Assembly (NCBI GenBank): GCA_947476895.1
Contig: CANJRX010000025.1
Location: 1-33,259 of the forward strand
Origin: Fidelibacterota bacterium
Lineage (GTDB): Bacteria; Pseudomonadota; Alphaproteobacteria; Rhodospirillales; Rhodospirillaceae
DNA: 33,259 nucleotides
Reading direction: 5' to 3'
The notes under the pieces were generated by a model, which had not been told where the DNA came from, searched no databases, and saw only the letters and a list, made by a program, of their open reading frames with translations. The position numbers and the translations under genes are program-made. The number at the start of each line of letters is the position of its first letter. The first letter of the stretch is position 1. Below are positions 1-33,259 of this stretch, piece by piece.

Positions 1-108
1 CACTACAACACCAAGCGGCCCCATTCATCGCTCGGCTATAGGCCGCCGGCGCCGGTGACCTATAGCCCGATACCAGTACCACTCGAACAGAGCCAAAACA
101 TGCAGTAG
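1..108 (+). CDS. IS3-family transposase OrfB, C-terminal end (partial)
   Basis: The plus-strand frame starting at base 1 reads HYNTKRPHSSLGYRPPAP, then about 17 more residues to a TAG at 106-108. This is the well-known C-terminal signature of the DDE integrase-type OrfB of IS3-family elements, where the 'YN..RPHSSLGY.PP' block follows the last catalytic Glu. Only about 35 residues are present, so the catalytic residues are not visible and activity cannot be judged. The gene runs toward the adaptor gene it interrupts. Confidence 0.8.
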   Translation, partial: HYNTKRPHSSLGYRPPAPVTYSPIPVPLEQSQNMQ

Positions 109-146
109 ACTAACATCACGACTGGTAAAGAAAATCGGTCAGGTCA
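1..146 (+). mobile_element. Right end of an IS3-family insertion sequence (partial)
   Basis: The window opens inside an insertion sequence. It holds the last codons of an IS3-type transposase, then about 38 bp of non-coding DNA. Read inward on the minus strand, the terminus begins TGACCTGACCGATTTTC, starting with the TG expected at an IS3-family tip. I place the outer edge at base 146 because the adaptor reading frame on the minus strand stays convincing up to base 147 and stops abruptly at the TGA that forms the IS tip. The other end and the target duplication lie outside the window. Confidence 0.75.
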
Positions 147-500
147 CTGGCCCGCCGTCACCACTTCGCCCGGTTCGACCAAGACGCGCTCTACAAGTCC
201 GCCTTCGATGGCATCGAGATAGACCGTATCGCGCGGCACGACCTTCGCCCGAAACGGGATCAGGTCATGGAACATGCCCTGCTCGACCGTGGCGATGGTG
301 AGCTGCGCCGCCGGAACGCGCAGTGTGCGCATGCTGTCGCCCATGACGAGGGCGAGCACCACAAACAGAAACAGCACGATGCCAGCAACGGCAGCGCCAA
401 CGCGCGCAGCCAAGGGCCACTTCTGCCAGAATCGCTGCTCAACCGGGGTATCCATCCCGGCGCCGCTTGTATCGGCAAGTTTGAGCTGAGCAACGGACAT
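144..500 (-). pseudogene. HlyD/RND-type periplasmic adaptor, truncated by IS insertion
   Basis: This encodes 118 residues of an efflux membrane-fusion (adaptor) protein. A cytoplasmic stretch is followed by one transmembrane helix (about residues 31-54), then the first beta-barrel/lipoyl half ending in a 'G.V..VLVEPGEVVTAGQ' block, where a full-length adaptor (usually 350-420 residues) continues with the lipoyl and hairpin domains. The stop is TGA at 144-146, the first three bases of the IS terminus, so about 70% of the protein is missing. A good Shine-Dalgarno (AGGAG) precedes the ATG, and the start lies 24 bp after the BlaI-type gene, so the two probably formed one repressor-controlled efflux operon. 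The N-terminus resembles adaptors paired with MacB/FtsX-type ABC permeases, but no permease is in view. The product is almost certainly non-functional. Confidence 0.8.
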
Positions 501-524
501 CGCGCTCTCCTGGCGGCTTATCCT

Positions 525-917
525 CTAGCGGGGCTTGACGAGCTTCTTCATTTTGCCGGCGATGGTTTGCAGCTGAGCGGGCTGGATCAGCGCCGCTTTC
601 ACCATGCCCATCAGCACGTCTTCAATGGACCCGCCGCAAAACCGGTCGACGATGCCCTTCACCTGTTGAACGGCAATCTGTTCGCGGGTTTCCGTGGCGT
701 AGAACATGAAGGCGCCATGCTCAAGCTTGTGCGTGAAGTAACCCTTCTCCTCCAACCGGCGCAGAACCGTGCGGATGGTGGGATCTTTTAAGGGCCGCGG
801 CAGAAGCTTGCGCACGGAGGCCGCCGTCATAGGACCGTGAGTCCAAATCAAGTTGGCGACTTCGTGTTCGAGATCGCCGAGGGGCGGAAGGGTCTTGGGA
901 GGTTTGGTTTTTGTCAT
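525..917 (-). CDS. BlaI/MecI/CopY-family transcriptional repressor
   Basis: This is a 130-residue winged-helix regulator of the penicillinase-repressor family. It opens with a 'LGDLEHEVANLIW..GPMTAASVRKLL' helix block, followed by the recognition helix and wing ('DPTIRTVLRRLEEKGYFTHK'). A C-terminal helical dimerisation part begins near 'IVDRFCGGSIEDVLMGMV'. I chose the ATG at 917 because the family N-terminus starts just before the 'LG.LE.EV' motif; the upstream in-frame Met codons would add an unlikely 22-residue basic extension. Family members repress themselves and a neighbouring operon by binding short palindromes, and some are relieved by proteolysis from a BlaR-type sensor. No BlaR is in the window. 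The adjacent adaptor suggests an efflux operon as target, now broken by the IS. Confidence 0.85.
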   Translation of the reverse strand: MTKTKPPKTLPPLGDLEHEVANLIWTHGPMTAASVRKLLPRPLKDPTIRTVLRRLEEKGYFTHKLEHGAFMFYATETREQIAVQQVKGIVDRFCGGSIEDVLMGMVKAALIQPAQLQTIAGKMKKLVKPR

Positions 918-942
918 GCCATTTTGCCATGTTACGCGTTGC

Positions 943-950
943 CACATGTG
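943..950. promoter_or_regulatory. Candidate repressor operator upstream of the BlaI-type gene
   Basis: A perfect 8-bp palindrome, CACATGTG, lies 26 bp upstream of the BlaI-type start, with a TACAAGT half-site-like stretch (minus strand, 954-960) next to it. BlaI/MecI proteins bind ACA/TGT dyads near their own promoters, but the spacing here differs from the known TACA-NN-TGTA core. Position supports the assignment; the match to consensus is weak. Confidence 0.25.
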
Positions 951-1007
951 ACGACTTGTAACACGGTCAAACACAGGCCGCAAGGCGTACGAATTACTCT
1001 TGAGAAA

Positions 1008-1205
1008 TTAGCGCGCGGGCAGCGCGGCCTGGTCCAAGACGGTCTCGAACTTTGTTCGCAACGGCTGGCGGAGGACGCGGCCGCCGCAGGCCAAGCACCT
1101 TGCCCCGTTCTCGCGCCGTAAGACCGCGACGCTTTCGATGCCGTAGCAGGTTTGGCAGGTGGGGCACTGGGTGACCGGCCGGAACCCAGGGCGAACGTGT
1201 TCCAT
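1008..1205 (-). CDS. Small zinc-ribbon protein (hypothetical)
   Basis: This 65-residue ORF carries a CPTC pair (Cys14/Cys17, plus Cys20) and a second pair in 'RCLACGG' (Cys37/Cys40), spaced as in small treble-clef or zinc-ribbon domains of the 'CP.C...Y.......RC..CG' type. I prefer the ATG at 1203-1205 over the preceding in-frame GTG; neither has a clear ribosome binding site. It lies upstream of, and co-directional with, the BlaI-type gene, about 90 bp away. The domain fold is suggested only by cysteine spacing and the intervening Tyr. No function is recognised. Without this gene the stretch 918-1384 would be non-coding. Confidence 0.5.
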   Translation of the reverse strand: MEHVRPGFRPVTQCPTCQTCYGIESVAVLRRENGARCLACGGRVLRQPLRTKFETVLDQAALPAR

Positions 1206-1384
1206 CACTCACAGTCGACAGATCCAACCCCGTACCAACGGTGATTGTCGCACTTCCGCCGGTGCCCGAAACCGTTCCGCACCAGACGAAGAAATCGGCC
1301 GCGCCATGATGCCGCCCAATTAGAGCACTTGAAATAGCACCAAAACTCGGCTGGAATCCGTCCAGTTGTGAGGGAACGAGAAGA

Positions 1385-1747
1385 ATGACAACCGTCCTGA
1401 TCGTCGAAGATGAAGCGTTCACCATCGAAATCCTCTCGGCCATTTTGAAGCGCCGCGGGCATGATGTTCTTGTCGCCAACAACGGCGCTGAAGGTGTGGC
1501 GAACGCCCGCAAGAATAAGCCGGACCTCGTGATTATGGACATGAGCATGCCGGGCATGAACGGCTGGGAAGCCATCCGGCAGCTGAAGGGCGCGGCCGAC
1601 ACGAAGGCGATTCCGATTATTGCGCTGACCAGCATGACCACGGCTGAAGACCGCGACGAGGCTTATAGCGCTGGTTGCGACGCCTATGAGGCGAAGCCTA
1701 TCGACGTGCAACGCCTTGAAGAGCGCATCAAGGAACTGATCGGATAA
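1385..1747 (+). CDS. Single-domain CheY-like response regulator
   Basis: This is a 120-residue stand-alone receiver domain. All conserved phospho-switch positions are visible: the acidic pair Asp9/Glu10 ('IVEDE'), phospho-acceptor Asp52 ('LVIMDMSMPGMNG'), Thr82 ('IIALTS') and Lys104 ('AKP'). There is no output domain, so it should act by protein-protein contact or as a phosphorelay shuttle, like CheY- or DivK-type proteins. The length fits a bare receiver. A purine-rich GAGAAGA sits directly before the ATG. No histidine kinase is adjacent, so the partner is an orphan elsewhere. The gene converges on yccF with a single base between stop codons and no visible terminator. Confidence 0.93.
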   Translation: MTTVLIVEDEAFTIEILSAILKRRGHDVLVANNGAEGVANARKNKPDLVIMDMSMPGMNGWEAIRQLKGAADTKAIPIIALTSMTTAEDRDEAYSAGCDAYEAKPIDVQRLEERIKELIG

Positions 1748-1748
1748 G

Positions 1749-2120
1749 CTAGGTAATCGGAACGATAGACGTTCCGACCGGCGCGAGACTCAACCGCGCC
1801 AATTTCAAATGCGCCCAGGCGAACGGCAAGCCGACGATGGTAATGCCCAGCAGGAATGCGCAGATCAGGTGGCCGAGCGCCAGCCACCATCCGGCAAAAA
1901 CAAACCAAATCACATTAGCTATGAAGCTGACCGGGTTTGAACTGCTGTCCTGCATTTGATTGCCAAAGGGCAGCAGGGTGTAGCCGGCGATGCGCAAAGC
2001 GCCCGGCACCCACGGCAAGCCAATAATCGTGATGGCCATGATGCAGGCGGCGAGCAGCCAGCCAAAGGCCATGGCCAGTCCGCCGAAAATCAGCCACAGA
2101 ATATTGAGGATGAGCGTCAT
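1749..2120 (-). CDS. yccF: YccF-family inner-membrane protein
   Basis: This is a 123-residue integral membrane protein made of two repeated halves, each a hydrophobic hairpin ending in an 'ITI(I/V)GLP' turn (near residues 31-36 and 92-97) followed by a short amphipathic segment. That duplicated pattern is diagnostic of the YccF domain; the biochemical role is not established. Its ATG follows the thiolase stop codon with no gap, so it is probably co-transcribed and perhaps translationally coupled as the last gene of the catabolic operon. Nothing in the sequence links it to aromatic catabolism, and it may simply be a hitch-hiking gene. Confidence 0.88.
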   Translation of the reverse strand: MTLILNILWLIFGGLAMAFGWLLAACIMAITIIGLPWVPGALRIAGYTLLPFGNQMQDSSSNPVSFIANVIWFVFAGWWLALGHLICAFLLGITIVGLPFAWAHLKLARLSLAPVGTSIVPIT

Positions 2121-3323
2121 TTAAACCGACTCCAGCAACAGCGAGATGCCCTGTCCCACGCCGACACACATCGTACATAAGGCGTAACGCTGTTTACGCA
2201 ATCCCATTTCAAGCGACGCCGTGAGGGCAAGGCGTGCGCCCGACATGCCGAGCGGATGGCCGAGGGCGATGGCGCCGCCGTTGGGATTAACCTGCGCGGC
2301 GTCGTCGGCGAGCCCAAACTCGCGCAGTACAGCCAAAGCTTGGGCGGCAAAGGCCTCATTCAACTCGATAACGCCGATGTCGCTGATTTTCAGTTTTGCC
2401 TTCGCCAGCAGTTTGCGTGTGGCCGGCACGGGGCCGACGCCCATGATGCGGGGCGCTACACCGGCGGTCGCGCAACTCACCACGCGGGCGCGGGGCGTTA
2501 AACCCCAGCGCTTTACGGCTTCGGCGGAAGCGATAATGAGTGCCGCCGCGCCGTCGTTGACGCCGGAGGCGTTGCCCGCCGTCACCGTGCCACCTGCGCG
2601 GAAAGGCGCGGGCAGTTTGGCAAGTTTTTCGAGTGTAGTGTCGGCGCGGGGATGTTCGTCGGCGCTGACAACCACGTCTTCTTTCCCGCTGCGGTAACGC
2701 ACGGGGATAATTTCTGTCGCAAAGCGGCCCGCTGCCATGGCCGCGCCGGCCCGTTGTTGTGAGCGCAGCGCGAAGGCGTCCTGATCGGCGCGGGAGATGC
2801 TGAAGTCCGCCGCCACGTTCTCTGCGGTTTCCGGCATGGTCTCTGTTCCGTGGCGCTTTTGCAGGGCCGGGTTGATGAACCGCCAACCCATGGTCGTGTC
2901 GTAAAGCGTGTGGTCGCGCGTGTAGGCGCTGTCGGCCTTGCCCATCACAAACGGTGCTCGGCTCATGTTTTCGACACCGCCCGCAATAATAAGGTCGGCT
3001 TCACCGGCCTTGATGCTGCGCGCAGCAAAGGCCACGGCATCGAGGCCCGAGGCGCACAGGCGATTGACAGTGGTGCCCGGTACGCTCTCCGGTAGGCCAG
3101 CCAAAAGTAATGCCATACGGGCGACGTTGCGGTTATCTTCGCCGGCCTGATTGGCGCAACCGAGAATGACATCGTCAATATTCGCCCAATCAATGCTGGG
3201 ATTGCGTTGCATCAACGCCGTCAGCGTCTCCGCCGCCAGATCATCCGCGCGTACGGGTGCAAGCTTGCCGGCGTAGCGGCCGATAGGGGTGCGAATACCG
3301 TCGCAGACAAAAGCTTCAGTCAT
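2121..3323 (-). CDS. pcaF: 3-oxoadipyl-CoA / acetyl-CoA thiolase (PcaF type)
   Basis: This is a 400-residue thiolase-family enzyme. It cleaves a 3-oxoacyl-CoA with CoA, for 3-oxoadipyl-CoA giving succinyl-CoA and acetyl-CoA. Catalytic residues are all in place: nucleophilic Cys90 ('VNRLCASGLDAV'), His356 ('GGAIALGHPLGMSG') and Cys386 ('CVGVGQG'). The 'GCANQAGEDNRNVARMALLLAGLP' region and 'MGKADSAYTRD' are typical of the PcaF/PaaJ subgroup rather than PhaA-type acetoacetyl-CoA thiolases. The length is normal. It lies 12 bp downstream of the CoA-transferase subunit gene, the usual pcaI-(pcaJ)-pcaF arrangement, which supports the final step of the beta-ketoadipate pathway. A general thiolase role cannot be excluded. 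Confidence 0.88.
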   Translation of the reverse strand: MTEAFVCDGIRTPIGRYAGKLAPVRADDLAAETLTALMQRNPSIDWANIDDVILGCANQAGEDNRNVARMALLLAGLPESVPGTTVNRLCASGLDAVAFAARSIKAGEADLIIAGGVENMSRAPFVMGKADSAYTRDHTLYDTTMGWRFINPALQKRHGTETMPETAENVAADFSISRADQDAFALRSQQRAGAAMAAGRFATEIIPVRYRSGKEDVVVSADEHPRADTTLEKLAKLPAPFRAGGTVTAGNASGVNDGAAALIIASAEAVKRWGLTPRARVVSCATAGVAPRIMGVGPVPATRKLLAKAKLKISDIGVIELNEAFAAQALAVLREFGLADDAAQVNPNGGAIALGHPLGMSGARLALTASLEMGLRKQRYALCTMCVGVGQGISLLLESV

Positions 3324-3335
3324 CGGGGATCTCTC

Positions 3336-4043
3336 TTAAACGGGGCGCGGACGCGTGGTGCGGTTCTCAATACGTTTTTCGTAGCCGACGCCTTGAATAA
3401 TGCGATCAACAAAAATGCCCGGCGTGTGCACCGCGTCGCCGTCGATCTCGCCCGCGTCGACAATGTGCTCGACTTCGGCAATGGTGATCTTGCCCGCCGT
3501 TGCCATCACGGGGTTGAAATTGCGCGCGGTTTTGCGAAACACCAAATTTCCCTCGGGGTCCGCCTTCCAGGCTTTCACGATGGAAAGGTCGGCGCGTAGC
3601 CAAGTCTCGCGTACATAAAGTTTGCCGTCGAATTTTTCGGTGGGCTTGCCTTCGGCGGCGATGGTGCCCACGCCGCTGGGCGTAAAGAACGCCGGTATGC
3701 CCGCACCGCCCGCACGAATGCGCTCAGCCAAGGTGCCTTGCGGGTTCAATTCCAACTCCAGCGTTCCATCCAGATACAGGCGCTCGAACAGCTTGTTCTC
3801 GCCGACGTAGGACGCGATCATTTTTTTGATCTGACCGTTATTCAACAACGTCCACAGACCGAAGCCGTCAGCGCCGCAGTTGTTGGAAACCACAGTCATC
3901 TGCTTAACGCCGTTGCGCTTCAGCGCCGCGATCAGGTTTTCTGGGTTGCCCGAGAGGCCAAAGCCGCCGGACATCAGCGTCATGCCGTCGAAGGTCACGC
4001 CTTCTAAAGCTGCGTCTGCACTCGGAAATATTTTACCAGCCAA
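3336..4043 (-). CDS. 3-oxoacid CoA-transferase subunit A (PcaI/ScoA type)
   Basis: This is a 235-residue alpha subunit of a family I CoA-transferase. These heteromers move CoA from succinyl-CoA to 3-oxoadipate or acetoacetate. Visible marks are the 'LMSGGFGLSGNPENLI' glycine-rich N-terminal loop, 'VSNNCGADGFGL', and 'TARNFNPVMATAGKITIAEVEHIV' near the C-terminus. Full length for subunit A. Translation appears to start at TTG (4041-4043), preceded by AGGA about 9 nt upstream. Next to a PcaF-type thiolase, 3-oxoadipate is the likely substrate, though the sequence also resembles ScoA. The beta subunit, which carries the catalytic Glu, is absent from this operon and window; normally it directly follows subunit A. 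Confidence 0.87.
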   Translation of the reverse strand: MAGKIFPSADAALEGVTFDGMTLMSGGFGLSGNPENLIAALKRNGVKQMTVVSNNCGADGFGLWTLLNNGQIKKMIASYVGENKLFERLYLDGTLELELNPQGTLAERIRAGGAGIPAFFTPSGVGTIAAEGKPTEKFDGKLYVRETWLRADLSIVKAWKADPEGNLVFRKTARNFNPVMATAGKITIAEVEHIVDAGEIDGDAVHTPGIFVDRIIQGVGYEKRIENRTTRPRPV

Positions 4044-4081
4044 GGATGCCGTTCCTATTGTTGCATGGTCGAGTATAGCAT

Positions 4082-4906
4082 TTAAAAGCCGTAGAGCTGG
4101 GCGGGATTGTCGACCAAAATCCGCTCCCGGGCCTTTGCATCCGGTACAGCCACGCTGAGCAGATCCACCAATCCCTGATCGTCCGGGACGGGATACTTGA
4201 TGTTCGGATGGGGCCAGTCGGTGCCCCAGAGAATCCTATCCGGCGCGGCGGCGACAAGCTTTTGCGCAAAGGGCACGACGTCGTGGAAGGGCGCGCCGGC
4301 CGCAGAGGCCCGGTCCATGCCAGAGATTTTCACCCAGGCCCGGGGATTGGCGGTCAGCTCAAGCAGTTTTTGAAACGGGGCTTGATCCAGTCCAGCTGCG
4401 GCATTGATGCGCGCCAGATGGTCGATCACAAAGGGGATTTCCAGCGGCTTTAGATATGGCAGCGCTGTTTCCAAATCGTCGGCGCTGAGATGCAACACGG
4501 CATGCCAGCCGAAGGGCGCGATCACATCGGTCACGCGCCGGAAATCGGTGAGGGACGGCGGCGCACCCAGATGCTTCACAAAATTAAACCGCACGCCGCG
4601 TATACCGCCGCGATTCAGGCCCGCGATCTCGTCTTTCGTCACCGTGGTTGGGACAAGCGCGATGCCGCGATAAGCGCCGTGCGATGTGGCAATGGCATCT
4701 AGCGTCACGCTGTTATCGAAGCCATGGCAGCCGGGCTGCACAATCACGCCGCGGTCGATACCGAGACGTTTATGCAAAGCCATGAGCGCTTCTTTAGGCG
4801 CTTCCGGCGGCGTATAGGTGCGCTTGTCGTCATAAGGAAAGCGCGACGTCGGCCCGAAGATGTGGAAGTGGGTGTCGCAGGCCCCTGTGGGCAACGCACC
4901 GCTCAT
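4082..4906 (-). CDS. LigI-like amidohydrolase (2-pyrone-4,6-dicarboxylate lactonase family)
   Basis: This is a 274-residue TIM-barrel amidohydrolase of the LigI-type cluster. It starts with the metal/active-site H-x-H pair (His13, His15 in 'CDTHFHIFGP'), then 'VIVQPGCHGFDNSVTLDAIA', 'GIRGVRFNFVKHLG', 'FVIDHLAR' and the C-terminal Asp motif 'WGTDWPHPN', all matching PDC lactonase. LigI opens 2-pyrone-4,6-dicarboxylate to 4-oxalomesaconate in the 4,5-cleavage route used for protocatechuate and gallate. I chose the ATG at 4904-4906 because its ATGA overlaps the stop of the preceding gene, indicating coupling; the longer frame adds 34 unlikely residues. Related lactonases act on other muconolactones, so the exact substrate is inferred from family and from nearby gallate/ferulate-type esterases. 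Confidence 0.82.
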   Translation of the reverse strand: MSGALPTGACDTHFHIFGPTSRFPYDDKRTYTPPEAPKEALMALHKRLGIDRGVIVQPGCHGFDNSVTLDAIATSHGAYRGIALVPTTVTKDEIAGLNRGGIRGVRFNFVKHLGAPPSLTDFRRVTDVIAPFGWHAVLHLSADDLETALPYLKPLEIPFVIDHLARINAAAGLDQAPFQKLLELTANPRAWVKISGMDRASAAGAPFHDVVPFAQKLVAAAPDRILWGTDWPHPNIKYPVPDDQGLVDLLSVAVPDAKARERILVDNPAQLYGF

Positions 4907-5466
4907 GGTTTCGAGATCTCCAGCACGCGTCGGCACATAATGCGGCGCGGATTGCGGAAGGTGGGCCGCACGCGGCTGCTCCAATCGGTTTCGCGGACGG
5001 CGAGCCACTCTTTACTGTGCAGAACGTCGGGCGAAACTAAGTCGTAGCAGGCGTAGTAATATGGGCCGGCATCAAGACTGACCAAACGCTGCGCCAGCAC
5101 AACGCCCGGAACGGCCGCCAAGCCCGGCATATGTTCGTCGTCGTACCAGTGCTCAAGGTCTTCAGCGCCGCCGGACGCGACATCGGTGCGCACAATATAA
5201 TGATGTGTGGCCGTGGCTCTGGCTGATGCGCCCTGAAACACACGCACCGCTTTCAGCCGGCTGACTTCCATAGGATTTAAAGCCGCGACAGCGCCTGCGA
5301 CATCCGGGGCATTTGCGCCGCGCACATAAGCCGTAACGCGCGGCTCTTCCAAGGCCAGGCAGATCAAGGCATCGCCGAAACTTTTCAGCGTTCCTGCGAG
5401 GGTGGGCGGCACCGCTTCAGATTTGAACTCGATCAGAACGGCATCTTTAAGAGCGTTAGTGGACAT
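4903..5466 (-). CDS. EthD-like ferredoxin-fold protein of unknown function
   Basis: This is a 187-residue protein that looks like two dimeric alpha-beta barrel (EthD/ABM-like) repeats. The second half has the better motif: 'DLEHWYDDEHMPGLAAVPGVV', then 'YYYACYDLVSPDVLHSKEWLA' and 'WSSRVRPTFRNPRRIMCRR'. The WY..EH.P block is the typical ligand-facing histidine region of such barrels. The gene overlaps the CMD gene upstream by 11 bp and the lactonase downstream by 4 bp (ATGA), so it is tightly embedded in the catabolic operon. Small barrels of this class are often decarboxylases, isomerases or degradation accessories, but I recognise no characterised homologue. The function is unknown; the context argues for a step on a lactone or semialdehyde intermediate. 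Confidence 0.7.
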   Translation of the reverse strand: MSTNALKDAVLIEFKSEAVPPTLAGTLKSFGDALICLALEEPRVTAYVRGANAPDVAGAVAALNPMEVSRLKAVRVFQGASARATATHHYIVRTDVASGGAEDLEHWYDDEHMPGLAAVPGVVLAQRLVSLDAGPYYYACYDLVSPDVLHSKEWLAVRETDWSSRVRPTFRNPRRIMCRRVLEISKP

Positions 5467-5974
5467 TCAAAGCCGCCAGGAATCTTGAAACCATGTTGTA
5501 AGCAGCCACTGTAGCGGTCAGTTCTACACGTCCCGTTGCGTCGAACGCGGCTTTGATGCGGTCGAATAACGCATCGGGCACTTGGATGTCCCGCGTCATG
5601 GTGTCGGTGTATTCAAGCACAAGGCGCTCCAGATCATCGAAGGCCGATAAGTCCGAGGTCTTCACCGCTTCCAGCTTGGCGTCCGACACCCCGGCTTTAC
5701 GGGCGTGGGGAACATGCACCTCAAATTCATAAGGTGCCCGATTGAGGATGGCGATACGCAAGATGATCAGCTCGCGCAGGTGCGGCGGCACAGTCGTCTT
5801 CTGCCGAATGGCGGTCAGCAGCGCTTCCCAGCCTTCAGCGACAGGCAGGCTGTTGAGAAGAATGCCGTAGAGCGCCGAGATTTCGCCGCGCGAGCGCCGG
5901 ATTTGGGCTTCGACGGCGCGACCGGCCTCAGTGACGGCCGGAGGTGCAGCCGTAATACGGGGCCTGTTCGTCAT
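5456..5974 (-). CDS. Carboxymuconolactone decarboxylase (CMD)-family protein
   Basis: This is a 172-residue all-helical CMD/AhpD-fold protein. The core 'LRELIILRIAILNRAPYEFEVHVPHARKAGVSD' (about residues 66-98) has the Glu and His of the CMD motif but lacks the CxxC of AhpD-type peroxidase partners. A decarboxylase or related aromatic-catabolic role is therefore more likely than a redox one. It is longer than classical PcaC (about 130 residues), with an N-terminal helical extension, as in many uncharacterised CMD proteins from aromatic operons. It starts 4 bp after the symporter stop and overlaps the next gene. PcaC-like action on 4-carboxymuconolactone would fit the downstream CoA-transferase and thiolase, but this is inference. 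Confidence 0.8.
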   Translation of the reverse strand: MTNRPRITAAPPAVTEAGRAVEAQIRRSRGEISALYGILLNSLPVAEGWEALLTAIRQKTTVPPHLRELIILRIAILNRAPYEFEVHVPHARKAGVSDAKLEAVKTSDLSAFDDLERLVLEYTDTMTRDIQVPDALFDRIKAAFDATGRVELTATVAAYNMVSRFLAALNVH

Positions 5975-5978
5975 AAGA

Positions 5979-7283
5979 TTATCCGTGCTGCGCGCGCGTT
6001 TTCTTTTCGGCGCCTGAAGGGTCGATCAAACCTGCGGATTGCTCCGCGAGGTATTTATCAAACTTAGCGCGATCAAAGCCCCGTTCCCATTTCGCGACGA
6101 CAAAGACCGCCAGGGTGTTGCCGATGATGTTGGTGAGCGCCGTACAGGTCGCCATAAGCCGGTCGATACCAAAGAGCAATGTAAGGCCGCCAAGCGGCAG
6201 CGTGCGCACGCTTTGCAGCGTCGCGGCAAGTTTGATGAACGCGCCACCGGCGACGGTCGTGCCGCCTTTGGAGGTCAGCATGATGACCATCAGCACCGCC
6301 AGTTGTTCACCTAATGAGAACGGCGTGTCAGTCGCCTGCGCAATGAACGCCACGGCAATGGCCATATATATAGCCGTGCCGTCTAGGTTGAAGCTGTAGC
6401 CCGCCGGCAGAACAAAACCGACGACAGCTTGATCGCAACCGGCCTTTTCAAGCTTCATCATCAAACGCGGCAGCACCACTTCACCCGAAGCGGTGCCCAG
6501 CACCAGCATGATCTCATCGCGGATCAGGCGGAGAATTTTGAAAATCGAAAGCCCCGCGGTGGCGGCGATGGCGCCCAAGACGACGATCACGAAGAACGCT
6601 GCCGTCGCCCAATACAGCACTACGACTTTGGCGAGGTAGATCAACGTGCCTGCGCCGAAAGCGCCTATAGCCGCCGCCAGTGCGCCGAACGCGCCGATGG
6701 GCGCAAGGCGCATGATGAAGCCAAGGATGCGGAACAGCACCTCTTGCGATTCAACAATCACTTTCAGGATCGCAGAGTCTTTTTTCGCGCCGCCGACGCT
6801 GAGCGCTGCGCCCGTCAGAACCGAGATGAACAACACCTGCAGGATTTCGCCGCGGGCAAACGCGCCAACCAGGGTGTCGGGAATGATACTGAGGAAAAAG
6901 CGCACAGCGGTGAAGTCGCTGGCGCCGCTGATGGTGCGGGTGGCGGCGTCGGTGAGTGAAAGATCGGTGGCGTGCAGGCCGTCGCCCGGCCGGAAAATAT
7001 TCACCGCCGCAAATCCAAGTCCCATGGCGATGGTGGTAACGACCTCAAAATAGAGCAATGCTTTAAGGCCCAGGCGACCCAATTGGCGCATGTCGGCCAC
7101 ATGGGTCAGGCCGATAACGACCGAGCAGAAAATGATCGGGGCCAGCATCATGCGCAGAAGGGCGATGAAAGCATCGCCCAGGGGTTTCATGTCGATGGCG
7201 ATCGCGGGTGCCGCGATTCCCAGGATGATTGCGAGAAATATCCCGATCAGCACCTGGATATAAAGTTGCCGGAATAGCGCCAT
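5979..7283 (-). CDS. dctA: Dicarboxylate/amino-acid:cation symporter (DctA/GltP family)
   Basis: This is a 434-residue inner-membrane secondary transporter of the DAACS (SLC1-like) family, importing C4-dicarboxylates or related acids with protons or sodium. Family marks are the N-terminal 'LGDAFIALLRMMLAPIIFCSVVIGL' helix, the serine-rich hairpin equivalent 'LTSKGGTTVAGGAFI', and the substrate-site helix 'GYSFNLDGTAIYMAIAVAFIA'. The length is normal. A GGGGGAG ribosome site precedes the ATG. It is the first gene of the minus-strand operon and is divergent from the esterase genes, so it probably brings in a carboxylate released or formed by the catabolic enzymes. Whether that is a simple dicarboxylate or an aromatic acid cannot be told from sequence. 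Confidence 0.88.
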   Translation of the reverse strand: MALFRQLYIQVLIGIFLAIILGIAAPAIAIDMKPLGDAFIALLRMMLAPIIFCSVVIGLTHVADMRQLGRLGLKALLYFEVVTTIAMGLGFAAVNIFRPGDGLHATDLSLTDAATRTISGASDFTAVRFFLSIIPDTLVGAFARGEILQVLFISVLTGAALSVGGAKKDSAILKVIVESQEVLFRILGFIMRLAPIGAFGALAAAIGAFGAGTLIYLAKVVVLYWATAAFFVIVVLGAIAATAGLSIFKILRLIRDEIMLVLGTASGEVVLPRLMMKLEKAGCDQAVVGFVLPAGYSFNLDGTAIYMAIAVAFIAQATDTPFSLGEQLAVLMVIMLTSKGGTTVAGGAFIKLAATLQSVRTLPLGGLTLLFGIDRLMATCTALTNIIGNTLAVFVVAKWERGFDRAKFDKYLAEQSAGLIDPSGAEKKTRAQHG

Positions 7284-7510
7284 GTGTCAGACTCCCCCGC
7301 CGCATACTTTATCGGGATGCAAAGCCGTGTCGAGGCGGTATTGCGCACGATGCAGCGCAACATAGCCGAAGCGTACGGCGTCTTGTGGCATGGGCATACG
7401 CCCCATGGTATTGTCGGCGTTGCCGGTCTCTGGACGAGGGCAACTAAAGCAGCTGTGGCCGCGCATCTTTTTTACGGTCAGTTGTATTTAGCGTTGTGGG
7501 AGGGGGCGGA
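7284..7510. promoter_or_regulatory. Divergent intergenic region, catabolic operon / esterase operon
   Basis: This 227-bp region must hold promoters for both dctA (minus) and the first esterase gene (plus). I see no convincing sigma-70 hexamer pair at proper spacing. The clearest structure is an inverted repeat, CATGGG-7 nt-CCCATG, at 7389-7407. The plus-strand ribosome site GGGAGGGGGCGG directly precedes the ATG at 7511. The short plus ORF across the region has no recognisable features and I do not call it a gene. Confidence 0.45.
7389..7407. promoter_or_regulatory. Inverted repeat, candidate operator
   Basis: Six-base perfect arms (CATGGG and CCCATG) flank a 7-nt spacer, midway between the two divergent operons. 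The dyad suits a dimeric regulator that could coordinate uptake/ester hydrolysis with ring-cleavage product catabolism. No regulator gene is adjacent, and a hairpin of this size can occur by chance in GC-rich DNA. Confidence 0.3.
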
Positions 7511-9049
7511 ATGACCGGCCGGAACTCATGCGTGATCGCCGCGCTCACAGGGCTGCTGATCGCGCCGGCATTTTTTGGCTCCGCCGCTAACGCTGCGACA
7601 CCTTGCGCGAACCTTTCAGCGCTGACGATCCCGGATGTCAACGTGACGTCGGCCACGCTGGTGCCGGCAAATTCATTTGTAGCACCCGGTGCTCCAGGTC
7701 CGGCCGATCTGCCGTCATTCTGTCGTGTCATCGGCGTCGCGACGCCGAGCGCGGATTCGGTCATCAATCTTGAAGTTTGGATTCCGGCGACCGCAGCTTG
7801 GAACGGCAAGTTTCAAGGTGTGGGCAACAATGCGTTCCTCGGTGCGGTCAGTTATGCCGCCATGGCCGACGCTTTACGCGCCGGTTACGCCGCCGCCAGC
7901 TCCGACGCCGGCCACGTCGGCGGCGAGTTGGATTTCGCCCAAGGACACCCTGAAAAAGTGGCCGATTGGTCTTATCGGTCCGCCCACGTCACGGCTGAGA
8001 CCGCGAAGCAGGTGATCCGCAACGCCACCGGCCGCTGGCCTAGCTATTCCTACTTCAACGGCTGCGACAGCGGCGGCCATCAGGGGTTGATGGAAGCCCA
8101 ACGCTATCCGCACGACTACGACGGCATTATTGCCGGTGTGCCTGCGGCCAACCGGACCGCCGAAATCATGGGCTATCTCGGCATCTGGAAAGCCACGCGC
8201 GACGAAAAAGGCGGTGCACTTTTACCGCTCGATAAGCTGCAACTTGTCACGCGCTCTGCCATGGCCATGTGCGACGGCGACGACGGCGTAAAAGACGGTG
8301 TCATCGACGATCCGCGCCGCTGCAAATTTGATCCGGAGTCACTTATTTGCCGTGGCAGCGATACGGCTGAGTGTTTGTCAGCGGGCCAGGCCGATGCCGT
8401 GAAGAAAGTTTACGGCGGCGTGAAAAATCCGCGCACCGGCGAATTGATCTTTCACGGTTATCCTATCGGTTCGGAAGGCTTCGGCAACGCCGGCCAAAGC
8501 TGGGGGTCTATGGTGAACGGTCCCGGCCCCCGGCGCGGCGAGTTCTTCAAATACTTTGTCTCCAACGATCCCAATTGGGATTGGCGCACCTTTGACTTCG
8601 ATAAGGATGTCGCCTTCACGCGCAAGCAGGCCGGTGTCATCGACGCCATCGATCCTAATATGGAAGCCTTCCGCGCGCGCGGCGGTAAGCTCATCACCTA
8701 CGCTGGATGGGTTGACCCCATTCTGCCCGGTGAAGACGTCATTGCGATTTACGACAAAGTCACCGCCACCATGGGCCGCAAGAATACCGAGAGTTTCATG
8801 CGCCTCTACATGGTGCCAGGCCTCGGCCACTGCAGCGGCGGGCCCGGTGCGACCGAGTTCGACATGCTGCCCGCCCTTGAGCAGTGGGTGGAAAAGGGAG
8901 CTGCGCCGCAAAGCGTCGTAGCCTCGCGCGTAACGTCCGGAAAGGTCGAACGCACGCGGCCCTTATGTCCTTATCCGCAAGTCGCGCGCTGGACCGGTAA
9001 GGGCAGCACCGACGATGCCGCTAATTTTGTCTGTAAAGTCGAACGCTAG
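7511..9049 (+). CDS. Tannase/feruloyl-esterase-family protein, copy 1 (nucleophile motif Cys-Asp-Ser)
   Basis: This is a 512-residue exported protein: signal peptide about residues 1-28 (ending 'SAANA'), then a tannase/feruloyl-esterase alpha/beta-hydrolase with inserted lid (PF07519-type). In this family Ser follows Cys in a G-C-S-x-G-G elbow, with Asp and a His-Cys pair completing a 'CS-D-HC' site. Here the elbow reads GCDSGGHQ: Cys185, Asp186, Ser187, so the expected Ser position is Asp and a Ser sits one residue later. The Asp ('WVDPILPGEDVI') and His-Cys ('GLGHCSGGPG') motifs are intact. The preferred ATG (7511) follows a strong GGGAGGGGG site. It is the first of three tandem paralogues. 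Likely acts in the periplasm or outside the cell on esters of plant phenolic acids, if active. Confidence 0.85.
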   Translation: MTGRNSCVIAALTGLLIAPAFFGSAANAATPCANLSALTIPDVNVTSATLVPANSFVAPGAPGPADLPSFCRVIGVATPSADSVINLEVWIPATAAWNGKFQGVGNNAFLGAVSYAAMADALRAGYAAASSDAGHVGGELDFAQGHPEKVADWSYRSAHVTAETAKQVIRNATGRWPSYSYFNGCDSGGHQGLMEAQRYPHDYDGIIAGVPAANRTAEIMGYLGIWKATRDEKGGALLPLDKLQLVTRSAMAMCDGDDGVKDGVIDDPRRCKFDPESLICRGSDTAECLSAGQADAVKKVYGGVKNPRTGELIFHGYPIGSEGFGNAGQSWGSMVNGPGPRRGEFFKYFVSNDPNWDWRTFDFDKDVAFTRKQAGVIDAIDPNMEAFRARGGKLITYAGWVDPILPGEDVIAIYDKVTATMGRKNTESFMRLYMVPGLGHCSGGPGATEFDMLPALEQWVEKGAAPQSVVASRVTSGKVERTRPLCPYPQVARWTGKGSTDDAANFVCKVER

Positions 9050-9077
9050 ATATAAATGCTGCCGGGGGAGAAGAACG

Positions 9078-10616
9078 ATGAAGCGCCTGGATTATAAGAC
9101 TTTGTTGCTTTCCACAGTGTTGACGATCGCCTGCAGCACGCAGGCTTTTGCTGCCGGTACGCCTTGCGACAAACTCTCAGCGCTCACGATCCCAGACGTC
9201 ACCGTTACTTCGGCGGGCCAAGTTCCCGCCAATGGATTTGTCTCGCCGGGCCAGCAAGCCCCTCTGACCCTGCCGGCTTTTTGCCGTGTGCAAGGCGTGG
9301 CGCGGCCGACCAGCGATTCCGAAATCCGTTTTGAAGTTTGGCTTCCGGCGGCGGCGGCCTGGAACGGAAAATTCCAAGGCGTTGGCACGGGCGGCTACGA
9401 CGGCAGCATCGGCTACAATGCGCTCGCCGAAGGTGTCCGGCGCGGTTACGCCGTCACCAGCACGGACATGGGCCACGTCGGTGGTGACCTGGATTTCGGC
9501 CAGAACCACCCCGAGAAGGTGATCGACTGGGCGCACCGCGCCATGCACGTCACCACGGAAACCGCCAAGCTGATCGTGCGCAACAGCATGGGTCGGTGGC
9601 CGGATTATTCCTACTTCATTGGTTGCGCCACCGGCGGCCATCAGTCCATCGCCGAAGTTCAGCGCTATCCGGAAGACTACGACGGCGTCATCGCGGGCGA
9701 TCCGGCCAACAGCCGTCTGCAGGAAATTGCGGCCTACATTTGGTTTTGGAAAGCGCTTCATGACGAGAAGGGCGCGCCGATCTTAAATCAGGCGAAGCTG
9801 CAGACCATCACTAACGCCGCCACGGCACTGTGCGACGGTGACGACGGCGTGAAAGACGGCGTCATTGACGATCCGCGCCGCTGCAAGTTCGATCCCGCCG
9901 CGTTGTTGTGCAAGGGCGGCGAAACCGATGCGTGCCTCACGCAGCCGCAAATCGACGGCATAAAGAAAGTTTATGCGGGCTTGCGCAATCCGCGCACGGG
10001 CGAGCCAATTTTCCCCGGCTTCGCCATTGGATCGGAAGGCTATGGTGCGCAAGCGGGTCAAGGCTGGGGCGGGTTCCTTGTGAATCCCAAAATTCCCATG
10101 CGTAGCGAAGCCTATACCTACTGGCTGTTTCACGATCCCAATTGGGACTTCCGCACTTTCGACTTCGACAAAGATTTTGCTTACGCGCTCAAGCAAATCG
10201 GCGACGTTTCCTCGACCGATCCGAACTTGAGCGCCTTTAAAAATCGCGGCGGCAAGCTCTTGATGTACACCGGTTGGTCCGACGCCATCCTGCCCGGCGA
10301 AGACGTGATCGAATATTACGAAAGCATCCGCAAAGCCATGGGTGCGCAAAATACCGACGCCTTCATGCGCTTCTTCATAGTGCCCGGCATGGGCCACTGC
10401 AGCGGTGGGCCAGGACCTACCACCTTCGACATGCTGCCCGCGTTGGAGCAGTGGGTCGAGAAAGGCACGCCGCCACAAAACATTCCGGCTTCGCGCGTGG
10501 TTGACGGAAAAGCGCAGCATACGCGCCTGTTGTGCCCCTATCCGCAGGTCGCACGCTGGACCGGTAAGGGCAGCAGCGATGATCGCGCGAATTTTGTTTG
10601 CAAGGTAGAGCGCTAA
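9078..10616 (+). CDS. Tannase/feruloyl-esterase-family protein, copy 2 (predicted nucleophile lost)
   Basis: This is a 512-residue exported paralogue of its neighbours: signal peptide about 1-26 ('CSTQAFAAG'), same fold and length. The nucleophile elbow reads GCATGGHQ, with Cys183 followed by Ala184 (codon GCC at 9627-9629) where copy 3 has Ser. No Ser is within the elbow. The acid ('WSDAILPGEDVI') and His-Cys ('GMGHCSGGPG') motifs remain, as do the structural cysteines and the C-terminal 'LCPYPQVARWTGKGS' block. The reading frame is intact and closely similar to copies 1 and 3, so this is not simple decay. It may be a binding pseudo-enzyme or use another mechanism. GGGGGAG lies 8 nt before the ATG, 28 bp after copy 1. 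Confidence 0.85.
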   Translation: MKRLDYKTLLLSTVLTIACSTQAFAAGTPCDKLSALTIPDVTVTSAGQVPANGFVSPGQQAPLTLPAFCRVQGVARPTSDSEIRFEVWLPAAAAWNGKFQGVGTGGYDGSIGYNALAEGVRRGYAVTSTDMGHVGGDLDFGQNHPEKVIDWAHRAMHVTTETAKLIVRNSMGRWPDYSYFIGCATGGHQSIAEVQRYPEDYDGVIAGDPANSRLQEIAAYIWFWKALHDEKGAPILNQAKLQTITNAATALCDGDDGVKDGVIDDPRRCKFDPAALLCKGGETDACLTQPQIDGIKKVYAGLRNPRTGEPIFPGFAIGSEGYGAQAGQGWGGFLVNPKIPMRSEAYTYWLFHDPNWDFRTFDFDKDFAYALKQIGDVSSTDPNLSAFKNRGGKLLMYTGWSDAILPGEDVIEYYESIRKAMGAQNTDAFMRFFIVPGMGHCSGGPGPTTFDMLPALEQWVEKGTPPQNIPASRVVDGKAQHTRLLCPYPQVARWTGKGSSDDRANFVCKVER

Positions 10617-10632
10617 GGCGCGGGAGAGAAAT

Positions 10633-12177
10633 ATGAAACACAGCACACTCAAGTCTCTGATCCTTGCAACGCCGGTCCTTTTTATGGCCGCGCCCGCCTT
10701 TGCCGCAGCACCGGCTGCCGGGGCAGGTTGTGAAAAGCTTTTGGCCCTGACCATCCCCAACGTCACCGTGACGGCCGCAGGTTACGTGCCCGCGAGCGGC
10801 TTTATCGCGCCGGGCCAGCAAGCGCCCCTGGACCTTCCGGCGTTCTGCCGCGTGCAAGCGGTGGCCACGCCCACCAGCGATTCCGAAATCCGCTTCGAGG
10901 TTTGGATTCCGCCTGCAGCCGCTTGGAACGGCAAGTTCCAAGGTGTCGGCACGGGCGGTTATGATGGCAGCATTAGCTACCCTGCGCTCGCCACTGCGCT
11001 GAAGCGCGGCTACGCGGTCACCAGTAACGATCTCGGCCACACCGGCGGCGATCTTGAATTCGGCCGCGGCCATCCCGAGAAGGTCATCGACTGGGGTTAC
11101 CGCGCTATGCATGTCACAGCGGAAGCCGGCAAACTGATTGTGCGCAATAATACCGGCCGTTGGCCGGAGTATTCCTATTTCGTCGGCTGCTCCACGGGCG
11201 GGCATCAGGCGTTGTCGGAAGCGCAGCGCTATCCCAACGACTACGACGGCATTGTTGCGGGCGATCCTGGCTACGACCGCGTTCATCAGACAGCGTCCTA
11301 CATTTGGCACTGGGCGGCCTTGCACGATGAAAAGGGCGCACCCTTGGTCAATCACGCGAAACTGCAATCCGTCACCAAGGCGGCCATTGCATCTTGCGAC
11401 AAATTGGACGGCGTTGAGGACGGCGTGATCGATGATCCGCGCCGCTGCAAATTCGATCCGGCGTCGCTCGCCTGTTCCGGTGCTGAAACAGATTCCTGCC
11501 TCACGCCCGCACAGGCCGACGGCATCAAGAAAGTCTACGCCGGTCCCAAGAATCCGCGCACGGGCAAATCTATTTTCCCCGGTTTCTCCATGGGGTCCGA
11601 AGGCTACGGCAATGCCGGCTGGAACGGCTTTATCGTTCAGCCTAAAACGCCGATGCGCAATGAGGTTTTCAAATACTTCCTGTTCAACGACTCAAGCTGG
11701 GATTGGCGCAACTTCGATTTCGATAAAGACGTGGCCTACGCCGACAAAAAGCTCGCGCATATGGCCGCCGTCGACACCAACCTCAGCGCTTTCCGCGACC
11801 GCGGCGGCAAGATGATCATGTATACCGGCTGGGCCGATCCGGTCGCAGCCCCCGAAGACGTGCTCAAATATTACGAAGGTGCGGTGAAGAGCATGGGCGG
11901 CTTAGAGAAGACGCAAACCTTCTATCGCTTCTTCATGGCGCCCGGCATGGGTCATTGCGGCGGCGGCTACGGGCCCGACACCTTCGATATGGTCACGGCG
12001 CTGGAGCAATGGGTAGAAAAGGGCGTCGCGCCAAAAAGCGTCATCGCCACAAAGTCCGTCAACAATGCCGTAACGCGTTCGCGCCCGCTGTGCCCCTATC
12101 CGCAGGTCGCGCGCTGGACCGGCAAAGGCAGCACCGATGACGCGGCCAACTTTGTCTGCAAAGCGGCGGAGCGCTGA
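10633..12177 (+). CDS. Tannase/feruloyl-esterase-family protein, copy 3 (canonical triad)
   Basis: This is a 514-residue exported esterase with signal peptide about 1-25 ('APAFAAAP'). It has the full 'CS-D-HC' set of the family: elbow GCSTGGHQ with Cys186-Ser187 (Ser codon TCC at 11191-11193), Asp in 'WADPVAAPEDVL', and His-Cys in 'GMGHCGGGYG'. Family members release gallate, ferulate or related acids from plant esters, and MHETase is a distant relative. Of the three tandem copies this is the only one predicted to work by the standard mechanism. It starts 16 bp after copy 2 behind a GGGAGAG site, so the three are one transcript. The substrate cannot be read from sequence; the aromatic-catabolic operon next door favours a phenolic ester. 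Confidence 0.88.
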   Translation: MKHSTLKSLILATPVLFMAAPAFAAAPAAGAGCEKLLALTIPNVTVTAAGYVPASGFIAPGQQAPLDLPAFCRVQAVATPTSDSEIRFEVWIPPAAAWNGKFQGVGTGGYDGSISYPALATALKRGYAVTSNDLGHTGGDLEFGRGHPEKVIDWGYRAMHVTAEAGKLIVRNNTGRWPEYSYFVGCSTGGHQALSEAQRYPNDYDGIVAGDPGYDRVHQTASYIWHWAALHDEKGAPLVNHAKLQSVTKAAIASCDKLDGVEDGVIDDPRRCKFDPASLACSGAETDSCLTPAQADGIKKVYAGPKNPRTGKSIFPGFSMGSEGYGNAGWNGFIVQPKTPMRNEVFKYFLFNDSSWDWRNFDFDKDVAYADKKLAHMAAVDTNLSAFRDRGGKMIMYTGWADPVAAPEDVLKYYEGAVKSMGGLEKTQTFYRFFMAPGMGHCGGGYGPDTFDMVTALEQWVEKGVAPKSVIATKSVNNAVTRSRPLCPYPQVARWTGKGSTDDAANFVCKAAER

Positions 12178-12229
12178 GTTACACAAATCGCTCTTACGAC
12201 GGCGGTAATTTCAGGTAGACGTAGCTGCC

Positions 12230-12685
12230 GTGACGCAGTTCAAAATCATCGTGGGCGTTTTTTTAGTCGCTGCGGTAGCGGGCATCGCGGCGTGGTACGG
12301 GCTTCAGCGCGACGTGCCCGCGACGACCACCGACATCACAAATCCACGCTTGGTTGCGCACGGACAGAAAATCTATGCCGAGAACTGCGCCCTCTGTCAT
12401 GGCGTGAACCTGGAAGGGCAGCCGCGCTGGGACCGCATGAAGCCGGACGGAAAACTTCCCGCGCCGCCCCATGATCCTTCGGGCCACACCTGGCACCATT
12501 CCGACCAAAGGCTGTTCCTTATTATAAAGGAGGGTCTCGCCACCGAAGAGGCAACCGACATGCCGATTTTTGGCGGCGTGCTCAGTGATCACGATATCTG
12601 GGCCGTCCTCACTTTTATTAAGAGCACGTGGCCCGAAGACATTCGCAGACGTCAGCCCATTTTCAGATCAGTTCCCGCCTCATAG
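12230..12685 (+). CDS. Membrane-anchored c-type cytochrome
   Basis: This is a 151-residue protein with an N-terminal uncleaved transmembrane anchor (about residues 5-24) and one class I cytochrome c domain facing the periplasm. The haem motif is Cys53-Ala-Leu-Cys56-His57, preceded by 'GQKIYAENC'. The likely distal ligand is Met111 in 'ATDMPIFGG', followed by the C-terminal helix 'DHDIWAVLTFIKSTWP'. The start is GTG at 12230, with only a weak AGGT upstream. It lies 52 bp after the third esterase and is followed by a terminator, so it probably ends that transcript. It may accept electrons from a periplasmic dehydrogenase acting on released aromatic alcohols or sugars, but no such enzyme is in view. 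Confidence 0.87.
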   Translation: MTQFKIIVGVFLVAAVAGIAAWYGLQRDVPATTTDITNPRLVAHGQKIYAENCALCHGVNLEGQPRWDRMKPDGKLPAPPHDPSGHTWHHSDQRLFLIIKEGLATEEATDMPIFGGVLSDHDIWAVLTFIKSTWPEDIRRRQPIFRSVPAS

Positions 12686-12729
12686 CGCGGCGCGGTCGGC
12701 AACTCTCGATTATTTCGCTGCCCGCCTTA

Positions 12730-12751
12730 CCCGGAAAAGTCCGGGATTTTT
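12730..12751 (+). terminator. Rho-independent terminator after the esterase/cytochrome unit
   Basis: A perfect 6-bp stem (CCCGGA / TCCGGG) with a 4-nt AAAG loop is followed by ATTTTT. It lies 45 bp after the cytochrome stop, inside the 179-bp gap before the TonB-dependent receptor. This suggests the receptor has its own promoter. The rest of the gap holds no clear promoter hexamers. Confidence 0.75.
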
Positions 12752-12864
12752 AGTGCCCCAGTTTCTGTGTCTAGTCTGTTACAATTATTGCGGCTATGTG
12801 AGGCCGGAATAAGTGCCGGCTGACTGCTGCGGGCTAAGCGGCAGGTCTAAGTGGAGGGGGATTC

Positions 12865-14814
12865 TTGAACTACGGTAAATTGATCCAGATCGCTGCGCTG
12901 GGCGCAGTGGTCGGCACGACCAATTATGCTTGGGCGCAGCGCGCCAACGACAACGCCCTGGCGTCCGCACAAGACGCCTTTGGCACCACAGTCGGCAATG
13001 AATCGATCGGCTTATATACGTCGCGCGAAGTGCGCGGCTTTGATCCGGTCCAGGCGGGCAATATTCGCCTGGAAGGATTATATTTCGACCGCCAATCTCC
13101 GAACCCCAACGAAATTCTCGTCAGTTCGCTGGTATCGGGCTCCAGCGTGCGCGTGGGCTTAAGCGCGCAGTCGTATCTTTTTCCAGCACCGACCGGCATT
13201 GCCGAAGTGCGCTTGCGTATCCCGGAAGAAGATCTTGTTTACAGCGTGGTCGCAGGGTACGGCGCTTATTCCAAGCTTTCGCTTGAGGCCAATGCGCAGA
13301 TTCCCATCATCACAGATCAATTGAGCGTCAACGTTGCCGGCAGCTATACCCGCGAAGACAATACCGATGCTTCAAGACCCAATTTATATACCGGTGCGTT
13401 CATCGCGCGCTGGACACCCACCGACAATATCGAAGTGATTCCGTTCTGGAGTTACAAGTACACCGACGGCCAGGCACCGCGCGGGAACATATATACCAGC
13501 GGGGCGTTCCTGCCGCCGAAAATCAAACGCCATGTGTCCTTCACCCAGCCCTGGGCCAGGAACTACGGCTACGATGAAAACTTCGGCACCATCGTCAATA
13601 CGTCACTGTCGGATTCTTGGCGTTTGCGCGCCGGTCTGTTCCGTTCGTTGGTTGTGCGTGAGGAGTGGTACAATAATCTTTTCCAGAACACGCAGCCTAA
13701 CGGTCTGTCCGACAGCACGGTTGTCGCCTATCCCTACAACCAGTTCGGTTCTTACTCTGGCGAAGTCCGTCTCTCGAAGGTGTTTACCACGGGTTCCTTC
13801 CGGCATACCGTGACCGGCGCTGTCAGAGGCCGCGTCGTGAAACGGATTTTCGGCGGCACAGATTCGAAATTGCTCGGACCGATCACGATCGGCGTCCTGA
13901 CCGAATATGCAAAACCAGCGTTTGTGTTCCGTCCCACCAATCTGGATAAAGTGCATCAAGGCACCGGCGGTCTAGCTTACGAAGCGCTGTGGGCCGGTGT
14001 CGGCGAGTTCAGTGTCGGCTTGCAAAAAACCTCCTACCACCGGTCGCTGACGGTGCCCGTCGTGGGCGAAACGATTACGCGTGACAGCCCATACCTTCCG
14101 AATGCCACGCTGGCCCTTCACGCCACGAAAGCGTTGACGGTATTCGGCAGCTTCACGCGCGGCCTGGAAGAATCTGGCGAAGCCACAAACAACGCCGTGA
14201 ACCGGGGCGAAGCGCTGCCGGCCATTCGCACCTCGCAGATCGATGCCGGCTTGCGCTACACCCTCATGCCCGGCGTGCAAGCAGTCGCCAGCGTCTTCGA
14301 ATTGAAGAAGCCCTATCTCGGCCTCAACCCATCGAACAGCGTCTTCACGAATGTGGGCAACGTTAAGCACCAAGGCGTGGAAGTTTCGGTTGCGGGCAAA
14401 GTGGCTGACGGCCTCACAGTTGTCGCCGGATCGGTTTTCTTGAAGGCGCGTGTTTCCGGCACCCTGGTGGACGCGGGCATCATCGGCGCTGTTCCGCTGG
14501 GCCGCGTTCCCCGTTCCAGCCACTTCGACGTCGAATACGGCCCATCGTCCTGGAAGGGACTGTCCTTGGACCTGCAGGTCGACAACCGGTCCTCGCGTGT
14601 TGCGACAGCTGACAACCTCGCCCGCATTGAAGGGCGCACGATGGTTAACGTTGGTAGCCGCTATCGGTTCACCATCATGGACGCCAAGACAACGCTCCGA
14701 TTCCAGGTCAAGAACGTCGGCAATACCTTCCGCTGGGACATCAACGGCAACCAGCTGTCTTTGGTCGCCGAGGAAAAGCGCCGATATTCGATCAGTTTGG
14801 CCGCCGATTTCTGA
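12865..14814 (+). CDS. TonB-dependent outer-membrane receptor with short plug
   Basis: This is a 649-residue receptor. A signal peptide (about 1-24, 'NYAWAQ') leads into a plug that begins directly at 'DAFGTTVGNESIGLYTSREVRGFDP' and 'AGNIRLEGLYFD', without the usual preceding plug strands or a recognisable TonB box. The rest is an aromatic-rich 22-strand barrel ending in Phe ('SISLAADF'), as outer-membrane barrels do. The start is TTG at 12865, supported by a strong GGAGGGGG at 5-nt spacing. At 649 residues it is shorter than most siderophore receptors (700-800). Placed after exported phenolic-ester esterases, it probably takes up an ester or released aromatic compound, but iron-chelate uptake is also possible. 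Confidence 0.87.
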   Translation: MNYGKLIQIAALGAVVGTTNYAWAQRANDNALASAQDAFGTTVGNESIGLYTSREVRGFDPVQAGNIRLEGLYFDRQSPNPNEILVSSLVSGSSVRVGLSAQSYLFPAPTGIAEVRLRIPEEDLVYSVVAGYGAYSKLSLEANAQIPIITDQLSVNVAGSYTREDNTDASRPNLYTGAFIARWTPTDNIEVIPFWSYKYTDGQAPRGNIYTSGAFLPPKIKRHVSFTQPWARNYGYDENFGTIVNTSLSDSWRLRAGLFRSLVVREEWYNNLFQNTQPNGLSDSTVVAYPYNQFGSYSGEVRLSKVFTTGSFRHTVTGAVRGRVVKRIFGGTDSKLLGPITIGVLTEYAKPAFVFRPTNLDKVHQGTGGLAYEALWAGVGEFSVGLQKTSYHRSLTVPVVGETITRDSPYLPNATLALHATKALTVFGSFTRGLEESGEATNNAVNRGEALPAIRTSQIDAGLRYTLMPGVQAVASVFELKKPYLGLNPSNSVFTNVGNVKHQGVEVSVAGKVADGLTVVAGSVFLKARVSGTLVDAGIIGAVPLGRVPRSSHFDVEYGPSSWKGLSLDLQVDNRSSRVATADNLARIEGRTMVNVGSRYRFTIMDAKTTLRFQVKNVGNTFRWDINGNQLSLVAEEKRRYSISLAADF

Positions 14815-14944
14815 TACCGATCTTGGCGTGCAGCGCGCCTCTCGTTCTGCTAAAACGGGGTACGGTTAGGAATGTGCAGGGGAGGGAGTCGCTTAGGCGA
14901 ACCCTGCGCTTCGAACGCCACAAATTTAAACAGGGGAGCACTCC

Positions 14945-16075
14945 ATGACTGGAATTCAATTTAGCCGTCGCGATGTGATGAAGACTTTGGCCGTTGGTGC
15001 CGTGGGCGCAGCAACGCTGGCCACGAAAGACGTGAAGGCCGCTGCGGCGCCGGCGACATCCGGCCACAATCCGGGCGCCAAATGGGAATTTCTGGCAAAA
15101 CCGCAAGACGCCGGTTTCGCCACCGACCTCACTAAATTGTCTGAAACGCTGTACCCGCTCTCGACCACCGCATTCATGATCATCCGCGGTGGTAAAGTGG
15201 CTTACTCCTACGGCCACCTTGGCCTCGTAAGCTATCTGGCCTCGTCGCGCAAAAGCCTGATGTCGATGCTTTATGGCAAATACGTCGCCAACGGCACCAT
15301 CAAGCTCGACACCACACTCGGCGAACTGGGCATCGACGACGACCAGGGCCTGCTGCCCATCGAAAAGACCGCCACCATCCGTCACGTGCTCATGGCCAGC
15401 TCGGGTGTTTATCATCCGGCGGGCAGCCCGGGCGGCAGCGAAAATGGGCCGAAGCGCGGCTCCGTGAAGCCCGGCGAAAACTTTCTCTACAACAACTGGG
15501 ACTTCAACGTTGCCGGCGCGATTTTCCAGCAGCTCACGGGCAAAAGCGTGCATCAGGCTTTCGCCGACGATCTCGCAGGCCCCTTGCAGATGGAAGACTT
15601 CGATCTGTCGCGTCAACGCATGATGGGTTACGTGCCGCGCCGTTCCAAATACCTGGGCTATCACTTCTTCCTGTCGGGCCGCGACATGGCGCGCCTAGGC
15701 CTGTGCATGGTCAACGGCGGCAAGTGGAACGGCAAAGAAGTCGTGCCCGCTGCTTGGGTCAAGGAAAGCACTCAGATTCATGTGCCCGGTTCCAAGATCG
15801 CCGGTGATCACTCGGAAGGTTACGGCTATCTGTGGTGGATCCCGACCGAATCCCGCAAGGGTCCGGAATGGGTTGGCTCCTATGCCGCGCAAGGCAACTA
15901 TGGTCAATTCATCATCGGCCTGCCGGCGCTCGATATGGTGGTGGTGCATCGCCGCGCCGTCACCGACGAGTTCGCCATCGCGCGTAACGTCGGCGCGACC
16001 AACGGCTCACCGGCCGGCGGCGAAGTCTCGATCCTGCCGATCGTCGATCAGATCGTCGCGTCGCTGCGCGCTTAA
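14945..16075 (+). CDS. Tat-exported serine hydrolase (class C beta-lactamase/esterase fold)
   Basis: This is a 376-residue SxxK serine hydrolase. The N-terminus carries a twin-arginine signal ('SRRDVMKTLAVGAVGAATLA'), so folded export by Tat is likely. Catalytic motifs are Ser100-x-x-Lys103 ('SSRKS'), Tyr182-x-Asn184 ('YNN') and a degenerate third box near 'AQGNYGQF', as in family VIII esterases and beta-lactamase-like amidases. The start ATG has AGGGGAG upstream. Neighbouring tannase-type genes and a receptor suggest an esterase on phenolic or carbohydrate esters rather than antibiotic resistance; sequence alone does not decide. It ends the plus-strand unit at a strong bidirectional terminator. 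Confidence 0.87.
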   Translation: MTGIQFSRRDVMKTLAVGAVGAATLATKDVKAAAAPATSGHNPGAKWEFLAKPQDAGFATDLTKLSETLYPLSTTAFMIIRGGKVAYSYGHLGLVSYLASSRKSLMSMLYGKYVANGTIKLDTTLGELGIDDDQGLLPIEKTATIRHVLMASSGVYHPAGSPGGSENGPKRGSVKPGENFLYNNWDFNVAGAIFQQLTGKSVHQAFADDLAGPLQMEDFDLSRQRMMGYVPRRSKYLGYHFFLSGRDMARLGLCMVNGGKWNGKEVVPAAWVKESTQIHVPGSKIAGDHSEGYGYLWWIPTESRKGPEWVGSYAAQGNYGQFIIGLPALDMVVVHRRAVTDEFAIARNVGATNGSPAGGEVSILPIVDQIVASLRA

Positions 16076-16096
16076 TCGCTCGCTGAACTGCTACAA

Positions 16097-16138
16097 AAAA
16101 CGCGCTAGATCCGAAAGGACCTAGCGCGTTTCTCTTTA
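16097..16138. terminator. Strong bidirectional rho-independent terminator
   Basis: A 14-bp stem, AACGCGCTAGATCC paired with GGACCTAGCGCGTT, has one A-C mismatch and a GAAA tetraloop. It is flanked by A-rich sequence on the left (CAAAAAA) and T-rich on the right (TCTCTTT). It sits between the convergent serine hydrolase (stop 16075) and TPR gene (stop 16143) and should stop transcription from both sides. Confidence 0.88.
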
Positions 16139-16142
16139 AGGA

Positions 16143-16517
16143 CTAGGCGACCTCGCCGCGGCTGCGATGCGTGTCAGCCAGCCCTATCCAGGCCATTTCA
16201 TTGGTGGGTTCGCGCGCGAGTACGGCTGCGAACGTTTTGCGCGCCAGATCCGATTGTCCAAGGTGCTGGAAAACCGCGCCGATATTGTGAAGGGCTTGGG
16301 TACGCTGCGGATCCAGGGCGAGGGTGCGTTGAAAGGCAGTCAACGCCTCGCTCGCGCGCCCTGCATTAAATAGCGCCATACCGAGCTTGAAATGTATGTC
16401 AGCTGCATCGGGTGCTAGGTCGCGCGCTTGCGTGAAGGCCGCGATAGCCGGCACCAAGTCGCCGCGCTGGTAGGCTTGCAAGCCGTGGTCGAAAAGCCGC
16501 TGCGCTTCAGAATGCAT
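16143..16517 (-). CDS. Tetratricopeptide-repeat protein
   Basis: This is a 124-residue soluble protein built of about three TPR units: 'AQRLFDHGLQAYQRGDLVPAIAAFTQARDLAPD', 'ADIHFKLGMALFNAGRASEALTAFQRTLALDP' and 'TQALHNIGAVFQHLGQSDLARKTFAAVLAREP', with a partial fourth. Consensus small and aromatic positions are kept. No signal peptide or other domain is seen, so it is a protein-protein adaptor in the cytoplasm. It is divergent from the 2OG oxygenase, with 79 bp between starts. TPR proteins are often linked to 2OG/prolyl-hydroxylase-like oxygenases, so the pair may work together, but that is inference. Confidence 0.88.
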   Translation of the reverse strand: MHSEAQRLFDHGLQAYQRGDLVPAIAAFTQARDLAPDAADIHFKLGMALFNAGRASEALTAFQRTLALDPQRTQALHNIGAVFQHLGQSDLARKTFAAVLAREPTNEMAWIGLADTHRSRGEVA

Positions 16518-16596
16518 GTTGAGCCGGGTTGCCCCAAGGGTTGCCGGAGTTCAGGCGACTATAATAATGTGCAATCGCCATCACGCAGGAGGAAAA

Positions 16597-17199
16597 GTGG
16601 AAATTCCGCCGCCCCATTGTCAGATTCCCAATTTCCTTCAGCCCCAGGAAATGGCGGTAGTGACGGCGCATGCTTTGGCGCATGAGAAAGAGCTTGAGGA
16701 CGCCACGATCTCTACGCCGTCCACGCAAAGCGCATCGTCTCCAGTTTACGGCATCCGCCGCGCGAGGATTCTCAACAACGTCGGCGCACTGCTGCCGTTG
16801 ATTATCCCCAAAATCCACACTCTGTTGCCGAGGCTGTGGCCGATCTGGCGCATGGAACCACTGACGTTCAGCAGGATCGAATGTCAGCTTTCGGTCCACG
16901 GCGACGGCGATTACTTCAACACCCACACCGATAACGGCCTGCCCGATATCGCGCATCGGCGCATAAGTTACGTCTATTATTTTCACCGCGAACCGAAACA
17001 GTTCACCGGCGGGAACTTGCGCCTCTACAATACGCAAGGCGATACGAATGAGTGCGGGGCGCTGGCCCACGACGTCGCGCCGCCCAGCAACAGCCTGATG
17101 ATTTTTCCCAGCCACATCTATCACGAGGTCACGCCGATCACCTGCGCCTCTAAGGCTTTGACCGACCAACGGCTGACCGTGAACGGCTGGCTGATTTAG
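16597..17199 (+). CDS. 2OG-Fe(II) oxygenase (prolyl-4-hydroxylase-like)
   Basis: This is a 200-residue double-stranded beta-helix dioxygenase using 2-oxoglutarate and Fe(II). The iron triad is His110-x-Asp112 ('NTHTDNG') and His176 ('SHIYHEVTPI'); Arg192 ('DQRLTVNGWL') should bind the 2OG carboxylate. The frame is open further upstream, but I place the start at GTG 16597 because a perfect AGGAGG (16587-16592) precedes it. The protein lacks a signal peptide. Relatives hydroxylate proline or other residues on proteins or small peptides. The substrate is unknown; the divergent TPR protein is the nearest candidate partner. Confidence 0.86.
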   Translation: MEIPPPHCQIPNFLQPQEMAVVTAHALAHEKELEDATISTPSTQSASSPVYGIRRARILNNVGALLPLIIPKIHTLLPRLWPIWRMEPLTFSRIECQLSVHGDGDYFNTHTDNGLPDIAHRRISYVYYFHREPKQFTGGNLRLYNTQGDTNECGALAHDVAPPSNSLMIFPSHIYHEVTPITCASKALTDQRLTVNGWLI

Positions 17200-17288
17200 C
17201 CCGCTTTGTGCAGCGCACATTTGTAACGCCGAGGGGCGGCATCTTGTTGGCGCTGTAAAGCCTCCGCATTTTTGGCTATAAGCGTTAG

Positions 17289-19091
17289 ATGCAATTAACT
17301 CGCTTTCTTATCCCGTTCACGGCTGCACTTGCCATGCCTGTGGTGGCCACGGCGGCCGAACAACTGTCGCCGACGCGTTATATCGAAGACGTGAAATTCC
17401 TCGCGAGCGACGCGATGCAAGGGCGCGGCAATGGTTCGCCGGAATTAGAGCAAGCGGCTGAATATATCTCCGCGCAGTTCCGTGCGTCGGGTCTGCAGCC
17501 TGCCGGTGAGGACAAAGGATACTTTCAGGCTTTTGAAATCACCACGGGCGCGACCTTGGGCGCTAAGAACGAACTTAAGATCGGCGACACTGTTCTTAAG
17601 ATCGACGCCGACTTCGTTCCCATCGTGTTTTCCGATACCGCGCAGTTCGATGGTCCGCTGGTGTTCGCCGGTTACGGCATTACCGCGCCCGAATACAAAT
17701 ACGATGACTACGCCGGTATTGATGCCACCAACAAAATTGTCGTGGCCTTTACGCACGAGCCGCAGGAACTCGATACCAAAAGCGTCTTCGCGGGCACCGA
17801 CTACACGGTTCATGCGTCTTTCGTGAACAAAGCCATCAATGCCCGCATGCATGGCGCGAAAGGCATCGTGTTCATCACTGACCCTTCCCACGACTACGAA
17901 GAGGTGGGCACCGCCACACGCCGCGAGCAGGCGGGCGATATTAGCATCCCTTCCGTTCACGCAAAGCGCGCGGTGATTGTCGAAGCCTTCAAAAAAGGCG
18001 GCAAAGACCTGGCCGAGATTCGAAAGGCCATCGACAAAGATTTAGCGCCGCAATCCTTTGAGGTGCCGGGCTTGACGGCCCACATCGCCACCGATGTTAC
18101 GCGCATCCGTAAAAAGGTGCGCAACGTGATTGGGGCGTTGCCGGGAACGGACCCCCAGCTCAAGGACGAATGGATTGTGATCGGCGCACATTATGATCAC
18201 TTGGGTCTGGGCGGCGCGAGCTCTATGGCGCCGTCGCTCATCGGCCAACCGCATCACGGTGCGGACGACAATGCCTCGGGTACAGCCGGCGTGATGGAAT
18301 TGGCACGTGTGGCCGCGAAAAGCCCCAATGCCCGAAAACGCTCAATCCTGTTCATGGCTTTTGCGGGCGAGGAAGTTGGCTTGCTGGGCTCGTCCCATTT
18401 CACGAACGATCCGACCATTCCACTGGCCTCCATCGATGCCATGATCAACATGGATATGATCGGCCGCGTTTCAAACAATCGCATCACGGTCGGTGGCGTG
18501 GGTACGTCGCCCAGTTTTAAACCTGCGTTAGATGAGTTCGCGCCGCGCAGCGGTCTTACCGTTCAACCCACTGAATCTGGCTACGGCGCCAGCGACCAGA
18601 CTGCATTTAATGCGAAGAAAATACCGGTATTGTTTTTCTTTTCCGGCACGCACACCGATTATCACAAGCCTTCGGACACGGCCGATAAGATCAACACGGC
18701 CGGCGCGGTTAAAGTGCTCGCGTTAGTGCAGCAATTGACCGAACGCTTTGCAGGCGAACCGGAGAAGCTGGTTTACGCCGAGGTCCAGGAGCCGCGTAAT
18801 AGCGGCCGCGGTTCGGGCGGCGGGTATGGCCCGTTTTTCGGATCAGTGCCGGACTTCCGCGACGATATCAAAGGTGTGCTGTTCGCCGATGTCGTTAACA
18901 ATAGCCCAGCGGCAAAAGCCGGCCTGAAGGGCGGCGATATCATGGTCGCCTTCGATGGCAAGACAGTGCAGTCGCTCAACGACTACGCCTTTATCCTGCG
19001 TCAGAAAAAGCCCGGCGATGTCGTGGTTGTCGGTATCAAACGCGGCGACAAGGACATGACCGTGAATGTCACGCTTGAAGCCCGGAAATAA
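17289..19091 (+). CDS. Exported M28-family zinc aminopeptidase with PA and PDZ domains
   Basis: This is a 600-residue secreted or periplasmic peptidase. It has a signal peptide about 1-22 ('PVVATAAEQ'), a PA insert (about 115-245), the M28 catalytic domain (about 275-485) and a C-terminal PDZ domain (about 515-598). Two-zinc ligands and catalysis are visible: His301 ('GAHYDHLG'), Asp326/Asp327 ('GADDNASG'), Glu361-Glu362 ('GEE'), Asp389 ('NMDMIGR') and His459 ('TDYHKPSD'). The catalytic set is complete, so activity is expected. PDZ-tailed M28 proteins are common in proteobacteria and often act on exported peptides. No clear Shine-Dalgarno precedes the ATG. It forms an operon with the propeller protein 19 bp downstream. 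Confidence 0.92.
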   Translation: MQLTRFLIPFTAALAMPVVATAAEQLSPTRYIEDVKFLASDAMQGRGNGSPELEQAAEYISAQFRASGLQPAGEDKGYFQAFEITTGATLGAKNELKIGDTVLKIDADFVPIVFSDTAQFDGPLVFAGYGITAPEYKYDDYAGIDATNKIVVAFTHEPQELDTKSVFAGTDYTVHASFVNKAINARMHGAKGIVFITDPSHDYEEVGTATRREQAGDISIPSVHAKRAVIVEAFKKGGKDLAEIRKAIDKDLAPQSFEVPGLTAHIATDVTRIRKKVRNVIGALPGTDPQLKDEWIVIGAHYDHLGLGGASSMAPSLIGQPHHGADDNASGTAGVMELARVAAKSPNARKRSILFMAFAGEEVGLLGSSHFTNDPTIPLASIDAMINMDMIGRVSNNRITVGGVGTSPSFKPALDEFAPRSGLTVQPTESGYGASDQTAFNAKKIPVLFFFSGTHTDYHKPSDTADKINTAGAVKVLALVQQLTERFAGEPEKLVYAEVQEPRNSGRGSGGGYGPFFGSVPDFRDDIKGVLFADVVNNSPAAKAGLKGGDIMVAFDGKTVQSLNDYAFILRQKKPGDVVVVGIKRGDKDMTVNVTLEARK

Positions 19092-19110
19092 AGTTGGGGA
19101 TATAAACGCT

Positions 19111-20169
19111 ATGCACAAAAGCCTTTACGCTCTCGCAACCTTGGCGGCGCTGACCGTGCCGCAGTTTGCTTTGGCCGCTGACGGGCCAGCCCAGGCCGTT
19201 GCCGCTCATCCAAGCGAGACCCACCTGCGCAATATCCGCCAGCTGACCTTCGGCGGCGAAAATGCCGAAGCCTATTTTTCTCTCGACGGAAAGAAGATCC
19301 TCTTCCAATCGACACGCGCACCTTACAAATGCGATCAGCAGTTCACCATGAATTTGGATGGCTCTGACGTAAAACTGGTCAGCACCGGTCAGGGCCGCAC
19401 CACCTGCGGCTACTTCATGCCCGATGGAAAGCGCATCATTTATGCCTCGACGCATCTGGCGTCGAAAGAATGCCCCACGCCGCCCAGCAAGTCCGAAGGT
19501 TATGTCTGGGGCGTGTTCGCATCGTTCGATATCTTTTCCGCCAATGTTGACGGCAGTGATGTGAAGCGCCTGACCACCACGGAAGGCTACGACGCCGAAG
19601 GCACGATCTCGCCCGACGGCAAGAAAATTCTGTTTACGTCCGTGCGCGACGGTGATCTCGAACTCTACGACATGAATCTCGACGGCACTGGCCAGCGGCG
19701 TCTGACGAATACTTTAGGCTATGACGGCGGCGCCTGGCATTCCCAAGACAGCCAGTGGATCGTTTGGCGCGCCAATCGTCCGAAGACCCCGGAAGAGATC
19801 GCGCGCTATAAAGACCTGCTGTCCCGCAATCTTGTCATGCCGTCGAAGATGGAACTGTACGTTGCGCGCGCCGACGGCAGCGAGCAGAAGCAGATCACCA
19901 GCAACGGTGCGGCGAACTTCGCGCCCTATTTCATGCCTGACGGCAAGCGCATCATTTTCTCGTCCAACATGAGCAACCCCCGCGGCGGTAATTTCGATCT
20001 GTTCACGGTCAATCGTGATGGCACCGGTTTGCAGCAGATCACCTTCGACGAAACCTTCGACGGTTTCGCGATGTTTTCAGCCGACGGCAAAAAGATCATT
20101 TGGGAATCCAACCGCAACGCCAAGTCGGAAGGCGAAACCAACGTGTTCATCGCAGATTGGGTGGAGTAG
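19111..20169 (+). CDS. TolB-like PD40 beta-propeller, exported
   Basis: This is a 352-residue exported protein with a signal peptide about 1-22 ('PQFALAADG') and at least five PD40-type blades marked by 'SLDGKKILFQS', 'MPDGKRIIYAS', 'SPDGKKILFTS', 'MPDGKRIIFSS' and 'SADGKKIIWES'. It lacks the N-terminal TolB alpha/beta domain, so it is a TolB-like propeller and not TolB itself. I chose the ATG at 19111 because it begins the signal peptide; the longer frame overlaps the peptidase. Being 19 bp after the M28 gene, it may bind peptides or help the peptidase. The gene converges with the membrane-protein gene with 3 bp between stops. Confidence 0.88.
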   Translation: MHKSLYALATLAALTVPQFALAADGPAQAVAAHPSETHLRNIRQLTFGGENAEAYFSLDGKKILFQSTRAPYKCDQQFTMNLDGSDVKLVSTGQGRTTCGYFMPDGKRIIYASTHLASKECPTPPSKSEGYVWGVFASFDIFSANVDGSDVKRLTTTEGYDAEGTISPDGKKILFTSVRDGDLELYDMNLDGTGQRRLTNTLGYDGGAWHSQDSQWIVWRANRPKTPEEIARYKDLLSRNLVMPSKMELYVARADGSEQKQITSNGAANFAPYFMPDGKRIIFSSNMSNPRGGNFDLFTVNRDGTGLQQITFDETFDGFAMFSADGKKIIWESNRNAKSEGETNVFIADWVE

Positions 20170-20172
20170 CGC

Positions 20173-21453
20173 TTAGCGGATCCAGCTTTTCTCGATCATA
20201 GATCTGCACTCGGCCCCGGTCAGGTTGATCGACCACATTTCTTTGCCGCTGCCATCGTAGTGGATTGGCAGATCATAGTTCTCTGACTGTGTGCAGATCT
20301 GAACTTGCTCACGCCAGCTGAAGACATCATTGCGTCGTGACAGCGCCGTACCTGCGTGACCAACAACAGCCCAGATCAACGCTAGCGCAATGACGCCGCG
20401 CACCGCAGCCTGGTTGGACAGGTATGCAACCCAAATCAGAATCCAGCCAAAGAGAATGTAGGGATAAAAGAAATAGCGCTGGCCGGGCCCAAGCGGATCG
20501 ATCAGGCCCAAGGTTTCTAACGTCATGCGCTGGCTGACCATCCAGCAATTCAGCGCGAAGAGCACCAACAGCAATAAGAAATTAAGCTCAAGGCGCTTTC
20601 GGTTGAACCAAACGATCAACGCCAGGGCTACGATAATAATTTCTGCAATGACAAGCGTGCTTTCTTTAGCAAAAAAAGCGCCGATAAATTGCTTCATCAT
20701 TGTCCGCGCCAATTTCCAGATATTGGGCGGCGCCTTCAGCTCCAGGTGATAGATGAAATAAAAGGCGTACGTTTGGATGGCCGCAATGGTGACGGAGACA
20801 GCGGCAATGATCGCGTTGAACCGGGTGCGCTCCAGCACGGCGCGCAAGGCCATCGTGATTGCGACCGGCCCGATCAGCGGGCACGAAAATCCGGCGAAAA
20901 TTATGTAAAATAACTGCAGTCCTTTTCTGCCCCGGTCTTTGTCCCAAAGCACCGCGAGAAACAACAGCAATCCGGCCCACCAGAATGCGTAGAGGCCGAT
21001 GGCGTAATTCTCTGCACCCGACGGAATAAACAGCGGCACTAAGGCGCAGAGCTTGGGGTAGGGCAGTCGCGTAGGTGAATAGGCGATAGCCAGGGTCACC
21101 GCGCAGGTTAGCGCCGTGACCAGCGCCACCTCAATCTCGGGCGCCCAGCGAAAGGAAATCGTGTAGGCGAGAAACGCGATGATTTTGGAAACGACAATAT
21201 AATATCCGGCGATCGGCTCGGTCACGATCGTCCAGGGGTCGCGGATGAAATGCGGCAGCACGTATTTGCCGTCTTCGACCCAAATATAGGGATGCAGGAA
21301 CTGGTCCGGACGGCGCGCGAACAGCACGGCAATCGTCAACAGCACGAACAATAGGGGTTCAAGCCAGGGGTATTGGCGCGCCCTATCAGAGAAAGACGCG
21401 CCGCGATAAGATGGCGGCGGGGCGGCGTCACTTGCGGGGGCGGAAGAACTCAT
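20173..21453 (-). CDS. Polytopic membrane protein, possible GT-C-type glycosyltransferase
   Basis: This is a 426-residue protein with about ten hydrophobic helices and a short C-terminal periplasmic-type tail containing two Cys. The first large loop holds 'YIWVEDGKYVLP', an acidic pair placed as in GT-C enzymes that use polyprenyl-phosphate sugars. I know no close named family and the GT-C assignment is inferred from topology and context. It is divergent (117 bp) from the HAD-UbiA/DprE1/DprE2 operon, which should make a polyprenyl-phosphate pentose donor, so this protein is a good candidate for the enzyme that transfers that sugar. A flippase or unrelated membrane function is the alternative. 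Confidence 0.6.
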   Translation of the reverse strand: MSSSAPASDAAPPPSYRGASFSDRARQYPWLEPLLFVLLTIAVLFARRPDQFLHPYIWVEDGKYVLPHFIRDPWTIVTEPIAGYYIVVSKIIAFLAYTISFRWAPEIEVALVTALTCAVTLAIAYSPTRLPYPKLCALVPLFIPSGAENYAIGLYAFWWAGLLLFLAVLWDKDRGRKGLQLFYIIFAGFSCPLIGPVAITMALRAVLERTRFNAIIAAVSVTIAAIQTYAFYFIYHLELKAPPNIWKLARTMMKQFIGAFFAKESTLVIAEIIIVALALIVWFNRKRLELNFLLLLVLFALNCWMVSQRMTLETLGLIDPLGPGQRYFFYPYILFGWILIWVAYLSNQAAVRGVIALALIWAVVGHAGTALSRRNDVFSWREQVQICTQSENYDLPIHYDGSGKEMWSINLTGAECRSMIEKSWIR

Positions 21454-21570
21454 TGTACCGGCTGCTGGCCTTTGTCAGGCGCGGGATGAGAATTTCCCTA
21501 TCTTATAAGGTGCGCATCCTCAAAAATGAAGCTGTCTTGCTGTGGCCCTTAACGACCAAGAGAACACCTT

Positions 21571-22989
21571 TTGAGTAGCGTTCCCCTCATCGTGGACCTG
21601 GACGGCACCCTGATCCGCTCGGATCTGCTGGTGGAATCCGCGCTGGCCTATATCAAGCCGAACCCTTTGCGCGGTTTCCAACTCCTCGGCTGGCTCGCGG
21701 GAGGTAAGGCCAACCTTAAAGGCCATCTAGCAGCGGCGGTGACGCTCGACGTTGCGCATCTGCCGTTCGATTCCGCCGTGTTGGCGATGATCGCGGAAGA
21801 AAAAGCCAAGGGCCGGCCAATTATTCTAGCGACCGCAAGCCACAGGAAATTTGCGGACCAGGTCAGCGCTCATCTGGGGCACTTCGATTTCGTGATGGCG
21901 ACGGACGGTGCTGTTAATCTGTCCGCGAATGCCAAGCGGGATGCGCTGGTCGCGAAGTTCGGCAAAGGCGGCTTCGACTATCTGGGAAATTCGGCCGACG
22001 ATCTGCCGATCTGGGCTGCGTCGGGGCGCGCCTATGCGGTTAACCCCTCCGACGCTGTCGAGCGCAAGGCGCGGGCCCTAGGCAATCTTGAGCACGTTTT
22101 TAAATCGAATCCCGGCGCGTCCTGGACGAAGGCGATGCGCCTTCATCAGTGGGCCAAAAATCTGCTGCTCTTTGTGCCACTACTCGCGGGCCACCGTGTC
22201 GCCGAGATTCCGTTGCTCGTGAATGCGGTCATCGCCTTTATCGTTTTTGGACTGTGTGCTTCCAGTGTCTATCTGCTGAATGATTTGTTTGATTTGGCCG
22301 ATGACCGGCAGCACCCTACCAAACGTGATCGACCTTTTGCTTCGGGAAAGCTTGATATCCGCTTGGGTCTTATCGCCGTCCCACTTCTGCTGATCGCCGC
22401 TTTTGCCGGAAGTATTGCGGCACTTCCTTGGCAGTTCACTGCAGCGCTCTCCACTTATTATGTCCTTACCCTCGCGTACTCTCTCGGACTCAAACGCTTG
22501 ATGATGATCGACGTCACAGTGCTCGCGCTCCTCTATACGCTGCGCGTCATCGCGGGCGCTTTCGCGATTGAAGTGGAACCGACGTTCTGGATATTGGCCT
22601 TCTCAATGTTCATCTTTCTCAGCTTCGGTCTGGTGAAGCGCTACACCGAACTTCATCAGCTGCGCCTTCGCAGCAGCGACGAGAAGGCGCGCGGCCGGGG
22701 GTATTCGCTCGATGATCTCGGCATGATCTCGGGTCTGGGCGCGGCGTCGGGCTATATCTCGGTGCTTATTTTAGCGCTGTATATCCAGGATCAGTCGACC
22801 GTAGCCCTTTACCGCCATCACGAGGTCATATGGCTCGCGTGCCCGCTGCTTCTTTTCTGGATAAGCCGCGTATGGCTTCTCACCTATCGCGGCCAAATGC
22901 ATGAGGACCCCGTGGTCTTTGCCTTCAGCGACCGCGTCAGCCTCGTTGTCGGCGTTCTGTTCGGCCTCGTGTTCTGGTTGGCCACGTGA
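21571..22989 (+). CDS. HAD phosphatase-UbiA prenyltransferase fusion (decaprenyl-P phosphoribosyltransferase-like)
   Basis: This is a 472-residue two-domain protein. Residues 1-195 form a HAD phosphatase with 'IVDLDGTLI' (Asp9-x-Asp11), a Thr/Ser motif in 'ILATASH' and 'LGNSADDLPI'. Residues about 200-472 are a UbiA-type membrane prenyltransferase with 'YLLNDLFDLADDRQHPTKRDRP' (Asp-rich motif) and 'YTLRVIAGAFA'. UbiA members of this group (Rv3806c in M. tuberculosis) attach phosphoribose from PRPP to decaprenyl phosphate. The HAD part could remove the 5-phosphate, a step mycobacteria assign to a separate protein. The start is TTG (21571). The stop overlaps dprE1 by GTGA. With DprE1/DprE2 next, a DPPR-synthase role is strongly favoured over ubiquinone synthesis. 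Confidence 0.87.
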   Translation: MSSVPLIVDLDGTLIRSDLLVESALAYIKPNPLRGFQLLGWLAGGKANLKGHLAAAVTLDVAHLPFDSAVLAMIAEEKAKGRPIILATASHRKFADQVSAHLGHFDFVMATDGAVNLSANAKRDALVAKFGKGGFDYLGNSADDLPIWAASGRAYAVNPSDAVERKARALGNLEHVFKSNPGASWTKAMRLHQWAKNLLLFVPLLAGHRVAEIPLLVNAVIAFIVFGLCASSVYLLNDLFDLADDRQHPTKRDRPFASGKLDIRLGLIAVPLLLIAAFAGSIAALPWQFTAALSTYYVLTLAYSLGLKRLMMIDVTVLALLYTLRVIAGAFAIEVEPTFWILAFSMFIFLSFGLVKRYTELHQLRLRSSDEKARGRGYSLDDLGMISGLGAASGYISVLILALYIQDQSTVALYRHHEVIWLACPLLLFWISRVWLLTYRGQMHEDPVVFAFSDRVSLVVGVLFGLVFWLAT

Positions 22990-24305
22990 GCGACGAGACC
23001 CTCACCTCCTGGGGCGCCTATCCGCATTTTCCGCAAAGCGGGCACATGTGCACGTGGCGTAGTCGACTTGCTGAAAACTTCGCGGACGTTGTCGCGCGCC
23101 ACGGCACGACCTTGCCCTTTGGTAAAGGCCGCAGCTACGGCGACAGTTGCCTTGCGGCAAGCGATCACGTGCTCAGCCTGCGGCGGCTGGACCGATTGAT
23201 ATCTGCCGATTGGCAAACGGGAACGATTGTCGCCGAAGCCGGCATGACCTTGGCTGATGTTCTCAAAGTCGCCATTCCGCGCGGATGGTTTCTTCCCGTG
23301 ACACCCGGCACCAAATTTGTGACCCTCGGTGGCGCGGTGGCTAACGACGTGCACGGCAAGAATCATCATGTGCGGGGAACGTTCGGGCGACATGTGCGCA
23401 CCTTCGGTTTGCTGCGGTCCGACCGCGGGCAAGTTGTTTGTTCTGCAAATGATGATGCCGACCTATATGCCGCGACCATCGGCGGTCTTGGGCTGACCGG
23501 CATCATTGAATGGGTAGAACTTCAACTAATACCCATTCGATCCAGCCAGCTGACGGTCACCACCGTACGTTTCAATACGCTCGACGACTTTTTTGCCCTC
23601 TCGGATGAACTCGACGGGAAGAACGAATACACAGTCGCGTGGATCGATGGCTTTGCACGCGGGGCGTCCAAAGGGCGCGGGGTGTTCACAGCGGCGAACC
23701 ATGCCGACACCGGTGATCTATCTGTTGCCGCTGGGAAAAACCTGGCCGTGCCGTTTCATCTACCGGTTCTGGCGGCTGGTGGGGCGTTGCCCCGGCTTTT
23801 CAATTCACTGTATTTCCACAAGCACGCCGCCCATCGCCGCGTAGACCCCACGGGTTACGAGCCGTTCTTCTACCCCCTCGATGGCATCGGCCATTGGAAC
23901 CGGCTTTACGGCCGTCACGGTTTTCAGCAATTTCAGTGCGTGATTCCACACAAAACCGCACAGCCAGCGCTGCAACACATTCTTGAGACCACCGCCCGCA
24001 GCGGCGGTGGTTCTTGTCTCTCGGTCTTGAAGCGCTGCGGCGACTTAGCATCGCCCGGATTGATGTCGTTTCCCATGCCCGGGATTTCGTTGGCTATGGA
24101 CTTCCCCCAAACGAACACGCTGGATAAGGTGGTTTTCCCGCAACTAGACAGCATCGTGCGCGAAGCTGGCGGCAGACTTTATCCTGCCAAGGATGCCCAT
24201 ATGACGGCTGAAGATTTCCGCCGATTTTACCCCGCGTGGTCGCGCGTCGAAGCTACGCGAGATCCGGCTCTCTGCTCGCGCTTTTGGAAACGGGTCACCG
24301 CGTGA
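22986..24305 (+). CDS. dprE1: DprE1-like FAD oxidase (decaprenylphosphoryl-ribose 2'-oxidase)
   Basis: This is a 439-residue FAD oxidoreductase of the VAO/PCMH fold. The N-terminal FAD-binding region (about 40-180) has 'GKGRSYGDSCLA' and 'GGAVANDVHGKNHHVRGTFG', matching the DprE1 'DIHGKNHH' block (His123). The C-terminal substrate domain contains 'LYPAKDAHMT' with Lys402, the equivalent of Lys418 in the mycobacterial enzyme. DprE1 oxidises the 2'-OH of polyprenyl-phospho-ribose, the first half of epimerisation to arabinose. The position equivalent to benzothiazinone-reactive Cys387 is Ala370 ('GISLAMDFP'). The start GTG overlaps the preceding TGA, and the next gene overlaps likewise, indicating translational coupling. 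Confidence 0.88.
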   Translation: MSDETLTSWGAYPHFPQSGHMCTWRSRLAENFADVVARHGTTLPFGKGRSYGDSCLAASDHVLSLRRLDRLISADWQTGTIVAEAGMTLADVLKVAIPRGWFLPVTPGTKFVTLGGAVANDVHGKNHHVRGTFGRHVRTFGLLRSDRGQVVCSANDDADLYAATIGGLGLTGIIEWVELQLIPIRSSQLTVTTVRFNTLDDFFALSDELDGKNEYTVAWIDGFARGASKGRGVFTAANHADTGDLSVAAGKNLAVPFHLPVLAAGGALPRLFNSLYFHKHAAHRRVDPTGYEPFFYPLDGIGHWNRLYGRHGFQQFQCVIPHKTAQPALQHILETTARSGGGSCLSVLKRCGDLASPGLMSFPMPGISLAMDFPQTNTLDKVVFPQLDSIVREAGGRLYPAKDAHMTAEDFRRFYPAWSRVEATRDPALCSRFWKRVTA

Positions 24306-25039
24306 GCAAAGTTCTGATCATCGGCGCGACGTCCGCCATTGCCATCGCCTGCGCCCGGGAATGGGCGAAGGAAGGAACGGCGTTTTTTCTCGTGGGGCGC
24401 AATGCGCGTGACCTCGATGATGTGCGCGCGGACCTGGCCGCGCGCGGCGCGACGGCGCAAACCCACGTACTCGATTTCGCCGCTACGGAAACCTATCCCG
24501 CCGTTTTCGAGCAATGCTTTGCTGCCCTGGGCCGCGTAGACATCGCGCTGATTGCGCACGGCAGCCTGCCAGATCAAAAGCAGTGCGAGGCCGACGCGGA
24601 TATCGCCATGCGCGAGTTCATGTTGAATGCCGGCAGCGTCATACGGCTGCTGACATTACTCGCTGCGAGAATGGAGCCGCAGAAAAGCGGCGCCATCGCT
24701 GTACTATCGTCGGTGGCGGGTGATCGCGGACGGCCCACCAATTATCTTTATGGTTCCGCCAAAGCCGCCGTCACCACATTCTGCGACGGCTTGAGAGCGC
24801 AGCTGTTCAAGTCAGGCATCCATGTTCTCACGGTCAAGCCGGGCTTTGTCGACACGCCTATGACACGCGGCTTGCCGATCCCGGGTATTTTGCTGGCCCA
24901 ACCGCGCACGGTCGCGCGCGATATTTTAGCCGCGCTCAAAAGCCGCAAAGGCGTTCTCTACACGCCGTTCTTCTGGCGTCCCATCATGTGGATTATTCGC
25001 ATGATCCCGGACGGCGTGTTTAAAAAACTCAATCTCTGA
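24302..25039 (+). CDS. dprE2: DprE2-like SDR reductase (decaprenylphosphoryl-2-keto-ribose reductase)
   Basis: This is a 245-residue short-chain dehydrogenase/reductase. It has a 'IIGATSAIAIACAREWA' nucleotide-binding loop (degenerate TGxxxGIG, typical of DprE2), 'LSSVAGDRGR' with Ser136/137, and the Tyr150-x-x-x-Lys154 pair ('YGSAK'). It should reduce the keto intermediate from DprE1 to complete the ribose-to-arabinose epimerisation on the polyprenyl carrier. The long frame starts upstream, but the GTG at 24302 overlaps the dprE1 stop (GTGA) and begins right before the Rossmann strand, so I use it. The 3' end overlaps the convergent acyltransferase gene by 11 bp. Confidence 0.87.
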   Translation: MSKVLIIGATSAIAIACAREWAKEGTAFFLVGRNARDLDDVRADLAARGATAQTHVLDFAATETYPAVFEQCFAALGRVDIALIAHGSLPDQKQCEADADIAMREFMLNAGSVIRLLTLLAARMEPQKSGAIAVLSSVAGDRGRPTNYLYGSAKAAVTTFCDGLRAQLFKSGIHVLTVKPGFVDTPMTRGLPIPGILLAQPRTVARDILAALKSRKGVLYTPFFWRPIMWIIRMIPDGVFKKLNL

Positions 25040-26177
25040 CGGTGGTGTGGTGAAAGAGCTTGTTGAGGGCCCGGCGCGACGGCTTTTCGACCACGCTCCA
25101 CACCACATACGATAAACCGATAATGAGAACGAGGAACGCAACAAACATGCCCGCGTTATAGCCATCGGGCGTATGCCAGCCTTGCGCCAGCATTACGCGG
25201 ATTACCACCTGATGCAGCATGTAGGTCGAAAAACTAATTTCGCCTAAGACCACCAGAGGCCGCCACGACAGTAGTTTGGCGATATAGCCGCCTTCCAGCG
25301 CCAGCACCAGAACGAGTGCTCCCAGAAAAATCGCCGAGGCGTGAAACCGTATCCAAAGCACAACGGCATTGGAAACGTGCTGCGCTTCTAAAGCTGCGGC
25401 CACGTGTTGAAAGGAAACCACGGCCACAATGGCGACGCCGAGCGTCACGGCTTCAAGCCCCGTAAAGCCTAACTTGCTTAATTTTAGACGCGCCTTCAGG
25501 GGCGCCCACGCGGCGGCGGCGTAAATACCGCAGACAAATTCCAGAAAGCACGCGAGCGGACTGATGGACATCATGCCGTGCGACGTTGCGTGAGTCACAA
25601 CGTCCGGCCCATAGGGCGGCAAGTTGAGCCCCAGTGATATCGCAAAGGCTGCGCCAACACCCAGTATCGCCGCCGCAAATGGAACCCACCGTTTCCAGTA
25701 AAATCCTGCGATGACCAGCGGATATAACAGATAGAAGAACATCTCGGTCGAGATGCTCCAGGACGGCCCATTGAACGAAAAATAGTACATGGGCACGGGC
25801 ACGGCCGCATGGAGCATGGAAATATTCGCAAGGGCGGGCAGGGCCGCGGGCTGGTTCATCGCCCATTGCGTGGAGGGGAATAACGCCACGCACAGCAGAA
25901 ACGTAAGGGCGTGTGTGGGCCAAATTCTGGAAAACCGCGCGCCCCAAAAGTTCAAAACGCCGGCGCTGCTATCTATGCGGCCATAGGTGTAAGTGATGAT
26001 GAAGCCCGACAGCACAAAAAAGAAATCAACACCCGCGCCCAACATGAATTCGATTTCCGAGGGGATAACAAATCCCAGCGGCGAATGTGATGTGTGCAGC
26101 AGTACGATCAGGAAAGCCGCAAAGAACCGCGCCGAGGTCAGAGGCAGTATTTTATGGCGCGCTGACTCGGGCGTCAT
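25029..26177 (-). CDS. Acyltransferase-3 (OafA/YrhL-type) membrane O-acyltransferase
   Basis: This is a 382-residue integral membrane protein of the acyltransferase-3 family with about ten helices. Typical marks are 'LTSARFFAAFLIVLLHTSH' (helix 1, catalytic-type His), 'GVDFFFVLSGFIITYTYG', 'RFSRIWPTHALTFLL' and 'GPSWSISTEMFFYLLYP'. Such proteins add acetyl or other acyl groups to surface sugars. Here the SGNH domain seen in some relatives is absent but a separate SGNH-like gene sits 6 bp upstream on the same strand, so the two probably work as a pair. The substrate is likely the glycan built by neighbouring genes. Confidence 0.9.
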   Translation of the reverse strand: MTPESARHKILPLTSARFFAAFLIVLLHTSHSPLGFVIPSEIEFMLGAGVDFFFVLSGFIITYTYGRIDSSAGVLNFWGARFSRIWPTHALTFLLCVALFPSTQWAMNQPAALPALANISMLHAAVPVPMYYFSFNGPSWSISTEMFFYLLYPLVIAGFYWKRWVPFAAAILGVGAAFAISLGLNLPPYGPDVVTHATSHGMMSISPLACFLEFVCGIYAAAAWAPLKARLKLSKLGFTGLEAVTLGVAIVAVVSFQHVAAALEAQHVSNAVVLWIRFHASAIFLGALVLVLALEGGYIAKLLSWRPLVVLGEISFSTYMLHQVVIRVMLAQGWHTPDGYNAGMFVAFLVLIIGLSYVVWSVVEKPSRRALNKLFHHTTVRD

Positions 26178-26183
26178 GTCGCT

Positions 26184-27197
26184 CTAGGGCTTTTCTAAAA
26201 GCTTAGGCAGGACGTCGGCGTCCAACCAGGTTGCAATACATTCCGCCAAGACGCCGTGCAGCTTCTTGTTGGGATGATTGTTGCCCACGATGTGCGTTTC
26301 GTCATGGTTGGTGCGTTCAAGACCACTGCAGTCCTGATGGGGAAAGGTCTGCCCTTCGAACACAGGGCCGCTCATTTGCGGGTAGTCCTCTGTGATGACG
26401 ACTGCAAAGGCCATGTTTTTCTGTGCAGCGAATACGGCAAACTGATCGAGCACAAGACGGGTCACGGGAATGGCTTGATCGACGGTGTTGTAAACCACCG
26501 ACCGCAGCAAACGATCATGCACCAACGTTAACGCCGCAGAATGCTTCTCAAGCGGCCAATCTTCAATGATCTTGAAAGGGTGAAACTCCAATGCGCCGCC
26601 GCGCAACGTGTAATGCGGCGGCGAGATGCGGCGGCCCTCGCTGTCCGAGATCGAATACACCCACGCCTGATCCGAGACGTTACGTAAGGCGTGGCTGTCA
26701 CTGAAGGTCAGCAACATCAGTTTCGGTTTATCGGGCCCATAAAATTTGTCGTAGGCGCGCTCGGCCATCAGCAAGGCCTGCACGCTGCTATATCCGCCGC
26801 TGCCGAAATTTTCGAACCACAGGTTTGGATAACGTTCAGCCAACAGGTACATGAAGCTGTCTTCATCGCGTACGCCGTAAGCCTGGGCGTCGCTGCCGCC
26901 CACGACCATCACGGGGATGCGGTTGCCCGCGGGCATAGCCTGGTCCGGGCGCGAAGCGCGGCGGTTGAAGTCCCAGAAGGTCATGGGCGCGGGGTCTTCG
27001 CCGATGGCGGTGGAGACGCCCGGCTTATTGATCCAGCCCAACTCAGGATCGGGAATTGACCACGTTGTGTTCACGCCCGGGGTAAAAAACGGATTGACCA
27101 CCACGACGCGCGGCTTGAATCCCGCCATGCGCGTTGCAAGCTCAGCGCCGCCGAGGGAGACCGTAAGCGCGATAAGAAAAAGGAATAGATTTTTCAC
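26184..27197 (-). CDS. SGNH/GDSL-hydrolase-like exported protein (AlgX/AcX type)
   Basis: This is a 337-residue protein with an N-terminal signal or anchor ('LFLFLIALTVSLGGAE'). 'MVVGGSDAQAYGVRDEDSFMYLLAERYP' gives Ser102 at the SGNH block I position. 'NFGSGGYSSVQALL' is block II/III-like, and 'NNHPNKKLHGVLAECI' the C-terminal His block (His308). In active SGNH enzymes the residue two before that His is Asp; here it is Asn306. It starts at GTG 27195-27197 with no obvious ribosome site. The co-directional acyltransferase-3 gene 6 bp downstream suggests joint O-acetylation of a surface glycan, the membrane protein passing acyl groups and this one transferring them. Whether Asn306 abolishes activity is open. 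Confidence 0.72.
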   Translation of the reverse strand: MKNLFLFLIALTVSLGGAELATRMAGFKPRVVVVNPFFTPGVNTTWSIPDPELGWINKPGVSTAIGEDPAPMTFWDFNRRASRPDQAMPAGNRIPVMVVGGSDAQAYGVRDEDSFMYLLAERYPNLWFENFGSGGYSSVQALLMAERAYDKFYGPDKPKLMLLTFSDSHALRNVSDQAWVYSISDSEGRRISPPHYTLRGGALEFHPFKIIEDWPLEKHSAALTLVHDRLLRSVVYNTVDQAIPVTRLVLDQFAVFAAQKNMAFAVVITEDYPQMSGPVFEGQTFPHQDCSGLERTNHDETHIVGNNHPNKKLHGVLAECIATWLDADVLPKLLEKP

Positions 27198-27315
27198 TAA
27201 GGAGGCTCGCCGATATTTCAGCTGCGTTTATACACCAGATAGCATTCCGAGACCAAGGAAGCTGGCCAATCTGCGGCGGCGCGCTAGAATGGGCGGGTCA
27301 TTTGGGGAGATCATC

Positions 27316-28152
27316 ATGCCGCAACCAAGTCCATGGGCGCATCAGCGCCGCGCCGGCGTCGCCGACGACATTGATTTCGAGATCAAAGGCCAGGAACTGC
27401 AGTTCGTCGAGATCGAACTCGATCCGGGCGAAAGCGCGGTCGCGGAAGCAGGCGCCATGGTCTGGAAAGACGCATCCGTCGGCATGACGACAGTCTTCGG
27501 CGACGGGAGCGGCGGCAGTGATGAAAGCTTTGCCGGCAAACTTCTCGGTGCCGGCAAACGGCTGGTCACCGGCGAGAGTCTGTTCACCACGGTTTTCACG
27601 CATAACGGCCAAGGAAAAGCCCGCGTCGCTTTTGCATCGCCGACGCCGGGCGCGATCTTACCCCTGCGTCTGGCCGAGTACGGCGGCCAGCTCATCTGCC
27701 AGAAGGATAGCTTCCTAGCCGCGGCCAAAGGCGTTTCCATCGGCATCTTCTTTCAGCGGCGCGTGATGACGGGGCTTTTCGGCGGCGAAGGTTTCATCAT
27801 GCAGAAGCTGGAAGGCGACGGCTGGATTTTTGTCCAAATGGGCGGAACGGTTGTCGAGCGCGAACTGGCGCGCGGCGAGGAACTTCATGTCGATACCGGA
27901 TGTCTTGCAGCTTATACGCCGACAATTGATTTCGACCTGGTCACTGTAGGGGGAGTCAAAAGTGTCTTGTTCGGTGGCGAGGGCCTGTTCTTCGCGCGCC
28001 TGCGCGGTCCCGGCAAAGTTTGGATTCAGTCGTTGCCATTCTCGCGCTTGGCCGGCCGCATGCTGGCCGCCGCCGGAAGTCGCGGTGGTCAAAACCGTGG
28101 CGAGGGGTCTGTGCTCGGCGTGCTCGGCGATATTGTGGGCGGGAACCGTTAA
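27316..28152 (+). CDS. AIM24/TIGR00266-family protein
   Basis: This is a 278-residue protein of the AIM24 (TIGR00266) beta-barrel family, of unknown function. Marks are the early 'ELQFVEIELDPGESAVAEAGAMVW' and repeated glycine-rich turns, 'GGEGFIMQKLEGDGWIFVQMGG', 'LHVDTGCLAAYTPTIDFDL' and 'GGEGLFFARLRGPGKVWIQSLP'. The frame is open upstream to about 26917, but that part overlaps the divergent SGNH gene; the ATG at 27316 follows GGGGAGA, so I use it. It begins a three-gene plus-strand unit with the two genes below (gaps of 5 and 9 bp). Its presence in a glycan locus has no clear explanation. Confidence 0.87.
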   Translation: MPQPSPWAHQRRAGVADDIDFEIKGQELQFVEIELDPGESAVAEAGAMVWKDASVGMTTVFGDGSGGSDESFAGKLLGAGKRLVTGESLFTTVFTHNGQGKARVAFASPTPGAILPLRLAEYGGQLICQKDSFLAAAKGVSIGIFFQRRVMTGLFGGEGFIMQKLEGDGWIFVQMGGTVVERELARGEELHVDTGCLAAYTPTIDFDLVTVGGVKSVLFGGEGLFFARLRGPGKVWIQSLPFSRLAGRMLAAAGSRGGQNRGEGSVLGVLGDIVGGNR

Positions 28153-28157
28153 GCGCT

Positions 28158-28754
28158 ATGGGTTGGCTCAAAGACACAGCCTTGTTCCAAGGGTTGCGCG
28201 CGTGGCGCAAACGCCAGCGTTACCGCAGCATTGAAAAACTTCCGTCGCGCGTTTTCATGCAGACATCGCTGCTTTCGGCGCTGGCAAAGCGCGGGTGTCG
28301 CCGCATGTTTTCGGTCGGCGCGCAGTCTTATAATCTTCCGTTTTATCGCGACTGCGGCGCGCTCGACATTGGCGTCTGGAGCATGGACTACGATCCGCTC
28401 AGCGCCAGATACGGCGCACCCCAAGGTCACTTTGTGGGAGATGTGCGCCAGGTCGATACTTTGGTGGCGGGACAGAAGTTCGACGTGATCATTCTCAACG
28501 GCATCTTCGGCTTCGGCATCAATACCAAAGAAAATGCTGTTCTGACGATAGAGGCCATTGAACGCATCGCTGCGCCGGGCGCGGTGTTTGTTGTGGGCTG
28601 GAATCCGGGTCTGACCAGCGACGCGGAAATTCTGGTCGTACGCGCGCGTTTGAAATCGCTTGCCCTGGTGGATAATTCCCCTGCGATTGAATTTCCGCCG
28701 CAAGGACAGCAAGCTTATCCGCACCGTTACGAATTTTTCAGCTTTGCCGCATAG
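28158..28754 (+). CDS. SAM-dependent methyltransferase-like protein
   Basis: This is a 198-residue protein with a basic N-terminus and a class I methyltransferase-like Rossmann core: 'RRMFSVGAQSYNLPFYRDC' (motif I-like), 'SMDYDPLSARYG' (acidic residue after strand 2) and 'QKFDVIILNGIFGFGINTKENAVLTIEAIERIAAPGAVFVVGW' (motif IV/post-IV region). Motif I lacks the usual GxGxG, so methyltransferase activity is uncertain. The protein resembles small methyltransferase-fold proteins of sugar-biosynthesis loci. The start codon ATG lies 5 bp after the AIM24-type stop. It may methylate the glycan, but binding without catalysis is also possible. Confidence 0.65.
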   Translation: MGWLKDTALFQGLRAWRKRQRYRSIEKLPSRVFMQTSLLSALAKRGCRRMFSVGAQSYNLPFYRDCGALDIGVWSMDYDPLSARYGAPQGHFVGDVRQVDTLVAGQKFDVIILNGIFGFGINTKENAVLTIEAIERIAAPGAVFVVGWNPGLTSDAEILVVRARLKSLALVDNSPAIEFPPQGQQAYPHRYEFFSFAA

Positions 28755-28763
28755 AATTTCACA

Positions 28764-29672
28764 GTGACTCTCGTAAAAGACATTTGGCGTGTTGGTTTTG
28801 TAAAAGCACCCTTGCAAGACCTGTTGCGGGCGGGAACGCTTGCCGGGCAGCGCGTCACGTGGCTGCCCGATATGCCGCACCTATGCTTTGCCGCCGATCC
28901 GTTTGGTCTTTGGCGAAATGAGAAGCTATACGTCTTTCAGGAAATCTACGATTACCGCGAACGCATCGGCAAAATCGAGGTTCTGACCTTCGATGCCGGT
29001 CTAAATCTTTTAGATCGGCGTATGGCGTTGGAAGAGCCGTGGCATCTTTCCTATCCCTTCCTGATTGAGGAGGGCGGCGAAACCTACATGCTGCCGGAAG
29101 CGCACAAATCTGGCCGCCTGACCCTTTACCGTGCCGCGGAGTTTCCGCACCGCTGGGTGCCCGTTCAAACCATCGCGCTTGATCACGTCGCGATCGACGC
29201 AACGCCGCTATTTCACAATGGCCTGTGGTGGCTGTTCCATACGCCTGCGACAACGCGGGCCGAAAAGGTGAGCGCGCTACACGTCGCTTACGCCGAGCGC
29301 CTCACCGGACCTTGGACGTCCCATCGCGGCAACCCGGTTCATTTTGACCCTTCGAGTGCGCGTCCGGGCGGCACGCCGGTCGTTATCGACGGCGTTATCG
29401 TTCTGCCGGTCCAGGATTGCCGTCATACTTATGGTGGCGGTATGAAGGCCTTGCGCATTTCACGCCTCACGCCCGAACATTTCGAAGCCACGGCCAGCGA
29501 CGTCATTCCGGGTCCCGATAACCGCGAGGGCTATACCGACGGCTTCCACACCCTCACGGCAGCCGGGCCGCTCACGTTCATCGATGCCAAGAAATTCCAT
29601 CTCTCGGCTCATACGCTGGCGTTAGACGTAAGCCATTTCCTCCGGAAAAAGCTGCGTCGCCGCTCCGCGTAA
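28764..29672 (+). CDS. GH43-like beta-propeller protein (glucosamine-IPC-transferase N-domain type)
   Basis: This is a 302-residue soluble protein with five-bladed-propeller features: 'FAADPFGLWRNEKLYVFQEI', 'HLSYPFLIEEGGETYMLPEA', 'AIDATPLFHNGLWWLFHTP' and 'RPGGTPVVIDGVIVLPVQDC'. These repeats (an Asp-Pro-Phe or Asp-Ala-Thr-Pro, then a short Gly/Trp hairpin) are like GH43-fold enzymes and the N-domain of glucosamine inositolphosphorylceramide transferases, often encoded beside glycosyltransferases. The start appears to be GTG at 28764. It probably acts on or builds an arabinose-like or glucosamine-like glycan. The last 51 bp overlap the convergent GT4 gene, whose C-terminus matches its tandem paralogue, so both ends look genuine. 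Confidence 0.72.
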   Translation: MTLVKDIWRVGFVKAPLQDLLRAGTLAGQRVTWLPDMPHLCFAADPFGLWRNEKLYVFQEIYDYRERIGKIEVLTFDAGLNLLDRRMALEEPWHLSYPFLIEEGGETYMLPEAHKSGRLTLYRAAEFPHRWVPVQTIALDHVAIDATPLFHNGLWWLFHTPATTRAEKVSALHVAYAERLTGPWTSHRGNPVHFDPSSARPGGTPVVIDGVIVLPVQDCRHTYGGGMKALRISRLTPEHFEATASDVIPGPDNREGYTDGFHTLTAAGPLTFIDAKKFHLSAHTLALDVSHFLRKKLRRRSA

Positions 29673-30782
29673 ATTTGCCTTGAGCGCGTGCACGCGGTCG
29701 AACAGATCGAGGTGGGCGGTGGCGATAGGCCCAAGCCTATAATTGCGTACGGCGGCAGCCAAGGCGCGCGGGTTCGCGGGGGCCATAGATAGAGCTTGGT
29801 CGATGGCATGGCTCATGGCGGTTGCATCGCCAATGGGCGTTACGACGCAGCCTGGCGCAGTGGCCAACAGGTCTGAAACCGCCGGTGTGCAGTCGGTGCT
29901 GACCACCGGACGACCTGCGGCCAGCGCTTCAACGATCACGGCGCCGTAGCCTTCATAGTATGACGAGAGCAGAAACAGCCTGCAGGCCTTTAGCCACGGT
30001 GTGATATCCGGCACATAACCCTTGAATTCAATGCGGCCCGCGACGCCCAACGATGCTGCAAGCTCTTCAAGCTCAGCGCGTTTCGGTCCATCACCGAGAA
30101 TAATCAGCCGTGCGGTACGGTCTTTGATCATCGCGAAAGCGCGTATGGCGACGTCGAAACCTTTTTCCTTAACGAGGCGTCCGGCCACCACGATTAAATT
30201 TCCGTCCGCGCGTTCCAAAGGTTCGTTATCGGACGCGTCTTCCAGCACGGGCAGCCGGATATGTTCCGTGATCGACCTGCGGAGGACTCGGTCAGCTTCG
30301 GAAATTGTGGCGGTCGCCAATGCAATCGTGGCGTCGGCGCAGCGCAGGTAGTAGCGGGCCAGCAGATTGTACAAGACCTGCTTTAAAGGACCGCGGCCAT
30401 GGCGGTATAGCGGTGTGCTGATCTGTGTGATGACGGTTGGACGCTCTCCGTCCGGTAAAGCCGCCAGAGGCGTCAAAATAGGCCAATGGAAACTCCCGGG
30501 CGCAAACACCACATCGCAGCGGGTTTTTTTGAGGAAGGCTATAAGCGCTTGCGCGAGATGGAAGCGCGAACTTACCGAGCGCGGAATCGCCGGTGCGCAC
30601 TCAACGATCTCGACTTTGCTGCTGATAAAACTCGCTAACGGGCCTTGGCGCGTACCGCAAAAGGCCACGACTTTTCGTCCCATCTCGGCCCATCTGTTCA
30701 TCAGGCGGATAGCGATGCGTTCAGATCCTCCCAGCGGGAAGTCGTGAAACACAACAACGATGGTTTGGGCTTTTTGAAACAT
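29622..30782 (-). CDS. GT4-family glycosyltransferase, copy A
   Basis: This is a 386-residue GT-B-fold glycosyltransferase, family 4 type. The N-domain starts with 'TIVVVFHDFPLGGSERIAIRL' (acceptor-side loop). The C-domain has 'VVAGRLVKEKGFDVAIRAFA', 'LGDGPKRAELEEL', and the donor-binding E-x7-E motif in 'YYEGYGAVIVEALAAGRPVV'. It should transfer a sugar from an NDP-sugar to a lipid-linked or growing glycan on the cytoplasmic face. GGGGGA lies a few bases before the ATG. It is one of two tandem copies of equal length (see copy B) sharing a 5' repeat. It overlaps the GH43-like gene by 51 bp at its 3' end. Confidence 0.9.
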   Translation of the reverse strand: MFQKAQTIVVVFHDFPLGGSERIAIRLMNRWAEMGRKVVAFCGTRQGPLASFISSKVEIVECAPAIPRSVSSRFHLAQALIAFLKKTRCDVVFAPGSFHWPILTPLAALPDGERPTVITQISTPLYRHGRGPLKQVLYNLLARYYLRCADATIALATATISEADRVLRRSITEHIRLPVLEDASDNEPLERADGNLIVVAGRLVKEKGFDVAIRAFAMIKDRTARLIILGDGPKRAELEELAASLGVAGRIEFKGYVPDITPWLKACRLFLLSSYYEGYGAVIVEALAAGRPVVSTDCTPAVSDLLATAPGCVVTPIGDATAMSHAIDQALSMAPANPRALAAAVRNYRLGPIATAHLDLFDRVHALKANLRGAATQLFPEEMAYV

Positions 30783-30826
30783 AACATCCCCCTGAAGACT
30801 TCGACGGCCGTTCGAGCCGTCTACAG

Positions 30827-30839
30827 AGAGATGTCGCCG
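30827..30839. repeat. Direct repeat upstream of the GT4 genes (unit A)
   Basis: The 13-mer AGAGATGTCGCCG lies 45 bp upstream of the copy A start and recurs at 32124-32136, 44 bp upstream of copy B. Shorter matches, including ATTTTTCT on the minus strand, follow in both. The repeat shows the duplication took in the 5' region as well as the gene. It probably marks a shared promoter or leader. Confidence 0.6.
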
Positions 30840-30919
30840 TGGGTCGTGCGCCCTTACTTAAACGCGAAACTTTTCTAGAAAAATCTCAGCACGCAGTGCA
30901 GCGTGATATGAACGTGGCT

Positions 30920-32080
30920 CTAAACGTAGGCCATCTTTTCCGGAAGGGATTGAACCGCCGCCGACGTTACGCCCAATTTATCGGCATGCACGCGGTCGAA
31001 AAGCTCCAGATGTTCACGGGCGATAGCGCCAATTCTGTACTTGCTCACGGATTTGGCTAAGGCCTGTGCATCCGGCGCTTTAGCGCTGAGAACCTGGTTC
31101 ATGGCGCGGCTCATCGCCGCAACATCGCCAATCGGCGTCACGACGCAGCCCGGCAGTGGCGCGAGGAGATCGGGAACAGCGGGTGTGCAGTCCGTGCTAA
31201 TGACAGGGCGGCCTGCCGCCAAAGCTTCAACAAGTACGGCGCTGTAGCCCTCGTAAAACGAAGACAGCAGGAATACGCGCGCGGCCCGCAGCCACGGCGT
31301 AATGTCAGGGACGTATCCCTTGAGCTCAACACGACCTTCCAATCCGAGCGACTGGATAAGTCCCTCTAACATCGGGCGCTCGGTGCCTTCGCCGACGATG
31401 ACGAGACGCGACGTCTTATCTTCGACCGCGGCAAACGCCCGTATGGCGACATCGAAGCCCTTTTCTTTAGCCAGGCGTCCGGCGGCCACGATGATGTTGC
31501 CTTCGGCGCGCTCTAAGGGTTCCCCATCCGCGGCATCGTCCAGCACAGGCAGGCGGATGTATTCGGTGATTTTCCGGCCCAGGACGCGGTCCGCTTCAGC
31601 GATGGTCGGTTCGGCCAAAGCGATGGCGGCGTCGGCGCTGCGCAAATAATAGCGCGTGCGCAGATTGAATGAGATTTGCTTGATCGGTCCGCGACCGTGG
31701 CGGTAGAGCGGCGTGCTGATTTGCGTCACCACGGCCGGACGGAACGCCTTCGGGCGGTTTCCGAGCGGTGCGAGCACGGGCCAATGCAGATTTCCCGGCG
31801 CGAAAATCACGTCGCAATGTCTACGGTCTAAAAAATCCACCAGCGCTTTGGCCAGGCGGCGGCGCGAATTGCCGCCATGCGGGATGCGCGGCGCGCATTC
31901 CACGATCTCTACTTTTTTGCTGACGAGGCTGAGCAGGGGGCCGTCGGTCGTGCCGCAAAACGCGATGACTTTGCGGCCCATGTCGGCCCAAGCATTCGCG
32001 AGGCGAATGGCGATGCGTTGCGATCCTCCCAAAGGAAAATCGGTGAACACGACAACGATCGTATGGGCACCGTGATACAT
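30920..32080 (-). CDS. GT4-family glycosyltransferase, copy B
   Basis: This is a 386-residue paralogue of copy A, the same length, aligning without visible gaps. It keeps 'TIVVVFTDFPLGGSQRIAIRL', 'AAGRLAKEKGFDVAIRAFA', and E-x7-E in 'FYEGYSAVLVEALAAGRPVI'; both copies end in PE-(E/K)-MAYV. Differences cluster in the N-domain and around residues 55-120, the acceptor side, which suggests related but not identical acceptors. I use the ATG at 32078-32080 behind GGGGGG rather than the upstream TTG. Separated from copy A by 137 bp, it probably has its own promoter. Confidence 0.9.
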   Translation of the reverse strand: MYHGAHTIVVVFTDFPLGGSQRIAIRLANAWADMGRKVIAFCGTTDGPLLSLVSKKVEIVECAPRIPHGGNSRRRLAKALVDFLDRRHCDVIFAPGNLHWPVLAPLGNRPKAFRPAVVTQISTPLYRHGRGPIKQISFNLRTRYYLRSADAAIALAEPTIAEADRVLGRKITEYIRLPVLDDAADGEPLERAEGNIIVAAGRLAKEKGFDVAIRAFAAVEDKTSRLVIVGEGTERPMLEGLIQSLGLEGRVELKGYVPDITPWLRAARVFLLSSFYEGYSAVLVEALAAGRPVISTDCTPAVPDLLAPLPGCVVTPIGDVAAMSRAMNQVLSAKAPDAQALAKSVSKYRIGAIAREHLELFDRVHADKLGVTSAAVQSLPEKMAYV

Positions 32081-32123
32081 TAGACCCCCCAAGCCCCCGC
32101 CATTGGTTAGGCGGCATAAAGCT

Positions 32124-32136
32124 AGAGATGTCGCCG
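32124..32136. repeat. Direct repeat upstream of the GT4 genes (unit B)
   Basis: This is the second copy of AGAGATGTCGCCG, 44 bp upstream of copy B. The 193-bp gap from 32081 to 32273 also separates copy B from the divergent sigma gene. Apart from this repeat I see no clear promoter hexamers or terminator in it. Confidence 0.6.
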
Positions 32137-32273
32137 GAAGGCTTCCGCCCTACCTGGATTTACAGAAAAATTTCTTTGCGTTCGGTGGGCGCTACAAGGT
32201 GTTGGTTCGGGGCGAGAATCGCGTTAAATCAGGGTATTAAGGGACGGGGCGGCCGGTCGCCAGGACATCGGAA

Positions 32274-32804
32274 TTGACGGAAAGTGCTTCAAATCTGCTG
32301 GTTTCGACCTACCTGGAAATGCGCGAGCAAATCCTGCGCTTTCTCACGGCCCGTTTGGGAAACCGCGCGGCCGCAGAGGATGTGAGCCAGGAGCTTTTCA
32401 TCCGGCTGCGCACGGGCCAGGTTCTTACGGACGTCGCGAGCCCCCGCGCCTATGTCTATAAGGCCGCTCACAACGCCGCGAATGAATACGTGCGCGCCAG
32501 CCAACGGCGTAGCGCCCGGGATACCGCTTGGATCGATTCCACCACGCAGAAAATCGGCGACGACACCGTGTCTCAGGACATCAGCGCAGAAGATGCGCTC
32601 GACGCTAAACAACGCCCCCGCGCGCTTATGGAGGGCTTGGCGGCGCTTCCCCCCAAATGCCGCGAGGTCTTTACGATGTGCCGCCTTGAGGGGTTAAGCC
32701 ACCGTGAGATCGCGGAAAAGCTCGATATTTCGACAAAAACCGTCGAGAAACATATGACTACCGCTTTAAAACAGCTCATGGCTAAGTTAGAGACCAAACA
32801 CTGA
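32274..32804 (+). CDS. ECF sigma factor (FecI-like)
   Basis: This is a 176-residue extracytoplasmic-function sigma factor. Region 2 is 'REQILRFLTARLGNRAAAEDVSQELFIRL' with 'PRAYVYKAAHNAANEYVRASQRR' (promoter -10 contact). Region 4 is 'LAALPPKCREVFTMCRLEGLSHREIAEKLDISTKTVEKHMTTALKQL' with the helix-turn-helix. The start is TTG at 32274, behind AGGACATCGG. It is followed 127 bp later by a FecR-type gene, so the pair would normally sense a signal through a TonB receptor. The FecR is cut by the IS, leaving this sigma factor without a normal partner. Confidence 0.9.
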   Translation: MTESASNLLVSTYLEMREQILRFLTARLGNRAAAEDVSQELFIRLRTGQVLTDVASPRAYVYKAAHNAANEYVRASQRRSARDTAWIDSTTQKIGDDTVSQDISAEDALDAKQRPRALMEGLAALPPKCREVFTMCRLEGLSHREIAEKLDISTKTVEKHMTTALKQLMAKLETKH

Positions 32805-32931
32805 CGGGGAATTAGAACTACCCAAGGTAGGGAAGACGCACCACGGCGGCATCTCTCCATTGATCGGGTAAATTCGCTCGAAAAAACGGCATGTTAGAGA
32901 CGACGATTAAACCGCGCTGAAAAGGCTTGAT

Positions 32932-33186
32932 GTGACTGGTCCGCAATCATCGCTGAACGACGACCGGCTCGAAGCTGCCTTGGCTTGGCATGTGCGCATC
33001 GAAGGCGACGTGCCGGAAGAGACTTGGCTTGGGTTCGCCGCATGGCTTGAGGCCGACCAGGGCAACCGTTTGGCTTTCGATAAAGTCGATGCCATCTCTA
33101 AGACCATCACCGCGTGTACGGCGTCAGCGCCTATGGGACCGAATTGGGGTGGTGAGTTAAGGAGGGTTTTGGTCTCATCGCAGTGA
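32932..33186 (+). pseudogene. FecR-type anti-sigma factor, truncated by IS insertion
   Basis: The ORF is 84 residues. It begins at GTG 32932 and carries the FecR N-terminal (DUF4880) domain: 'DDRLEAALAWHVRIEGDVPEETWLGFAAWLEADQGNRLAFDKVDAI'. The usual transmembrane helix and periplasmic FecR domain (total about 300-350 residues) are missing. Host sequence appears to stop at about 33152, after Gly in 'MGPNWGG'; the last ten codons (ELRRVLVSSQ) come from the IS terminus, ending at TGA 33184-33186. The cytoplasmic sigma-binding part may still be made, but signal reception is lost. Confidence 0.78.
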
Positions 33187-33259
33187 CGGAGGAACGAAGA
33201 TGAGATCAAAACCCATGACCACGAAGGCGCCTGCTGAGCGGGTGCTCAAGGACATTCGC
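33153..33259 (+). mobile_element. Left end of an IS3-type insertion sequence (partial)
   Basis: The element appears to begin at TGAGTTAAGGAGGG (33153), after which a transposase OrfA starts. The boundary is inferred from where FecR similarity ends and from the TG tip. Comparing this tip with the one at 146 shows agreement only in the first bases (TGAGTTAAGG against TGACCTGACC), so the two ISs may be different elements or have imperfect inverted repeats. The window ends inside it. Confidence 0.6.
33200..33259 (+). CDS. IS3-family transposase OrfA, N-terminal end (partial)
   Basis: The frame starts at ATG 33200 behind a GGAGG ribosome site and reads 20 residues to the window edge: Met-Arg-Ser-Lys-Pro, then MTTKAPAERVLKDIR. 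The 'AERVLKDIR' start resembles OrfA proteins of IS3-family elements, where an arginine-rich stretch and a helix-turn-helix usually follow. Only the first residues are available, so this identification rests on a short match and on the position next to a disrupted gene. Confidence 0.6.
   Translation, partial: MRSKPMTTKAPAERVLKDIR

Follow-up and report, generated by a model that had tools for sequence, protein, structure and literature searches.

The window analysed here (the whole stretch of 33,259 nucleotides) contains three consecutive genes of the tannase/feruloyl esterase family, PF07519, of which only the third encodes the catalytic Ser at the G-C-S-x-G-G nucleophile elbow. The nucleophile position is occupied by Asp in copy 1 and by Ala in copy 2, and both replacements recur in the equivalent trio of a second species. 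Judged from the sequences, it is somewhat probable that one active esterase is accompanied by two retained pseudo-esterases, which would be non-hydrolytic or non-esterase in role. The features are listed in Table 1.

Table 1. Features of the trio and of the genes that follow it, with positions in the window.
Feature	Position	Strand	Remark
Trio of PF07519 genes, head to tail	7511-12177	+	full-length
Copy 1, PF07519, 512 aa, elbow GCDSGG	7511-9049	+	orthologue L037:134-1669, GCDTGG
Copy 1 Asn107-Ala108, oxyanion loop	7829-7834	+	from alignment with relatives
Copy 1 Asp186 codon GAC, nucleophile position	8066-8068	+	
Copy 1 from acid Asp402 (8714-8716) through base His440 (8828-8830), both retained	8714-8830	+	
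Copy 2, PF07519, 512 aa, elbow GCATGG	9078-10616	+	orthologue L037:1710-3239, GCATGG
Copy 2 Ala184 codon GCC, nucleophile position	9627-9629	+	
Copy 2 from acid Asp402 (10281-10283) through base His440 (10395-10397), both retained	10281-10397	+	
Copy 3, PF07519, 514 aa, elbow GCSTGG	10633-12177	+	orthologue L037:3242-4801, GCSTGG
Copy 3 Ser187 codon TCC, canonical nucleophile	11191-11193	+	
c-type cytochrome	12230-12685	+	after the trio
TonB-dependent-receptor-like protein	12865-14814	+	score under the model's cut-off
beta-lactamase-family protein	14945-16075	+	
2OG-Fe(II) oxygenase	16516-17199	+	block common to L037
M28 peptidase	17289-19091	+	block common to L037
PD40 protein	19066-20169	+	block common to L037

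Copies 1, 2 and 3 match the PF07519 profile with 377.1, 393.1 and 420.5 bits (curated cut-off 29.8) over profile positions 1-490, 1-490 and 2-490, respectively. All three frames are open, each gene is preceded by a Shine-Dalgarno-like stretch, and each protein has an N-terminus that resembles a signal peptide as judged by eye. The start of copy 2 at 9078 was favoured over 9015 because a Shine-Dalgarno-like stretch precedes 9078. The gene spacing indicates that the trio is probably an operon, and the N-termini that its proteins are probably secreted. An earlier note on this DNA had described three full-length tandem tannase-family genes with signal peptides and intact frames, all keeping the Asp and His-Cys motifs, and this description holds. 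The triad acid Asp and the base His followed by Cys are present in all three copies (Asp402 and His440-Cys441 in copies 1 and 2, Asp402 and His441-Cys442 in copy 3) and in all three orthologues. The note was also right that the three elbow motifs differ, but it counted one copy as lacking Ser, whereas two lack the nucleophile Ser. In the tannase family ten cysteines form five disulfides, one of which bridges the Cys of the elbow and the one that follows the His. The ten are invariant in all six proteins of the two trios, the disulfides themselves being invisible to sequence. Copies 1 and 2 belong to PF07519 by descent, yet as enzymes they lack its catalytic Ser.

The equivalent trio was found in one other species of the genus, at the locus L037, where it adjoins the same downstream genes. 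This locus is the same contig as G050:C97. The block from the oxygenase to the PD40 gene downstream of the trio is common to both species, and the stretch from the cytochrome to the beta-lactamase-family gene is not at this place in L037. The Asp and Ala substitutions are both kept at about 70% protein identity. In a 22-row tree (bootstrap/SH-aLRT) the trio forms a clade with 100/100, the copy 1 pair is joined with 100/100 and the copy 3 pair with 100/98; the copy 2 pair has 91/90, which is under the starred level. Each copy pairs with its own orthologue, and the nucleophile losses are therefore older than the species split. The tree and the gene order show that the three paralogues diverged before the two carrier species did. 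The recurrence of both substitutions in the second trio is more than chance. Since the second species retains identical replacements, these look like lasting changes and not like errors or decay. As to whether orthologues carry Ser at these sites, none does in the only orthologous trio found, that of one other species. As to whether the two unusual elbows are conserved, GCATGG is identical and the Asp of copy 1 is kept, but the full GCDSGG motif is not, the orthologue reading GCDTGG. A scan of genome contigs gave 25 loci, one of which (L037) has a trio. No further trio-level match was found among the matches listed to E 1e-60 in 73 genomes of the family, among the candidates scored (at most four per genome) in 317 genomes of the order, among those scored (at most three per genome) in 385 genomes drawn from the class and in 398 drawn from the phylum, or in 162 genomes of the order to which the L038-bearing genome belongs.

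The dN/dS values, calculated per copy against the L037 orthologues (trimmed at the 5' end), were 0.111 for copy 1, 0.130 for copy 2 and 0.112 for copy 3. They are similar to those of the neighbouring oxygenase (0.197), M28 (0.117) and PD40 (0.132) genes and support retention under constraint, although they are rough because dS is 1.4-1.9 and thus near saturation. The suggestion of the earlier note that tandem duplication was followed by loss of the nucleophile without decay agrees with these values and with the Asp and Ala kept by the orthologues. Copies 1 and 2 combine a missing catalytic residue with purifying selection, the pattern of pseudoenzymes, as seen in two species with dS near saturation. 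Some relaxation is possible in both, since their dN (0.213 and 0.209) is about a third higher than that of copy 3 (0.156) and their branches in this genome are longer (0.34 each versus 0.21). A set of 269 columns is conserved in 11 or more of 12 close homologues; from this set, both orthologues retain 184 in copy 1, 185 in copy 2 and 200 in copy 3. The active-site neighbourhood is conserved at 82% versus 71% elsewhere in copy 1 (p 0.057), 82% versus 70% in copy 2 (p 0.041) and 90% versus 75% in copy 3 (p 0.008).

Ser occupies the nucleophile position in 191 of 201 family members. The elbow tally began with 195 distinct ORFs, one of which had no readable elbow and was left out, giving 194; seven further sequences, whose possible identity with the 194 was not screened out, bring the number to 201. 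Plasmid matches were left out, and at least six family matches lie outside the tally (G071:C16, G065:C46, G066:C5, G069:C4, G063:C348 and G059:C66). The ten members without Ser are copies 1 and 2 with their orthologues and one clade with a Gly elbow. His is lost in four of the six members of the Gly-elbow clade, whereas the four trio proteins without Ser all retain Asp and His. Tannase genes often stand in tandem arrays in these genomes, and the nine other arrays among the loci examined have Ser in all 20 genes. Annotation by PF07519 alone labels nucleophile-less proteins as esterases (10 of the 201 sequences here). Among the papers listed in literature searches, no title or opening of an abstract describes a tannase-family protein without the catalytic Ser.

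Copy 3 has the complete triad Ser187-Asp402-His441, and from its family and motifs this whole catalytic machinery would most likely hydrolyse an aromatic ester. In copy 2 the nucleophile is fixed as Ala while the cysteines, the Asp-His pair and the active-site region stay conserved. Thr185 was considered as a stand-in nucleophile and rejected, an identical Thr standing beside the intact Ser in copy 3 and its orthologue. Copy 2 should form no acyl-enzyme and, by exclusion, would most likely have a non-hydrolytic role as a ligand-binding or partner protein, directed at the same ester or its products. In copy 1 the earlier note had seen a Ser shifted by one, at residue 187. This residue is the variable x of C-Ser-x-G-G, and the Thr after the Asp in the orthologue rules out such a displaced nucleophile. 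Copy 1 differs in its oxyanion loop as well. The Gly-Gly at this place (MHETase 131/132), which is frequent in the family and not universal, is present in 150 of 194 relatives, in all 12 of the nearest and in copies 2 and 3, and it is replaced by Asn-Ala (G107N, G108A) in copy 1 of both species. Among the 194 relatives, no protein other than copy 1 and its orthologue has the Asn. The Ala, whose counterpart in AoFaeB is the oxyanion glycine G125 (hand-counted, with the numbering of PMC6461665), is also present in 20 Ser-bearing relatives, so the second-position change alone means little. With Asp fixed at the nucleophile position and the Asn-Ala loop, copy 1 would not be a classical serine esterase. 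It is most likely a repurposed protein with a predicted non-esterase role, its site being dead or, less likely, that of an Asp-nucleophile hydrolase.

This last possibility, which we regard as a minority reading and unlikely, is that copy 1 is an active alpha/beta hydrolase acting on an epoxide, a halide or an activated alkyl group. Asp186 would attack a carbon electrophile to give an alkyl ester, which water activated by His440-Asp402 would cleave. The conserved Asp, the kept His and acid and the altered oxyanion loop are consistent with this, as is the fact that at least two base changes separate GAC from TCC/TCG, the Ser codons seen for copy 3. Moreover, the same Asp/His/acid chemistry is known in this fold, according to PMC7034887 and PMC7538969. 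However, the residue after the Asp is Ser or Thr, the second-position Ala is shared with Ser-bearing relatives, and copy 1 has no Pfam match beyond PF07519 and no NCBIfam match, and by sequence it belongs to no family of dehalogenases or epoxide hydrolases. There is a similarly small chance that the Ser-to-Asp change and the altered loop converted an ester hydrolase into a C-O or C-halogen hydrolase, in tandem with a parent-type serine esterase and a binding partner with an Ala elbow. Should copy 1 catalyse with its Asp, it would represent a natural switch of nucleophile chemistry within the tannase family.

Some other kind of hidden catalysis would likewise agree with the kept Asp and His in copies 1 and 2. 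Lyase- or dioxygenase-like chemistry occurs in other alpha/beta-hydrolase-fold proteins, and a His-Asp dyad could act in both copies as general acid/base without a nucleophile. The contrast with the loss of His in the Gly-elbow clade points this way, but His and Asp may persist for the fold or for ligand binding, and we consider such a dyad slightly less probable again. That copies 1 and 2 are recently inactivated duplicates in which decay is yet to come is very improbable. Their higher dN and the frequency of tandem arrays would agree with it; the persistence of the same states in a second species, with about 70% protein identity and synonymous sites close to saturation, the dN/dS of 0.11-0.13, and intact start signals and frames speak against it. 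Both carriers are draft assemblies (G000 in 46 contigs, L037 a binned metagenome contig), which leaves room for a sequencing, assembly or binning error, but two distinct assemblies agree in these residues, encoded by GAC, GCC and TCC/TCG in copies 1, 2 and 3, and the chance of error is close to nil. Fresh decay and sequencing error are both spoken against by the orthologue states and dN/dS, and the retention of two pseudo-esterases beside an active esterase is the preferred reading.

The trio resembles the Aspergillus oryzae feruloyl esterases (PDB 3wmt and 6g21) and the tannase-family entries 6fat, 8bhh and 9hun ("Carboxylic ester hydrolase"), which it matches over most of its length, and the elbow Cys, acid, base and His-Cys align. 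These esterases have a nucleophile Ser, whereas copies 1 and 2 have Asp and Ala, and copy 1 is without the oxyanion Gly. The elbow Asp, His and acid of haloalkane dehalogenases and epoxide hydrolases are found in copy 1 of both species (G-C-D-S/T-G, Asp402, His440), without sequence membership in either group. Haloalkane dehalogenases have halide-binding residues; epoxide hydrolases carry cap tyrosines, as stated in PMC7538969. Neuroligin-type and other dead alpha/beta-hydrolase-fold proteins keep the fold without the catalytic Ser; the neuroligin type are eukaryotic adhesion proteins of another subfamily, whereas the trio is bacterial, of the tannase family, and has an intact paralogue alongside. 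Like the trio, MHETase of Ideonella sakaiensis (PDB 6qz3, 6qga and others) belongs to PF07519 and has the triad acid and base, the elbow Cys and the ten cysteines; unlike copies 1 and 2, it has Ser (S225) as nucleophile. The laboratory mutant S225A, the same change as is fixed in copy 2, is inactive according to PMC7568301. Copy 2 would thus be a natural, evolutionarily stable counterpart of the S225A experiment, and because it stands beside an intact paralogue, the purpose of a dead tannase-family protein becomes directly testable.

The earlier note described three tandem tannase/feruloyl esterase genes with three different nucleophile elbows, and reading of the ORFs together with matches to the PF07519 profile, which all three copies cover, bears this out. 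The third position of the elbow (G-C-Nuc-x-G-G), typically Ser, is Asp186 in copy 1 (GCDSGG), Ala184 in copy 2 (GCATGG) and Ser187 in copy 3 (GCSTGG). The triad acid (Asp402 in each) and the triad base followed by Cys (His440, His440 and His441) are retained in every copy, as had also been stated. The genes are separated by 28 and 16 bases, each start is preceded by a purine-rich Shine-Dalgarno-like stretch, the N-termini resemble Sec signal peptides (judged by eye), and third-position GC (0.69, 0.71 and 0.73) lies inside the range of the window's other ORFs. The window is the complete contig C25 (33,259 bases) of a 2.7 Mb assembly in 46 contigs.

Coordinates of the esterase genes and other features
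Feature	Position	Strand	Remarks
Copy 1	7511-9049	+	PF07519, 377.1 bits
Copy 2	9078-10616	+	PF07519, 393.1 bits
Copy 3	10633-12177	+	PF07519, 420.5 bits
3-oxoadipyl-CoA thiolase, adjoining 3-oxoacid CoA-transferase subunit A	2121-4043		
Cytochrome c, TonB-receptor-like and beta-lactamase-family genes	12230-16075		between trio and shared block
Beta-lactamase-family (PF00144) gene	14945-16075		
2OG-Fe(II) oxygenase, M28 peptidase, PD40 protein	16516-20169		block shared with L037
Glycosyltransferase-like tandem pair	29622-30782; 30920-32092	-	similar; translations judged by eye
PF00144 gene, contig C41	L129:1959-3182		by eye; adjoins next
Tannase-family gene, contig C41	L129:3356-4987		
Tannase-family paralogue, G000:C1	L130:10270-12018		GCSGAG; tandem with one reading SCSGGG

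The same trio occurs in the same order in L037 (G050, contig C97; CAITZE010000097.1, 'uncultured bacterium isolate Umea_bin-03200'), from a genome of the same genus; L037 and the stretch from G050 are identical and were counted as one additional species, not two. Its elbows are GCDTGG, GCATGG and GCSTGG. Regarding whether orthologues conserve the unusual motifs, GCATGG is conserved in this one further species, while for GCDSGG the Asp is kept and the following Ser is Thr. The nucleophile codons (window/L037) are GAC/GAC, GCC/GCC and TCC/TCG; Ser TCC reaches Ala GCC in one step and Asp GAC in two or more. Ten cysteines are invariant in all six trio proteins. The oxygenase-M28-PD40 block follows the trio in both species, and the cytochrome, TonB-receptor-like and beta-lactamase-family genes are absent from that place in L037, representing insertion here or loss there.

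A careful 22-row tree joins the six trio proteins in a single clade (bootstrap/SH-aLRT 100/100), with orthologue pairs supported at 100/100 (copy 1), 91/90 (copy 2, under the starred level) and 100/98 (copy 3); a quick tree of 67 rows recovers the same groups. Because each copy groups with its own orthologue, the duplications and both nucleophile losses are most likely older than the divergence of the two species. Copy 1 has a stem branch of 0.35, versus 0.045 for copy 2 and 0.088 for copy 3 (the latter two after a common 0.14). The closest outside relatives, 12 proteins with 58-61% identity to copy 3, all carry Ser and Gly-Gly; two come from assemblies named as Acidobacteria and the other ten from genomes sampled from the order to which one of these two belongs. 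Transfer between phyla is possible.

Loss of Ser is rare among the family members read. Ser is the nucleophile in 184 of 194 ORFs with a readable elbow (195 distinct ORFs, one unreadable) and in all seven additional proteins obtained from 120 genomes sampled from the phylum, giving 191/201 in a sample biased toward close kin and the bacterial family of the window. Ten proteins depart from this: copies 1 and 2 of both species, and six members of a single GC-G-TGG clade. This clade (L193, L195, L197, L209, L213 and L216, from G010, G006, G068, G071, G065 and G066) is separate from the trio, carries Glu where the triad acid Asp would stand and has lost His in 4/6; no other tannase-family ORF was found within the 14-18 kb read around each. 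Nine further tandem arrays among the loci examined have Ser in 20/20 genes, so loss of Ser does not follow from tandem duplication alone. No title or abstract opening among those listed from a mainly non-subscription literature describes a member of the tannase family in which loss of the nucleophile has become fixed.

The earlier note had also called for dN/dS of each copy. NG86 values between the two species, at near-saturated dS (1.4-1.9), are 0.111, 0.130 and 0.112 for copies 1 to 3, and 0.197, 0.117 and 0.132 for the oxygenase, M28 and PD40 neighbours. The higher dN of copies 1 and 2 (0.213 and 0.209 versus 0.156 for copy 3) and their longer end branches in the window genome (0.34 and 0.34, copy 3 0.21) speak against their simply being as slow as copy 3; the L037 end branches are similar (0.17, 0.15 and 0.16). 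At 269 columns, 11 or all of the 12 closest relatives agree; of these, 184 (copy 1), 185 (copy 2) and 200 (copy 3) are retained in both species. The active-site zone (surroundings of elbow, oxyanion loop, acid and base) exceeds the rest of the protein in conservation in copies 1 to 3, at 56/68 versus 291/410 (p 0.057), 56/68 versus 286/408 (p 0.041) and 61/68 versus 310/414 (p 0.008), which shows no release of this region in copies 1 and 2, the tests being weak for both.

Upstream, on the opposite strand, lie genes for an SDF-type transporter, a CMD-family protein, an amidohydrolase resembling 4-sulfomuconolactone hydrolase (score under that model's cut-off), 3-oxoacid CoA-transferase subunit A and 3-oxoadipyl-CoA thiolase, a set that fits aromatic catabolism. 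In the neighbourhood scanned, no gene was recognised as subunit B. PF00144 genes lie near tannase-family genes twice in this genome, and a functional link is possible.

Judged by its sequence, copy 3 very probably functions as an esterase on an aromatic ester. Copy 2 would not be expected to form the family's acyl-enzyme; PMC7568301 gives MHETase S225A as inactive. Since its active-site region is conserved and the gene sits in the array, we suggest a role in binding or partnership, as the earlier note had proposed.

Copy 1 is more divergent, with nucleophile and oxyanion loop both altered and both alterations conserved. Its alignment to feruloyl esterases spans most of its length, and that to MHETase is in two pieces. 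Mapping of the elbow on AoFaeB (3wmt) places Asp186 opposite the nucleophile Ser of GCSTGG and Asn107-Ala108 opposite both glycines of GNGG; in the numbering of PMC6461665 (S203, G125), hand-counted along the alignment, Ala108 corresponds to oxyanion glycine G125. Of 194 family sequences, 150 have Gly-Gly in this loop; copy 1 and its orthologue alone have Asn as the first residue, and 22 have Ala as the second, of which 20 carry a Ser nucleophile. PMC7568301 gives Gly as the residue at MHETase position 131 for 91% of 6,671 family sequences. That copy 1 is itself an Asp-nucleophile enzyme seems possible but unlikely, with few further pointers beyond the arrangement that raises the idea: an elbow Asp combined with the triad His and acid, as in haloalkane dehalogenases and epoxide hydrolases according to PMC7034887 and PMC7538969.
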